The notes under the pieces: generated by a model
Seen by the model: only the letters and a program-made list of their open reading frames with translations
The model's database searches: none
What the model was told of the DNA's origin: nothing
Made by a program: the position numbers and the translations under genes
Assembly: GCF_000170755.1 (NCBI RefSeq)
Contig: NZ_ABCK01000030.1
Coordinates: forward strand, 1 to 58,982
Length of the DNA stretch: 58,982 bases
Reading direction: 5' to 3'
Origin: Lentisphaera araneosa HTCC2155
Lineage (GTDB): Bacteria > Verrucomicrobiota > Lentisphaeria > Lentisphaerales > Lentisphaeraceae
Part shown: positions 1 through 58,982 of the stretch, piece by piece
How the letters are laid out: each line of letters opens with the position of its first letter
How positions within the stretch are numbered: position 1 is the first letter of the stretch

Positions 1-2
1 TA

Positions 3-1280
3 AACAAGCTCAAATCTGAACTTGAAGAATTGCTTGCTATCCGCAAAAGTATGAGCCCGTATCGAGGCTTTAAGAACAGCAAGATTGACAATCAAGGTCT
101 TCATGGAAAAATCATGTGTGGCTATCAGGGTTGGTTTACCGCAAAAGGTGATGGCTCAGGGAGTGACTGGACACATTACAAAGCTGGCAAGGAGCTGAAG
201 CCCGGCTCCATAACCATCGATTTATGGCCTGACATGAGCGAGATGGATAAAGATGAAAAGTACCCTACTCCCTTTAAACATGCCGATGGTTCCACAGCTT
301 ATTTATTTAGCTCTTACAATGGCAAAACTGTCGACCGCCATTTTGGCTGGATGAAAGATTATAAAATTAACGGCGTCTTTCTTCAACGCTTTGGCGTCAA
401 CCTAAAACGTCCGGATTTGTACAAGAGACGCAACGTAATAACTCATCATGTACAAAGTGCCGCCAATAAACACGGAAGAACCTGGGCAATGATGTATGAC
501 CTTACAGGCTTTAAAGCGGGCGATATCAAAAAACACTTAATTCCAGATTGGGTGGCTCTAAAAGATAAAGTGAAAATAACTGAAGACCCCAGTTACCTGC
601 ATCACAAAGGCAAGCCGGTCATTTCTGTTTGGGGCATTGGCTTTGATAATGACCGGAAATACTCCCTAAAAGAAACCGAAGAGCTCATTGATTTTCTAAA
701 AAATGATCCGGTTTATGGTGGCAATACAGTCATAGTCGGAACCCCTAGTTTTTGGAGAGAAGAAACTCGAGATGCCTTAAAAAACTCTCGCCTTCACGAA
801 GTCTTGGCCAAAGCCGATATTATCAGTCCATGGACACCCGGTCGTTACAGGACTCCTAAACAAGCCACAGAGCATGCTCAGCAGGTCATTAAACCCGATG
901 TCAAATGGTGCGCTGAAAGAAATCTCGAGCACTACCCTGTGATCTTCCCCGGCTTCAGTTGGCAAAACCTCATGCGAACAAAAGGTCAAGATGCCAAACT
1001 TAACCACATCCCCCGCCTCAAAGGTCAATTCATGTGGACTCAGGCATCAGAATACAAAAAAGCCGGAGCCAAGATGCTTTACGTCGCCATGTTTGATGAA
1101 GTTGATGAAGCCACTGCCATCATGAAATGTACCAATAATCCCCCAGTGGGAAAAAGTAATTTCATCGATTACGAAGGCTTACCCAGTGATCACTACCTGA
1201 AGCTCTGCGGTGAAATCAGAAAAATGCTCAATTCCAAATCGACTCCCCCTCTCAAAATCCCCAGTCCTTTAAGGCCTTAA
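3..1280 (+). CDS. GH71/99-like glycoside hydrolase, 5' partial
   Basis: The reading frame is open to the left edge, so the N-terminus is outside the window; the TTG at 30 is only an internal codon. The first visible residues (NKLKSELEELLAIRKS) look like the end of another helical domain, possibly a sulfatase C-terminus, so the whole protein could be a fusion. The rest matches GH71/99-like proteins often annotated as xylosidase/arabinosidase. Seen are the start motif GKIMCGYQGWF, then TIDLWPDMSEMDKDE, a DRHFGWMKDYKINGVFLQRFG stretch cut here as DRHFGWMKDYKI and NGVFLQRFG, and a late VAMFDEVDEATAI motif typical of the family. Members are usually exported and act on alpha-linked glycans (family knowledge). 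Substrate cannot be read from sequence. The gene ends just before a hairpin-rich repeat. Confidence 0.75.
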   Translation, partial: NKLKSELEELLAIRKSMSPYRGFKNSKIDNQGLHGKIMCGYQGWFTAKGDGSGSDWTHYKAGKELKPGSITIDLWPDMSEMDKDEKYPTPFKHADGSTAYLFSSYNGKTVDRHFGWMKDYKINGVFLQRFGVNLKRPDLYKRRNVITHHVQSAANKHGRTWAMMYDLTGFKAGDIKKHLIPDWVALKDKVKITEDPSYLHHKGKPVISVWGIGFDNDRKYSLKETEELIDFLKNDPVYGGNTVIVGTPSFWREETRDALKNSRLHEVLAKADIISPWTPGRYRTPKQATEHAQQVIKPDVKWCAERNLEHYPVIFPGFSWQNLMRTKGQDAKLNHIPRLKGQFMWTQASEYKKAGAKMLYVAMFDEVDEATAIMKCTNNPPVGKSNFIDYEGLPSDHYLKLCGEIRKMLNSKSTPPLKIPSPLRP

Positions 1281-1296
1281 GGTTTTTTATTCATAA

Positions 1297-1443
1297 CTCC
1301 GGGCTGAACCCCGGAGCTTATTACATTTGCCGCCTCCGGCGACATGAATGTAATGTTGTTCAATTATACCCAAGGCTGACGCCCTTGGGCTAAGTTATGG
1401 CATGCCTTCGGCATTCAACCCGAGTCCCAAGGGGACGGTATAG
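1297..1443. repeat. Hairpin-rich repeat R1, copy A
   Basis: About 147 bp made of consecutive short hairpins: CTCCGGGCTGAACCCCGGAG, a long stem around CATTTGCCGCCTCCGGCGACATG cut here as CCGCC/GGCGG, CCCAAGG..CCTTGGG, and GCATGCCTTCGGCATTC. A second copy in the same orientation lies at 3175-3322. The pair brackets the AbiE genes. No protein is encoded. Confidence 0.9.
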
Positions 1444-1454
1444 TACGGCCTTTG

Positions 1455-2294
1455 TCACTTAAGAATAGCCTCCAAGTACCCCTTGATATCAATACATACT
1501 TGTTCTAAACTAAGGTCAAGCTTTAACTTTTTAGTAAAAGCTTTCCATCGAATTTTAATAGAAGGGTCATCGTAGAAGTATTCAGTGAGTGAACTAATGC
1601 CTTCAGAAGGATAGTCTGTGCCACGTCGCTTAAAAGTAGATACAATAGCCTCTTTAAGTATCTCTTCATCAAAACCAAATTGGGTACAGATGATCCAGAC
1701 ATCGTAGAAGTCCTTCATTCTACTATTCGCCAAGTCCAATAAAACCATAGCTTGTAGTTTCTCAGCTATTACAGTTTCACGATTATATACCTTAAGTCTA
1801 GGAGCTGGAAGAGTATCTATAAGGACTTTGAAGTCGGCTTCTGTCGCAGGGGGTGTTACGATGTCGCCCGTTCCCATATCAAGCTGCATAGGTATAGGTA
1901 TATGTCCAAGTTTAGACTTGAGAGTTACTCGAAGCCCTTGATACTCTTGGCTTTCTTTAATGGGGATAATTTTGATACTTTCAGCATCGTATTCCATAGC
2001 ATCACCTTGCTCTACTTTGGTACTACAAATGTCGATGATAACTTGTTGAATATTGTTAGGAGAAATATCTCCTGTGATCAGGAAATCAGCATCTTTGGTT
2101 GGTCGAAAAGATTTATCACTCCACAAGATAAAAAGCATAGCTCCTTTTAAAGTGATTCGATTTTTATGCTCACTTAAACCAAGTCGATAAAGAAAGCGTT
2201 CTAAGGAATAACGGACCTGAAGGATGTTTGGGTTGATCCCCTGAGCCTTAGCTTGATTGCGTAAAAGCTGTTGAACTGATGCGGCCTTACTCAT
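1455..2294 (-). CDS. abiEii: AbiEii-type nucleotidyltransferase toxin
   Basis: Toxin half of a type IV (AbiE) toxin-antitoxin or abortive-infection pair; the family has a DNA-polymerase-beta-like nucleotidyltransferase fold and modifies RNA substrates (family knowledge). The sequence shows LKGAMLFILW followed by RPTKDADFLI, the position of the G-S / D-x-D nucleotidyltransferase core, and the second family motif ETVIAEKLQAMVLLDLANSR with MKDFYDVW. An ATG at 2339 would add 15 residues, but the ATG at 2294 overlaps the antitoxin stop as TAATG and matches the usual family start (MSKAASVQQLL), so I chose 2294 (279 aa). Translation is probably coupled to the antitoxin. The operon sits between two R1 repeats, which suggests an acquired or excisable cassette. 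Confidence 0.88.
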   Translation of the reverse strand: MSKAASVQQLLRNQAKAQGINPNILQVRYSLERFLYRLGLSEHKNRITLKGAMLFILWSDKSFRPTKDADFLITGDISPNNIQQVIIDICSTKVEQGDAMEYDAESIKIIPIKESQEYQGLRVTLKSKLGHIPIPMQLDMGTGDIVTPPATEADFKVLIDTLPAPRLKVYNRETVIAEKLQAMVLLDLANSRMKDFYDVWIICTQFGFDEEILKEAIVSTFKRRGTDYPSEGISSLTEYFYDDPSIKIRWKAFTKKLKLDLSLEQVCIDIKGYLEAILK

Positions 2295-2887
2295 TACAGC
2301 GACTCGATATAGGGCATCATTATATTTCTCATACGACATTTAGTGGCAAGTTCAATAAGTTCTTTACGTGATGTTTTTTTCAGTTGTATAGCTTCTCTTA
2401 GGGCTTCCAAGGCAACATCGATACCGACTTTATTTCGATGTTTGAAACAGTCTACCACTGTTTTAGTAGGGCTGTAAACTTTGATAGTAGCACCTGAAAT
2501 ATCGTGCTCTTCAATTCCCAATTGATAAAGTTCTTTATTTGGGTGAATATACTGGATATCGTATTCATCAAGTTTAGCTTCTTTGACTCCTTGAGGTAGT
2601 GATATCCAATGGTCGTAAGGTAGTTGAGTACCTATTTCATGAAAGTGAAGAGCTGATATGAGGCAGAAAACCGCTTTAGGGATCTTATGAGCAAGTTCTA
2701 CGTAAGTAGAGTGAGCATCCATGCCTTCTTCATTAATCCGATAGAGGCCACGAGAAAGGGAGTAAACCTGACCTCGGTCCCTTAGTCTATAAAGAGTTTT
2801 AGGTGCAATCCCAGCATTAAGGATATCACGTGTTCTATGAACTCCATTGTTTGATCGGAGAAATTCTAGTGCTTGTTCTTGCTTCAT
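2294..2887 (-). CDS. abiEi: AbiEi-type antitoxin (transcriptional repressor)
   Basis: 197 aa, first gene of the AbiE operon. The N-terminal half is a winged helix typical of AbiEi antitoxins (ALEFLRSNNGVHRTRDIL, then IAPKTLYRLRDRGQVYSLSRG cut here after TLYRLRDRGQVYSL, and RGLYRI). The C-terminal part has the FCLISALHFHEIGTQLP and KTVVDCFKHRNKVG motifs of the AbiEi C-terminal domain. Family members neutralise AbiEii without binding it directly and repress their own promoter. The stop codon overlaps the toxin start by one base. An AT-rich region with several overlapping ATATAT stretches lies just upstream (2890-2960) and is the likely autoregulated promoter/operator. Confidence 0.88.
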   Translation of the reverse strand: MKQEQALEFLRSNNGVHRTRDILNAGIAPKTLYRLRDRGQVYSLSRGLYRINEEGMDAHSTYVELAHKIPKAVFCLISALHFHEIGTQLPYDHWISLPQGVKEAKLDEYDIQYIHPNKELYQLGIEEHDISGATIKVYSPTKTVVDCFKHRNKVGIDVALEALREAIQLKKTSRKELIELATKCRMRNIMMPYIESL

Positions 2888-2970
2888 TGATTGATGATCA
2901 TAGTTATATTAATTACTATATTTAATTATATATATAGTTTTAATTATAACAAGTTATTTCTGATACCATG
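2888..2970 (-). promoter_or_regulatory. AT-rich promoter/operator region of AbiE operon
   Basis: Very AT-rich segment with repeated ATTATA/ATATAT elements directly upstream of abiEi. It is a plausible promoter and operator because AbiEi proteins bind inverted repeats upstream of themselves. No exact -10/-35 could be fixed. Confidence 0.4.
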
Positions 2971-3174
2971 GCATTATATCTTATAAAACCGACCAGTATT
3001 TACCTAAATTAAGTGCGAAGAATAATTATTGAAAATCAATAATTAAAAATTGCCAAAGTAGCTGGAGAAGTTGACCACTATATCAAACAGGGAGCGAATG
3101 TGATAAGGTAGTCCTCGAAGAGGCATACTTGTATACATATTGGCCGTCTTCGACGATCGAGGATTTTTACCTAC

Positions 3175-3322
3175 CTCCGGGCTAAACCCCGATGCTTATT
3201 ACATTTGCCGCCTCCGGCGACATGAATGTAATGTTGAGCAATTATACCTCACGACTGACGCCATTGGGCTAAGTTATGGCATGCCTTCGGCATTCAACCC
3301 GAGTTCCAAGGGGACGGTATAG
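3175..3322. repeat. Hairpin-rich repeat R1, copy B
   Basis: Second, slightly diverged copy of the repeat at 1297-1443, same orientation. The block TTATTACATTTGCCGCC to ATGAATGTAATGTTG is nearly identical between copies, as is GCATGCCTTCGGCATTCAAC. Changes cluster in stems (for example the CCCAAGG..CCTTGGG stem is damaged here). A 60-codon open frame crosses it, but it is repeat DNA and not a gene. Confidence 0.9.
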
Positions 3323-3478
3323 AAACCTATATCATGCCGACCGCATTCAAATTGAGCCCCACTGTGACGATATAAATCCCTATACCATACCTTCGGCGCC
3401 ACTTTTACAAAAGTTTCTTTAAAACCACAGGCTATTTTCACACTCTAAAAAATCATTATTTAATTTTTTTCAAAAATA

Positions 3479-3510
3479 CCGTAATAAACACTCAGGCTGT
3501 ATTATATAGC
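3479..3510 (+). promoter_or_regulatory. Class I promoter-like element (sulfatase 3543)
   Basis: CCGTAATAAA-N14-TATATAGC, ending 32 nt before the ATG at 3543. The upstream context TTTTTTTCAAAAATAC resembles that in front of the ECF sigma gene at 45949. Confidence 0.6.
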
Positions 3511-3542
3511 AATATCGGACATAATGAATTTGCAGGGTAAAC

Positions 3543-5096
3543 ATGAACAAAGTTTTAAAATTTTTATTCACTCATTTAATCTTGGGCTCAACTTTTCTCA
3601 TCGCTCAGGATAAACCAAACTTCATATTTATTTTAGTTGATGACATGCCTTGGTTTGGTACTTCCGTTGAGCAAATGGAAGGTGAAAGTGCATCAAAAAT
3701 GACTTATAGGCGAACGCCGAATATTGCGAGTATCGCAGAAAATGGTATGACTTTTTCAAATGCCTATGCAGCTGCGGGAATGTGTGCCCCTTCTCGATCT
3801 TCGATTCAAAGTGGCGTCAGCCCTGCAAAAACACTTTTCAGTGGCAATGGTGGTTTTGGAGAAAAGTCTCCAAAAGAAGTTGAGTATCCCCTCAGCAAAA
3901 AAAATGAAAAGTGCCTGCTCATTGAACCCACTCCACTAGGAAATATTAACACCAAGTACCCAACTATTGGAACTTACCTCAAGAATCAAGGCTACGCTAC
4001 TGCACACATAGGTAAATGGCATATCTATGGTGGTGGTCCGGAAAAACATGGTTACGATGTCAGCTCTGGTGAAACGAGCAATGACGAGGGTTCTCCTAAA
4101 AACATCACAGATCCCAATGATCCTAAACGGATCTTTAGCATTACCAAAAACTCTATAAAATTTATTGAAAAACAAACTAATAAAGAAAAGCCTTTCTTTA
4201 TACAAGTTTCTCACTACGCAGAGCATTCAGCTCAAATGAGCTTACCAGAAACTTTAGCTTCTTACGAAAATGACCCTGCTATTAAGAAGATTAAAGACAA
4301 AAAATTCAAAAAAGAAGTTATCACTCACGGTGCCGCTGTAACCGATATGGATACATCGATTGGGATGATCATCGACAAACTCAAAGAACTCAATATCCTA
4401 GACAATACTTACGTCATTTTCACTTCTGATAACGGTAAAGGCTTACTACACGACAAACGCATTCTTAGAGGCAGTAAATGGTCGCTTTGGGAAGGAGGCA
4501 TTCGCGTTCCGTTTATGATCATGGGGCCAGGCATTGAAGCAAAAAGTCGCTGCAGTGAAAACATCATTGGTTACGATATGCTCCCAACTATCTATGAACT
4601 TGCTGGCGGCAATACCGAAGATATGCCAAACGTTGATGGCGAGAGTATTGCTCCCCTGCTTACCCAAGATGAAAGCACTTCTTTTCCTGCTAACAGAGCG
4701 CTATATTTTCACTACCCGCACTACAGAAATAACACACCTCAATCCATGATCATTAAGGGTGACTTCAAACTCTTCCGATTCTACGAAATCCCTGATCAGC
4801 CTTATTTATTCAAACTCAAAAATGATATCTCAGAAGAAGTTAACCTCGCTTCTCAAATGCCTGAAAAAGTCCAGGAACTTCAAAAAAATCTCGATGAGTA
4901 CTTGGAAAGCTCCAAGGCTTATTTACCTAAACCCAATACTGCGCTTGCTGAAGCTGTTGAGCCCGTCAATGTAGATAAGCTTTTTCCACCTTTATCTACC
5001 ATGGGGAAATTTGATCAGGAAACAGTTAAAAAAAGTAGAAAAACTGAAAAGAAAAATGAAAAAAGCAAAACAGCAAAGCAAGAGGTGGAGTCCTGA
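3543..5096 (+). CDS. S1 family sulfatase (CAPSR type), secreted
   Basis: 517 aa. Signal peptide at residues 1-21 (hydrophobic LFTHLILGSTFLIA then QDKPN). The N-terminal metal site is FIFILVDDM. The formylglycine Cys is C81 in MCAPSRSSIQSG. GKWHIYGG and the second metal site TSDNGKG follow. It should hydrolyse sulfate esters in the periplasm or outside the cell after Cys is converted to formylglycine; the glycan is unknown. The protein ends in a lysine-rich tail (KKSRKTEKKNEKSKTAKQ). ATG at 3543 has an AGGG Shine-Dalgarno 8 nt upstream and a class I promoter-like element. It is the first gene of an operon with the DUF1549/1553 and DUF1501 genes; the stop codon overlaps the proposed start of the next gene. 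Confidence 0.95.
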   Translation: MNKVLKFLFTHLILGSTFLIAQDKPNFIFILVDDMPWFGTSVEQMEGESASKMTYRRTPNIASIAENGMTFSNAYAAAGMCAPSRSSIQSGVSPAKTLFSGNGGFGEKSPKEVEYPLSKKNEKCLLIEPTPLGNINTKYPTIGTYLKNQGYATAHIGKWHIYGGGPEKHGYDVSSGETSNDEGSPKNITDPNDPKRIFSITKNSIKFIEKQTNKEKPFFIQVSHYAEHSAQMSLPETLASYENDPAIKKIKDKKFKKEVITHGAAVTDMDTSIGMIIDKLKELNILDNTYVIFTSDNGKGLLHDKRILRGSKWSLWEGGIRVPFMIMGPGIEAKSRCSENIIGYDMLPTIYELAGGNTEDMPNVDGESIAPLLTQDESTSFPANRALYFHYPHYRNNTPQSMIIKGDFKLFRFYEIPDQPYLFKLKNDISEEVNLASQMPEKVQELQKNLDEYLESSKAYLPKPNTALAEAVEPVNVDKLFPPLSTMGKFDQETVKKSRKTEKKNEKSKTAKQEVES

Positions 5097-6949
5097 AACA
5101 ACTTGCCATTTGTCTTTTAGTCGGGCTTTTTGTAAGTCCGGCCTTTGCTATTCCTAAGCAAACGCAAACAAAAATTGCTTATACAATCGATAAATATGTC
5201 GTCCAAGGTCTGAAAGCTAAAAACAAAAAACCCATGCCCGCCCTGGATGACGAAACTTTTGTACGTAGAATTTATCTAGATATTGCCGGTCGAATCCCCA
5301 CATATTGGGAATATCAGCAATTCATGAAAATGCCCGCCAAAACCCGTCGCTCGGACCTCATTGACAAACTCATGGACTCTCCCGCCTATGTTAGTCATTT
5401 TTACAATTACTGGGTAGATACTCTCAGGGCCACAACTTGGATGAAGAAATCTGATGGTGGCCCCTACCTCCATTGGATTAAAAAAAGCATCGCCGACAAC
5501 AAACCCTACAATCAGTTTGTTTATGAATTAGTTTCAGCTGAGGGCCCGCTTTATAAGCCTGGCAATGGTGCAGCAGGTTATTACTTGCGCGATTATAGAA
5601 TGCCCTTAGATAATGTGGCCAGCACTATGCAGGTCTTTCTTGCCACCAGCATGGTTTGCGCTCAATGCCATGATCACCCCTACAATGACTGGACCCAAAT
5701 GGATTTCTACAAAATTGCGGCCTTCACCCATGGCACAGAAACGAACGCCAAAAATGTTGATATGCATACCGTGGCAAAAATCCAAAACCATCTCAATAAT
5801 TCATCATCCAGCAAGTCTAAAAAAGGCAAAGTGAACGACACCCCATTGCGTCCACTCTTTTTTGGCACTTACAACAGCGGCGCAGGTAAAATCAAACTTC
5901 CATCTGACTACGATTACGATGATGGCAAGCCTAATGAGCTCGTGCACGCAGGCGTCCCTTTTTCTCCCAAGGTGAAAATCAATTACGACCCCAGTAATGG
6001 TGCAAATGCGCGCGCCTACAAATTTAAGTTTGATAAAAAGAACACCACGACACAAGTCAATTCTCGAAAACACTTTGCGAAATGGATCGTATCGACTGAA
6101 AACCCAATGTTCACAAAGACCATCGTCAATCGCCTCTGGCATCGCATTATGGGCGCCCCACTCATTGGTGAAAACCTAGATATAACTCCCGAAGAATTTG
6201 GTAAAAACCCCGCTCTGACTAAGTACCTTATCAAAATCATGCAAGGTCTTAAATACGATCAAAAAATGTTTATGAAAATCATTTATAAGAGTCGTATCTA
6301 TCAACGCCAGAGTCACGACCAAGTGCCAGAAGACTACCTTTTTAGTGGGCCCATCATGACTCGCCTGAGTGCTGAGCAAATATGGGATTCACTCATCACT
6401 ATCCGTACAAAAACCCCCGATGAGGGACTTAGCGTGCCAGACAAAGTTATCGCTCATTATATTTACGAAAATCTAGCGAGTAAATCTGTCGCTGAGAAAG
6501 CTGAGTATATGAAAAACAGTAAATTCGAGATCAAAAAAATAGAAAAAAAACTTGAGCCAAATCAAAACTTTGGTCGTTACAGTAAAAGAAAAAAGTTAGT
6601 TCGTGCCTCAGAAGGTAGATCTCCAGCTGATAGCGGCTCGATGCTTCACATCTTTGGCCAATCGTCACGTGAAGTCACTGACGACTCCAAAAAAGAAGCC
6701 AATATCCCCCAGGCATTGGCACTATTGAATGACGATCAATTTAGTTTTAATAAAATTTCGACCTATGACTTAATCCAGCAAAAATCTGATAAAGAAGAAC
6801 AACTCGAGCTTATATACCTATCTCTACTCTCACGTAAGCCAAATGAACATGACTTAAATGTGTTTAAGCAAGCAATCGACAATGGTTTCACAATTGATGA
6901 CTTTTATTGGGCTCTGCTCAACTCACTTGAGTTTAAACTAAAAAGGTAA
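5093..6949 (+). CDS. DUF1549/DUF1553 protein with CxxCH motif; probable CTG start
   Basis: DUF1549 (LDDETFVRRIYLDIAGRIPT) and DUF1553 (AKWIVSTENPMFTKTIVNRLW) are both present, with the typical VCAQCHDHPYNDW motif between them. Such proteins are common in PVC bacteria next to DUF1501 genes and are thought to be exported, c-type-cytochrome-like partners; biochemical function is not established. The first ATG in frame (5234) would remove the secretion signal. Reading back to the CTG at 5093 gives LKQLAICLLVGLFVSPAFA, a clean signal peptide, preceded by AGAGG about 7 nt upstream. That CTG overlaps the sulfatase TGA as CTGA, so translation is probably coupled. The domains are certain; the non-canonical start is inferred. 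With that start the protein is 618 aa. Next gene follows after 6 bp. Confidence 0.9.
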   Translation: MKQLAICLLVGLFVSPAFAIPKQTQTKIAYTIDKYVVQGLKAKNKKPMPALDDETFVRRIYLDIAGRIPTYWEYQQFMKMPAKTRRSDLIDKLMDSPAYVSHFYNYWVDTLRATTWMKKSDGGPYLHWIKKSIADNKPYNQFVYELVSAEGPLYKPGNGAAGYYLRDYRMPLDNVASTMQVFLATSMVCAQCHDHPYNDWTQMDFYKIAAFTHGTETNAKNVDMHTVAKIQNHLNNSSSSKSKKGKVNDTPLRPLFFGTYNSGAGKIKLPSDYDYDDGKPNELVHAGVPFSPKVKINYDPSNGANARAYKFKFDKKNTTTQVNSRKHFAKWIVSTENPMFTKTIVNRLWHRIMGAPLIGENLDITPEEFGKNPALTKYLIKIMQGLKYDQKMFMKIIYKSRIYQRQSHDQVPEDYLFSGPIMTRLSAEQIWDSLITIRTKTPDEGLSVPDKVIAHYIYENLASKSVAEKAEYMKNSKFEIKKIEKKLEPNQNFGRYSKRKKLVRASEGRSPADSGSMLHIFGQSSREVTDDSKKEANIPQALALLNDDQFSFNKISTYDLIQQKSDKEEQLELIYLSLLSRKPNEHDLNVFKQAIDNGFTIDDFYWALLNSLEFKLKR

Positions 6950-6955
6950 GATGCA

Positions 6956-8233
6956 ATGAATAAGAAAACTCAATTTACCAGAAGAAAATTATTGCAAAGT
7001 AGTCTTACTTCCGCTGCGGGGCTCAGCCTCCTGCCATCTACAGTGCAAGCTGAATCAGAAACTTTTGACCAAAGTAAAGCCACTGTAAAATCTGTTATTT
7101 ATATTCATGTTGACGGTGGCCTCAGCCATGTAGACTCCTTTGATATAAAAGAGGCTAACAAAGATGCCATGCGCGCTTCTGAACCCATAAAAACTTCAGC
7201 AGATGGAATTCGCATCGGCAGATACTTTCCAAAACTCGCCAAGCAAATGCATCATTGTGCGATCATCAATTCCATGAGCAATACACAGGGGGCCCACAAA
7301 GAAGCCAATTACCTACTCAACACAGGCTATGAGCAGCGCGGTACAACTTTACATCCCGATTTAGGTGCCTGGATCGCACGCATGGCTCCCAGAACATCAG
7401 GGGAGATCCCTCCCTTCGTTAAAATTGGCCGCAGTAGTAGTTTGGGCTCTGGTTTTATGGGGAGTAAATACGCCGCTTTACCGGTAGGCAATCCTCAACA
7501 GGGTCTCAAAAATATTAAACTACCCAGAGATGTCAATCAAGACCTCTTTCATCGTCGTCTCGGTTTAATGAACTCTATTAATGCAGGATTTGCCCAGAAG
7601 CACAAACATAAACTCATAGATGATTACAAACAATCTTACTACGATGCCATAAAACTAATGCATAGTAAGGATTTAGAAGTTTTCGATATAAAGAAAGAAA
7701 AAAGATCCACTTTTGAAACATACGGCGATGAAGAGTTTGGACAAAGTTGCATCCTCGCTCGACGTTTAGTTGAAAAAGGCGTTCGCTTTATCTCCTTAGC
7801 CCATAAAGGCTGGGACTTTCATTATGGTATTTACGATGAATTTGATGAGTACGCAAACAGCCTCGACCAAGGTGTGGCAGCCCTTATTGCCGACCTCGAA
7901 GATCGAGGTCTTCTCGAATCAACTCTAGTCGTTGTCAATACCGAGTTTGGTCGTAACCCTGCGCTCAATGATCGTGCGGGACGCAATCACTACCCTATCG
8001 CTTACAGTAGTTTCCTTGCCGGGGGCGGCATAATCGGAGGTCAGAAGTATGGTAAAACAGATGAATTGGGTGAAAAAGTCGTCTCCGGAAAAGTTAGAGT
8101 TTCTGACTTTAATGCGACCATCGCAAACGCGGTCGGCTTAAACCTAAAACACGTCGTCACGAATACCGATGGACGTCCTTTTACAGTTGGAGACAAAGGT
8201 AAACCACTGACTCAGCTCTTTAAAAAGGCTTAA
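6956..8233 (+). CDS. DUF1501 family protein, Tat-exported
   Basis: 425 aa. The N-terminus TRRKLLQSSLTSAAGLSLLP is a twin-arginine signal. The body matches DUF1501, an alkaline-phosphatase/sulfatase-superfamily fold lacking the formylglycine Cys. Seen are YIHVDGGLSHVDSFD, SMSNTQGAHKEANYLLNTGY, the LVVVNTEFGRNPALNDRAGR motif and a late ATIANAVGLN. These proteins usually accompany DUF1549/1553 proteins in PVC genomes, as here; the substrate is unknown. ATG at 6956 preferred over 6951 because it is in frame and has AAGGTAAG at good spacing. Last gene of the operon that begins at 3543. Confidence 0.92.
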   Translation: MNKKTQFTRRKLLQSSLTSAAGLSLLPSTVQAESETFDQSKATVKSVIYIHVDGGLSHVDSFDIKEANKDAMRASEPIKTSADGIRIGRYFPKLAKQMHHCAIINSMSNTQGAHKEANYLLNTGYEQRGTTLHPDLGAWIARMAPRTSGEIPPFVKIGRSSSLGSGFMGSKYAALPVGNPQQGLKNIKLPRDVNQDLFHRRLGLMNSINAGFAQKHKHKLIDDYKQSYYDAIKLMHSKDLEVFDIKKEKRSTFETYGDEEFGQSCILARRLVEKGVRFISLAHKGWDFHYGIYDEFDEYANSLDQGVAALIADLEDRGLLESTLVVVNTEFGRNPALNDRAGRNHYPIAYSSFLAGGGIIGGQKYGKTDELGEKVVSGKVRVSDFNATIANAVGLNLKHVVTNTDGRPFTVGDKGKPLTQLFKKA

Positions 8234-8307
8234 GAAACATTTACGATAGTCCCTTAACAAGTGGATAGCGAAAATCCTCATCGCAAAGCGATGTAACTTT
8301 AATTAGC

Positions 8308-8330
8308 CCCACATGAAATGTGGGTTTTTG
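8308..8330 (+). terminator. Rho-independent terminator
   Basis: Perfect 7-bp stem CCCACAT-GAA-ATGTGGG followed by TTTTT. It ends the 3543-8233 operon, or marks DNA just outside the left end of the IS110 element. Confidence 0.75.
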
Positions 8331-8344
8331 TATGAGTATCAAAA

Positions 8345-8455
8345 ATTGTGTGCTTTTAGGTACACGACTTAAACAGCCTGCTTAGTTCCATACCTAGAGA
8401 TAGTATGAGAAGGCAGCCCTCGGCAAAGTCCACTTGCTAGCAGACCTTGCCTGAC
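8345..8455 (+). ncRNA. Candidate bridge RNA of the IS110 element
   Basis: IS110-group elements carry a bridge RNA in the non-coding DNA beside the recombinase gene (established for IS621). Here two stem-loops with internal loops can be drawn directly upstream of the transposase. The first is GCCT (8376-8379)/AGGC (8411-8414) enclosing CATAC (8389-8393)/GTATG (8403-8407). The second is GGCAA-a-GTC (8422-8430) with GAC-c-TTGCC (8443-8451). A short GTGT/ACAC stem precedes them. Two loop-bearing hairpins in tandem are the layout expected for target- and donor-binding loops. Confidence 0.5.
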
Positions 8456-8494
8456 GTTAATTAAGTTACCACAACAAACTAACGGAGAACTACC

Positions 8495-9574
8495 ATGTCT
8501 AAAATTACTATCACTGTTCCTGAAATCACAATCGGAATTGATCTTGGGAACAAAAAACACGACCTTTGTGTTCTTAATTCAATGGGAGAAGTTGTCGAAC
8601 AAATACAAATTGATAATCATATCGAAGCTTTACATGAGTATTTTGAACAATATAAGAATCGTTCAAGTATTCGAATAGCTTTGGAAGTAGGCGCTTGTTC
8701 AATGTGGGTTTCTTCGATTCTCAAGGAAATGGGCTTTAAGGTTATTGTCGCCAATGCACGAAAACTGCGGATGATTTGGGGGGACACAAATAAATGTGAT
8801 GAAAAAGATGCAGAGAAAATAGCTCGTGTAGCTCGAATGGATCCTAAACTTTTACATGGCATTGAGCACCGAAGCCTATCTGCTCAAAAAATGTTATCAG
8901 TAATTCGTGTACGTGAGCATTTTATTGGGGCTCGCACGAGGTGTATAAATTGTGTACGTGGCATACTAAAGAGCTTTGGTGTAACAGATTTACCCAGTTG
9001 TGCATCAAATCGTTTTGGTGAACGAATGCTTGCACATATTCCTGATGACTTGATATCGACTTTAGGAGAACTCTTGGAAGAATCTAAAGATTTAACAAAC
9101 CGTATTGAGGGATTGGATGATCGGATTTATATGCTTAGTGAAGAGTCATGCCCTGAAGCTATAAAACTTCAGGAACTACCAGGTGTCGGTCCAGTTACGG
9201 CCTTAACTTATGTATTAACTATTGATGACCCTAAACGCTTTCAAAAGAGTAGAGATATTGGAGCTTTTCTTGGGTTAACTCCCAAAAGAGATCAATCGGG
9301 AGAGATCGACAAACAATTAAGCATCACAAAGCAAGGAGATCGTTATTTAAGGGCTTTATTAGTTGGTTCTGCTCAGTTTATTTTAAGTGACCGTTCACCT
9401 GCTTCTGATCTTAAAAATTATGGTCGTAGGATTGCTAGTAGTGGAGGACGAATTGCCAAGAAAAAGGCTGTTGTTGCCATCGCGAGGAAACTTGCGATAT
9501 TAATGCATCACTTATGGGTCAGTGGGGGAGATTATATTCCATTACACAAACAAGCTTTAAGAAAAGCTTCTTAA
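8495..9574 (+). CDS. IS110 family transposase (DEDD recombinase)
   Basis: 359 aa, normal length for the family. The N-terminal RuvC-like DEDD domain shows D16 in IGIDLGNKKHD, E64 in ALEVG, and D102/D105 in CDEKDAEKIA. The C-terminal Transposase_20 region shows LQELPGVGPVTALTY, then GAFLGLTPKRDQSGEID with S268 as the candidate catalytic serine, and TKQGDRYLRALLV. The ATG at 8495 has CGGAGAAC upstream. No frameshift or stop is seen, so the element may be active. It sits between the sulfatase operon and the phosphoesterase gene and interrupts no recognisable gene. Confidence 0.95.
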   Translation: MSKITITVPEITIGIDLGNKKHDLCVLNSMGEVVEQIQIDNHIEALHEYFEQYKNRSSIRIALEVGACSMWVSSILKEMGFKVIVANARKLRMIWGDTNKCDEKDAEKIARVARMDPKLLHGIEHRSLSAQKMLSVIRVREHFIGARTRCINCVRGILKSFGVTDLPSCASNRFGERMLAHIPDDLISTLGELLEESKDLTNRIEGLDDRIYMLSEESCPEAIKLQELPGVGPVTALTYVLTIDDPKRFQKSRDIGAFLGLTPKRDQSGEIDKQLSITKQGDRYLRALLVGSAQFILSDRSPASDLKNYGRRIASSGGRIAKKKAVVAIARKLAILMHHLWVSGGDYIPLHKQALRKAS

Positions 9575-9934
9575 TTATCCACCAATCCAGCCAACCTCCC
9601 CTCCATTTATTTTGAACCAAATTAAGGAATGAATTTAAAAGAAAAGAGTTTAACAAATGTCTTATTCGATGACTGCGGGCCATGCCTAGAACAATAACCA
9701 CGCCAAGGTTGTAATAAAATAGTTCGTCCTAAAGATAGCAGCATCAGATAGGATACAATCATGCACCGGACTTGGCGGTCCATAAAATGAGTGCGAATGG
9801 AAGCAAGACAAAATTTTATCGACATTTGAAAACTGATTTTCTCAATTATCTGAATAATATAACTTTAATGTAAACCGTAACTTGTAATCGCCTTCTCATG
9901 GAAGGCATGGTGCATTTTATTAAATCTTATGCAC

Positions 9935-10074
9935 CTTGGATTTCATCCAAGGCTATTTAAAGTTAAATGGTTTCACCATAATTCATCTACATCATTAAAT
10001 TCATCATCGTATAGTTCTTCATGGTCATCTTGGATTTCATTCAAGGCTATTTAATATTGCATGGTTTCACCATG
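9935..10074. repeat. Duplicated hairpin unit
   Basis: Two copies (9935-9980, 10029-10074) of a unit with two small hairpins: CTTGGATTTCATCCAAG and ATGGTTTCACCAT, joined by GCTATTTAA. Between them is AT-rich DNA with ATTCATC repeats. Confidence 0.75.
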
Positions 10075-10128
10075 AGTTTTCTCTGGCATTTTTAATGGAT
10101 GATATAATTTATCACGATTACCCACAGC

Positions 10129-10222
10129 CATGATGCGCCCCATACGAGAAGGACGCTGTCCCTCTCGAACTCTCCCTTCAAGGATTTGACAATCCTTGAC
10201 CAGGCGACTAGCGGCATTGCCC
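10129..10222 (+). repeat. Dispersed repeat R2, copy 1
   Basis: About 94 bp starting CATGATGCGCCCCATACGAG. Contains hairpins GAGAAGGAC-GCT-GTCCCTCTC and CAAGGATT-TGAC-AATCCTTG. Related copies at 32196-32290 (+) and 37751-37845 (-). Confidence 0.9.
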
Positions 10223-10264
10223 TGTTTTATGGAAAACCAATTTATTTACTGGAGCACTGCTTAA

Positions 10265-11644
10265 TTATTTTTGTGTCGCTTCTTTCTTTTTGCGAGCCGC
10301 AGCTCGTGCCGCTTGTTGAACGCGCTTATCATGTTTATTTAAAGCTTTTTTCAGTGCGGGATTCAACTCCATTTTATGCTTCTTAAAATAAGGCAGTATT
10401 TCTGTAACCCCGACTTTTGCCTGTGCTGGATAAACTACATTATCTTCATCTTTAGCCCGAACTTCTAAAGCTGGGTAAGGTAAGACATTCTCTGGTTTAC
10501 CCGTATAAGTTAAAACAACTGACTTTTTATAAAGCTCACCCTTGGTCACATTCACATGCTCATGAAACATATCAGCTGTCCATCCAAAATTTTTGCTACT
10601 CCAATCCAAATGACCACTAAAATTCTTATCCATTTTATTATCAAACTCTAGATCAATTTGAATCTTATAAGGATCAAGGGAAAGAACTTTAGCCGTGTGA
10701 TTTACATACGCACGAAAGAGCTCTTGAGCTGGCGTATTCACATCCTCGGGAATAATGCCATCAATAACTAAATTCGCTAATTTGGGGCCATCATCAGTCA
10801 TCGTCACCCACATGGCATGATCAAACTCACCAAAATCCGCTCCACGGTAACGACTACCACCACCAGTGGTTGCCAATGAATAATAATTCGTTTGGGGAGC
10901 TTCTTGTTTATAGCGGATGTATTGGTGGACGTGACCTGCAAATGCCGTGTGCTTGCGCCCTTTTAATGCTTCCTCAATTACCGCCCAGCCCGTTTCTTGA
11001 GGTTCTTTTGACCAACCACCTTCATCGAGTGGAGTCCCTTCGTCATACTTCCATACGGGTTGATGAATAAAGACAAATGTCCAGCGAACGTCGGGATGGT
11101 CAGCCAAAACCTTTTTAGCCCATTCCTGCTGATCTTTTTTGATGATAGCGGCAAAAGAAGCATCATCCTGAGCATTCATGCACATGAATAATACATTTTT
11201 ATAGACAAAGTGATAACGCTCAACTCCAAAGCGCTCCTTCCAGACCTTTTGCATCATTGGAGAACCATTATCGTGATTACCTGCCAAGTAAAAAAAAGGC
11301 ATATCCAAGTGCGAGACAAAGCCCTCCATTTCATCCCACATATCGTGCAGGTCAGATTCTTTTTTTGTATGGCGATTGCCCGAAATCAAATCCCCCACGG
11401 TAATGACAAATTCTGGTTCAAGTAAATTCAACTTTTTCAAAGCCGTCGGAAAAACTCCTGGTCGTACGCTGCCGGTTCTGTCAGAAACTATTGCAAACTG
11501 GAAGTTGTCGGGATCATTACGAAACTCTAAATGTGACCAGGGCTTCTTTTCCGTTTTAACATTTACCTGAAAATCACTAGTTGTACCTGCGTTAATAGAT
11601 GTTAGTAAACCCAAAGTCAAAAATGACAAAAAAGGACGAAACAT
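10265..11644 (-). CDS. Secreted calcineurin-like metallophosphoesterase
   Basis: 459 aa. Signal peptide 1-19 (FLSFLTLGLLTSINA). Metallophosphoesterase motifs in order: SDRTG with D55, GDLISGN with D85, GNHD at 122-125, VFIHQP, and GHVHQY. Acts as a binuclear-metal phosphomonoesterase or phosphodiesterase outside the cytoplasm; the substrate is unknown. The C-terminal 180 residues are a separate beta-rich region ending in a basic tail (RAAARKKKEATQK). Divergent from the DUF1080 gene at 11935. It has its own class I promoter-like element, which ties it to the sulfatase regulon. AGG lies 7 nt before the ATG. Confidence 0.88.
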   Translation of the reverse strand: MFRPFLSFLTLGLLTSINAGTTSDFQVNVKTEKKPWSHLEFRNDPDNFQFAIVSDRTGSVRPGVFPTALKKLNLLEPEFVITVGDLISGNRHTKKESDLHDMWDEMEGFVSHLDMPFFYLAGNHDNGSPMMQKVWKERFGVERYHFVYKNVLFMCMNAQDDASFAAIIKKDQQEWAKKVLADHPDVRWTFVFIHQPVWKYDEGTPLDEGGWSKEPQETGWAVIEEALKGRKHTAFAGHVHQYIRYKQEAPQTNYYSLATTGGGSRYRGADFGEFDHAMWVTMTDDGPKLANLVIDGIIPEDVNTPAQELFRAYVNHTAKVLSLDPYKIQIDLEFDNKMDKNFSGHLDWSSKNFGWTADMFHEHVNVTKGELYKKSVVLTYTGKPENVLPYPALEVRAKDEDNVVYPAQAKVGVTEILPYFKKHKMELNPALKKALNKHDKRVQQAARAAARKKKEATQK

Positions 11645-11678
11645 AAATACCTCATTAAATTTAATTCTTACTCTACTA

Positions 11679-11710
11679 AGAGTATAAAATACTTAGCTAC
11701 TTTATTACGT
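11679..11710 (-). promoter_or_regulatory. Class I promoter-like element (phosphoesterase)
   Basis: On the minus strand: ACGTAATAAA-N14-TATACTCT, ending 34 nt before the start codon at 11644. Confidence 0.55.
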
Positions 11711-11811
11711 ATTTAAAATAAATTAGTTGAAAATAACACGTTTGTCAGCTTAGTTTTTATGAGTCTTACTCATTCACTTCATCGATATTTACATAAGTAT
11801 CCACATATCTT

Positions 11812-11843
11812 GCGTAATAATTCACCTTTAATCACTATTACCT
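11812..11843 (+). promoter_or_regulatory. Class I promoter-like element, distal (DUF1080 gene)
   Basis: GCGTAATAAT-N14-TATTACCT, 91 nt before the start of the DUF1080 gene. A second, weaker match is closer (11874-11905). Confidence 0.45.
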
Positions 11844-11873
11844 TAATAAGAACAAAATTAAGTTAAATTTATT

Positions 11874-11905
11874 GCGTAATCAGCAATTAAATCCAGCTAC
11901 TAAAA
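11874..11905 (+). promoter_or_regulatory. Class I promoter-like element, proximal (DUF1080 gene)
   Basis: GCGTAATCAG-N14-TACTAAAA, ending 29 nt before the ATG at 11935. The spacing to the start fits the other class I elements but the -10 half is poor. Confidence 0.35.
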
Positions 11906-11934
11906 AGAGACTTATAAAAACGAAGGAACCATCT

Positions 11935-12606
11935 ATGAAATTACTATTTATTATTTGCTTATCTCTCATCACGAACCTTATGGCCTCCGACAACAATAAT
12001 TGGGTCGAATTATTCAATGGTAAGAATCTCGATGGCTGGACAGAGAAAACAAAAGAAGGCTCTTTCCGTGTTGAGGATGGTGCTATTATCGGAACGGCTA
12101 AGGATGGCATGGGCACAACTTTCCTCTGCTCAAACAATAATTATGGCGATTTTGAACTAGAATTTGAAACCAAACTCATTGATAATAAGCTCAACTCAGG
12201 TGTACAAATTCGTTCGCGTTTGCAAGAGCCCGATGGCAAACAAAAACATCCTGCTGTATACGGTCCTCAAGTGGAGGTAACTGGCCGAAATTTTGAAAAA
12301 AATCAGTCTGGCTACATCTATGGTCAGGCATGGAAAACATGGCTCACGCCAAAAGAAGACAAAAAGGCTCATCAATTTTTCAAAGATGGTGAATGGAATC
12401 ATTTCCGCGTTCTTGCCAAAGGCAATCAAATTACCACCTGGCTTAACGGCAACAAAATTGTTACCACTACTGTTCCCGCTAAGCGCCAACAATCCAACCC
12501 AAGTGGCTTCATTGCCCTCCAGGTTCATGGAATTAAAAAAGGCACTGGCCCCTTCCAGGTTGCATGGAAAAATATCAAAGTCAAAGAGCTTAGCTCTGCT
12601 CAGTAA
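11935..12606 (+). CDS. DUF1080 (3-keto-disaccharide hydrolase-like) secreted protein
   Basis: Start chosen at 11935 (223 aa) because it has GAAGGA upstream and opens a signal peptide (LLFIICLSLITNLMA); the upstream in-frame TTG at 11872 would place 21 extra residues before it. The DUF1080 jelly-roll is clear: WVELFNGKNLDGW, TTFLCSNNNYGDFELEFE, NSGVQIRSR, VYGPQVEV, WNHFRVLAKGNQITTWLNG and GFIALQVHG. The family binds or cleaves glycans (concanavalin-like fold) and is abundant in PVC bacteria. It precedes the large CxxCH dehydrogenase, a common pairing. Confidence 0.9.
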   Translation: MKLLFIICLSLITNLMASDNNNWVELFNGKNLDGWTEKTKEGSFRVEDGAIIGTAKDGMGTTFLCSNNNYGDFELEFETKLIDNKLNSGVQIRSRLQEPDGKQKHPAVYGPQVEVTGRNFEKNQSGYIYGQAWKTWLTPKEDKKAHQFFKDGEWNHFRVLAKGNQITTWLNGNKIVTTTVPAKRQQSNPSGFIALQVHGIKKGTGPFQVAWKNIKVKELSSAQ

Positions 12607-12672
12607 TACAGCGAGTCATAGAGCAACTCAATTTACTGTGCGCTAAAAACTCAAAGCTTTTTAGCTCATAGA

Positions 12673-12704
12673 GCATAATATCTTTCCGAGAACCCTTATT
12701 AGCT
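12673..12704 (+). promoter_or_regulatory. Class I promoter-like element (CxxCH dehydrogenase)
   Basis: GCATAATATC-N14-TATTAGCT, ending 28 nt before the ATG at 12733. Confidence 0.55.
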
Positions 12705-12732
12705 AGTAAGATTAATTTAGCACAGGCTTCAC

Positions 12733-15700
12733 ATGCAAAACAGAAATTATAAATATCACTTTCAAAAACCCTTAAATAAGTTTTTACTCTTCACTAGCTT
12801 AAGCCTTTCCCTTAGCACATTTGCACTCGATCAGGATACTAAAAATAAAGTAATTGAAGCGAGTCAATCAAGCGAAGCCGTAAAAGCAAAATCAGAACGT
12901 AAGCTCTTAGCACTTTCCACAAGTGGCAAAACTACGCTTAGTCACTACGCCCTGCAGCAACTCGGCGAGCAAAGTTCTGCTTTTAAAGTCGAAGTCAACT
13001 CTGATATCGCCAAACTTGATTTAAATACCCTCAAACAGTATGACGGTGTTTTTCTCAGTCAAAAAATGGCGGATTCCATTTTCCAAAACAAAAGCCTTAA
13101 AACGGCTTTCCTTAAGTACATCAATGAAGGTGGCAAACTGATTGCTACTGACCAGGCCATAGAAAGTCAATCGGCTGAATATAACACACTGATTGGCGCC
13201 ATCAGTCAAAAGTACCCCTGGGACGAAAATGGCACCTGGAGCATTGTCAACGAAGCACCAAATTCTGTCAGTACTAAACACCTCGAGCCTCTCTTTAAAA
13301 TCAAAGACCGCATTTACGCTCTCAAAAATTTTGATCGCTCAAAAATGCGTATCCTCCTTGCCCTAGACTTTGGCGATCGCCTCACAACGGGTACTTACTC
13401 CAAGTTAGCCGATGTTCCGGTGAGCTGGGTAAAAGAAGTTGGCAAAGGACATGTCTTTTACACATCCCTCGGTTTTAATGATGAAACCTGGTACAACAAG
13501 GACTTTTTACAGCATTTACTCAGCGGCATTCAAATGACTCTCGGTGATCTAGAGGGTGACTTTAGTCCCATCGCCCAAAAACCCCGTTCACCTCATCGCA
13601 ATAAAGCTCTGCCATTGACTGAAGAAGAATCAATGAAAACCTTCGAAATTCAGGATGGTTATAAAATCCAGCTTAGTGCCGGAGATAATTTCCTTAATGA
13701 GCCCGTTCACGTTACCTGGGATGGCAATGGCAATCTCTATGTGGCACAAATGGAAACCTATATGCAGGATATGGCTGCAACAGGTGAAAAAGATCCCGTC
13801 TGTTCGGTTATCAAACTTGTGGACACCAATTGGGACGGCGTTTACGATAAAAAAACTGTTTTTGCCAAAGACCTCATTCTACCGCGTAAGTTACTCTGTC
13901 TTGATGGCAAGGTCATCATTGGTGAAACAGATACTACGACTCTTTATTCCTACGAAGATACCGATGGCGATGGCATTGCCGATAAAAAAGAGCTCTTCTA
14001 TAAAGGTGGACCTCAGGGTGGTAATATGGAGCACCAACCCCAGGGCTTCATGTGGAATATTGACAACACTATCAACGCTACTTATGCCTTAAGTTACAGC
14101 TATAAAGATGGGAAAATTGCTGAACTCGACTACAAAGCTGGCGTAGGTTCGCAATTTGGCATTTCTCAGACTGAAAGTGGGCAAATCATTTCCGCGATTG
14201 CCGGCAATGAAAAAGCCACTATGCATTTCCAGCAGCCTCACGTTTACGGCGGCATGGAACTTGAAGGTGAAAAACCAAAGGAATTTTATGAGCTTTGGCC
14301 AATCGACGATGTTCCCGATTCACAAGGTGGTCTTAAACGCGTTCGCGAAGACAATACCTTAAATCATTTTTCCGCAACTTCTGGTGCCGAATACTACCGC
14401 GGTGGTGTACACAGCGATTTAAAACATGATTTCTTCCTGGCCGAACCCGTTGGCCGCCTCATTCGTCGCGCAAAAATCGAAAAGAAAGGTGGCATGCGCA
14501 TTATGCATAATGCTCACCCAAAAAAAGAATTCATTCGCTCCTCTGATCCAAATTTCCGCCCGGTCAACTTGGCGACTGGTCCAGATGGCAACCTCTATAT
14601 TGTCGATATGTATCGTGGTATTATCCAGCAGGCGGCCTATGCCCGTCCCGGCATGTTTATCTATCGCATTAACGAAGTTTATGAACTAGATAAAAACATT
14701 GGTCGCGGTCGCCTTTACCGCGTGACTAAAGATGGTCAAAAAAGCTTCGGAAAGCCCAATATGCTCAATGAAAGCGGTAAGCAGCTTCTCGCTCACCTCA
14801 GTCACGAAAATGCTTGGTGGAGACTTAAAGCTCAAAAGCTCATTATTGTGCGAAAAGATCTGTCTGTACTCAAAGACCTTCAGGATATGGCTGTAAATTC
14901 AAACTCTGAATTGGCACGACTTCATGCCCTGTGGACAATTGATGGTCTCGGAAAAACTGATTTCGAAATCCTCAAAAAAGCTGTAAAAGACTCAAGCCCA
15001 CTAGTTCGTGAAGCGGCTATTCGCCTCTCAGAACCTTTCCTGAGAAAAGATCAATCTACCTTACAAAGCTTACTACCCATTAAAACTGAAACAAACAGTC
15101 AGGTTCTTGTTCAAATTAAGAACTCTCTTAGAAAACTTGGTCAATCAGACCTACTTAAAACTTTATACGACACACACCGCGACAAACATTATGGTTTAGC
15201 TCGTATGGAGCAATTCCACATTCAGCAGGCCAAAGAAGAAGCAGAGAAAAAGCTCGCTCGCAACGCACTTTCTGCGGCCAACGCAAAAATGATTGAGAAA
15301 GGTGCTGTTCATTACAAAGCTCTCTGCCAAAATTGTCATGGCAAGGATGGCATGGGTATGAAAGCCGGAGACATTCTTTTAGGTGCACCACTGGTGGGCT
15401 CTCCCCGAGTAACTGGTGATGTAAGCCGCCTCACGGCCATTACATTAAACGGACTAAAAGGCCCTATCGATGGCAAGGACTATGGCGTTATGATGCCGCT
15501 TAGTAACAACTCAGATGAGTACATAGCTGAGGTTCTCAGTTTCATTCGTCATAGTTGGAATAACAAAGCTTCAATTGTGTCCACCAAAGAAATTCAGACT
15601 GTTCGTAAAGATCTTAAAAAGTACAAAGAAATGTTCACTATTGACACATTATATGAGCGCTACCCTGCTTTGCTCAATAACAAAAAGAAATGGCTTATCA

Positions 15701-16056
15701 CAGCCAGTGTAAATAATGACAAAAACGCCCTTAAAAGGATTAATGACAACAAGACCAAAGGTCGCTGGACTAGCATGAAAGTTATTGAAAAAGGCTTCTA
15801 CGTTCAAATTGAACTACCTTCCGCACAGGGAATTAAAGGATTGAAAATGAATGCCAATGACTACCCTGCTGAATTTGAAGTTCAGCTTTCCACCGATGGT
15901 CAGCAGTGGTCAAGTGTCGGAAAGTTCAAAGGCAAAAGAGGTTTGAGTATTGCTAAATTCGAAAAATCTGAAGTCAAATTCGTAAAAATCATTAGTACCG
16001 TTAAGGGCGACACGATCTGGGCGATACGCGAAATTGACCTTATGTCCTCAATGTAA
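12733..16056 (+). CDS. ThuA - PVC dehydrogenase - cytochrome c - discoidin-like fusion
   Basis: 1107 aa, exported (hydrophobic FLLFTSLSLSLSTFA near residues 18-32). Domains in order: ThuA-like (about 50-275, with VSWVKEVGKGHVFYTSLGFN), PVC-type membrane-bound dehydrogenase beta-propeller (about 310-660, HVTWDGNGNLYVAQMETY, then ATGPDGNLYIVDMYRGIIQ), HEAT-like helices (about 690-800), a cytochrome c domain with C865-QN-C868-H869, and a C-terminal F5/8-type discoidin-like module (about 1000-1105, KFVKIISTVKGDTIWAIREI). Likely a periplasmic sugar or aldose oxidoreductase passing electrons to the haem; substrate unknown. The calcium-binding-like DTNWDGVYD and DTDGDGIAD loops are visible in the propeller. 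It follows a DUF1080 gene and has its own class I element. Confidence 0.9.
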   Translation: MQNRNYKYHFQKPLNKFLLFTSLSLSLSTFALDQDTKNKVIEASQSSEAVKAKSERKLLALSTSGKTTLSHYALQQLGEQSSAFKVEVNSDIAKLDLNTLKQYDGVFLSQKMADSIFQNKSLKTAFLKYINEGGKLIATDQAIESQSAEYNTLIGAISQKYPWDENGTWSIVNEAPNSVSTKHLEPLFKIKDRIYALKNFDRSKMRILLALDFGDRLTTGTYSKLADVPVSWVKEVGKGHVFYTSLGFNDETWYNKDFLQHLLSGIQMTLGDLEGDFSPIAQKPRSPHRNKALPLTEEESMKTFEIQDGYKIQLSAGDNFLNEPVHVTWDGNGNLYVAQMETYMQDMAATGEKDPVCSVIKLVDTNWDGVYDKKTVFAKDLILPRKLLCLDGKVIIGETDTTTLYSYEDTDGDGIADKKELFYKGGPQGGNMEHQPQGFMWNIDNTINATYALSYSYKDGKIAELDYKAGVGSQFGISQTESGQIISAIAGNEKATMHFQQPHVYGGMELEGEKPKEFYELWPIDDVPDSQGGLKRVREDNTLNHFSATSGAEYYRGGVHSDLKHDFFLAEPVGRLIRRAKIEKKGGMRIMHNAHPKKEFIRSSDPNFRPVNLATGPDGNLYIVDMYRGIIQQAAYARPGMFIYRINEVYELDKNIGRGRLYRVTKDGQKSFGKPNMLNESGKQLLAHLSHENAWWRLKAQKLIIVRKDLSVLKDLQDMAVNSNSELARLHALWTIDGLGKTDFEILKKAVKDSSPLVREAAIRLSEPFLRKDQSTLQSLLPIKTETNSQVLVQIKNSLRKLGQSDLLKTLYDTHRDKHYGLARMEQFHIQQAKEEAEKKLARNALSAANAKMIEKGAVHYKALCQNCHGKDGMGMKAGDILLGAPLVGSPRVTGDVSRLTAITLNGLKGPIDGKDYGVMMPLSNNSDEYIAEVLSFIRHSWNNKASIVSTKEIQTVRKDLKKYKEMFTIDTLYERYPALLNNKKKWLITASVNNDKNALKRINDNKTKGRWTSMKVIEKGFYVQIELPSAQGIKGLKMNANDYPAEFEVQLSTDGQQWSSVGKFKGKRGLSIAKFEKSEVKFVKIISTVKGDTIWAIREIDLMSSM

Positions 16057-16126
16057 AAACGAAATTAATTCTCTATTAGCTAACTAGCCCATAAAAAAAT
16101 CTCTTAACACAAACATAAGGTAAAAC

Positions 16127-16414
16127 ATGAAATTCACTATTGCTCTATTCGCATTCTTACTCTTCAGCTTATCAGCTGTAGCCGAAACTTTTGCAGACAA
16201 AGATGCCGACCAGGACGGTAAACTTTCTATCTCTGAGTATGCTGGCGACGATAAAAAGCTCAAAAAGAACTTTAAAAAATTGGATGCCGACGCCGATGGT
16301 GCTCTAAGTGAAGAAGAGTACGCTGCAGGCGAAAAGAAAGGTAAAAAAGACAAGAAAAAGAAAGACAAGAAAAAGAAAGATAAGAAAGGTAAAAAAGATG
16401 ATAACAACATCTAA
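16127..16414 (+). CDS. Small secreted EF-hand protein with poly-Lys tail
   Basis: 95 aa. Signal peptide 1-19 (FTIALFAFLLFSLSAVA). Two EF-hand loops: DKDADQDGKLSISEY and DADADGALSEEEY, so it should bind calcium outside the cytoplasm. The last 25 residues are almost only Lys and Asp/Gly (repeats of KKDKKKK). AAGG lies 8 nt before the ATG. It lies 70 bp after the dehydrogenase gene and may be read through from it. The tail is the purest example of the Lys-rich C-termini seen on many secreted proteins here. Confidence 0.85.
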   Translation: MKFTIALFAFLLFSLSAVAETFADKDADQDGKLSISEYAGDDKKLKKNFKKLDADADGALSEEEYAAGEKKGKKDKKKKDKKKKDKKGKKDDNNI

Positions 16415-16440
16415 TTAGTCTTTTAAATATTTTGACACAC

Positions 16441-16479
16441 ATTTAAAGCCCTCAGGTCCTAGATCTGGGGGCTTTAAAT
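16441..16479. terminator. Strong hairpin, likely terminator
   Basis: ATTTAAAGCCCTCAG, 9-nt loop, CTGGGGGCTTTAAAT: a 15-bp stem with one mismatch, 27 bp after the EF-hand stop codon. No long T-run follows. Confidence 0.6.
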
Positions 16480-16510
16480 GTTAATATCTATAAAAGCCAA
16501 AAGAGTTAAA

Positions 16511-17371
16511 ATGAAAAATTTATTAGTCCTTGCACTACCCTTGTTGTTACTTGCCTGTAATTCCAAGCTAGGTGCACAAATCAAAAAAGATTTTGATCAG
16601 GCTCAGCACAGCGAAGAATTGACCAAAGGAAAAATTTTAAGTCGCTCATATTTTTTCAAAGAAGCTAACAAGGATCAAAATTATGTTCTTTATATCCCAA
16701 AGAATTACGACTCTTCAAAACCTGCTCCATTAATAATATTACTCCATGGACTTCGCAGTAACCCCAAGCAAATTATCAATTACAGTGGCATCATCTCTGA
16801 GGCTGAAAAACGCGGCTATGTCATTGCAGCTCCTTTCGGATACAATGACCGTGGTTGGTATGGCAGTCGGGGAAAAGGCAAGGAGGGCTTTGCTTTTGGG
16901 AAAGCGGGCGACCCTGAGAACCTTGGTGAGTTAAGCGAGATGGATGTGATAAACGTTTTAAAAATTGTGCAAAAAGATCTGTCTATTGATTCCGACCGCA
17001 TCTTTTTAATGGGACATTCCATGGGCGGCGGTGGTGCTTTATACCTAGCTTCTGCTTATCCCAATACTTGGTCTGGCTTAGCCTGCCTCGCCCCCGCATT
17101 TCAAAAACAGTCAACTAAGCTTGAGAATGCCAAACACTTGCCGGTATACGTCACGACCGGAAATATGGATTTTCTAGTTCCAGTTCGAACCGTACGCCGT
17201 TGGGTTGACGAGATGAAATCTTTAAAGATGGATGTGCACTATAAAGAAATCAAAGGGGGAGGCCACTTCCGCACTATTACCCGGAACCCTGAGATGATTT
17301 CAGAAGTCTATGACTTCTTTGATCGATACAACAGAAAAAAGCTTGCTAAGCCCCAAGTGCAAACGCAATAA
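16511..17371 (+). CDS. Alpha/beta-hydrolase esterase lipoprotein
   Basis: The ATG at 16511 is chosen over 16478 because it opens a lipoprotein signal (LLVLALPLLLLAC, lipid-modified C16). The upstream codons overlap the 16441-16479 hairpin. 286 aa. PHB-depolymerase/feruloyl-esterase-like hydrolase: LILLHGLRSNP (oxyanion region), nucleophile S170 in GHSMGGGG, candidate acid D220 in GNMDFLVP, and H252 in GGGHFRT. A membrane-anchored esterase could deacylate polysaccharide side chains; substrate not readable. No class I element seen upstream. Confidence 0.87.
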   Translation: MKNLLVLALPLLLLACNSKLGAQIKKDFDQAQHSEELTKGKILSRSYFFKEANKDQNYVLYIPKNYDSSKPAPLIILLHGLRSNPKQIINYSGIISEAEKRGYVIAAPFGYNDRGWYGSRGKGKEGFAFGKAGDPENLGELSEMDVINVLKIVQKDLSIDSDRIFLMGHSMGGGGALYLASAYPNTWSGLACLAPAFQKQSTKLENAKHLPVYVTTGNMDFLVPVRTVRRWVDEMKSLKMDVHYKEIKGGGHFRTITRNPEMISEVYDFFDRYNRKKLAKPQVQTQ

Positions 17372-17415
17372 ATTCATAGATTGGTATTCCTTCCTAAGTG
17401 ATACAAGCCCTTTAG

Positions 17416-18975
17416 TTAATTAGGGTAGCTAATTTCAACTGACTCAGTAAGTGTTTTTTCTTTGAATAAGAGATTTTTCTTGCCAAGCATTGTACCTGAT
17501 TTATTCCAAAACATTAATTCGACTTCTTTAAGTTGCCCCTTCACCTCTATTGGAGGGCTTCTTTTCTTATCTTTCTTTTTCTTGTTTTTCTTTTTCTTAG
17601 GCTTTTTATCCGCGTCTTTTTTACGTTCGGTAAAATGGATCTCAAGCTTTGCTTTCCCCACCTGAAGATCTTTGAGAACTTGTTCAAAGTTATTTCCGGA
17701 CTGTTCAACGAGTCGAGTCAGGTCGATGCCCCACTCAAAATCTTTATTTTCTTCGCCGGGACCACCTAATGGAACTGCACCGGAATTTTGAAACATGGCA
17801 TGCGTGTTCATTTCATAGCGCTTATTATTATTTCTATCAATAAGGCTCAAACCCAACTGAATGTTATCGCGCTTATTGTGAAGTGCTTTAAATCGAATTG
17901 TCGCCCTTGGCTGCCTATTAGACGGCACGGCGTATGCCATAAAAGGTCCACGATCCCAAAAAGAGCTGCGACTCATTAGGCAGCGGTAAAGAACATAAAC
18001 TTTACCCTCGTCGGCCCAGTTCTTGCCCCAACTATTCGCCACGATAAATGCTCCGCGTTCGTAATCAGCTATAGTGACTTCCCCATCATTATTGATATCT
18101 AGGTCATTAGTGATCTTGCCATCATTATTGACGTCATAGCCGACCTCATCGTCGTAACCTACAACACACATCACATGGCCACCGTATTTAGAACCCCAAT
18201 CAGTCCAAATATGTTTGCCGGCCTCATGCGATCTTTTAGGGATCTGCTTGATTTTCTCATCCCCAAGACCTGTAGCATCAATAGTTAACATTCCGCCTCC
18301 ACGACTCTTGAACCAGCCGGCATGATTATGTATCCAGGCTTTGGCAAACTGCAGCTTTTCAGGCGTCGTCACTTTAACAAAGTCATAAGCGGCAATGCGG
18401 TTTTTCATGGCATCATGCCAGATTCCATAGCCATTTGGCCAGTGCCCAACTAGGTCATTATAACGACCTCCATACAATTTTTGTGATGGGATACCAATGG
18501 TGTAGGCGGTTTCGAGACCGTGAATCATTTCGGCGCCACCATTTTTGGCTTTATTGAAAAAATTCCATGAGAAGTGGCTGGGCAGGCTATTTTCTGCTTT
18601 TCTACCATCTCTATTTCGATATGCATTGATCTCGTAGGAGAGCATGCCGGCAACTGTGCCTTCCTGTGAACATGAGTTCGTTCTACCTTGATCCCCTATT
18701 CCCTGCCAGGCTTTATTTTCGCTGTTATCAACTCTTGAGGGCAAGGCTTTCAGCTGCTGCTTTGTGAGTGCTGTACGCGCAACTTTACTCTGACTCCAAC
18801 GATCATATTTTTCCTCCATCCAGGGTAGACGAAAGTACGGAAGTTCACGGGCTTCTTTAAATATATTTTCATTGATTTTCACTGGCTGATTTTCTTGCTG
18901 AAGCTCAGAATTTTTAGCGTCAGCAAAGGGCATAATCAAGACAGATATAAGTACTGAAGTTTCAAATAATTTCAT
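17416..18975 (-). CDS. Secreted papain-like (C1) cysteine protease with EF-hand/dockerin-like insert
   Basis: 519 aa with a signal peptide (1-20). Catalytic triad by motif: C102 in GDQGRTNSCSQEG, H267 in GGHVMCVVGYDDE, N314 in IVANSWGKNWADEG. Between His and Asn lies an extra segment (281-305) with two calcium-loop sequences, DVNNDGKIT and DINNDGEVTIADYE, as in EF-hand or dockerin repeats. Near the C-terminus is a block of lysines (about residues 455-480, KKKKNKKKKDKK). Likely an exported, calcium-dependent peptidase; the target is unknown. It shares about 65 bp of upstream sequence with the sulfatase at 21031. Confidence 0.85.
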   Translation of the reverse strand: MKLFETSVLISVLIMPFADAKNSELQQENQPVKINENIFKEARELPYFRLPWMEEKYDRWSQSKVARTALTKQQLKALPSRVDNSENKAWQGIGDQGRTNSCSQEGTVAGMLSYEINAYRNRDGRKAENSLPSHFSWNFFNKAKNGGAEMIHGLETAYTIGIPSQKLYGGRYNDLVGHWPNGYGIWHDAMKNRIAAYDFVKVTTPEKLQFAKAWIHNHAGWFKSRGGGMLTIDATGLGDEKIKQIPKRSHEAGKHIWTDWGSKYGGHVMCVVGYDDEVGYDVNNDGKITNDLDINNDGEVTIADYERGAFIVANSWGKNWADEGKVYVLYRCLMSRSSFWDRGPFMAYAVPSNRQPRATIRFKALHNKRDNIQLGLSLIDRNNNKRYEMNTHAMFQNSGAVPLGGPGEENKDFEWGIDLTRLVEQSGNNFEQVLKDLQVGKAKLEIHFTERKKDADKKPKKKKNKKKKDKKRSPPIEVKGQLKEVELMFWNKSGTMLGKKNLLFKEKTLTESVEISYPN

Positions 18976-19020
18976 ATTTACATTCTCACATTTGATTTAG
19001 TCAGCAGAAAAATTAGATAA

Positions 19021-19085
19021 GCTTTCGCAGTTCACCTTTGTTTATTATAAATAAGCAAAGATGATCTAATACAGATAAACTTAAG
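19021..19085. repeat. Shared upstream sequence, copy 1
   Basis: GCTTTCGCAGTTCACCTTTG then TTTATTATAAATAAGC, followed by CTAATACAGATAAACTTAAG. A closely similar block lies at 21117-21195, also upstream of a minus-strand gene. Could be a dispersed repeat or a duplicated regulatory region. Confidence 0.65.
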
Positions 19086-19150
19086 TGTTAGGCATTTGAG
19101 CAACTTAAACTTTTACGCCAAGCTTAATTAGAGTTTATCAAGACCTTAAA

Positions 19151-21031
19151 CTATTTCTTTTTTTTCTTATTCTTCTTCCCATTAGTTTTCGAGCGGTCCT
19201 TTTTAGGTGCTTGTAAACCATGTTTCTTAAGCACATGATTCAATAAACCGGGACGGTACTTCTCTGCGAAAGTCGCATTGACGATATTCTCTAACATTGG
19301 CTTAGCGTCATCTCCCATCCAATCAATAACACTCAGTGCCAAAAGAACGGCATAAGAGTCATTATTCACTAATTCTTCTAAGCATTTATAAGCCTCTTCT
19401 TTATCGCCCATTTTAATTAAAGCCCATGCTGACATAGCGCGTACACTATGTGAATCGTCTTTTAAGGCTTGTTTGAGCTGAGCTTTTGCGGATTGCGCAT
19501 CTTTCCCCAAGATTTGTAAACCGCCTGCTCCCCAATAACGTACACCTGAATCACTGTGGTTTAAGTATTCTATTAATTTGTCTAAGTTCTCACTCGATGA
19601 TGCTAAGGCAATATCAGCCGCAGTTATATAAGCACTCAAATCATAAAGTTTTGGCTCGCGCACCATTTCGTAAATAGTCATGTTGTTATCCGCTGCTCGC
19701 TTAACAACTTCTCCCTCAGGCAAAATCCCTGAATCGTAAATATTTACTTGCCAGTCTTTAAGCCCCGCACGCATTTTATTGACTATGCTTGCGTGTTCAG
19801 GGCTATTAATAATGTTGTTTACATTATCGGGATCATTGCTAGAATCATAGAGCTCTTCTACATAGCCTCTTGTCTCAAAGAAACGGCTACTAATTGGATC
19901 GGTTTTGTTAGCTTTATAGTGAGCTTCCCAAGCTTGACTGGCAGGCATATTCCATAAGTAATGTATTTTTTGACCGACAGGACTAAAGGGCATATAATTT
20001 TTCACGTAGAGAAATTGGCCATCGTGTACAGCACGTACATTATCGACTCGTTCATCCATGCGTCCTCGAAAACTAAAATGAAGTTTACGCTGCTCTTTTT
20101 GCTCACCCAAAAAGATCTTTCCTTGCATCTCAGCAGGAATTTTGGCATCGGCTAAACTCAACCACGTTTTGGGCATATCGATAAAACTTACTAAATCATT
20201 AAGTCTAGATCCCGGCTTATCTGCCGGCCACAAATGTTTGAATTTCTCAGGTATGCGAATAATGAGTGGCGTGTGAATACCGCTTTCATAGAGGAATCGT
20301 TTACTGCGTGGCATCACACCACCATGATCAGAGCAATAGATCACAATTGTATCATCGGCTAGGCCATCTTCTTCCAGGGCTTTTAATGCGGCCCCGATAT
20401 CACTATCCATTGTTTTAATACAATCGTGATAAAGAGCATAGTTTTTGCGAATATCCGGTAAATCAGGATGATACTTCCGGAGTTCAACATTGGCAGGGTC
20501 GTGATTAGTTTTATTAATATCAGCCTTAAAAGCCCTGCTCTCATGACTCGATGTAGTATTGATCACCGTAAAAAAGGGTTTGCCTTCCGGGCGATTACGC
20601 CAAGCAAACTTTGACTTGGGATCATCCCAACATTCTTTGTCATCACGCCCGCCAATATTGTAATCTGTCTTGGTGCAATTTGTTGTGTAATAACCCGCTT
20701 CTTTAAGATAATCCACGTAGTATTTTATTTTATCGTGGGGGATTTCATAACGACTGCGCATGGGGTGAGTGCCCATTGATATGGCATGAATCCCCGTTAT
20801 CCACGTACTCCGGGACGGCGCACAAACAGGGGCATTGGCAAAACATTTTTCATAGAGAAAGCCTTCACTGGCTAGTTTATCTAAATTTGGTGTAATGGCA
20901 AATTTATTACCATAGCAGCCGAGCCATCTGGCACTATTATCCTCACTCGTCAACCATAGGATATTCGGCCGAGTGTCTCCCATCGTGATCATGCCAAATA
21001 GCAATAAAAATACACTGTAGAATTTGTTCAT
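19151..21031 (-). CDS. S1 sulfatase with C-terminal HEAT repeats (CAPSR type)
   Basis: 626 aa, longer than its neighbours. Signal peptide 1-20. Metal site LWLTSEDNSA, formylglycine Cys C70 in VCAPSRSTWITG, and second metal site YCSDHGGVMPRSKRFLYESG. The C-terminal part (about 470-610) is helical and HEAT-like (SGVRYWGAGGLQILG, HSVRAMSAWALIKMG, SYAVLLALSVIDWMG), and the protein ends in NGKKNKKKKK. Exported sulfate-ester hydrolase; HEAT repeats probably mediate protein contact. AAGGA lies before the ATG. No class I element was found upstream; instead it has the shared 21117 sequence. Confidence 0.93.
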   Translation of the reverse strand: MNKFYSVFLLLFGMITMGDTRPNILWLTSEDNSARWLGCYGNKFAITPNLDKLASEGFLYEKCFANAPVCAPSRSTWITGIHAISMGTHPMRSRYEIPHDKIKYYVDYLKEAGYYTTNCTKTDYNIGGRDDKECWDDPKSKFAWRNRPEGKPFFTVINTTSSHESRAFKADINKTNHDPANVELRKYHPDLPDIRKNYALYHDCIKTMDSDIGAALKALEEDGLADDTIVIYCSDHGGVMPRSKRFLYESGIHTPLIIRIPEKFKHLWPADKPGSRLNDLVSFIDMPKTWLSLADAKIPAEMQGKIFLGEQKEQRKLHFSFRGRMDERVDNVRAVHDGQFLYVKNYMPFSPVGQKIHYLWNMPASQAWEAHYKANKTDPISSRFFETRGYVEELYDSSNDPDNVNNIINSPEHASIVNKMRAGLKDWQVNIYDSGILPEGEVVKRAADNNMTIYEMVREPKLYDLSAYITAADIALASSSENLDKLIEYLNHSDSGVRYWGAGGLQILGKDAQSAKAQLKQALKDDSHSVRAMSAWALIKMGDKEEAYKCLEELVNNDSYAVLLALSVIDWMGDDAKPMLENIVNATFAEKYRPGLLNHVLKKHGLQAPKKDRSKTNGKKNKKKKK

Positions 21032-21569
21032 TCATTAGTCCTTCATTTTGTGAAAAATTATTAACAAAGATTTTATACCAGTTTAATTCACTTAATGAGC
21101 TTAAAAGTTTAGGTCCGCTTTCGCAGTTTACCTTTGTTTATTGTTAATAAGCCTTTTTCATCAAACATTATGTTCTAACACAGATAAACTCAGATTAACA
21201 CAGATGTTTTTTTCACAAACAAGATCAATTTTTGTGCTTTTCCGTGCTCTTTGGTGGTTTAATAAATCTCAAAAACTTAAAGCACTAAAAATCACTAAAT
21301 AACACAGAAAGTTCTGAGGCAGATTCTAATAAATTAACTTATTATTTTTTGGAAAATACTGGGAGTGTTGATTGTTAATCGGCACCCTATTGCGGACTCC
21401 GCAACAATGCTTTTCTTGGCTAGACGGATGCACCACTCCTGGTTCGACTGCGTCCCAAGATCAAGTCCTTTTACTTGAGGGGTTGCCGTTTAAAACCCCT
21501 CATTTTGTCGCCTGATCTTTTTTGTTCAAAGACTCAGCAACCTCAGTTTACTCCACAAGCTTATTGCAC
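21032..21569. other. 538-bp non-coding region with repeats
   Basis: No gene supported. Holds the shared upstream copy (21117-21195), a TCCGTGCTCTTTGGTGG-type dispersed sequence (21241-21257), the palindrome TTGCGGACTCCGCAA (21390-21404), and a GGGGTTGCC..AAAACCCC hairpin near 21479-21500. Confidence 0.55.
21117..21195. repeat. Shared upstream sequence, copy 2
   Basis: GCTTTCGCAGTTTACCTTTG then TTTATTGTTAATAAGC, followed by CTAACACAGATAAACTCAG. It matches 19021-19085. Confidence 0.65.
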
Positions 21570-22340
21570 CTAATTTTGTACCTTGTTGTTCTTCAATTCC
21601 TTAAAAGCTTCTTTCAAAGCTTTTTTCATTTCATCAAGTTCACTGTAACATTTATCTTCATTAACTACATCCTTGAGTATTTTTTGGATAGCATCTGCGT
21701 TTTCGACCATCTCTTCATCTGTGAACATTTCCTTGAGTACTTCTTGGATGGCTTCAATTGCGTCAGACTCTAACGACATTAACTTTTTTTGATCATCCTT
21801 TAAAATATCCACCCAGCCTAGGCTTAAGAGACTGCAAATAAAATCAACAGCTTCCAGCGGTCGCAAACCGATATCTGCCCCAACGAAGCCAAGATAAACA
21901 GCTAGTCGAAATTCATCTGCCGGTTTCATAAAACTATCTCCTGACCTTCTACCACGCTCAGTGTAGTCTATACTTTCAAGCAAATTAACTCCACCGAACT
22001 TAAAACTGGCACTGAAATTATGTTCATCTTCGTATGGCAGAGGAAACTTATGTGTTGAGACAGTTCCACCCGATGAACTTTCATGCCATACACCGATGCC
22101 CCTACCTACCCATCCCAATCGGTAGGCGTCATAGTCATCATATTGCAGTTCTAAAAGTTTGGTAGCTTTTATGTTAGCACCAAAGCCAATAGGTCCGCCT
22201 GCAACATTCACCCTACTTATATCGAAGAAGTCGTTCTGGAGGTTGGTAAAGTGAGTTCGAGGACTGGTGGCACACCCAGTCAAAATCGTCATGGCTAGAA
22301 TGATAATACTTATACGTATCAAGTTGTGGACTGTATTCAT
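21570..22340 (-). CDS. Uncharacterised lipoprotein
   Basis: 256 aa. A clear lipoprotein signal (IRISIIILAMTILTGC, lipid Cys at 23). The middle is beta-rich with aromatic and Gly residues (YRLGWVGRGIGVWHESSSGG). A short hydrophobic stretch, GLRPLEAVDFICSLLSLGWV, precedes a C-terminal 75-residue helical, charged region (EVLKEMFTDEEMVENADAIQ). I do not recognise the family. It is the last gene of the minus-strand sulfatase run and lies 52 bp after the sulfatase at 22393-23862, so it may be co-transcribed. The 52-bp gap contains a duplicated TTTTTTGTTAGTGTTTA sequence. Confidence 0.75.
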   Translation of the reverse strand: MNTVHNLIRISIIILAMTILTGCATSPRTHFTNLQNDFFDISRVNVAGGPIGFGANIKATKLLELQYDDYDAYRLGWVGRGIGVWHESSSGGTVSTHKFPLPYEDEHNFSASFKFGGVNLLESIDYTERGRRSGDSFMKPADEFRLAVYLGFVGADIGLRPLEAVDFICSLLSLGWVDILKDDQKKLMSLESDAIEAIQEVLKEMFTDEEMVENADAIQKILKDVVNEDKCYSELDEMKKALKEAFKELKNNKVQN

Positions 22341-22392
22341 TTAATTATCTCTTAGAGTCTATTTTTTGTTAGTGTTTATTTTTTGTTAGTGT

Positions 22393-23862
22393 TTATTTTT
22401 TGTTCTTCTTATTCTTTTTGTCTTTCTTCTTTTTGCTGCCCTTTGCGCTTTTATTTGCGGCTTGAGAACTCGCTGGCAAGCGTTCGATTTGGAAGTTTTT
22501 CTCTGCAAGATTTGAAGCATCACCAGCCGGTCTGGAGTTCTTCTTTAATTCAGCCATAAATTTGGCCATGTTTTTCTTCAAAGATTCAGCGATCTCGGGA
22601 TGCTGAGCGGATACTTCAGTCGTTTCTCCGATGTCTTCTTTAAGGTTAAAGAGCGCTCCCTCCTTGGCTGGTTGCAGTCCATTCCAATCTTCAGGCTTTT
22701 TGTTATTGTAGGGATTTTGTTGTTTCGCATAATATTTCCAGCCATTGTGGATAATGGTCGCTCCAGGGACAATTTGCGTCTCACGCAAAGCTTTGCTTTC
22801 TTGATCACCAAGTAACTGTGGAAGAATATTAACACCATCAATCACGCGATCATTTGGAACATCAACTCCGGCAAGCTCACAGAAAGTTGGAAGCATGTCA
22901 ATAATGCCGATCATCGCATCACTTGAGGCATCGACCTTAACTTTTCCGGGCCAACGAATAATGAATGGCACGCGTACACCGCCCTCAAAATTCGTCCATT
23001 TACCATCGCGTAGAGGGCCACTTAAACCAACATCATACTTTTTTTGACGTTCAACTGGGGGGCCATTATCAGAGGTAAAAACAACAATGGTATTCTCTTT
23101 CAGTCCCAATTCATCCAGAGCATCCATTAAATGCTTAAACTGCCAGTCGATTTCGTGAATGACTTCGCCGTAATTACCGCGTTTTGATGTTCCTTTAAAT
23201 TGCTCAGAAGGAAAATAAGGCGCATGAGGCATGGGGTCAGAATAAACCAGGAAGAAGGGGTTCTTTTTGTGTTTCGTCATGAAATTAATAGCTGCTTTCA
23301 CCATACCCGGAGCCTGTCCCTCAGTCTTTTGAATTTTACTGGCGAGCTCTTTTCTGTTTTCAATGAGTGAGGGCTTTTCAGAGCCCTCTATAACTTTGAG
23401 GAAGCCATAAAAATAATCATAGCCATGGTTTAAAGGATGAAAGGGTTTCCACTCACCTAAATGCCATTTACCAACGAGAGCAGTGTTATACCCCGCCGTT
23501 TTCATTAACTCGGGAAGTGTAATTTCCGATGGATTAAGTCCTATTGGCCCCTCTCTATGTTTGTATATAACTTGTGGCAAGCCCACTCGATGAGCGTATG
23601 AACCCGTCATGAATGCCGCCCTACTGGGGCTACAGCGCTGATGCACGTAGAAGCTGGAAAACTTCGTCCCCTCTTTCGCCAACTGATCAATGGCCGGCGT
23701 GTACTGACCTTCCGCTCCGTAACAGCCGATATCCCCATAACCGAGGTCATCGGTGAGGTAAAAAAGAATATTGGGTTTTTGCTGAGCCTGCAAACTCACG
23801 ACGCCAGTGAAAAATGCGAGACATGCTAGGGAGGTAACAAATTGTCGATTCAGTTTTATCAT
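22393..23862 (-). CDS. S1 sulfatase (CSPSR type)
   Basis: 489 aa. Signal peptide 1-27 (ACLAFFTGVVSLQAQ). Metal site LFYLTDDLGYGDIGCYG, formylglycine Cys C77 in QRCSPSRAAFMTG, GKWHLGEWKPF, and TSDNGPPVERQKKYDVG. Arylsulfatase A-like. The C-terminus is KSAKGSKKKKDKKNKKNKK. The gene starts 17 bp after the stop of the sulfatase at 23879, so the two are almost certainly one transcript. Substrate is unknown. Confidence 0.95.
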   Translation of the reverse strand: MIKLNRQFVTSLACLAFFTGVVSLQAQQKPNILFYLTDDLGYGDIGCYGAEGQYTPAIDQLAKEGTKFSSFYVHQRCSPSRAAFMTGSYAHRVGLPQVIYKHREGPIGLNPSEITLPELMKTAGYNTALVGKWHLGEWKPFHPLNHGYDYFYGFLKVIEGSEKPSLIENRKELASKIQKTEGQAPGMVKAAINFMTKHKKNPFFLVYSDPMPHAPYFPSEQFKGTSKRGNYGEVIHEIDWQFKHLMDALDELGLKENTIVVFTSDNGPPVERQKKYDVGLSGPLRDGKWTNFEGGVRVPFIIRWPGKVKVDASSDAMIGIIDMLPTFCELAGVDVPNDRVIDGVNILPQLLGDQESKALRETQIVPGATIIHNGWKYYAKQQNPYNNKKPEDWNGLQPAKEGALFNLKEDIGETTEVSAQHPEIAESLKKNMAKFMAELKKNSRPAGDASNLAEKNFQIERLPASSQAANKSAKGSKKKKDKKNKKNKK

Positions 23863-23878
23863 AATGAGATATGTCTTT

Positions 23879-25369
23879 TTACTTTTCCGCTTTCTTTTTT
23901 TCGCGCTTTTTCTTTTTGTCTGCTTTATCAGACTGATCGCTATCTGAGCCCTTTTTCTTGGCCGATTTTTTCTTTTTAGGATCTTGGCCCTGCTCTTTCA
24001 TTTTGGCTTTTTTGGCTTTCTTGGCATCCTTTGGATCGATGCTTGAAAACTCGTCATTCATTTCTTTCATGTCAGCTTTTAGCTTCTCATGCATCTGCTT
24101 AACTACTTGTGCGTATTCCGGATTTGTAGCTAAGTTATTCATTTCCCAGGGATCGTTTTTCAGATCATACAGCTCGAATTCAGGGCTTATTAAAAGGCGG
24201 TCAGCTTTCATTTGTGCATCTGAATCCGTCTTAGCTTTTTCTAGCCACTCTCTCCATGCCACAGCAAATATGGAGTTGCGACTGGGGTTCATAATAGTAT
24301 CTACATAGTAAGGGTTCTCCTGCTTAGGACTCCAGATTAGCTTGAACTCTTTACTACGAATCGCTCTTTGCATAAAACCGCCTGCCTGATGAACTAAAAA
24401 AGCATGGTCACGATGGTCAGAGGCTTCACCTTTTAAAACTGAGTAAAAACTTCTACCGTCGATTGCCGGTGCATCTCCACCTGCAATATCGATTAAAGTT
24501 GCAGAGATATCGCAGTACATAGCTACCGCATCTGTCACCGTAGGGCTAAATTTACCCGGCCAGCGCGCTAAACAAAGGCCTTTGGTGCCGTAATCATAGA
24601 TCGACCATTTACCATTGGGTAAAGAGGTACCCTGTTCACTTAAAAAAATAAAAACTGTATTGTCCGCAAGATTCATTTCATCAATAATCTTCATGGTCTC
24701 TCCGACCTGTTTATCCAGGTCTTCTACCTCAGCAGCGTGCCTTGCCAGCGATTCACGCGTTGCAGGCGTATCCACCATGTGGGGCGGTATGACAACCTTA
24801 TCCAGGTAAGTTTTGTAATCGCCAATGGTCCAGGGATGATGAGCATTTACTGAAGCGACAACCATACAGAACGGTTTATTTTCCGATTTAGATGTTTCTA
24901 AAAACTGCTTTACCCCACTCATTTCCCAGGTCGGTTCCTCATGATTTGCGTCCTTCGCAAAACCGGGAATATCGATAAAATCAGTCACTCTTTTAAAGTG
25001 GCTCTTACCGGCTAAGCCGACTCTGTAACCCAAGTCCCCAAGATAATTAGCGATATTATTGAATTCTCCCGAAGGTTTATTACCATTTGTGTAAATACCA
25101 CTTGTTGGCGGTAGCAGACCTGTGTAAAGCTCATGTCGTATGGGACCACACTGAGCTACTGCTCCACTAAAGTTTGTGAATCGAACACTTTGCTTAGCCA
25201 ACTTATCTATATTCGGGGTATTTGTATAAAGGCCTGCATCATTACAGCCAAAGCTTGACCAAGCGACATCATCTGCCAAAACAATGACGAAGTTAGGTTT
25301 TTCTTCAGCCAGTATTGGGCTCGTAAAAGATAGTGCGAGTAAAACACCGGTATATAAGGCTTTTATCAT
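23879..25369 (-). CDS. S1 sulfatase with atypical CGPIR motif
   Basis: Start set at 25369 (496 aa): it opens the signal peptide MIKALYTGVLLALSF, whereas 25408 adds 13 charged residues. Metal site VIVLADDVAW. The formylglycine position is C74 in VAQCGPIRHELYTG, with Ile where Ser or Ala is usual; Cys, Pro and Arg of CxPxR are kept. The second metal motif is LSEQGTSLPNGKW, with Glu-Gln in place of Asp-Asn/His, a variant also known in other S1 sulfatases. Lys-rich tail (about 70 residues, including DPKKKKSAKKKGSDSDQ and KKKKREKKKAEK). Between two other sulfatase genes on the same strand. Confidence 0.92.
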   Translation of the reverse strand: MIKALYTGVLLALSFTSPILAEEKPNFVIVLADDVAWSSFGCNDAGLYTNTPNIDKLAKQSVRFTNFSGAVAQCGPIRHELYTGLLPPTSGIYTNGNKPSGEFNNIANYLGDLGYRVGLAGKSHFKRVTDFIDIPGFAKDANHEEPTWEMSGVKQFLETSKSENKPFCMVVASVNAHHPWTIGDYKTYLDKVVIPPHMVDTPATRESLARHAAEVEDLDKQVGETMKIIDEMNLADNTVFIFLSEQGTSLPNGKWSIYDYGTKGLCLARWPGKFSPTVTDAVAMYCDISATLIDIAGGDAPAIDGRSFYSVLKGEASDHRDHAFLVHQAGGFMQRAIRSKEFKLIWSPKQENPYYVDTIMNPSRNSIFAVAWREWLEKAKTDSDAQMKADRLLISPEFELYDLKNDPWEMNNLATNPEYAQVVKQMHEKLKADMKEMNDEFSSIDPKDAKKAKKAKMKEQGQDPKKKKSAKKKGSDSDQSDKADKKKKREKKKAEK

Positions 25370-25513
25370 AGTTGAGGTTTCCTTTTCATTTTTACCGATA
25401 TCTTGCATCGGTGTCTAAAATTTCTGGTTTATATCATCGACTTTTTATGATGATCAGTTCGATGATTTGATTATCTAAAATATTCTTTGTGATATGAGGC
25501 CAATTAAAGGGAC

Positions 25514-27013
25514 TTACTTATTCTTTTTATTCTTTTTCTCTTTATTCTTCTTAGCCTTGGAGCTTTTTTCTTTATTCTTATCTCCCTTGGAGTTTTTGTC
25601 TTTTTTGTTCTTAATCTCTACGTAAGCCGCCTGACCCTCATCAAAGGGAGCCTCCATTGAATTTTCATCGATATCCTTTTGGAAAGCTTCCATAGCCTTT
25701 TGGAGCTCCTGTAAAACTTCTGGGTATTTATCCGCGACATTTGTTGTTTCACCAATATCAGCATGCATGTCGTAAAGGCCTGAAGTTTTGGTAGAATATT
25801 TGAAACGATGGTTGCGGACTCCAGTAATTTTTGGCGTGTTACCAGCATAAAAGATATACTTATTCGGTGACTTAACATCAGGCTCACACATCATAATAGG
25901 GAAAATATTGTTGCCATCAATTTTCTGGGGCACCTCAGGTTCAATCCCGGCTAAAGCTGCATAAGTAGGAAAGATATCCATGAGCGAAGCAATCTCATTA
26001 GTCTTTTTGCCTTCCGGTAAAGTTCCTGGCCAGCTAAGGACAAAAGGAACGCGAACACCGCCCTCTTCTGAACTACCCTTCCAGCCTTTTAAAGGTAAGT
26101 TTGAACCCTTTTCGGCATGTTCTTTATTTGGTTTTGAATCCGCGCCATTATCTGAAGTAAAAGCAATGATCGTCTTTTTCTCAATGCCATTTTCTTGAAG
26201 TGCCTTAATGACTTCACCAACGGACCAGTCAATTTCCTCGATCATATCGCCATAAAGCCCATGATCACTTTTTCCGCGAAATGCAGCATCAACTGTATAG
26301 GGGTGGTGAGGAGTACCATGAGCAAAGTAAAGGAAAAATGGTTTATCTTTATTTTCCTTAATGTACCTAACTGCATCGTGAGTATAACGTTTAGTCAATT
26401 GAGTGATATCTGTTGGCCACTCGATGACGTTGTCATTTTTCATCAAGATTGTTGAATTCCCGTGCACGCCCTTGCCCTTGTCGGCCCAATAATCCTCGAT
26501 AGTGAATTCCCCGCTTGGTTTAAAACCCTCGGCTACCGGCAGTTTGTGAGTCTTGGCATCACCGTGGTTAGTGCCTGGAACACCGAAGTAATAATCAAAA
26601 CCCTGATCTCTTGGCAGGTAACCCGCAGTGTGACCGAGGTGCCATTTACCAATTAGAGCAGTGGTGTATCCTTTCTCTTTAAGCATTTCGGGAATCGTCA
26701 CCACTTCTTTAATCAAACCTGTCGTTGAGTTTGGGTAAACGATAGAACCAACGCCTACGCGAAAATTAAAGGCACCAGTCATAAGTGAAGCTCGAGCTGG
26801 CGAACATTTATGTCTCGCATAAAAATCGGTAAAGCGAACACCCCTATCAGCCATTTTATCAATATTGGGCGTCTTTATAATCGGGTGACCATAGCAACCC
26901 AGATCACCATAGCCCTGGTCATCCGTCATGATAAAGATGAAATTGGGCATTTCGGCCTTGGCAGTAAAGCCTAGTAAAAATGAGAGCGAAATTATAAGAG
27001 TACGAAAAGTCAT
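25514..27013 (-). CDS. S1 sulfatase (CSPAR type)
   Basis: Start at 27013 (499 aa), with AGGA upstream and a signal peptide TLIISLSFLLGFTAKA. The ATG at 27043 would put ten residues ahead. Metal site FIMTDDQGYGDLGCYG, formylglycine Cys C70 in HKCSPARASLMTG, GKWHLGH, and TSDNGADSKPNKE. Arylsulfatase A-like. Ends in a 40-residue Lys-rich tail (KKDKNSKGDKNKEKSSKAKK). A class I element lies 33 nt upstream, and it is probably the first gene of an operon running to 21570. Confidence 0.95.
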   Translation of the reverse strand: MTFRTLIISLSFLLGFTAKAEMPNFIFIMTDDQGYGDLGCYGHPIIKTPNIDKMADRGVRFTDFYARHKCSPARASLMTGAFNFRVGVGSIVYPNSTTGLIKEVVTIPEMLKEKGYTTALIGKWHLGHTAGYLPRDQGFDYYFGVPGTNHGDAKTHKLPVAEGFKPSGEFTIEDYWADKGKGVHGNSTILMKNDNVIEWPTDITQLTKRYTHDAVRYIKENKDKPFFLYFAHGTPHHPYTVDAAFRGKSDHGLYGDMIEEIDWSVGEVIKALQENGIEKKTIIAFTSDNGADSKPNKEHAEKGSNLPLKGWKGSSEEGGVRVPFVLSWPGTLPEGKKTNEIASLMDIFPTYAALAGIEPEVPQKIDGNNIFPIMMCEPDVKSPNKYIFYAGNTPKITGVRNHRFKYSTKTSGLYDMHADIGETTNVADKYPEVLQELQKAMEAFQKDIDENSMEAPFDEGQAAYVEIKNKKDKNSKGDKNKEKSSKAKKNKEKKNKKNK

Positions 27014-27046
27014 ATTTATTCCTGAAACAGTTTTTAAAATCATATA

Positions 27047-27078
27047 AGCCTATAGCGAACTCCGCATAAATATTACGC
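27047..27078 (-). promoter_or_regulatory. Class I promoter-like element (sulfatase 25514-27013)
   Basis: Minus strand: GCGTAATATT-N14-TATAGGCT, ending 33 nt before the ATG at 27013. The spacer contains a TGCGGAGTTCGC near-palindrome. Confidence 0.6.
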
Positions 27079-27133
27079 TATGCTTACATAAAAATCATCA
27101 AGCTTTACAATGCCCCATGAGGCAATGTTTTAC

Positions 27134-27162
27134 AAAAAAAAATAGCTTCCCTTGAGAAGCTG
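27134..27162 (-). terminator. Rho-independent terminator (minus strand)
   Basis: Read on the minus strand: AGCTTC-TCAAGG-GAAGCT followed by about nine T. It ends the transcript of the sulfatase at 27208-28839. Confidence 0.75.
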
Positions 27163-27207
27163 GTTTTCATTCGATCCCTTACTTATTTCCTCGGGTGTCC
27201 GTAGCGT

Positions 27208-28839
27208 TTACTTCTTTTTCTTTTTACCCTTATTTTTAGGTGTACTCTTGGGTTTACCCACGTAACCACCAGCTAGGATATGCGCCTTTAAAGTCGCAAT
27301 CTCCTCGTCAATCTGACCGGGAGCCACAGCGCCAGGGCCTTCAATAAATTCACCAAAGGGGCGATCAAAAGGCTTCAGGTGTGTCAGTAGCTCTGCCTTC
27401 ATTTCCTTTAGTTTCTGAGCATACTCAGGGTTTTTAGATAAATTTTTCTTCTCCAGGGCATCATCACTCAAATTATAAAGCTGATCATACTCCAAGTACT
27501 CTGGATTAAATCTCATGCCGCGCGTCCCCACGCCAATGTGACCATCGGTATAGGTCATTTTTGCCCCTAAGCCCTCTTTATTACTCACTGACTTAATTTT
27601 CTTAATCCGGTCTTCTGAAAAACGGTTGGCAATGTATTTAAAACCATCCTTAAGCACCCCGCGAGCACTTCCCAATTGGAAAAAGAGACTCTCGTGAATC
27701 TGCTTTTCCGGGTCTTCAAAAACAGGTCGCATGGAAACGCCATCCATTTCGTAAGCCTCTGGAGGCGTAACTCCCGCATAGTCAAAAAAGGTCGGAACAA
27801 AGTCAATATTCTGAACAAGGGAATCAGATACAGTGCCGGCTTTAATCCCATTTGGATAGCGCACCACCATTGGCACATTGCTACCATCCTTGCTGAACAT
27901 AGAGGCCTTTTTCGTAGAGCCATGATCAGGGACGAAAATAAAAATTGTATTATCAGCAATACCCAATTCATCCAACTTATTTAAAATTGCGCCAATGCCA
28001 TCATCCATCCAGGTCAAGCCTAAGGCATGATCATAGCCGGCTTCTTTTAAACGCTTGGCAATTGTTTCTCTAGGAGGCATTTCAGCATCAAGTTTACGAC
28101 TTATACGACCTTCTCCAGTAATATTTGGATGCTTAAAGCTCGACTCCCAAGACTGATCTGGGCCGTGCAGTAGAGTTGTAGTGACGTGCAAATAAAAGGG
28201 CTTATCTTTATTCTCTTCCAGGAAATCTAGCGCAGCTTCTACCGTCCATTCCAAGTTATGCTCACTGTAGCCACGAACCATATTGCCTTCATACATGTGT
28301 TTAGCCCATGACCATCCAAGCTTCTCTGTCACGTGTTTACGTGTGGCCTCTTCTAATGCCATCATGATTTCATCAGATTCTTTCAAAGTGGGGTCTAAGC
28401 CCTTGGCTTCACCTAGTTTAGTTTTAAAATCCACACCACCAATATGATACTTACCGGTCCATCCCGTCACGTAGCCATTATCGGCAAGGACTTTTCCAAC
28501 ATTCATACCATCTAGCTCTAGCCCCACATTAAATTCCGGTGAGCCCTGCTTATTTTCCGGAAACTCCTCTATGTAAGACGGGTACTTTGAACGACCAGGA
28601 TGACGCCCCGTCACAAAAGTATATCGCGAAGGTACACAAACAGTCGAACTTACATATGCCTGGTTAAACACCATGCCTTCCTTAGCTAAACGATCCAGAT
28701 TAGGCGTCAGTATCTTGGCACCATAGAGACTCACTTGAGACTTATCTGTATCATCTGCAAGAAAGACAACAATATTGGGCTTCTCGGCCCACAAGGACGA
28801 AGTCAAAAACGCGGATAATAATAACAAACAAAATTTCAT
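27208..28839 (-). CDS. S1 sulfatase (CVPSR type)
   Basis: 543 aa. Signal peptide 1-18 (FCLLLLSAFLTSSLWA). Metal site VVFLADDTDKS, formylglycine Cys C68 in STVCVPSRYTFVTGRHPG, GKYHIGGVDFK, and VPDHGSTKKASMF. Related to the sulfatases at 30538, 38834 and 44008, which share the STVC.x.SRY motif and the late FxRPFGEF/RPYGEF segment near the C-terminus. Ends KPKSTPKNKGKKKKK. Transcribed alone, divergent from 29015. Its class I element has a 13-nt instead of 14-nt spacer. Confidence 0.95.
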   Translation of the reverse strand: MKFCLLLLSAFLTSSLWAEKPNIVVFLADDTDKSQVSLYGAKILTPNLDRLAKEGMVFNQAYVSSTVCVPSRYTFVTGRHPGRSKYPSYIEEFPENKQGSPEFNVGLELDGMNVGKVLADNGYVTGWTGKYHIGGVDFKTKLGEAKGLDPTLKESDEIMMALEEATRKHVTEKLGWSWAKHMYEGNMVRGYSEHNLEWTVEAALDFLEENKDKPFYLHVTTTLLHGPDQSWESSFKHPNITGEGRISRKLDAEMPPRETIAKRLKEAGYDHALGLTWMDDGIGAILNKLDELGIADNTIFIFVPDHGSTKKASMFSKDGSNVPMVVRYPNGIKAGTVSDSLVQNIDFVPTFFDYAGVTPPEAYEMDGVSMRPVFEDPEKQIHESLFFQLGSARGVLKDGFKYIANRFSEDRIKKIKSVSNKEGLGAKMTYTDGHIGVGTRGMRFNPEYLEYDQLYNLSDDALEKKNLSKNPEYAQKLKEMKAELLTHLKPFDRPFGEFIEGPGAVAPGQIDEEIATLKAHILAGGYVGKPKSTPKNKGKKKKK

Positions 28840-28885
28840 CTTGTTTCCTTAAATGATTTTTAAAAATGATTGATTTAGTCTTGTA

Positions 28886-28916
28886 AGACAATAACAAAAG
28901 TTAAATAATCTTACGC
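28886..28916 (-). promoter_or_regulatory. Class I promoter-like element, imperfect (sulfatase 27208-28839)
   Basis: Minus strand: GCGTAAGATT-N13-TATTGTCT, ending 46 nt before the start codon. The -10 half equals that of the ECF sigma gene (TATTGTGC) but the spacer is one short. Confidence 0.4.
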
Positions 28917-28952
28917 TTAAGTACTAGGAAAATTAAGTTTTTGTTTAGCGGG

Positions 28953-28984
28953 GCATAATATTATCGAGTTTCCGCTTATTATCA
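28953..28984 (+). promoter_or_regulatory. Class I promoter-like element (sulfatase 29015)
   Basis: GCATAATATT-N14-TATTATCA, ending 30 nt before the ATG at 29015. Divergent to the element at 28886. Confidence 0.6.
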
Positions 28985-29014
28985 TATATAAACTTAAAAG
29001 ATACAGGAATGTAT

Positions 29015-30487
29015 ATGAAACTCATTTTCACCGCTTTGCTTTGCCTATTTAGTCTTCAGGCCGCTGAAAAACCCAATGTCATCTTCTTTGCCGTAGATGA
29101 TATGAACGACTGGATTGGCCCCATGGGCTCCAAAATGGCCAAAACACCTAATATGGACAGGCTGGCAAAAATGGGTGTTACCTTTACCAATGCTCATACC
29201 TCGGGTGTTTACTGTGCGCCATCGCGAACAGCCATCTTTACAGGAAGAAATGCCACCACTTCCGGCTGTTATACCGATCAAATCTATTTTCATAATCATC
29301 CCGATTACATTCCACTTCACATGGCGTTCAATAAGGGCGGCTACAATACTTATGGTGTAGGCAAACTCTTTCACCACCCCACGGGGCATATTGACCCACG
29401 CGGATGGACTGAATTTCATCTCAGAACTGAAGATCAACGCAAAAATGGCTGGCCAGTGGAAACTTGGGGTTATGAAGCACCGATGCCCGCCCAGGTTCCA
29501 GCCAGTAAATTCAATCAAGTCGACAAGAAATGGAAAGGCCGCCCCTTCATGGAAGTGGGAGCTATTCCCAATGACAAAGAAGACGAAATAGTTGATACTC
29601 TAAGAACCAAATGGGCCTGCGATATCATCAGCAAAAAACACGACAAGCCCTTCTTTATGGCCCTAGGTCTCTACGCACCTCACTTCCCCAACTATGCCCC
29701 TCAAAGATTTTTTGATATGTACCCACTTGAGAGCATCAAACACGGGCCTTGGAAAGAAGGTGACCTAGACGACATCCCTCAACCCGAAAGAAAAAAGAAA
29801 TTAGCTCGTAAAAAAGGCATTCACGACAAACTCATTGAGCTCGGAATTGTTGAGTCAACTATCCAGGGCTACCTGGCATCCATTTCTTACGCTGACTCAA
29901 ACCTTGGGCGAGTTCTTGACGCATTAGAGAATAGTCCAAATAAAGATAATACGATCATTGTTTTTTGGTCTGACCATGGCTACGCTCAGGGTGAAAAAGG
30001 CAACTGGGGCAAGCACACCATGTGGCAGCGCACCACCAACGTGCCTTTCATATGGGCCGGTCCCGGCATTGCCAAGGGAAAAACGACTTCCTATACTTCC
30101 GTACTCATCGATATGTATCCGACACTCACCGACCTCTGCGGCATCACACCCGACAAAGGACTGGATGGAAAATCACTTAAGAATATTTTAGCGAAGCCCG
30201 CAAATAGCCCAGAAAGAACCGTCTTTGTTCCCTACACAGAACCTAAGAGTTACACAGTGATTAACGAAAAATGGCGTTATATAAAATACAAAGAAGGAGG
30301 CGAGGAGCTCTATAACCACAGCAAAGATTTTCACGAATGGAACAATCTAGCAGACAACCCAGAGTACAAAGCTATCAAAGAAGAGATGATTACTCATGGC
30401 CCAAAAAAGTTTGCCCCAATTGGAATGAATAAAAAGAAACTCAAGCTCGTACTGAAAGGTGATTCATATGAATGGATCAAAAAGTAA
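29015..30487 (+). CDS. S1 sulfatase, iduronate-2-sulfatase-like (CAPSR type)
   Basis: Start at 29015 (490 aa) rather than 29009: AGGA at 29003-29006 then has normal spacing and the signal peptide is MKLIFTALLCLFSLQA. Metal site FFAVDDMNDW, formylglycine Cys C67 in GVYCAPSRTAIFTGRN, GKLFHHPTGH, and SDHGYAQGEKGNWGKHT, the pattern of iduronate-2-sulfatase-like enzymes. No strong Lys tail (ends YEWIKK). Followed closely by the sulfatase at 30538. Confidence 0.94.
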   Translation: MKLIFTALLCLFSLQAAEKPNVIFFAVDDMNDWIGPMGSKMAKTPNMDRLAKMGVTFTNAHTSGVYCAPSRTAIFTGRNATTSGCYTDQIYFHNHPDYIPLHMAFNKGGYNTYGVGKLFHHPTGHIDPRGWTEFHLRTEDQRKNGWPVETWGYEAPMPAQVPASKFNQVDKKWKGRPFMEVGAIPNDKEDEIVDTLRTKWACDIISKKHDKPFFMALGLYAPHFPNYAPQRFFDMYPLESIKHGPWKEGDLDDIPQPERKKKLARKKGIHDKLIELGIVESTIQGYLASISYADSNLGRVLDALENSPNKDNTIIVFWSDHGYAQGEKGNWGKHTMWQRTTNVPFIWAGPGIAKGKTTSYTSVLIDMYPTLTDLCGITPDKGLDGKSLKNILAKPANSPERTVFVPYTEPKSYTVINEKWRYIKYKEGGEELYNHSKDFHEWNNLADNPEYKAIKEEMITHGPKKFAPIGMNKKKLKLVLKGDSYEWIKK

Positions 30488-30537
30488 GCCTTCTTTCATT
30501 CAAATTTAAAAAGTATCAATTAAACCAGGAGACCATT

Positions 30538-32175
30538 TTGCATAAGATTTTATTACTCGCATTATTTTTCCCTCTTGCGATCTTCGCAAAGAGTGAGCGC
30601 CCCAACATCATTTTCTTCATTGTCGACGATTACGACAAGTTAGACTGTAGCCTTTATACTGGTCCCAAAGGCCTCACACCGAGCATGGAACGCCTAGCCA
30701 AAAACGGCATCACTTTTGATAGAATGCACATGACCTCCACAGTATGCACGCCTTCGCGCTACACCTGTATGACGGGTCGCTACCCGGGTAATTCTTACTC
30801 TCCACAATACTTGGAAGATTGTCCAAAAGGCACACAAGGACTCCCTGCTTTTAATTTGGGACTAGAGAACGACAATATGAATGTTGCGCAAGTCTTATCC
30901 GACAATGGCTACGTCACTGGACTTGTGGGCAAGTATCATGTAGGTAGCACTCATGGCTTAGGCCCGGAAAAAAACACTCCTTATAGCGACAAAGTAAACG
31001 AACAAAAATACAAAGCTGAAAAACACGGCCGTGAACTCATTAAAAAAAGAGGTTTTGACTGGGCTAAAAATGTCTACATGGGCAACCTCAAATCACCTTT
31101 CAATACACACAACCCTGAGTGGACTACTGCAGCTGCTTTAGAATTTGTTACAGAGAACAAAAATAAGCCTTTTTTCCTTTACTATGGCACGACACTCTCT
31201 CACGGGACTCCTAAAGGCTGGGATAAATCACTTGACGAACCACTCATCACTGGTGAAGGAAGAATCAAAAAACCAATCGGAAATATGAATCGCGATACAG
31301 TCCGCAGTCGCGTTGCTGCAATCGGCTTAGACCCTGCAGAAAAAGGTGGAATTCTGTGGATGGATGACTCCCTAGGTGCCCTACTGGATCGTTTGGAAGA
31401 ACTGGGCATTGCAGATAACACGCTCATCTGTTTTGTTGCCGACCACGGCAGTAAAGGCAAGGCTTCGCTTCATGGAATCGGCACTGAGGTTCCCTGTATC
31501 ATTAGCTGGCCTGCTGCAATGAAAAAAAATGTTCGCTGCGGAGAACTTGTTCAAAGTACCGATTTTGTTGCGACCTGGTTTGATATCGCTGGTGCAAAGC
31601 TTCCGGAAAAATACCTTCTCGACGGCATCAGCTTCAAAAGCCTTTTCCAAAACCCCACTCAAAAACATCGTGACTATGTTTACTGTGAGAACGGCCCTGC
31701 GCGAGCGATTAAAACAAAAGACTGGAACTACGTCGCCTTGCGCTACACAAAAGAGCACCTGGAAGCTATGGAAAGCTCAAAAAATTATGCAAAAAGACTT
31801 CTTGGCCTTTCCGGTGGGATTGGTCGCTCTTTCATGAAACCAGAAGCCCTTGAATATGACCAACTCTACAATTTAAGCAGCGATTCGGATGAAATGAAAA
31901 ACCTAGCTCTCAATCCCGAATACGCTCCCAAAGTTAAAGAAATGCAGGTCGTGCTGACCAAGAAATTAAAAACTTTCCCAGAACGCCCCTACGGTGAATT
32001 CATCCCCGGCCCTAACACCCTGGGCAAAGGTGATTTCGACATCATCCTAGATTCATTAAAAAACTTGAGACCTTCAGATGGTTCAAAACCTACAAAAAAG
32101 AAGAAAGGCAAGAAGAAGGATAAAGAAAACAAAGATGATAATAAAAAGAAAGATAAAAAGAAGAAAAATAAATAA
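30538..32175 (+). CDS. S1 sulfatase (CTPSR type), TTG start
   Basis: The likely start is the TTG at 30538 (545 aa). AGGAGA lies 7-8 nt upstream, and the encoded signal peptide is KILLLALFFPLAIFA. The ATG at 30472 lies inside the previous gene and would hide the signal. Metal site IIFFIVDDYDKLDC, formylglycine Cys C70 in STVCTPSRYTCMTG, GKYHVGSTHG, and VADHGSKGKA. Close paralogue of 38834, which has CTASR instead. Ends in a long Lys/Asp tail (about 30 residues, KKKKGKKKDKENKDDNKKKD). In operon with 29015. Confidence 0.94.
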   Translation: MHKILLLALFFPLAIFAKSERPNIIFFIVDDYDKLDCSLYTGPKGLTPSMERLAKNGITFDRMHMTSTVCTPSRYTCMTGRYPGNSYSPQYLEDCPKGTQGLPAFNLGLENDNMNVAQVLSDNGYVTGLVGKYHVGSTHGLGPEKNTPYSDKVNEQKYKAEKHGRELIKKRGFDWAKNVYMGNLKSPFNTHNPEWTTAAALEFVTENKNKPFFLYYGTTLSHGTPKGWDKSLDEPLITGEGRIKKPIGNMNRDTVRSRVAAIGLDPAEKGGILWMDDSLGALLDRLEELGIADNTLICFVADHGSKGKASLHGIGTEVPCIISWPAAMKKNVRCGELVQSTDFVATWFDIAGAKLPEKYLLDGISFKSLFQNPTQKHRDYVYCENGPARAIKTKDWNYVALRYTKEHLEAMESSKNYAKRLLGLSGGIGRSFMKPEALEYDQLYNLSSDSDEMKNLALNPEYAPKVKEMQVVLTKKLKTFPERPYGEFIPGPNTLGKGDFDIILDSLKNLRPSDGSKPTKKKKGKKKDKENKDDNKKKDKKKKNK

Positions 32176-32195
32176 GTTCTCGATTAGGTAGAAGT

Positions 32196-32290
32196 CATGA
32201 TGCGACCCATACGAGAAGGACGCTGTCCCTCTCGAGCTCTCCCTGCAAGGATTTGCCAATCCTTGACCAGGCAACTAGGGGCTTTTCCCC
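32196..32290 (+). repeat. Dispersed repeat R2, copy 2
   Basis: 95 bp beginning CATGATGCGACCCATACGAG, ending in a short GGGGC..CCCC element, with the hairpins GAGAAGGAC-GCT-GTCCCTCTC and CAAGGATT-TGCC-AATCCTTG. Same orientation as 10129-10222. Confidence 0.9.
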
Positions 32291-32380
32291 GCTATATGGG
32301 CAATTATAAATAATTTTGACACAACAAGTCCTTTCTAAGTGATAAATCCTTGGTGTTGCCTATCACTTCCTCAAAGGCAA

Positions 32381-32413
32381 AAGCTCGGATTAATGAATCC
32401 GAGCTTTTTTTAA
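32381..32413 (+). terminator. Rho-independent terminator
   Basis: Perfect 11-bp stem AAGCTCGGATT-AATG-AATCCGAGCTT followed by seven T. It terminates the 29015-32175 operon. Confidence 0.85.
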
Positions 32414-32496
32414 TATAACCCCATATACAGAACCATATAGAATTAGAAATTTTCGCATAAAATTATTCATAATTCATTAAGCTTTTGACTTTGTCT

Positions 32497-32528
32497 GCAT
32501 AATAAAGTTTAACACGACGTTATTAACT
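32497..32528 (+). promoter_or_regulatory. Class I promoter-like element (sulfatase 32558)
   Basis: GCATAATAAA-N14-TATTAACT, ending 29 nt before the ATG at 32558. Confidence 0.55.
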
Positions 32529-32557
32529 TTTAATAGAACACAGGTCATAATTCCAAA

Positions 32558-33946
32558 ATGCAGACAAACAATCGAATGCACAAATTACTCATTACTCTTG
32601 CAACAATGTTACTAACAGCTCTTAACGCCTTTTGCGAACAGAGTCGCCCCAATGTTATTTTTATGGTCTCCGACGACCTTAATTGTTACCTCGGTGCTTA
32701 TGGAAACAAAGATGTAATCAGCCCTAATATCGATAAATTGGCCGCCAGAGGAACCGTATTTACTAATGCCGCCTGCCAATTCCCGGTATGTGGTCCCAGT
32801 CGTTCATCTTTCATGAGTGGCTTGCGCCCCAATACCACCGGCATTATTTCAAATGGCCCATCACTCTACAAAACTCAACCCGGCGTAAAGACTATCCCAT
32901 CCTATTTCAAAAATCATGGTTACGTCACTGCACGTGCCGGGAAGGTTTTTAACCATATTGATAACAACGAAAAAACAGACTGGGACTTTATTCTTGACGG
33001 AGGAACCTCTCCTGAAGCACGTAAACGTGCTAATACCGGTAATGAAGTCCTTGTTGACGCAGGTCACATTCACTGGAATGCCATGTGGCGAGATCCTGAA
33101 TGCCGTGATGAAGATCTGGCTGATGGAGCCAACACCCTTTCTGTTAGTAAGTGGATTAAAAAGAAGAAAGACAAACCCTTTTTCTTGGCTATGGGTTTTC
33201 TGAAACCTCACAGACCACTCATCGTTCCAAAGAAATATTATGAGCTCTACGACCCAAAAAAACTTTATCACTCCTGGAGTCGATATGCCAATGAAGTCAT
33301 TCCGGCCACGGCGAAAAACACTGCTGGATCAAAGCTCGAAGAAGCCATTACCGCAGAACAGCGCATGGGACTCAATCATGCCTACTACGCAACAGTCTCC
33401 TATGTGGACGCTCAAGTTGGAAAACTCATGCAGGCTCTTGATGATGCAGGACTAAAAGAAAATACTATTGTCGTTCTATTCGGTGATAATGGTACTCACC
33501 TTGGTGAGCATCTCTGCTGGGGTAAAAATATGCTTTTTGAGGCCTCGGCAAGAGTCCCACTTATCATTGCGGACCCCGCAAACAAAACAGTTAAGAGCTA
33601 TGACAAAGTCGTTGAATTAATTGATCTCTTCCCTACTCTCATCGAAATGTGCGAACTTCCGCAACTCGATGAGCTCGAAGGAACATCACTCCAGGCTGCC
33701 ATGAACGGAACAGCTGATTCCGTTAAAGCCGTAAGTTTTAGCCAAGTACAAGTTCGCGATGGCTGGTCAGTAAGAACTGATCGCTGGAGGCTGATTAATG
33801 CAGACCCCGCAAATCAGACTCTCCTGCTCTACGATTTAAAAAATGACCCCCATGAACTGAACAATCAAATCAACAACCCCGAGCGCATCGCTCTGGTTTC
33901 TAAACTCAAAAATCTCGCAATCTCTAAAGGATTTAAGGTAAAATAA
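32558..33946 (+). CDS. S1 sulfatase, iduronate-2-sulfatase-like (CGPSR type)
   Basis: 462 aa. Signal peptide within 1-27 (LLITLATMLLTALNAFC). Metal site VIFMVSDDLNCYLGAYG, formylglycine Cys C78 in FPVCGPSRSSFMSGLRPNTT, GKVFNH, and FGDNGTHLGEHLCWGK. This set of motifs is typical of iduronate-2-sulfatase-like enzymes. Lys tail absent. An in-frame ATG at 32576 is an alternative start. The next sulfatase starts immediately after the stop (TAA-ATG), so the two form an operon. Confidence 0.94.
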   Translation: MQTNNRMHKLLITLATMLLTALNAFCEQSRPNVIFMVSDDLNCYLGAYGNKDVISPNIDKLAARGTVFTNAACQFPVCGPSRSSFMSGLRPNTTGIISNGPSLYKTQPGVKTIPSYFKNHGYVTARAGKVFNHIDNNEKTDWDFILDGGTSPEARKRANTGNEVLVDAGHIHWNAMWRDPECRDEDLADGANTLSVSKWIKKKKDKPFFLAMGFLKPHRPLIVPKKYYELYDPKKLYHSWSRYANEVIPATAKNTAGSKLEEAITAEQRMGLNHAYYATVSYVDAQVGKLMQALDDAGLKENTIVVLFGDNGTHLGEHLCWGKNMLFEASARVPLIIADPANKTVKSYDKVVELIDLFPTLIEMCELPQLDELEGTSLQAAMNGTADSVKAVSFSQVQVRDGWSVRTDRWRLINADPANQTLLLYDLKNDPHELNNQINNPERIALVSKLKNLAISKGFKVK

Positions 33947-35335
33947 ATGAAAAAATTACTATCGTGTGCCCTTTTTCTGAGCACTCTTTTTCTCCATGCT
34001 CAAGAAAATAAAATGAACGTCTTATTTATTATGTCCGACGACTTAAACGTCGATATTGCTTCCTATGGTCACCCAATAGTAAAAACTCCCAATTTGGATA
34101 AACTGCGCTCAAAAAGCGTTCTTTTTTCACAGGCCTATTCTCAATACCCACTCTGTAACCCCAGTAGGAATTCAATCCTTTCCGGTATGTACCCGGGAAC
34201 AAGTGGCTGCCTGAGCAATGCCGACCAACTGCGCAAGACTGCTCCTGATATCACAACCTTGCCCGAAGCCTTTAAAAAGCAGGGCTACGAAGTGATCTCC
34301 ACCGGTAAAATCTTTCACCACGAAGATCCACAAAGCTGGACAGGGATAACCAACCTAAGAACCGGTAAGCTCCACCCCCAAGGCAAAGATTATAATTTTT
34401 ATCGTCCCGCTTTTGATGAAAGAAAAACGATTGGTGAAGGCCGCAATCTTACTGAAGGTGAATTAGGCTTTATGACCTGGCGCAGTGTTACTGAAAAAGA
34501 AGATATCTTATTTGATTCAAGAACAGCTCGCTGGACAATGCAGCACCTCGAAAAGCTTGCTGAAGATGAAAAACCCTTTTTTCTCGGCGTTGGTTTCAGT
34601 CGTCCCCACGATCCCTTTTTCGCACCCAAACGCTTTTTTGACATGTACCCAATGGAATCTATCAAGCTTCCTGAAACACCGCAAAATGCCTCGAAAGTTC
34701 CGATGATGGCCTACTATGATGTATTTAAGAGAGCTTTTGATAAGATGGATACTCAAAAACGCTTAGAATTCGTACGCTCTTATTACGCTAGCATTTCCTA
34801 TATGGACGAACAACTTGGACTCGTTTTAGATAAACTCGAAGCATTAAATTTAAGCAACAACACTCTAGTCGTTTTCATCAGTGATCACGGTTATCAGGTC
34901 GGCGAAAAAGGCTACTTCAACAAAACGCTCTTATTCGAACGCTCCTGCCGTGCACCGCTCATGATCAGCAACCCAAAACTTAAATCCTCCGTGAACAAAG
35001 TAGATAAGATTGTGGAATTCATTGACGTCCTACCTACCATCACTGAAATCACCAGTGTCCCTACTCCTAAAACTGCCGAGGGACGCAGTTTGATCCCTCT
35101 TATGAAAGGCAAAAAAGTAGAATGGAAAGAAGAAGCTATCTCATACGTAAATGCCGATCGCTCCATCAGAACTGAACGCTACCGTTTGATTAACTGGAGA
35201 GGTCAAAAAGAAGCCCTTTATGATCATCAACGCGATCCAGGTGAACACTTTAACCAAGTGGATAACCCTGAGTACAAAGAAGTGCTAAAAAGACTGAGAA
35301 GTAAACTCAAAGAAATCCCTGAGTTTAAAAAGTAA
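33947..35335 (+). CDS. S1 sulfatase, iduronate-2-sulfatase-like (CNPSR type)
   Basis: 462 aa, the same length as its upstream neighbour and probably an old tandem duplicate. Signal peptide 1-18 (LLSCALFLSTLFLHA). Metal site LFIMSDDLNVDIASYG, formylglycine Cys C70 in YPLCNPSRNSILSGMYPGT, GKIFHHEDP, and ISDHGYQVGEKGYFNKTLLF. Begins directly at the stop of 32558 (0-bp gap), so translational coupling is likely. No Lys tail. A class I element for the next operon begins 3 bp after this stop codon. Confidence 0.94.
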   Translation: MKKLLSCALFLSTLFLHAQENKMNVLFIMSDDLNVDIASYGHPIVKTPNLDKLRSKSVLFSQAYSQYPLCNPSRNSILSGMYPGTSGCLSNADQLRKTAPDITTLPEAFKKQGYEVISTGKIFHHEDPQSWTGITNLRTGKLHPQGKDYNFYRPAFDERKTIGEGRNLTEGELGFMTWRSVTEKEDILFDSRTARWTMQHLEKLAEDEKPFFLGVGFSRPHDPFFAPKRFFDMYPMESIKLPETPQNASKVPMMAYYDVFKRAFDKMDTQKRLEFVRSYYASISYMDEQLGLVLDKLEALNLSNNTLVVFISDHGYQVGEKGYFNKTLLFERSCRAPLMISNPKLKSSVNKVDKIVEFIDVLPTITEITSVPTPKTAEGRSLIPLMKGKKVEWKEEAISYVNADRSIRTERYRLINWRGQKEALYDHQRDPGEHFNQVDNPEYKEVLKRLRSKLKEIPEFKK

Positions 35336-35337
35336 AA

Positions 35338-35369
35338 GCGTAATATTTAAGCGAGCGCGTTTATTTACT
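35338..35369 (+). promoter_or_regulatory. Class I promoter-like element (esterase-sulfatase operon)
   Basis: GCGTAATATT-N14-TATTTACT, ending 36 nt before the ATG at 35406. Confidence 0.6.
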
Positions 35370-35405
35370 TACAAGAATTTTTTTGATAAAACACAGGCGT
35401 AAACC

Positions 35406-36290
35406 ATGATCAAAATTTTACCCACTGTTGCATGTTCCCTATTTCTTCTTGGGTCTTTAGTTTGTACGGCTGCAGATACGAAAAAGATCACTCGTAAAGA
35501 TTTGCAGGAACTTATCGACAGCGGCCTGCATGAAGCAGGTCAATACGATTATCTGCCTTACCGGCTGATGAAGCCCATTGATTATGATTCATCAAAATCC
35601 TACCCACTCATTCTCAGCCTACATGGTGCCGGTGGCCGGGGAACTAAGAATAAAAAAAACCTGAAAGACTGGCATGTTTATTTAAGTGAAGAAAATCTCC
35701 GCAGAAAACACCCCTGCTTTGTACTTTCACCTCAGATGAACTCCAACTGGACCTTCAAACACCGCAGAGATTCCAGTAAAAAAGGACCCTTGACTGTAAG
35801 CCTAGAGCTGATAGAAAAACTCAAAAAAGAATACTCGATTGATTCAGATCGTATCTATGTCATTGGACACTCACTTGGCGGTCAGGGCACATGGCTCAGC
35901 ATTTGGAATCGTCCCGATTATTTTGCCGCAGCTATTCCCAGTGCAGGAGCTGGCTTTCCGGAAGGCTGGCACATCAAACTCGACCCAAAATACGACAAGA
36001 TGGATTATTCAAAATTTAAAGATGTTCCCGTATGGGCCTTTCACAGTGACGATGACGCTACCATCCCCGTTGATAAGAGCCGCACCATATTTGATGCCAT
36101 CAAAAAAGTTCAAGGCAACATGAAATACACCGAAGTCAGTAAGGCAGGACACGCTGCTTACAAATATGCCTACAACTATGACGGAGACTCTAACTCAGGC
36201 TACAAAACAGAATTAGCAGGTCCTAAATGCGACACAACTGAAAACGTGTGGGATTGGCTCTTCTCTAAATCACTTAATAATCGAAAATAA
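35406..36290 (+). CDS. Secreted alpha/beta-hydrolase esterase
   Basis: 294 aa. Signal peptide 1-22 (CSLFLLGSLVCTAA). Esterase D/PHB-depolymerase-like: LILSLHGAGGRG (oxyanion loop), nucleophile S156 in GHSLGGQGTW, acid candidate D217 in HSDDDATIP, and H249 in KAGHAAYK. Likely removes acetyl or other acyl groups from a polysaccharide so that the co-encoded sulfatase, 9 bp downstream, can act. It is similar in type to the lipoprotein esterase at 16511, but not anchored. Confidence 0.9.
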   Translation: MIKILPTVACSLFLLGSLVCTAADTKKITRKDLQELIDSGLHEAGQYDYLPYRLMKPIDYDSSKSYPLILSLHGAGGRGTKNKKNLKDWHVYLSEENLRRKHPCFVLSPQMNSNWTFKHRRDSSKKGPLTVSLELIEKLKKEYSIDSDRIYVIGHSLGGQGTWLSIWNRPDYFAAAIPSAGAGFPEGWHIKLDPKYDKMDYSKFKDVPVWAFHSDDDATIPVDKSRTIFDAIKKVQGNMKYTEVSKAGHAAYKYAYNYDGDSNSGYKTELAGPKCDTTENVWDWLFSKSLNNRK

Positions 36291-36299
36291 GGAACCCTC

Positions 36300-37667
36300 A
36301 TGATAAATTCATTTACAAAATTATTCCTGGCTTTACTCTGCGTAAATTTTGTAGCTTTAGCCGACTCCAAGCCCAATATCATCGTCATCCTTTCAGACGA
36401 CCAGGGTTACGCTGACGTAAGTTACAACCCGGAGCATGACGACTACATTAGTACACCTCATACCGATGCCTTGGCTAAATCAGGTGTCATTTTCCATCGC
36501 GGTTACACTTCTGGCTCAGTCTGTTCAACGACTCGCTCAGGTTTAATGACGGGTCGCTACCAACAACGCTATGGAATCTACACCGCCGGTGAAGGCGGAA
36601 CTGGAACTGACTTAAATGCCAAATTCATTCCTAATTACCTTAAAGAGGCGGGCTACAAATCCATGGCTTTCGGTAAATGGCACCTTGGCCATGAAATGAA
36701 ATACCACCCTCTTCACCGTGGTTTCGATGACTTCTACGGCTTTATGGGACGTGGTGCTCACGATTTCTTCCGTTTGGAAAAAGAATACGACGGCAAGTTT
36801 GGAGGGCCAATCTACCGCGGACTAGAGCCCATCGACGACAAAGGCTACCTCACGACACGTATTACTGAAGAAACAGTTAAGTTCATCGAAGAAAATAAGG
36901 ACAAGCCCTTTTTTGCCTATGTAGCTTACAATGCCGTACACACACCTGCCCAAGCTCCTGCAGAAGATATCAAAGCTGTTTCAGGCGATGAAACCCGAGA
37001 CATTTTAGTCGCCATGCTTAAACACTTAGACTTGGGCGTTGGTGAAATTGTTAAAACACTTAAAAAGCACGATATCTACGAAAACACCATTATCATCTAC
37101 CTCTCCGACAATGGTGGGGCTAAATCTATGGTTGCCAATAATAAGCCCTTAAGAGGAGTGAAACACGACATCTACGATGGTGGTATTCGCGTTCCTTTCC
37201 TCATGTCTTGGCCCGCACAAATCAAAGCTGGACAAGACACCCAATCTCCCGTGATTTCATTGGATATTCTCCCTACTCTTTTAGATGCTGCTGGACTCCC
37301 CGCTTTATCTGATATTGATGGCGAAAGTATGCTTCCTGTTATTCGCGGTGATAAAGACAATCTCGATCGCCCCTTCTTCTGGAATCACGGTGACGGGCAA
37401 ACTGGCATTCAACTCAACAATTGGAAACTCGTTTTCAATAAGGGTGTAACTGAACTTTATAAGATTTCTGACGATATTGGCGAATCAAAAAATTTAGCTG
37501 CTTCACACCCTGAAAAAGTTCAGGCACTACAAAAGATTTATGATAAATGGCTAAGCCAAATGGCCACTCCCATGTCAAAAAACACCATCGTTAAATGGGA
37601 TCCAAATAAAACGAAAAAAGCTAAGAAAGGCAAAAAAGATAAAACTAAAAAGAACTCAAAAAAATAG
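36300..37667 (+). CDS. S1 sulfatase-like protein with CSTTR motif
   Basis: 455 aa. Signal peptide 1-21 (LFLALLCVNFVALA). Metal site IVILSDDQGYADV. The maturation site reads C75-S-T-T-R79 (codons TGT TCA ACG ACT CGC), so the proline of CxPxR is replaced by Thr. GKWHLGHEMKYHPLHRGFDDF and LSDNGGAKSMVANNKPLRG are intact, so the fold and metal sites look functional. Conversion of C75 to formylglycine by standard maturases is uncertain. Lys tail (KKAKKGKKDKTKKNSKK). Second gene of the esterase operon. A terminator follows the gene. Confidence 0.92.
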   Translation: MINSFTKLFLALLCVNFVALADSKPNIIVILSDDQGYADVSYNPEHDDYISTPHTDALAKSGVIFHRGYTSGSVCSTTRSGLMTGRYQQRYGIYTAGEGGTGTDLNAKFIPNYLKEAGYKSMAFGKWHLGHEMKYHPLHRGFDDFYGFMGRGAHDFFRLEKEYDGKFGGPIYRGLEPIDDKGYLTTRITEETVKFIEENKDKPFFAYVAYNAVHTPAQAPAEDIKAVSGDETRDILVAMLKHLDLGVGEIVKTLKKHDIYENTIIIYLSDNGGAKSMVANNKPLRGVKHDIYDGGIRVPFLMSWPAQIKAGQDTQSPVISLDILPTLLDAAGLPALSDIDGESMLPVIRGDKDNLDRPFFWNHGDGQTGIQLNNWKLVFNKGVTELYKISDDIGESKNLAASHPEKVQALQKIYDKWLSQMATPMSKNTIVKWDPNKTKKAKKGKKDKTKKNSKK

Positions 37668-37690
37668 CTTAAACTTAAATTTTTTATTTA

Positions 37691-37732
37691 GAGCTTCTTT
37701 TGCGGATTCCGCAAAAGAAGCTCTTTTTTTTT
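37691..37732 (+). terminator. Strong rho-independent terminator
   Basis: 15-bp perfect stem GAGCTTCTTTTGCGG-ATT-CCGCAAAAGAAGCTC followed by eight T. Ends the esterase-sulfatase operon. Confidence 0.9.
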
Positions 37733-37750
37733 CATGATTATCAATAACGC

Positions 37751-37845
37751 GGGGCAAAGCCCCTAGTCGCCTGGTCAAGGATTGGCAAATCCTTGCAGGG
37801 AGAGCTCGAGGATGACAGCGTCCTTCTCGTATGGGTCGCATCATG
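37751..37845 (-). repeat. Dispersed repeat R2, copy 3
   Basis: 95 bp, inverted relative to the other two copies, from GGGGCAAAGCCCC to CGCATCATG. It contains the CAAGGATT-GGC-AAATCCTTG hairpin. Confidence 0.9.
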
Positions 37846-37971
37846 CCCTTTATTGTGGCTAATCGTGTGATTTTATACCGACAGCCTCTGTCCCTAATAC
37901 ATAAAACATATGAAATTTTTCAAAAAAAATAAGCTCAAATTGAAAAAAGTAAAAAAAAAATGTTATTATGA

Positions 37972-38003
37972 GCGTAATATTTTTCGATCCTCTAATATAT
38001 ACC
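37972..38003 (+). promoter_or_regulatory. Class I promoter-like element (pseudopilin 38038)
   Basis: GCGTAATATT-N14-TATATACC, ending 34 nt before the ATG. The -10 half overlaps a TACC-ATTATT-GGTA dyad (37999-38012). Near-identical layout at 42207 and 43070. Confidence 0.75.
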
Positions 38004-38037
38004 ATTATTGGTACACTACATTAAACAGGATCAGGCA

Positions 38038-38745
38038 ATGGTAAAATATACAAAAAAGCAATTTAGTTTAGTTGAACTTCTCGTCGTCATCGCAATAATC
38101 GCGATACTTGTTTCATTATTAATCCCAATATTGAGCAACGCACGACTATCTGCCAGAACTGCCGTGTCGGTAAGCAATTTAAATCAAATCTACAAGGGTG
38201 CTATGATCTACGCCTCCGACAACGATAAAAAACTGTGTAAAAGTCATGAAAACCAACGTTCAGGCGGCGGTGAAGTTGACTGGCCAAGAATGATTTATGA
38301 AAATATGTTTGGACCTTTTTCAGATAATCGCGCCACTGCCAAAGAAGAAATGGCAAACGACAAAACATATAACGATATGATGTTCTGCCCTGTATTAAAA
38401 AGTGAACGTACTCTAACCGATCACCACGTTGATGGGCGCTCCAGCTACAGTATGAACAATTACTTTTCAATAGACAGAAACAACTTTAGATTAACCTACG
38501 TAGGCTCTATGGGAAAAACCGAACCCTACATCATGCCTGGAACATCGTCAAATAATAAAAATGAACTCCAATCCGATGCCAATCTCGAAGGATCCCGCTA
38601 CGAGCTAAGTCATGGTTATCCAGCATACTCCTATACGAATCAAAAAACCTTTGGGCTCTTCATTGATGGCAGTATTCAATTCATGAGTATTTCACAGGGC
38701 GGATTAATTGATGATTTAATGGGTGATAGAAGAGACTTTGAATAG
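38038..38745 (+). CDS. Pseudopilin-like protein (prepilin N-terminal domain), class I paralogue
   Basis: Start 38038 (235 aa), with an AGGA upstream. The upstream TTG at 38008 lies in the promoter/leader. Type IV prepilin leader KKQ, then FSLVELLVVIAIIAIL with Glu at +5; the -1 residue is Gln, not Gly. The C-terminal domain shares GGGEVDWPRMIYENMFG, ATAKEEM, MFCPVLKS, YSMNNYF and EPYIMPGTSSN with the proteins at 42272 and 43132. It ends with LFIDGSIQFMS, the position of the H-X-DG motif of Lentisphaera/Planctomycete pseudopilins. Inferred role: secreted, membrane-anchored pseudopilus subunit. It is 88 bp upstream of a sulfatase with no promoter of its own. Confidence 0.87.
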   Translation: MVKYTKKQFSLVELLVVIAIIAILVSLLIPILSNARLSARTAVSVSNLNQIYKGAMIYASDNDKKLCKSHENQRSGGGEVDWPRMIYENMFGPFSDNRATAKEEMANDKTYNDMMFCPVLKSERTLTDHHVDGRSSYSMNNYFSIDRNNFRLTYVGSMGKTEPYIMPGTSSNNKNELQSDANLEGSRYELSHGYPAYSYTNQKTFGLFIDGSIQFMSISQGGLIDDLMGDRRDFE

Positions 38746-38833
38746 AGCATTATCAAGAAGCCTGAATCCTTGATAAAAACCCACTTATTACTTTAAATAA
38801 AAATTTTCCAAAAAACATATTAGGACCACAAGC

Positions 38834-40381
38834 ATGTACAAAACACTATTGCTAGCTTTATTTTTACTCCCAACAGCAATTTTTTCCCAGAGCGAACAAC
38901 CCAATATAATTTTTTTCCTTGTCGATGATTACGACAAACAGGACTGTAGTGAATATACGGGACCACGGAATCTGACACCGAGCCTGAAGCGCCTCGCAAA
39001 AAATGGTATTACCTTTGATAAAATGCACATGACCTCAACCGTTTGTACTGCATCCCGTTACACATGTCTAACTGGTCGCTACGCTGGCTTCTCATACTCA
39101 GAAAAGTATTTAAATGCCTACCCCGAAGGCTATCAGGGTGGACCTGCCTTTGATTTAGGTCTGGAAGACGACAACATGAATGTCGCACAGGTTTTATCCG
39201 ATAATGGCTATGTCACCGGACTCGTTGGTAAATACCATGTTGCTTCATCTTACAATAGTATAGATGAGCCTGAAAAAAACATCCCTTACAGCGAAGAAGT
39301 CAACGATCAAAAATTCTTTGCAGAAAAGCAAACTCGCGACCTCATTAAGGGTAGTGGCTTCGACTGGGCTAAAAACGTTTACCTAGGAAACCTCAAAGCA
39401 CCTTTCAATCATCACAATCCAGAGTGGACCATTAGCGCTGCACTGGAGTTTGTCGAAGACAACAAAGACAAGCCCTTTTTCTTATACTACGGCACCACAC
39501 TCGCTCACGGCCCCTCTAAAAATTGGGACGCCTCTATAGACGAACCTTTAACTACTGGAGAAGGCATCATTGACTCCCCTCTTGGAGTCATGGATCGCGA
39601 TTCCCTACGCGAACGTGTTCTCGAAATTGGCTTAGAGCCAGAAGAGAAAAGTGGTATTTTATGGATGGATGACTCCCTTGGCCTTCTTATGGATCGCCTT
39701 GAAGAGCTTGGCATTGCCGATAACACAATCATTTGTTTTGTTGCCGACCACGGCAGTGAAGGCAAAGCATCTTTACACAAAAGTGGAACTGAAGTTCCCT
39801 GTATCATGAGCTGGCCAGCAGGAATGAAAGCTGGCAAGAGATGCGATGCCCTACTTCAGAATACTGATTTCGTTGCTACCTGGTTTGATGTTGCAGGCAT
39901 TGAGAAACCCGAAGAATATCAAATGCACGGTATAAGCTTCAAAAAACTATTTACTCGACCTCGGAAATCCACACGTGATCACGTCTACTGCGAAGTTGGC
40001 CCAGCCCGTGCTATAAAAACAAAAGAGTGGAATTACATCACCTTGCGTTACACGAGAGAAGACCTAGAGGCTGTTGAAGAATCAGATAGGTACGCCAAAA
40101 GACTCCTTGGTTTATCTGGCGGCATTGGCCGTAGCGCAAAAAAACCCGAAGCTATTGCTTATGATCAGCTCTACAACCTTGAACAGGATGAACTCGAAGA
40201 AAGCAATCTAGCCGAAGACCCTGCTCAGGAAGCTATTATTATGGACATGCAAAGTAAATTGCTCAATGCGCTACAACTATTCCCAAACCGTCCTTACGGT
40301 GAATTCATCCCCGGCCCTAATACTTTAGCTAAAGGCGAGTTCGACATTATCCTTGATGCGATTAAAAAGCATAATAAATAA
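38834..40381 (+). CDS. S1 sulfatase with CTASR motif
   Basis: 515 aa. Signal peptide 1-18 (LLLALFLLPTAIFS). Metal site IIFFLVDDYDKQDC. The maturation site is C71-T-A-S-R (TGT ACT GCA TCC CGT), a CxAxR variant; the close paralogue at 30538 has CTPSR. GKYHVASSYNS, VADHGSEGKASLHKSGTE and RPYGEFIPGPNTL are intact. CxAxR sites are known substrates of radical-SAM anSME maturases. The C-terminal Lys tail of the paralogue is absent here (ends IKKHNK). Probably co-transcribed with the pseudopilin at 38038. Confidence 0.93.
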   Translation: MYKTLLLALFLLPTAIFSQSEQPNIIFFLVDDYDKQDCSEYTGPRNLTPSLKRLAKNGITFDKMHMTSTVCTASRYTCLTGRYAGFSYSEKYLNAYPEGYQGGPAFDLGLEDDNMNVAQVLSDNGYVTGLVGKYHVASSYNSIDEPEKNIPYSEEVNDQKFFAEKQTRDLIKGSGFDWAKNVYLGNLKAPFNHHNPEWTISAALEFVEDNKDKPFFLYYGTTLAHGPSKNWDASIDEPLTTGEGIIDSPLGVMDRDSLRERVLEIGLEPEEKSGILWMDDSLGLLMDRLEELGIADNTIICFVADHGSEGKASLHKSGTEVPCIMSWPAGMKAGKRCDALLQNTDFVATWFDVAGIEKPEEYQMHGISFKKLFTRPRKSTRDHVYCEVGPARAIKTKEWNYITLRYTREDLEAVEESDRYAKRLLGLSGGIGRSAKKPEAIAYDQLYNLEQDELEESNLAEDPAQEAIIMDMQSKLLNALQLFPNRPYGEFIPGPNTLAKGEFDIILDAIKKHNK

Positions 40382-40437
40382 AAGCTACCGGGAAATAAAC
40401 TAAACGCCTTTAACTTCATTAAAGGTCAGAAGTTTTC

Positions 40438-40475
40438 GAGCTCTATTTTTGCGATCTCCGCAAAAAATAGAGCTC
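40438..40475. terminator. Hairpin, likely terminator
   Basis: GAGCTCTATTTTTGCG-ATCTC-CGCAAAAAATAGAGCTC, about 16-bp stem, 57 bp after the sulfatase at 40381. Followed by ATTTATTTT rather than a pure T-run. Confidence 0.65.
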
Positions 40476-40542
40476 ATTTATTTTGCAGTATATCTACTGC
40501 TAATACATGTAAAATTAAAATATAAATTCGCTTACTAAAACA

Positions 40543-40551
40543 AGTTGTTAT
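40543..40551. repeat. Target-site duplication, left (9 bp)
   Basis: AGTTGTTAT, repeated exactly at 42170-42178 on the other side of the IS4-family element. Confidence 0.9.
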
Positions 40552-40718
40552 CAGAAGTGTTCGGCATCTTTGGTCTTTTTTGAGAAAAACACCACGAATC
40601 GCAAAAAATGAAGCGCACCTAAAGGCTTATCTCTAATTCTATAAAACACCTATCAGAATTAAGGTCTCATCCGGGCAGGGGTAGATTACAAGACCCCTGC
40701 GAAGCATGCGTCTATATT

Positions 40719-41867
40719 TTAGTTTTGTTTACTTTGTGCAATTGCATCATCAAGTTCTTCAACTGAGGCATAGCGCAGGAAAAAGAACTGTATCATCTCC
40801 ATTTGTCTTAAAGTTGGTTTCTTGCCAAACAAGTCAAACAGCATGATGGCGGCGATAAGCGCCGAATACATTTGTATTGCGACACCATTGGAAGATTCAG
40901 CGAGTAGTTTGCGACAGCCTAAAATGGATTTAAGCCATTTAAAAAACACTTCAATTTGCCAGCGCTGACGATAAATCGTACTGATAATAGCGGCATTCAG
41001 TTTTTCAGGAGCTTCTGAGGTTACCAAAAGGATTTCTTTATCATTAAATGCGCCCGTTCTTACCAGTCTTATTGGCTTGAGTTCGCGATCAGTGTCCCCA
41101 AGGTAGACTAACTGGTCAGAGATTACCCCTTCCTTGCGATCCTTTTCGGTGATTTCATACTCTTTGATCACAGTAAGTTTGGGTTTATTGCGAATGCGAA
41201 TAGTAAAAAGTGCTCCACGTTGTTGAAGCTCTTCAAAATAACTGTAATCCAAGCCGTAATAACGGTCGCAAACATACATGACGCCTGGTTGAACCATCTT
41301 GAGAAGAGCTTTCCGTTCACAGCTATTCCCGGCAGTTATAACAGCATCAACAGCACTTTGCTTTAGTAGAGAAAAACCCAAATGAAGCTTTGCTGCTTTG
41401 TGGTTTTCATCGAGCCATTCAGCCCAGAGCACCCTCGTTAAGGTTTGAAATAAAGATCCATCTACTGCAACTAAATCCTTGACAGCAGCTAAGAGACTTC
41501 GATCCTGGATTTTATTAATGGGAATTTTTGAGGATAACTTTTGAACTAAATGTTGTAAAGAAGTCGCATCAAAAACATGTTGTGCCTCGGAAAAGCTTCC
41601 TAGACTTATTTTTCCAAGGGTCACATGTTCTTGAACTTTTTTTAACTCACTGGCAGCACAAAGCCCTCGCATAGATTTCAACACAGGGTTAAACAAAGTA
41701 AAGAGAATAGCTGAGGCATAATCGAGGTAATGCAATTTGCGTCGAGGGTCATCTTCGGAGGGGTGACGCGGATGGTGCTCAAGCTCTTTTGTCAGTTTCT
41801 CTCTGAACTCTTGAACCAAGCACCAGCGCTTAAGGTTTCGTTCTTCTGTTTTGGTCATCTTCTTCAT
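40719..41867 (-). CDS. IS4 family transposase (DDE)
   Basis: 382 aa, intact. DDE residues by motif: Asp in LVAVDGSLF, Asp in YVCDRYYGLDYSYF, and Glu in the Y-(2)-R-(3)-E-(6)-K signature (YRQRWQIEVFFKWLK), diagnostic of the IS4 group. N-terminal part includes ILFTLFNPVLKSMRGLCAAS. The ATG at 41867 is preferred because the frame begins MKKMTKTEERNLKRW; a second Met lies three codons on. The gene fills most of the 1618-bp element. The reading frame shows no damage, so the element may still transpose. Confidence 0.95.
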   Translation of the reverse strand: MKKMTKTEERNLKRWCLVQEFREKLTKELEHHPRHPSEDDPRRKLHYLDYASAILFTLFNPVLKSMRGLCAASELKKVQEHVTLGKISLGSFSEAQHVFDATSLQHLVQKLSSKIPINKIQDRSLLAAVKDLVAVDGSLFQTLTRVLWAEWLDENHKAAKLHLGFSLLKQSAVDAVITAGNSCERKALLKMVQPGVMYVCDRYYGLDYSYFEELQQRGALFTIRIRNKPKLTVIKEYEITEKDRKEGVISDQLVYLGDTDRELKPIRLVRTGAFNDKEILLVTSEAPEKLNAAIISTIYRQRWQIEVFFKWLKSILGCRKLLAESSNGVAIQMYSALIAAIMLFDLFGKKPTLRQMEMIQFFFLRYASVEELDDAIAQSKQN

Positions 41868-42122
41868 AGTTAGGAAGATATAGATATAATCCAGAAAGTA
41901 AAGTGTTCGTAAAGCGTTGATTTAAAGCAGTTTACAAAGTCGCAAAATAGAGTGACCCTAAGTACAGTTAGTCTCTTTTTTTGATCATGACAGAGGAAGA
42001 GTCGTGTTAATTACTTACGAGTGCGGTGTACTAAGCCTCAGGACGAAAATAAATTCACCTATAAAAAAATCGCGAATTTTGGCACAATTACTGGTGGGAT
42101 TAAAAAGGTTTAACTTTTTTCA

Positions 42123-42151
42123 AAATGCTTAAGCACTAACTTAAGCATTTT
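42123..42151. terminator. Inverted repeat inside the right end of the IS
   Basis: AAATGCTTAAG-CACTAA-CTTAAGCATTT, perfect stem, followed by TT. It lies between the IS boundary and the transposase gene; plausibly a transcription block. Confidence 0.6.
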
Positions 42152-42206
42152 CGATGCCGAACACTTCTGAGTTGTTATATATTTCTTTAACATTTTCTAA
42201 AAGAGT

Positions 42207-42238
42207 GCGTAATATTTTTGCATTCTCCTTTATATACC
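42207..42238 (+). promoter_or_regulatory. Class I promoter-like element (pseudopilin 42272)
   Basis: GCGTAATATT-N14-TATATACC, ending 33 nt before the ATG, overlapping a TACC-N7-GGTA dyad. The IS4 element is inserted 28 bp upstream of it. Confidence 0.75.
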
Positions 42239-42271
42239 TAATAATGGTAGAAGAATATAAGGACTGGTAGA

Positions 42272-42976
42272 ATGAAAAAATATTGTTTAAAGCAATTCAC
42301 TTTGATTGAATTACTCGTCGTAATCGCAATTATTGGAATCTTAGCTTCCATGCTACTGCCCGTCTTAGGCAAAGCAAGGAAAACTTCTCAAGCAGCCTTA
42401 TCTATCAATAATTTAAAACAAATCTCTATATCTGCAATGATTTATGCTGATGATAACAATAGCGTATTACCTTATGCCACAGGCAATGTACACCCAAAAG
42501 GTGGAGGTGGCGCCGACTGGCCCAGAACAATCTATGAGCACATCTTTGGAATGTTTTCATTAGACAACGACACCGCAAAAGAAGAAATGGACAATGACTC
42601 GAAATACAATGGCATGCTATATTGCCCGGTATTACTTGGTGAACGGGATGCTATCAATAACAGACATGGCGGTCGCTCCGCCTACAGCATGAATGTATAT
42701 TTTGAAAAACCCAATAATGATTACAACCTAAATGCCCTTTCAGGAAAAATTGAACCTTATATCATGCCCGGAACACCATCAAACAGTCAAAGTGCGGCTC
42801 ATGCAGACTCAAAACTCGACAACTCAAGATTCGAAGAAAACGACAATGGCTTCCCAGCTTATTCTTATAATGACAAAGCTCTAGCTTTATTCATTGGTGG
42901 CCACGTTGAAACAATGTCCGCTGGACATGGCGGGTCAATTGACGCAATAGTGGAAGAAGATAGCGATTTCCAATAA
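42272..42976 (+). CDS. Pseudopilin-like protein, class I paralogue
   Basis: 234 aa. Prepilin leader MKKYCLKQ, then [20 protein letters not shown] with Glu at +5 and Gln at -1. The body is homologous to 38038 and especially 43132: GGGGADWPRTIYEHIFGMFS, DNDTAKEEMDND, LYCPVLLGERD, YSMNVYF, KIEPYIMPGT, and ALFIGGHVETMS near the end in place of the H-X-DG motif. The two genes 42272 and 43132 with their promoters are a tandem duplication. AAGGA lies about 14 nt before the ATG. Confidence 0.87.
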   Translation: MKKYCLKQFTLIELLVVIAIIGILASMLLPVLGKARKTSQAALSINNLKQISISAMIYADDNNSVLPYATGNVHPKGGGGADWPRTIYEHIFGMFSLDNDTAKEEMDNDSKYNGMLYCPVLLGERDAINNRHGGRSAYSMNVYFEKPNNDYNLNALSGKIEPYIMPGTPSNSQSAAHADSKLDNSRFEENDNGFPAYSYNDKALALFIGGHVETMSAGHGGSIDAIVEEDSDFQ

Positions 42977-43069
42977 AATCATTGTCTACAATTTTATAAT
43001 CTCCCTCCACTTATCCTCCTAGAACATAATTCGCTTTCCTAACATTTTTTTAACAAATTTTAAAAATGT

Positions 43070-43101
43070 GCGTAATATTGTGAATCCTCCAAATATATAC
43101 C
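43070..43101 (+). promoter_or_regulatory. Class I promoter-like element (pseudopilin 43132)
   Basis: GCGTAATATT-N14-TATATACC, ending 30 nt before the ATG. It overlaps the perfect dyad TATACC-ATAAAA-GGTATA (43096-43113). Confidence 0.75.
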
Positions 43102-43131
43102 ATAAAAGGTATATTAACAAGAGAAGGCAAA

Positions 43132-43830
43132 ATGGCAAAACCTGACAAAAAACAATTCACTTTAATCGAAGTACTCGTCGTAGTCGCAATCATCGGTATC
43201 CTTGCTTCCCTACTGCTCCCAGTATTAGGCAAAGCAAGAAAAACTTCACAGACAACATTGTCTATTAACAATTTAAAGCAGATTCATCTAGCTACAATGA
43301 TTTACGTAGATAACAATAATGACATAATTTTTAGAGCCGATGATAATTTTCATCCAAGAAATAACGGCAACGACACCTACTGGGCAAGAATGGCGTATGA
43401 AAGTTCATTTGGAATGTTTTCATTAGACAATGACACCGCAAAAGAAGAAATGGCCAACTCCACTTACAGTAAAATGATGTTTTGCCCCGTTTTACTTGCT
43501 GAACGAGATTCTATTGAGCATAATGGAAGTGGTCTTTCTACCTACAGTATTAATAGGTATTTTGGTAAAGATAGTAATAGCTTCACCTTAAACTCACTTT
43601 CAGGAAAAATTGAGCCTTTTATCATGCCAGGAACATCTCCAAATAAGGATGCTGAATCCAAAACAAAGCTAAAGAAAACCGAATATGATCCTACTAGCAG
43701 TAGCCATGCAGCTTATGCATATAAAGACAAATCACTTGCCCTATACATGGGAGGACACGTTGAATTTATGACTATTGGACAAGGTGCATCTATGAACGAT
43801 CTAGTAAATGATCAAGATGATTTTCAATAA
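43132..43830 (+). CDS. Pseudopilin-like protein, class I paralogue
   Basis: 232 aa. Leader MAKPDKKQ then [20 protein letters not shown] (Glu +5, Gln -1). Shares SFGMFSLDNDTAKEEM, MFCPVLLAERDSIE, SLSGKIEPFIMPGTSPN and LYMGGHVEFMT with 42272 and 38038. GAGAAGG precedes the ATG. The next gene, a sulfatase at 44008, follows 177 bp later without a convincing promoter. This repeats the pseudopilin-then-sulfatase order seen at 38038-40381. Confidence 0.87.
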   Translation: MAKPDKKQFTLIEVLVVVAIIGILASLLLPVLGKARKTSQTTLSINNLKQIHLATMIYVDNNNDIIFRADDNFHPRNNGNDTYWARMAYESSFGMFSLDNDTAKEEMANSTYSKMMFCPVLLAERDSIEHNGSGLSTYSINRYFGKDSNSFTLNSLSGKIEPFIMPGTSPNKDAESKTKLKKTEYDPTSSSHAAYAYKDKSLALYMGGHVEFMTIGQGASMNDLVNDQDDFQ

Positions 43831-44007
43831 CTAAGTACTGTTGGAATTCAAAAGGCCTATTCTTATAAACGATTGCCTAAGGTAAAAGTCAAAAAAAATT
43901 CTAAATTACAAAAAAGCGATTAAGATTTAGAGAATAACTTAATAAATAGAGACAATAGAATATTTAAAATACCACTTTTGCCTAAAAACATAAACAGTCC
44001 TTATTCC

Positions 44008-45570
44008 ATGAAAGTTATATTATTTTTTTACGTACTTATCATTTCCATTATTTGTCACGCACAAAAGCCAAACGTCATTTTTATTGTTACAGATGATCAG
44101 CTTTATAAGACTCTCGCCTGCTATGGTGGCAATGCTCTTACTCCCAATATCGACAGCCTCGCGGACAATGGTATTCGATTTACTAATGCCAATACGGCAA
44201 GCACCGTTTGTTCACCGGCTCGATACGCTATTTTAACTGGCCGCCACCCGGCGCATTGCAATGATAAACACTTCCTCAAACGCATGCCTAAAAACAAAGC
44301 TATGCGTATAGAGAATTTTGTCTCTCTGGAAAACGATAAACTCAATATTGCCGGAGAACTGCAAAAACACGGTTATAAAACCGGCTTTGTCGGCAAGTCG
44401 CACATCTCAGAACATTTCAGTGCGGGCGGAACTAAACTTTGGGAAAAGCATGGCCTAAAAGTATATGGTCAAAAAGATGATCCTAAAGACCCTGAGGTTA
44501 ACGCCAAAATGCGCCACAATCACGAGGTCTTATGCAAAATGATGATGAAGCACGGTTTTGATTATGTCGATGCTTATTACCTCGCCAATACTCGTGAGTT
44601 ATGGAATGATGCCCTAAATGTCCACAATGTCGAATGGACGGCAAAGGCCGCGGCAGACTTTATTGATCAAAACAAAGACCAGCCCTTCTTCCTCTATTAT
44701 TCCACAACAGCTCATCACGGCCCCGACCCGGATATCATTCAGGGTAAAAAGTTCCCTTATTCACTGGATGCTGACATACGCATGACCAGTGCAGGGTTTT
44801 TCCCTGAGGCTTTTGATAATATGGAAGGCAGACAAGAAACGAAAAAAAGAGTTCTAAAAGCCGGCTACCCGCTCAGAACTGCGGCCTATACTTGGCTAGA
44901 TAATAGTATTGCTGTCATCCTCAATAAACTCCGTGAACATAAAATCGAGGAGAACACCATCATCGTTTACATGAGTGATCACGGCTTCGAAAAGTACCAA
45001 AAAGCAACAGTGTTTGAAGGGGGCTTAAAAATCCCCATGATCATTCAGTGGAAAAATAAAATCACCAAAAAAAGTATTAGCCCACAAATGATTCAAACTC
45101 TAGACTTGGCTCCCACCATTTTTGAAGCCTGTGGAATTACGCCCAGCAAGGAACTCAAACTTGAAGGAAAAAGCCTCATGCCAATTTTTAATGGCAATAC
45201 AGAAGAAATCCACGACTTTATCTATGGTGAAATTGGCTATGCGCGAACCGTCAAAACACAGAAGTGGAAATACATTGCCGTTCGCTACCCCGAACAAGTT
45301 CATAAACAAATTGCTAAAGGCGGCCAATTCCAATCCTACCGTGGCGATATTTTAGATGTGCCCTATCTCGTGAAGAATAATCACCTCGGCTATTACTCTT
45401 CGGCTCAAAACAAAAATTACTTTCTCAAAGATCAACTTTATCGTATCGATAGAGATCCAGAAGAATCTAATAATCTTTTTCAAAAAAATCCCGAAGTTGC
45501 AGAAGAGATGAAAAAAAAGCTCTCCAAACAACTGAAAGAATTTGAGCGCCCTTTTGGTGAATTAAATTAA
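44008..45570 (+). CDS. S1 sulfatase (CSPAR type)
   Basis: Start at 44008 (520 aa) because the signal peptide begins there (VILFFYVLIISIICHA); the TTG at 43978 adds ten residues. No strong Shine-Dalgarno is visible at either. Metal site VIFIVTDDQLYKTLACYG, formylglycine Cys C68 in STVCSPARYAILTGRHP, GKSHISEHF, and MSDHGFEKYQKATVFEGG. Ends in ERPFGELN, without the Lys tail. Related to 27208, 30538 and 38834. Lies between the pseudopilin pair and the ECF sigma module. Confidence 0.93.
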   Translation: MKVILFFYVLIISIICHAQKPNVIFIVTDDQLYKTLACYGGNALTPNIDSLADNGIRFTNANTASTVCSPARYAILTGRHPAHCNDKHFLKRMPKNKAMRIENFVSLENDKLNIAGELQKHGYKTGFVGKSHISEHFSAGGTKLWEKHGLKVYGQKDDPKDPEVNAKMRHNHEVLCKMMMKHGFDYVDAYYLANTRELWNDALNVHNVEWTAKAAADFIDQNKDQPFFLYYSTTAHHGPDPDIIQGKKFPYSLDADIRMTSAGFFPEAFDNMEGRQETKKRVLKAGYPLRTAAYTWLDNSIAVILNKLREHKIEENTIIVYMSDHGFEKYQKATVFEGGLKIPMIIQWKNKITKKSISPQMIQTLDLAPTIFEACGITPSKELKLEGKSLMPIFNGNTEEIHDFIYGEIGYARTVKTQKWKYIAVRYPEQVHKQIAKGGQFQSYRGDILDVPYLVKNNHLGYYSSAQNKNYFLKDQLYRIDRDPEESNNLFQKNPEVAEEMKKKLSKQLKEFERPFGELN

Positions 45571-45948
45571 TCTATCCAATAAAAGACCAATCCTTTTCCA
45601 AATTAGATTAAATAAACTGTTACCTGAATCAGTGAGCTGGCTTTAGAATAATCTCTTAGGGATTTTATTTTTCAGAACTTTGCAACTTTTTGCAGGAATA
45701 CCCGTAGGTCTTTTGAAAAAAGTTGTAAGTCAATGAAGGTAAAAGACCAAGATGATTAACTTAATGTAGTTCACGAATTCAGGTTTAATTAAAAAAAGTA
45801 TTTTTTTTTCATAAAATACCGTAATACATCCCCTATCCAGCATATTGTGCTTACATAGAGAAGTTTTAACTGTCGCTTTACGTTCTAGAGTTTTGATTTT
45901 TACTCAAACGCTAAGATCGTATAATACGACAATCATGAAGGATTTATT
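45571..45948. other. 378-bp non-coding region upstream of ECF sigma gene
   Basis: No gene. It contains the class I element at 45819-45850 and a 98-nt leader before the sigma gene. No clear terminator was found after the sulfatase at 45570. Confidence 0.6.
45819..45850 (+). promoter_or_regulatory. Class I promoter-like element (ECF sigma gene)
   Basis: CCGTAATACA-N14-TATTGTGC, 98 nt before the ATG at 45949. Preceded by TTTTTTTTTCATAAAATAC, similar to the sequence before the element at 3479. Suggests the sigma factor controls its own gene. Confidence 0.55.
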
Positions 45949-46470
45949 ATGGATATTGATCAAACAGAAGAATTCATCGAATTGATGACATCCTTTCAGG
46001 GTAGACTATACGCTTTTATTTTAAGTCTTACTGGCGATCCAAACGGCGCCAATGACATACTTCAAGAAACCAATATAATTCTTTGGAAAAAATCTGGCGA
46101 ATTCGAAATGGGCAGTAACTTCAAGGCCTGGTCTTTTCGGATTGCCAATTTCCAAGTTATGGCTCATCGTCAGAGAAAAATGCGTGATCGCCTCGTTTTT
46201 GATGACGATATGATTGAGGAAATCATCGCCGAGTCAACAGAAGCTGATGAACTCTATAACATCAAACAGGGGAAAATTGATAGCTGCATGAGCCAACTAC
46301 CTGATCGTCAACGCGACCTCATAAAAATGCGTTATACCATTGGCAAAAGCGTTAACCAAATGGCCGAAGATCTTAAAAGCACAGCAAACTCCATTGCTCA
46401 AGCACTTTTTCGAGCTAGAAACAATTTAACTCAATGTGTGAAAACTTTGAAAGGTCAGCCGTATGAATAA
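45949..46470 (+). CDS. ECF-type sigma-70 factor (Rhodopirellula/Verrucomicrobium family)
   Basis: 173 aa. Region 2: LTGDPNGANDILQETNIILW with the following FKAWSFRIANFQVMAHRQRK. Region 4: MSQLPDRQRDLIKMRYTIGK and the helix-turn-helix SVNQMAEDLKSTANSIAQAL. It matches the small PVC-specific ECF group that usually precedes a FecR/LamG gene. Recognises alternative promoters, most likely the class I elements, one of which lies upstream of this gene. The 3' end overlaps the anti-sigma-like gene by 8 bp (46463-46470), which indicates co-translation. No N-terminal extension or extra domain. Confidence 0.92.
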   Translation: MDIDQTEEFIELMTSFQGRLYAFILSLTGDPNGANDILQETNIILWKKSGEFEMGSNFKAWSFRIANFQVMAHRQRKMRDRLVFDDDMIEEIIAESTEADELYNIKQGKIDSCMSQLPDRQRDLIKMRYTIGKSVNQMAEDLKSTANSIAQALFRARNNLTQCVKTLKGQPYE

Positions 46471-48328
46471 GGAGGAATTGCAAAAGCTTATCAATCAGCT
46501 GCTCGAACAATCAATTTCAGATGAAGATTTCACCCTTCTTAAGAAAGAATTAAAGAGCTCGAAAGAATCACGCCTACACTACCTAGATCTGTGCCAATCT
46601 CACAGCATCCTCGCTGAAAAGTATAATGCTTTAATCTTTGAACGACCTCCCGCTAAAACTGTTCAAAGGAAAGTGCAGGAAGAAAGTCATGACTCTATGA
46701 ATGAGGATGAATTGCAAAAGCTTATCAACCAACTTCTCGAGCAATCCATTTCTGATGAAGATTTCAATATACTCAAGAAAGAATTAAAGAATTCGAAGGC
46801 ATCTCGACAGCACTACCTCGAGCTCTGCCAAACACATAGCGTCCTCTCTGAAAAGTATAATGCTTTGATATTTGAACGCCCTGCAGTTCATAATAAACGA
46901 AACGAAAAGCAAGAAGAGAATCATAAAGTCCGTATCATTTCTTTTGCCACTATGATCACTTCTTTAGCTGCCCTCTTTATTGCTGTCTTTATTATTGGCA
47001 ACAAACAACAGTCCCTAAGTGTTCAGCCTGAACTTGTCAGTGAAACTCCTTTTAGAGGAGAAGTCATTGCCAAGGTTAACAAAGCCATTGCTACCGAATT
47101 TGAATATGGTGGCCTCGATGGCCAAACCATTAAACCCGGATCTTGGTTACCTACTGGCTCATATAATTTAAAAAGAGGTATATTAGAAATTTCCTACAAC
47201 AATGGTGTGGCTGCTATAATTGAAGCCCCTACTCGTTTCACTGTTGAATCCGACATGCTTATTAATTGCCAATCTGGGCGACTTTCCGCGAATGTTCCTG
47301 AAAGTGGTAAAGGCTTCACTGTAGAAACTCCGTGCGCTTCAATCATTGATCTCGGAACTGAATTTTCTGTCATTGTAGAGGAAGATGAATATATTGAAGC
47401 TCATGTTTACAAAGGACAAGTACGTGTAGAATGGACTAATCAAGGCGATGTCTCAGACAAATTACTTGATGCTGGGAATGCCCTTCGAATTATTTATCAA
47501 CAAAGTGATAACAGTAAATTTGTTGAAACCATTGCAGCTGGTATTGACCTCAAGCGAAATTTCTTTATTAGAAACCTCAATGAACCTGAATCTGAATACA
47601 GTAAAAATATCCTTGCACTTAACCCTGTTCTTTACTTCCCTATGGATGTAACCGAAGATGGCAACATTTTTAAAGACTGGTCAAATTATAAGAATGATGG
47701 CACGGCAAACATCCGTAAAAATCAATCAACCATTTTAGCTCGTGGCAAAAGTGGTAACGCACTAAGATTGGCCGGTGTTAACCATAAATCATTTATTCAC
47801 GTCAGCAATTATCCAAAAGCTAGATTTAACGAAATTTCCGTTACCGCATGGGTCAATGCTCATAGCCGCCCACAGTGGGCCACCATTCTTAAAAATTGGG
47901 ATGCATTTAATTACGGTCAATTTCACTTTGGTTTAAACCAATTAGGACATCTGGACGTGGAAATTCAGGACCTTGATGGAGAACGTCATCACATCACTGA
48001 AGACATACCCATACCGACAGGTTCATGGCATCATGTTGCTTTTGTCCACGATGGGACTCATGTCACCCTCTATCGAAACGGCAAAAAATTAACTAAAACA
48101 CGTATCAACGGCTTGAGAGTCAACCCAAACATAAATGGGCTTGGTATTGGTACAAAATTATCTGAAGTGGATGGTCAGGCAGACAAAGGAAATCCGGGCC
48201 ACTGGAACGGACGCTTAGATGAAATAGCCATTTTTAACCATGCGCTCACTATAGATCAGGTAAAATCACTCAATAGATCAGGAAGGTTACTTAGTAAAAT
48301 CCAACAAGAACAGGATAGCCAACCATAA
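46463..48328 (+). CDS. FecR/LamG membrane protein with duplicated N-terminal anti-sigma domain
   Basis: 621 aa. Residues 1-78 and 79-156 are tandem near-copies (both contain ELQKLINQLLEQSISDEDF, KKELK, SRxHYL and EKYNALIFERP); period 78 aa. One transmembrane helix about 158-179 (SFATMITSLAALFIAVFIIG). FecR-like domain about 195-345 (GVAAIIEAPTRFTVES, TPCASIIDLGTEFSVIVEE, VYKGQVRV). LamG/concanavalin-like domain about 385-610 (ISVTAWVNAHSRPQWATILK, SWHHVAFVHDGTHVTLYRNG, LDEIAIFNHALT). The layout suggests a membrane anti-sigma factor whose outer LamG part binds a ligand, perhaps a polysaccharide, and controls the sigma factor at 45949. The second copy begins with its own ATG (46697). Confidence 0.9.
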   Translation: MNKEELQKLINQLLEQSISDEDFTLLKKELKSSKESRLHYLDLCQSHSILAEKYNALIFERPPAKTVQRKVQEESHDSMNEDELQKLINQLLEQSISDEDFNILKKELKNSKASRQHYLELCQTHSVLSEKYNALIFERPAVHNKRNEKQEENHKVRIISFATMITSLAALFIAVFIIGNKQQSLSVQPELVSETPFRGEVIAKVNKAIATEFEYGGLDGQTIKPGSWLPTGSYNLKRGILEISYNNGVAAIIEAPTRFTVESDMLINCQSGRLSANVPESGKGFTVETPCASIIDLGTEFSVIVEEDEYIEAHVYKGQVRVEWTNQGDVSDKLLDAGNALRIIYQQSDNSKFVETIAAGIDLKRNFFIRNLNEPESEYSKNILALNPVLYFPMDVTEDGNIFKDWSNYKNDGTANIRKNQSTILARGKSGNALRLAGVNHKSFIHVSNYPKARFNEISVTAWVNAHSRPQWATILKNWDAFNYGQFHFGLNQLGHLDVEIQDLDGERHHITEDIPIPTGSWHHVAFVHDGTHVTLYRNGKKLTKTRINGLRVNPNINGLGIGTKLSEVDGQADKGNPGHWNGRLDEIAIFNHALTIDQVKSLNRSGRLLSKIQQEQDSQP

Positions 48329-48665
48329 TCATCTATACGACTAGGTAGTTAACGATTTTCTTTGTGTCTTAGAGATGGAAAGAGACCGTGCCAAAGGCAC
48401 TGAGCATAACTCAATCGATGGTTTCAACCATAGAGTCTTAGTTTGTCCTCATCATTCCGTTCTGAAGGAACGGCGCATAGAGCAAAATTCATCGTTAACT
48501 GCTCAATCGTGATCATATAAGATGACAATATATTCGTCTTTAGACTTATTTATACGCCCACCTAACAACAAGCCCTATTAATGGCGGCACCCTCCTAACT
48601 TCATCTATTAGAAGTAGGAATCTTAATTTAACCCCTGATGTAAACATGCAATCCAATAAAATGCT
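48329..48665. other. 337-bp non-coding region with hairpin array
   Basis: Three short hairpins in a row: GTGCC-AAA-GGCAC (48388-48400), ATGGTT-TC-AACCAT (48418-48431) and CCGTTC-TGAA-GGAACGG (48457-48473), each followed by a similar AGCATA/ATAGAG motif. No gene is seen. Confidence 0.6.
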
Positions 48666-49139
48666 TCACCACAGCTTGCGGTCGAGAGTGCGGTACTGAA
48701 TGGCTTCGGCAATATGTTGGGCTTGAATCGCAGTGCTAGCTTCCAAATCGGCTATAGTTCGCGAGACTCGCAAAATGCGGTCGTAGGCTCGAGCTGAGAG
48801 GTCGAGACTGGAGATCGCTTGTTCAAGCAAGCTTCGGCTTCCTGAATCCAGTTCACAGATTTCTTGCAGTTCTTTGGCATTGAGGCTAGCATTGGTGCGG
48901 CTCTCACCAAAGCGTTGGTATTGCAACACCCTCGCCTTTTCAACGCGTTCGCGGATAGGTTCTGAGCTCTCGCCGTTGGCTTTATTCATCAGTTCTTGCT
49001 GACTCAAGGGGTTCACTTCCAAATGCAAATCAATGCGATCCAAGAGCGGTCCAGAGATCTTATTTCGGTACCTTTGTATCTGCGTGGAAGTGCACCGGCA
49101 CTCGTGGCTATGACTTCCAAAAAAGCCACAGGGATAAAT
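48666..49139 (-). pseudogene. comM: comM (Mg-chelatase-like ATPase) C-terminal remnant
   Basis: Only the C-terminal third of a ComM/YifB-type protein remains. The ATG at 49043 is internal: in the same frame the family sequence continues upstream as SHECRCTSTQIQRYRNKISG then PLLDRIDLHLEV, and further to PCGFFGSHSHECRC, the conserved Cys-rich segment. A TAG (49140-49142) then ends the homology. After it come GESSEPIRERV, NASLNAKELQEIC, LDLSARAYDRILRVSRTIAD and EAIQYRTLDR, all standard for the Mg_chelatase_C domain. The Walker A and B half (about 350 residues) is missing, so the product cannot be an active AAA+ helicase. Confidence 0.88.
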
Positions 49140-49252
49140 CTAAAGTCATTGCGGCTACCTTAAAGCCTTTATTTACAACAACTTAATCATATATATCTTT
49201 ATCAACAATCTTTTATAACTTATTTTTTATTTAAATTTTTTCTTATCCAGGG

Positions 49253-49283
49253 TGTTAAGACATCTACGGGCAATGACTTCTAT
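49253..49283 (+). promoter_or_regulatory. Class II promoter-like element (pseudopilin 49313)
   Basis: TGTTAAGA-N16-CTTCTAT, ending 29 nt before the ATG. Same sequence and spacer at 50129 and 53710. Confidence 0.65.
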
Positions 49284-49312
49284 CGATTGACAATCATAAA
49301 TAGAGGTCATAA

Positions 49313-50047
49313 ATGAGCCAGAACACAAAAAAATTCTCACTAATAGAAGTAATGGTCGTCTTAGCTATTATCGCCATTCTTATAAGTTTCCTAATACCAA
49401 GTCTAGGAAGGGCACGAAGGCAAGCAAGACAAGTGCATTGTGCTAACAATCTCAAACAATTATTTTCTTATCAAATGGCTTTTGCTGATGATAATGACAG
49501 AAAAGTATATGCCCATAATTTGCGTTCTCGATGGATGATAGAGACACAATACCGACCTGAAAAAGCGAATGATACAGATTTTGTAGAAGTTAACTTTTAT
49601 CCTAATGGGGAACAAATGATGGAACCCTATTTAGGCAAAGAGGATGGAAGTGACTCCTCTACATTTAAAGACATTTATCGATGCCCCGATACCCAATATG
49701 ATCCAGATTCTTATACTGCAGGCGTTAGTGCTGGCCGCACTTACAATGGCTTCATGGATTATTTTTATACCAAGCCTTCAAAAGTAGATAAAGTGTCCAT
49801 AAGAAATTATGGTGGTCCACTTATTTTTGAACATTCGACGAGAAAACCCTTTATGTCTGATTATATCACTTGGTTTTCTGCTTTAGGCACTTCTAAAATA
49901 CACAATAATAATGATAAACTCAACTTATTAGTAACAGATGGTAGTGTGATTAAATATAGTCTCCCTACGGGTGTATGGGACGATAAACGAATGAATGCTA
50001 CATGGGTTCCCTATTTTGAGTCTGCCTTGGGAGTAAGTGCTTACTAA
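49313..50047 (+). CDS. Pseudopilin-like protein, class II
   Basis: 244 aa. Leader MSQNTKK then FSLIEVMVVLAIIAILISFL, Glu +5, Lys at -1. After the helix: CANNLKQLFSYQMAFADDND. C-terminal KIHNNNDKLNLLVTDGSV corresponds to the H-X-DG motif. Closely related to 50200: both share YLGKE or YIGKE, RCP, GRTYNGFMD or [14 protein letters not shown] and a WVPYFESALG or [10 protein letters not shown] end. Likely a membrane-anchored pseudopilus subunit. AGAGGT lies before the ATG. Confidence 0.86.
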   Translation: MSQNTKKFSLIEVMVVLAIIAILISFLIPSLGRARRQARQVHCANNLKQLFSYQMAFADDNDRKVYAHNLRSRWMIETQYRPEKANDTDFVEVNFYPNGEQMMEPYLGKEDGSDSSTFKDIYRCPDTQYDPDSYTAGVSAGRTYNGFMDYFYTKPSKVDKVSIRNYGGPLIFEHSTRKPFMSDYITWFSALGTSKIHNNNDKLNLLVTDGSVIKYSLPTGVWDDKRMNATWVPYFESALGVSAY

Positions 50048-50128
50048 ATCATAAAATCACCTCGTACATAATACCGCACAAACTGATGAGTTCTCCCAAA
50101 TTTGAACAGTAAAAAAAAATTTATTTGC

Positions 50129-50159
50129 TGTTAAGATCCATTAATCTTGTGTCTTCTAT
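50129..50159 (+). promoter_or_regulatory. Class II promoter-like element (pseudopilin 50200)
   Basis: TGTTAAGA-N16-CTTCTAT, ending 40 nt before the ATG at 50200. Confidence 0.65.
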
Positions 50160-50199
50160 AGAAAAGATATAGAATTAACCAATGATAATGAGGTTAGAT

Positions 50200-50940
50200 A
50201 TGCCACTTAAGAGTTTTAATAAAAAGAAATTCACTTTAATAGAAGTCCTCGTCGTCGTAGCTATCATTGGTATATTAGCCTCCTTGCTATTACCCAGCCT
50301 CAGCAGTACTAGGCAGAAGTCACGTGAAGCAGTTTGCAAAAATAACCTCAAGCAATTGACGACCACTCAAATGTTGTTTGCAGATGATAATGAAGGAGCT
50401 ATGTGGGCTACAAATTATGGTAATGAGTGGATGATCTCCAATCGTTACTATGATGGAACAAATAATTTATATTTTCACGAGTCGCAAGAGCAAGTCCTCG
50501 AACCTTATATCGGCAAAGAAATAAACAATCACACAGGTGGCATGGCTATATACAGATGCCCAGCAAGTGATTACGATACTAGCAGCTCTATATGGACAAC
50601 TAATAAAGGGAGAAGCTACTCTGGTTTTATGGATAAAAATGGTGATAATACGCCCAAGCCAGGGAATGAACTCAATATAAGAAATTACGGCAATCCTCAG
50701 CTCATTTTTACTGGATCGAACAGAAGACCCTTGCTCTGGGACTTCGTAAACACTAGCGGTAGTAATATTAAAATTGGGAGTTCGAAAGTACATGGGAACA
50801 CCGGTAAACTCAATTTAGCCGTAACTGACGGATCAGTAGTGACTCTAAATCTTCCTTACGCAATGTGGAGTGGACGTCGTATGAATAACAATTGGCACCC
50901 CTTTTTTGAAAGTGCTATTGGAGCTACTGCTGCTCCTTAA
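50200..50940 (+). CDS. Pseudopilin-like protein, class II
   Basis: Start 50200 (246 aa) with GAGGT upstream; the 50182 ATG would add six residues with no Shine-Dalgarno. Leader [10 protein letters not shown] then [38 protein letters not shown] is the H-X-DG-type motif. Tandem paralogue of 49313. Its last 4 bp overlap the convergent kinase gene (50937-50940), so both share a 3' end with no space for a separate terminator. Confidence 0.86.
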
Positions 50941-52982
50941 GGTCTTATTTCAAGATTATTTTCTTTTTGTAGGATTTTTAAGAGTTCGGGATCAGTCATT
51001 TTTTGACTAATAATAAGCTTTTCTGTAACACTATTAGTCAGCATCCTATTATCTTTTTTTAATGGCATTTCAGTAAGATCAAGGCTTTTTAGTTTCAAAG
51101 CATCTAAACTCGCCATATTAAAACGTTTTGATTTTTTAAGAATTAAATGTTCTGGTTTTAAGGTCGATATTAAAGACACTTGGCGATCGAATTGACTGAT
51201 ATACACACTGCAACGAACGAAGTCACCGGAGATGGTTAAGGTCTTCGTTTCGAAATCAAATTCAAATTGCTCTATTTCACTCGTACGATTTATTTCTTTA
51301 AAGACCATTTTAACTAACTCTAGATGTTCTAGGTCATTTGCTCTGACTTCACGATCGTACAGCATCATGCGGACCTGTTGTTGAAGGAAGTTTCCTCGTA
51401 GACTTTTTATGAGCTTTCTAATGACTGAAAGGGGGGCTGGCTCTTGCCCACTTTTGTAGTCCTCTATAGATTTTAGGGAACTAAAAAGGTTCATATTACT
51501 TTCTGCACCACGACCTTTTTTCAACTCGTTCAAGGCTAAATCAAACTCCTGCCTTACGAAGTGCACATCGCCCTTGAACTCGTAAAGTATAATGGCTGAA
51601 TCATTTGATTGCTTAATACGTTCGAGAGAACGCATAATTTCGTCTAAAGTCTCTTTGGGAGAACTTAAAAAATTTCTATGGTAATACTCTTTGAGTTTCG
51701 CTAATACAATAGATGGATCGGTCGACAAGGTAAGGTCAGCTAAGTCTTTTTCTTCTTTATATTTTTGAAAATTCTCCTCGGCTTTTTTCTTTTCTTGTTC
51801 AGCAACTAAGCGAAGGCTATGCTCTTGCTGCCGTGCTTTTTCTAGTTTAACGATAAATGCATTGGTAAAAACAACGATCACTAAGACAGCTAGCCCCGCA
51901 ATGCGACTCGCATTACGGTTCCTTTTATAAAACAAAGAAAACTCTTTTATAAAACCCGCATTTTCTGCGCTGGTCGCAAAGCCAAATAAATACTTCCTCA
52001 CGTCTTCAGTGAGTTCTGCCACCGTTTGATAGCGCTCATATTTATCTAATGCCATGGCTTTCATCACAACTGCATTCAAACTCTGAGCGATCGATCTGTC
52101 GGGGCTACGTTCAATAGGAGGCACGAGCATACCCTCTTTTGTTTTACGCAAAATTTCAATTACATCTGCAGCATCAATGGGTGCTTTTAAGGTGAGAATA
52201 CTATAGAGTACTGCGCCGAGAGCATAAATATCTGATCGGTAGCCCCTTTTAGATTTGTCTTCTAAAAGCTCTGGAGCAATGAAACCAGGTGTACCGCGTA
52301 CTTTTCCAACAAGGGTTTCTCCCCTGAGAAAATCCATACTCAAAAGCTCTAGGGTATCATTTGTTTTATCACCTAATTGACGAGCTAAACCCCAATCACA
52401 AAGCAAAACCTCACCATGATCGCCCACCTGAACATTCTCTGGCTTTATATCCAAATGCAAGACACTTTGCGAATGACTATAGGAAACGGCATCACAAATT
52501 TTAATAAAAATATTTAGCAGTGATTCTCTCGTGTAAGTTTTTGAGTACGCTTCATCTCCTTGCTGTAGCTTATTGAGAATTTCATGGAGTGAATCACCCA
52601 ATTTGAGATCCATGGTAAAATAAGGAGAACCATCGCCTTGGTAATCAATGTCATGCACTTTAATAATATTGGGATGGTGTAAAGCCGCAGTAAGGCGTGC
52701 CTCCGCTAAAAAGGGACCATAGGATTCCGAGCCCAAACTCTCTTTAATAGTTGCCATCGCCACATAGCGGCTTGTCTTTTGATCATAAGCACGAGAAATG
52801 ATTTTCATCCCCCCAGAGGCAATCTCTTTGACTTCGGTATAGCGTTTCGAAATATCAGAAAGCTCTTTGTAGAGTTGAGTACTCTGAACATCGCGCTCAT
52901 CTTCTTCCATATCGTAAAAATCAGTTGCCCGATAATCCAGGTTTTTCGGAATCGCGATAAACTGATCCGATTTTTTGTTCAT
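50937..52982 (-). CDS. Membrane Ser/Thr protein kinase (Hanks type)
   Basis: 681 aa. Cytoplasmic kinase domain about 50-335: Gly-rich loop [14 protein letters not shown] (degenerate), Lys K80 in VAMATIKES, catalytic loop HLDIKPEN with D178 (HLD instead of HRD), metal site DWG with D196, [12 protein letters not shown], and [14 protein letters not shown]. Transmembrane helix 361-379 ([19 protein letters not shown]). A coiled-coil stretch (382-425) and a 250-residue region without a recognised domain follow, ending in leucine-rich-like sequence ([18 protein letters not shown]). Overlaps the sigma gene by 4 bp, so it is co-transcribed and probably transmits a signal to or with that sigma factor. 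Confidence 0.92.
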
Positions 52983-53569
52983 TGGTGATTTTCCAAAAAC
53001 ATTCTTAGTTGACGGATTTCACTTTGGAAACGGGCTTTAACTCGTGATCGCAAAACGTAGACTGAGTTCTCTGACATATCGAGTTCTTCGGCAATGGCAG
53101 CAGCATTCTTGCCTTCTAAGGTTAAATAAAAAACCTTGAGCGCATTACCATCAAAATAAGACTTTACTTTTTCTACTGCCAAAGAAGTAACATAGGCCTT
53201 CCACTCATCTTCAATCATCTTATCGACTTCACTCTCTTCTGAGAGATTGAGGTGATTATCTGGCAGTTCATCCGTCTGAGTTTTCTTAGTCTTTCTAAAA
53301 AATCGATAAACCTCATGTCGAATAACGACGCTGAGCCAGCCTCGAAAATTCGAGTTTTCTCGAGTCGAATCAAACTTGCTGATATCTCTCCAAAGCTTAA
53401 CTAATAGATCTTGCTTGAGGTCGTCAACATGGCTATCATTCACTCCCATTTTAACAAAAACCATGCTGATGAAATTCTTGTAGTAATAAACAAATTCTTC
53501 AAATGCTTCATGATCGTCGGGATTTGATGCTCGTAAGAGCAAAGATTCTCTCGTGTTCCAATTATCCAT
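52979..53569 (-). CDS. ECF-like sigma-70 factor linked to Ser/Thr kinase
   Basis: Start 53569 (196 aa) chosen because AGGAAAC precedes it; the ATG at 53614 adds 15 residues and has no Shine-Dalgarno. Region 2: EFVYYYKNFISMVFVKMG, DDLKQDLLVKLW, FRGWLSVVIRHEVYRFFRK. Region 4: ALKVFYLTLEGKNAAAIAEE then LDMSENSVYVLRSRVKARF as helix-turn-helix. It belongs to the ECF-like sigma factors that sit beside protein kinases in PVC bacteria. It is divergent from the pseudopilin at 53771, and class II elements precede that gene and the two pseudopilins beyond the kinase. Confidence 0.9.
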   Translation of the reverse strand: MDNWNTRESLLLRASNPDDHEAFEEFVYYYKNFISMVFVKMGVNDSHVDDLKQDLLVKLWRDISKFDSTRENSNFRGWLSVVIRHEVYRFFRKTKKTQTDELPDNHLNLSEESEVDKMIEDEWKAYVTSLAVEKVKSYFDGNALKVFYLTLEGKNAAAIAEELDMSENSVYVLRSRVKARFQSEIRQLRMFLENHQ

Positions 53570-53709
53570 TAGTTTCCTATTATTTATGTCACCATAAGGG
53601 ACAAGTTTATTCATGCTTTAATGATCTATTAAATCATCACTAATTTCAAGACTATACTAAGCAGAATGAGTGAATTTTAAACAGATAGCTTAATTATTTT
53701 CTACTTTCC

Positions 53710-53740
53710 TGTTAAGATCTTGATTTAAACTGACTTCTAT
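53710..53740 (+). promoter_or_regulatory. Class II promoter-like element (pseudopilin 53771)
   Basis: TGTTAAGA-N16-CTTCTAT, ending 30 nt before the ATG, in the intergenic region shared with the divergent sigma gene. Confidence 0.65.
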
Positions 53741-53770
53741 TATAAAATATAATGAAATCAGAGGCCCTTA

Positions 53771-54481
53771 ATGAAAAAATCTTACATAAAGAAACTGCAC
53801 TTTAGCCTCATAGAATTATTGGTAGTCATTGCGATTATTGGCATCCTCGCTTCCTTTCTCATGCCTATGCTTTCTAAATCAAGAGGCGAAGCAAGAAAAG
53901 CGGTTTGTGTCAGTCAGCAAAAACAAATCAGCATAGCTAACTTCATGTATCTAGATGATAATGATAACCAATTCTTGCCAAGGACCATGGGATATAACGG
54001 CAATAACTATTATCGTGGGGGAGGTCACCGTGGGGGGGTTCTTTCAAAAGTTTCTGGCAAATCCTATAAATCGATTTATGATTACAATTATGTCCAAAAC
54101 ATGGACCTATGGTTCTGCCCGTCTCAAAAAAGAGAGGGCTGGCATACAAGTTTATGGTGGGAGTCCAGTTTTCCCATGAATCGCTATCTTAGGGATGGTG
54201 AGACGCTCACTGGCTTGGCAAAGCCCTCCGAAGTCATTTTTACCATGGATGCCCACAGCCGTGCTGACATCTATTTCAACACCAATCTTATCGCCCCCCG
54301 ACATGTGGGCGACAAAGCTAATGGGCTATTTGCCGACGGGCATGTCAAAGCAATGAATTATACGTATATATTCAGCAATCCTCAAATGATCGGCTTTGAC
54401 CAAAATACCAGTGGTCATCCCTGGAATAATGCTAATAATTGGGGTATTGACAAGTTCCGATTCGACGGCCTTACACAATAG
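53771..54481 (+). CDS. Pseudopilin-like protein with H-X-DG motif, class II
   Basis: 236 aa. Leader MKKSYIKKLH then [20 protein letters not shown], with Glu +5 and His at -1. RHVGDKANGLFADGHVKAMNY is a clear H-X10-DG motif of the prepilin-type processing-associated family. Contains a Tyr/Asn/Gly-rich section (YNGNNYYRGGGHRGG) and LWFCPSQKREGWHTSLWW. Only distantly similar to 49313 and 50200, although it has the same promoter-like element. AGAGG precedes the ATG. Followed by a repeat region. Confidence 0.87.
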   Translation: MKKSYIKKLHFSLIELLVVIAIIGILASFLMPMLSKSRGEARKAVCVSQQKQISIANFMYLDDNDNQFLPRTMGYNGNNYYRGGGHRGGVLSKVSGKSYKSIYDYNYVQNMDLWFCPSQKREGWHTSLWWESSFPMNRYLRDGETLTGLAKPSEVIFTMDAHSRADIYFNTNLIAPRHVGDKANGLFADGHVKAMNYTYIFSNPQMIGFDQNTSGHPWNNANNWGIDKFRFDGLTQ

Positions 54482-54574
54482 AACTATTAATCCGGCAATA
54501 ATATAGAATGAAATAAGGCCGATAGCTTTTAGCATACACCGAAAACTGCATGACTGAGAATATCTAAATTATCA

Positions 54575-55075
54575 GGGCTCACATGTGAGTCCGACAGAGT
54601 GTAGCATACTCCGTCAGGGGGATGAAAAAGATCATATAAAAATGCGAGGACCCACAATTGGGTCCGGTATATGCCGGACTCACAGTCGTGAGGTCTTGCC
54701 AGACAGGCGGGCAAAAACATTCTCCAGGACATGAAACATTTTCCAGGACGTGTGGCTCACGCCACAATCTCATTTATGCCGGGCTAAAGCCCTCCTTGCT
54801 GACTCCCGTTTAGCTGCGAAGCACCGACAGAGAGTAGCATGCTCCGTCAGGGGTATGTGAAACCATGTTCTAATACGAAAAAGGGCTCACTTGTGAGTCC
54901 GACAGAGGGTAGCATACTCCGTTAGGGCTATGAATAAGATCATATAAAATCGCGAGGTCCCACACTTGGGTTCGGTATATGCCGGACTCACAGTCGTGAG
55001 GTCTTGCCAGACAGGCGGGTGAAAACATTATCCAGGACGTGTGGCTCACGCCACATTATGCCGGGCTAAAGCCCT
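54575..55075. repeat. Tandem hairpin-rich repeat region
   Basis: Two long units (54575-54793 and 54883-55075) with the same order of small hairpins: GGGCTCAC-ATGTGAGTCC, a 29-bp CCGACAGAG..CTCCGTCAGGG element, GGACCCACAATTGGGTCC, GCCGGACTCACAGTCGTGAG, GTGGCTCACGCCAC and GCCGGGCTAAAGCCC. The 29-bp element occurs a third time at 54824-54852 between the units. Short open frames across it are not genes. Confidence 0.9.
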
Positions 55076-55116
55076 AAATAATTGCCCAACTTAAATTTTG
55101 AATAGGACTCAAGTCT

Positions 55117-57498
55117 TCAAAAACGCCAACTCATCTTTTGTTGCGACGCTGTTTTATACGCCTTCGTTTTTACTTCGCCATTGAGACGCAAAGCAAATTC
55201 ATGGCCCTTGAGAGAAGTGATACTCAATTCTTTAATTTTATCCTGCTCCCAAGTGATATCTACCTCAAAACCACCGCGAGCTTTTAAGCCTTTCACACTG
55301 CCGGACAACCAGGATTTTGGGAGTGCCGGAAGAACATCAATCACATAACGTCCCTCTGAATCGCGCTCCTGAGATTGCAGCAACATCTCAGTCACACCCG
55401 CGGTCGCACCAAAATTACCATCGATCTGAAAGGGGGGATGAACATCAAAAAGATTGGGATAAAGCTTTTCTTTTACTAAATTATTTAACAGTATCATGGC
55501 TTTCTCGCCATTGCGCATTCGCGTCCAAAAATTTAATTTCCAGCCTAGAGACCAACCCGTTGCCCCATCGCCACGATGTGCGAGAGTCACTAATGCGGCG
55601 TCCGCAAGCTTAGGCGTTTTTAGTGGAGAAATCTGTGTCCCTGGATGTAAGCCCCAGAGGTGATTAATATGACGGTGTTTATTATTTGGGTCATCGCGAT
55701 CTTCAAGCCATTCTTGAAGTTGGCCATGCTGACCAATTTTATAGGCCAATAAATTATCTTTACGGTTTTTCCATTTCGCTGTACGCTCATTATTAATGCC
55801 AAGAATCTCAGCACACTCCAAAGCACATTGCAAGACCTCTCGTGTGGTGGCAATATCAGTAATGGCTCCCTTGGAAATCAAACCATGTTCCGATGACCAG
55901 GATGGCATCGATGTGTAGGCTCCATCTGGAAGCTGTGTCAGATAGCCCGCTGCAAAATCTGCGGCCTCTGCTAAAACAGGCCAAATCTCATTTTTAAGTT
56001 GACTCTTATCCTGACGGTAGGCAAAGTGTTCATAGAGGTGATGCGATAGCCAGAGCGAACAAGTTGTCAGAGCTTTCCAAGTAAGCTTTCCCTTACCTCG
56101 CCCCACACGCGGTGCGGTGTGACCCCAAATATTAGTCGCATGATAAGACATCCAACCCTCAGAGTTGAAGTATTCTTTAGCCGTAATACGACCTGGTTCA
56201 ACTAAGGACTCTATAAATTTCAATAAGGGTTCTTCACATTCGATCAGGTTGGTTGGGCCCGCAAGCCAGTAATTCATCTGCAGGTTGATATTGATGTGAT
56301 AATCTGCCGCCCAAGGGGGAGTCAGTGAATTATTCCAAACACCCTGCAAATTGGCAGGCAATGTCCCTGGCCGAGAACTCGCAATCAGCAAATAACGTCC
56401 GTACTGATAAATGGTCTCGATTAAATCTGGGTCCGGATTTGCATTGCTCGCCAAACTATCACCATAGTTTTTCAAGCGAGCTTCCATGGGCATATTTCTC
56501 AATTCAAGGCTTGAATCTCCGATGTCGATAGTGAGACGATCAAAAAGATCTTTATAATCTTCCAAATGCCTTTCTAAGAGCTCCGCATAAGATTTTTCGC
56601 TTGCTTGATTAAGGGTTTTTAAGACCTCTTGATCGGGAGCTTCTCCAATGCGATTGGGAGCCTTATAATCAAATGCGGTATCCGCCGAAAGATAAAACTC
56701 TACGACTCGAGCGCCTTCCACAGAGAGTGTCCCCTTACTTGCGCTGAACTTGCCGCCCTCATGCTTCACACGAATGCGTGCATTGACCGGCATGTGGTTC
56801 TGCGCAGCCTTTCCGGAAATAACTATATCATTGCCATTGATACGGGGCACCCAGTCTTTGTTGGGTGTTTCGAATCCGAGCTTTATATTTTGTGAGCCCC
56901 CTGCGGATACTTCGAATCTAAGCACCAAGCACTGATCCGGGTGTGAGACAAAAGCCGTACGAGTGTATTTATGCTTACCCATTGTGAATTCAACGACGGA
57001 AAGGGCATTATTGATATCGAGCTTACGTTGGTAATCGCTCACCGACTCAAACTTGATTCCCGTATCAAAGACTAAGTCACCAAAAGTCTGAAATGTTCCA
57101 AAATTACCATCGGCACTTGGACTCGAACCAATTAAATCCTTCGCTAATTTGTGTGCGGCATCATACTCATCTTTCATGAGCATTCCGCGAAGTTGCTCCA
57201 TACCCTTATAACTGCCCGCAAGGTTTTGAGTCCCATCGACTTTTCCTGACCAAAGACTATCAATCGTGAAATTGATTTTTTCCTGCTCCACGCCTCCATA
57301 AACCATGGCACCAATTTTGCCATTGCCAATTGGCAAGCAGTACTTCTGCCAAACGGGGTCTTTGGAATGATAAGGTTTTTCTTTTGCCTGCATCATGGCA
57401 GGTTTATCGTGTTTGATATCGTATGTGGTATCCGCAAAAGAGCTTTGCAGTGATGCGCACAAGAAAGCGCCTATTAAGAACTTCTTAGTTTTGATCAT
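55117..57498 (-). CDS. GH95 alpha-L-fucosidase / alpha-L-galactosidase
   Basis: 793 aa, full length for GH95. Signal peptide 1-22 (FLIGAFLCASLQSSFA). LPIGNGKIGAMVYGGV, then a DSLWSGK motif, mark the GH95 N-terminal domain. Catalytic positions of the family are all present by alignment with the bifidobacterial enzyme motifs: N403 and N405 in YHININLQMNYW, E537 in PSWSSEHG, D693 in FQIDGNFGAT. It hydrolyses alpha-1,2-linked fucose or galactose residues by inversion. With the many sulfatases, sulfated fucans are a likely substrate. Transcribed away from the repeats; the next minus-strand gene upstream is a sulfatase. Confidence 0.93.
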   Translation of the reverse strand: MIKTKKFLIGAFLCASLQSSFADTTYDIKHDKPAMMQAKEKPYHSKDPVWQKYCLPIGNGKIGAMVYGGVEQEKINFTIDSLWSGKVDGTQNLAGSYKGMEQLRGMLMKDEYDAAHKLAKDLIGSSPSADGNFGTFQTFGDLVFDTGIKFESVSDYQRKLDINNALSVVEFTMGKHKYTRTAFVSHPDQCLVLRFEVSAGGSQNIKLGFETPNKDWVPRINGNDIVISGKAAQNHMPVNARIRVKHEGGKFSASKGTLSVEGARVVEFYLSADTAFDYKAPNRIGEAPDQEVLKTLNQASEKSYAELLERHLEDYKDLFDRLTIDIGDSSLELRNMPMEARLKNYGDSLASNANPDPDLIETIYQYGRYLLIASSRPGTLPANLQGVWNNSLTPPWAADYHININLQMNYWLAGPTNLIECEEPLLKFIESLVEPGRITAKEYFNSEGWMSYHATNIWGHTAPRVGRGKGKLTWKALTTCSLWLSHHLYEHFAYRQDKSQLKNEIWPVLAEAADFAAGYLTQLPDGAYTSMPSWSSEHGLISKGAITDIATTREVLQCALECAEILGINNERTAKWKNRKDNLLAYKIGQHGQLQEWLEDRDDPNNKHRHINHLWGLHPGTQISPLKTPKLADAALVTLAHRGDGATGWSLGWKLNFWTRMRNGEKAMILLNNLVKEKLYPNLFDVHPPFQIDGNFGATAGVTEMLLQSQERDSEGRYVIDVLPALPKSWLSGSVKGLKARGGFEVDITWEQDKIKELSITSLKGHEFALRLNGEVKTKAYKTASQQKMSWRF

Positions 57499-57609
57499 TA
57501 AATTTATTCCTTAAGTTAAAATCATTAGCTATGTACTTCTTTAGTGAACTCAAATCTTAACATCAGTTAAGGATTAAATCAGCTTTATTATAGAAATATT
57601 AAAAGCTCC

Positions 57610-57750
57610 TGGGAACGCTGAGCTCCAGCTCGGCAAATACCTAAATCAGTCATCATCTCTGGGAAGGCTGAGCTCCTGCTCGGCACGTTTTTTTTTAAAA
57701 TCAATCATCTATTATCAACAATAAAGACCAAGCAGGAGCTTGGCGTTCCC
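57610..57750. repeat. Short hairpin repeat, three copies
   Basis: GGGAACGCTGAGCTCCAGCT with CGGCA (57611-57634), GGGAAGGCTGAGCTCCTGCT with CGGCA (57661-57684), and an inverted copy CCAAGCAGGAGCTTGGCG with TTCCC (57728-57750). The rest of 57499-57835 is AT-rich and shows no gene. Confidence 0.85.
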
Positions 57751-57835
57751 ATCTAAATCTGCAGTGAGCTTTGCGAACGATCTGCAAGCGAAGCGATCTG
57801 ACCACTTAAAACTGTGAATATACTGCAGATATAAG

Positions 57836-58982
57836 TCACATGGGGGCAATGCGTTCCGCTCCCACATCAGTGGTATTGATAACGTGATGATTAAAACTCT
57901 TGTAGATCAATTGATTCTTCAGCTCAGTATATTCGGGCTTATCCCACAAGTCATCAAATTCCCAAGGGTCTTTCTCTAAGTCATAGAGTTCACCTAGATT
58001 TTTATCGTGATACATGGAAAGTTTGAAGTTGCCTTCACGGTACATAGTAGCAAATGTACCTGAGCCTCCAGTAAAATGCGGATCCAGGGCATCGAAATAT
58101 TCACAACGCACGGCCTCACGGATTTTTTGGCCATTGTTATTCCCCTTAAGCACGGGCATCAGCGACTGCCCCTGAAAGTGTTCTGGCATATCGACGCCTG
58201 CCACTTCTAAAAGAGTTGCGGACATATCGAAAAGTTCCACTAATCCCTCGGCCACAAGATCAGTTTTAAAGTCTTTTGGATAAGATATAATCAAGGGTAC
58301 TTTCACTAAACCCTCGTAAAAACGACAACCCTTCCACATAAGCCCGTGATCGCCTAAGGCTTCTCCGTGATCCGAGGTAAAGACAATGAGAGTATTATCT
58401 CGCTGACCCATATCGTCCAAATGCTGCAGCAGTCGTGCAAACTGATCATCGATTTGTGCGATCATCGCATAATAATAGGCCTGTGCCTGATGCGCGTCGT
58501 GCCCCTCTGGCGTTTTTATTTCCCCCTGAAAATCACAAACAGAAAGCTTTTCCTGCTGAGCTAAATCGCTATCACGAAAATAGGGGCCGGGCATCTCCTC
58601 TGCCTTAAATTCTTTTGCGTATTCCGCAGGTGGAATGAAGGGGGGGTGGGGGTCATAAATATTGATATTTAGCATCCAGGGCTGATCTTTATCACGTTTT
58701 TGATCTATAAATTCAATCGCCATATCTGTTGACCATTTCGTTTGGTGTAAGTGAGGTCTAACTCGCTCAGGGGAATTGCGCATTTCGTTCAGATCACCGC
58801 CCTGCTCTTTCACCCAATCGGCGTAATCATGTCCACTATCCCAGTCATCTCTCGGTGCGTGGGAGAATTTCCAAAAGGAAAAGCCATCATCTAATCTTGG
58901 TTCCGTTCTGTAACCTGAACTGAGCAGATGAAATTTCCCAATCATCCCACAATCATAACCGCTATCTGCAATCATCTTTGAA
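57836..58982 (-). CDS. S1 sulfatase, 5' partial
   Basis: The frame is open to the right edge. The ATG at 58973-58975 is internal, since the preceding codons continue sense and MIADSGYDCGMIGKFHL is the usual middle of a sulfatase. The formylglycine Cys lies outside the window. Visible are GKFHLLSSGYRTEPRLDDGF, TSDHGEALGDHGLMWKGCRF, LVEGLVELFDMSATLLEVAG cut here, and ELYDLEKDPWEFDDLWDKPEY near the end. Arylsulfatase A / choline-sulfatase-like. No Lys tail (ends ERIAPM). Follows, on the minus strand, the direction of the GH95 gene with a 337-bp repeat-bearing gap between them. Confidence 0.9.
   Translation of the reverse strand, partial: SKMIADSGYDCGMIGKFHLLSSGYRTEPRLDDGFSFWKFSHAPRDDWDSGHDYADWVKEQGGDLNEMRNSPERVRPHLHQTKWSTDMAIEFIDQKRDKDQPWMLNINIYDPHPPFIPPAEYAKEFKAEEMPGPYFRDSDLAQQEKLSVCDFQGEIKTPEGHDAHQAQAYYYAMIAQIDDQFARLLQHLDDMGQRDNTLIVFTSDHGEALGDHGLMWKGCRFYEGLVKVPLIISYPKDFKTDLVAEGLVELFDMSATLLEVAGVDMPEHFQGQSLMPVLKGNNNGQKIREAVRCEYFDALDPHFTGGSGTFATMYREGNFKLSMYHDKNLGELYDLEKDPWEFDDLWDKPEYTELKNQLIYKSFNHHVINTTDVGAERIAPM

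Follow-up and report, generated by a model that had tools for sequence, protein, structure and literature searches.

Which sigma factor reads the promoter-like element that recurs before the genes of a sulfatase locus in Lentisphaera araneosa HTCC2155, and does the ECF sigma gene that carries the same element in front of it control itself together with them? In this group, genomes carry about 90 genes with sigma-70 region 2 and well over a hundred sulfatases, the regulation of which is almost wholly obscure. A sigma gene bearing the promoter of its own regulon would permit a direct assignment from sequence to regulon and, being self-labelled, would offer a route to sulfatases that act together on one glycan. 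We analyzed contig NZ_ABCK01000030.1, positions 1 to 58,982 (GCF_000170755.1), a 59-kb stretch referred to here as the window. Genome-wide tests were pattern searches of the 6.02-Mb genome, and a test for dyads covered about 15 sampled loci; the genomes compared were those of L. marina IMCC11369 and G001, both of the genus Lentisphaera, and of G004 and G005, both of one other genus.

Results

The sigma gene (45949..46470, forward strand) encodes a protein of 173 aa with Sigma70_r2 (PF04542, aa 12-77) and Sigma70_r4_2 (PF08281, aa 109-159) domains. Sigma2 and sigma4 are thus the only regions present, joined by a short linker as in ECF sigma factors, and the closest chains of known structure belong to RNA polymerase sigma factors, including several of the ECF type. 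On the same strand, the last 8 bp of the sigma ORF are shared with a partner ORF (46463-48328). Orthologues and paralogues keep this arrangement, which places a putative anti-sigma gene in what would be the same operon. The ORFs and Pfam matches bear out the initial annotation in its account of the sigma gene and of a partner that has FecR and LamG domains. The string that this annotation placed upstream of the sigma gene, CCGTAATACA-N14-TATTGTGC, is present exactly at 45819..45850 (forward strand), 98 nt before the ATG, and is unique in the window at up to 3 mismatches (0.03 expected in shuffles). Its boxes would be a putative -35, CGTAATA at 45820-45826, and, after N16, a putative -10, TATTGTGC at 45843-45850; searches of the 98-nt leader detected neither an Rfam RNA nor a strong sigma-70 promoter. 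A dispersed repeat of about 165 bp occupies 45622-45788, directly upstream of the putative sigma promoter; it has roughly eight or nine more genomic copies (72-94% identity) and L. marina lacks it at the corresponding position.

The sites proposed to share a common element with the sigma gene, at 3479 and 37972, indeed do so: all three contain the core CGTAATA-N16-TAT (CGTAATAAACACTCAGGCTGTATTATATAGC at 3480 and CGTAATATTTTTCGATCCTCTAATATATACC at 37973), which we refer to as class I. The further proposal, that a T-rich and then A-rich flank links the sites at 45819 and 3479, held in part. Such flanks are present at both, but in L. marina the flank is kept at the sigma site and not at the orthologous sulfatase site, so the likeness was rejected as a signature and this part of the argument is weak.

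Nine class I elements lie in the window. On the forward strand, the element at 3480..3510 precedes a sulfatase gene (3543-5096) followed by PSCyt2/PSD1 and DUF1501 genes to 8233, and is conserved in L. marina; that at 11813..11843 precedes a 3-keto-disaccharide hydrolase gene (11872-12606), and that at 35339..35369 an esterase gene (35406-36290) and a sulfatase gene (36300-37667). On the reverse strand, 11679..11709 stands before a metallophosphoesterase gene (10265-11644) that the L. marina locus lacks, and 27047..27077 before a sulfatase gene (25514-27043) in an operon with sulfatases down to 22393, a site kept in L. marina despite a changed gene order. Three further forward-strand elements precede pseudopilin genes, two of which are then followed by sulfatases: 37973..38003 before a pseudopilin-like gene (38008-38745, so called from a motif in its sequence, with no Pfam match) and a sulfatase (38834-40381); 42208..42238 before 42272-42976; and 43071..43101 before 43132-43830 and then a sulfatase (43978-45570). 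With the sigma gene's own, all nine lie on the correct strand 4-99 nt upstream of an ORF. At the two sites 4-5 nt away, the ORF as called probably begins too early; with translation starting further downstream, most sites would be about 28-41 nt from the start codon. The sigma gene, with its 98-nt leader, is the exception to this spacing. Other features of the locus include an Acido-Lenti-1 RNA at 1369-1415 (Rfam RF01687, 50.6 bits), an AbiEi/AbiEii type IV toxin-antitoxin pair at 1455-2887, and transposase genes (IS110-family, DDE) that interrupt it at 8495-9574 and 40719-41867; the toxin-antitoxin pair and the transposases are absent from the L. marina locus.

Three more sites, all on the forward strand, have a variant first box: CATAATA-N15-TTATTAGCT at 12674..12704, before a gene for a ThuA/DUF7133/cytochrome c protein (12733-16056); CATAATA-N15-TTATTATCA at 28954..28984, before sulfatases (29009-32175); and CATAATA-N15-TTATTAACT at 32498..32528, before sulfatases (32558-35335). 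The same sigma factor may read the variant, as a weaker version of the element, or the variant may be a separate class. Were the latter true, CGTAATA and CATAATA would mark two promoter classes with two readers, and the 45949 product would read only the first; in keeping with this, CATAATA is retained in both species, pairs with second boxes of the TTATTA type, and as CATAATA-N15-TTATTA has all three of its genome-wide matches in the window (the L. marina genome has 5, of which 3 are in the locus). However, the variant amounts to a one-base change in the putative -35 at the same spacer and position, and the locus showed no second sigma gene that the two species share, so we regard two readers as rather unlikely.

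The class I pattern has 18 matches in the genome, 9 of which fall in the window, about 1% of the total length and the only place where they cluster; the rate elsewhere predicts 0.09 copies there (Poisson P ~1e-15). With TATNNNNC as the second box, all 5 genomic matches are in the window. Outside the locus, a match at C34:251 before a pseudopilin gene was rejected as a member, its TAT box running into the start codon. An isolated CGTAATA-N16-TATTGACT at C25:72284 (L098), about 97 nt before a gene for 527 aa, fits well and is possibly a distant regulon member. The class I dyad also emerged as the top dyad of the window in an unsupervised search, albeit a crude one, of 15 ECF loci and 645 upstream regions. 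When dyads were scored from a sigma gene's own upstream region, 45949 reached 10.8 and the 28 other sigma genes tested at most 5.3 (next, C22:49769, 5.3); 98% of non-sigma genes scored below about 7.4, and nearly all genes above that value are in this window.

Comparison with relatives points in the same direction. The L. marina sigma orthologue is 96% identical, and the syntenic 56 kb around it holds 7 of the 14 genomic matches (P ~3e-12), whereas G001, which lacks the orthologue and has the sister type (59%) instead, has 16 matches that are scattered. When a matrix was built from the window alone (threshold, at least 12 bits), it found sites before 12 of the 55 genes of the L. marina locus versus 2 of 194 genes in control loci, and these two were the orthologous sigma gene of G004 and a site before the L. 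marina sister sigma. Orthologous sites of L. araneosa and L. marina are 98% identical in the -35 box, 83% in the -10 box, 47% in the spacer and 53-60% in the flanks, figures that are biased upwards by the choice of sites by motif. Species-specific genes carry the element as well (the phosphoesterase gene at 10265 in L. araneosa; a GH38 alpha-mannosidase gene and a sulfatase-like gene in L. marina), suggesting that the elements reflect selection on shared regulation and are not just flanks passed down by descent. The element stands upstream of the sigma gene in four genomes, L. araneosa, L. marina, G005 (sigma 68% identical; CGTAATA-N16-TAT) and G004 (65%; CGTAATG). In G004 and G005 we found the sigma gene's own element and no element cluster; the regulon is thus seen in two species only, and self-control looks older than the regulon.

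A sister sigma factor is encoded at C8:177786 (56% identity), the third gene after CGTAACG-N15-TATATACG, a promoter-like sequence conserved in three species. The region-4 recognition helices of the two types differ along with the boxes, STANSIAQALFRARNNL for the CGTAAT type versus (S/T/N)AN(S/T)IRQ(T/V)LFRARTN(L/I) for the CGTAAC type, a correlation drawn from few sequences; such matched changes would add new sigma/promoter pairs to the ECF specificity code.

These observations bear on the central proposal of the initial annotation, that the 45949 product is the class I reader, and four lines support it: no other sigma-70 region-2 gene among the roughly 90 of the genome has the exact element directly in front; the element cluster is present in two Lentisphaera species with the orthologous sigma gene and locus and absent from the congener without them; the element is also conserved in front of sigma orthologues from another genus; and the sister sigma has a sister promoter that differs mainly by CGTAAT to CGTAAC. 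We infer from them that the 45949 factor recognizes the class I boxes as promoters and that it is autoregulated. The number of sigma genes in the genome would also leave room for a different ECF factor as reader, with 45949 just another regulon member, and the window itself offers a candidate, a second ECF sigma gene at 52979-53614 with a Ser/Thr kinase partner. That gene, however, lacks the element, and the L. marina locus, where elements are present, contains no counterpart of it; in addition, the cluster follows the 45949 orthologue across genomes; a different reader is therefore improbable.

A conventional transcription factor, whether activator or repressor, could also have its binding site at boxes of such fixed spacing and strong conservation, in which case they would not be a sigma promoter. 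The boxes, however, form neither inverted nor direct repeats, and they always face the gene, mostly at about 28-41 nt from the start codon, as a promoter with a short leader would sit; in addition, the only other DNA-binding regulator of the locus that Pfam recognized is the AbiEi antitoxin, so we consider such a site highly improbable. Chance resemblance in A/T-rich upstream DNA can be set aside as having a negligible probability, for although the pattern is itself A/T-rich and its genome total matches that of the reversed-pattern control (18 versus 19), half of the matches are concentrated in 1% of the genome, each properly placed before a gene, and the clustering is repeated in L. marina.

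The partner gene (46463..48328, forward strand) encodes an anti-sigma-like membrane protein of 621 aa with a FecR domain at aa 240-321 (PF04773, 27.7 bits versus a cut-off of 24) and a LamG_3 domain (Pfam Laminin_G_3) at aa 454-600. Both domains lie C-terminal of a single hydrophobic segment at about aa 157-180, and the position of the FecR domain beyond a single membrane segment is that of FecR-type anti-sigma proteins. The N-terminal part, predicted to be cytoplasmic and putatively the anti-sigma portion, contains a predicted helical domain in two tandem copies (aa 1-58, 46463..46636; aa 79-136, 46697..46870; both forward strand); the duplication (46463-46870) is also found in L. marina, while G004, G005 and the sister and paralogous proteins have a single copy. 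Pfam matched no anti-sigma domain in this protein. A class I anti-sigma domain is expected to be a small helical bundle (PMC7406223), and the copies resemble one in a structure model of low confidence (mean pLDDT 58.7), which places such bundles at aa 3-57 and 81-136. A sequence search of solved structures gave a single match, an S-layer-domain protein that aligns with the C-terminal part. From its domain architecture, the protein may sense an external glycan.

Among other loci in the dyad search, the FecR-paired sigma gene of C22 (49769-50299) has its own CGGCAGGT-N14-AATTA (GGCAGGT-N14-AATTA) upstream, shared with three other genes in C22:21086-50358, one of them a pseudopilin gene followed by sulfatases. 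This code has 5 exact matches genome-wide versus 0 for the reversed control, and in G001 a 67-kb span contains all 7 matches, of which one lies shortly before the G001 sigma gene. At C1:230500-244049, TGTCTAAA-N16-CGTCT precedes at least 4 genes, including those for a sulfatase and pseudopilins; no sigma gene was matched to it. A code common to all FecR-type sigma loci was looked for and not seen, with only C30 and C22 clear in the dyad search and C1 partly so; at most FecR-type sigma loci, this crude search detected no self-labelled code.

Discussion

We conclude that the 45949 factor is very probably a locus-specific, self-activating ECF/anti-sigma switch of a sulfated-glycan locus, a conclusion drawn from sequence comparison. 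Under such a scheme, the sigma factor would be kept at the membrane by the co-encoded FecR/LamG protein, its putative anti-sigma factor, until an external cue, probably the glycan degraded by the locus or one of its breakdown products, frees it to direct RNA polymerase to CGTAATA-N16-TAT promoters. The promoter of this type before the sigma factor's own operon would close a positive feedback loop; the remainder would start operons for sulfatases, an esterase, a 3-keto-disaccharide hydrolase and pseudopilins within about 45 kb, giving a regulon of about 9-13 promoters in the best reading.

One could further envision that each ECF sigma factor with a FecR- or LamG-bearing partner forms, with a private promoter code and neighbouring targets, a self-labelled unit in which pseudopilins take the place of SusC/SusD. 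The 45949 gene (CGTAATA-N16-TAT), C22:49769 (GGCAGGT-N14-AATTA) and the C8 sister operon (CGTAACG-N15-TATATACG) are examples that would fit; we advance this generalization tentatively, as one that falls somewhat short of being probable.

The kind of system is already known, because autoregulation is widespread among ECFs: a review puts it at about 55% of the factors that have predicted regulons (PMC8103513). In the literature searched we found no paper on ECF regulation of sulfatases in Lentisphaerae, and the promoter code, the local regulon and its pseudopilin content appear to be undescribed there. With sigma2 and sigma4 only, an overlapping partner gene and its own element upstream, 45949 resembles other ECF (group IV) sigma-70 factors; in contrast to known autoregulated ECFs, its regulon appears confined to one sulfatase locus. 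The boxes also depart from the AAC of the -35 and the CGT of the -10 that served as an older ECF promoter criterion, no longer defining (PMC8103513): the putative -35, CGTAATA, is without AAC and the -10 is of the TAT type, although the box of the sister sigma, CGTAACG, does contain AAC.

As in FecI/FecR, a membrane protein with a FecR domain is encoded directly after the ECF sigma gene, but here LamG is fused to it, and no TonB-dependent outer membrane receptor, which the Fec arrangement includes, was found among the Pfam-scanned genes of the window. The locus likewise recalls the polysaccharide utilisation loci of Bacteroidetes, for which 26 ECF/anti-sigma systems have been reported in B. 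thetaiotaomicron (PMC3878776), in that a glycan-degrading cluster has an ECF/anti-sigma pair of its own; it differs in belonging to another phylum and in having pseudopilin genes share the promoter instead of SusC/SusD, a pair not found among the Pfam-scanned window genes and one that marks loci of the Bacteroidetes type. A third parallel is with clostridial SigI/RsgI, paralogous autoregulated pairs that have their own promoter specificities, serve polysaccharide-degrading enzymes and carry an extracellular sensing module on the anti-sigma factor (PMC6056542). The system described here departs from them in its ECF-type sigma factor (by Pfam), in a FecR/LamG partner in which Pfam found no RsgI domain, and in targets that adjoin the sigma gene, and it is like them in its paralogous sigma/anti-sigma pairs, each with what would be its own promoter specificity, and in its polysaccharide-degrading targets.
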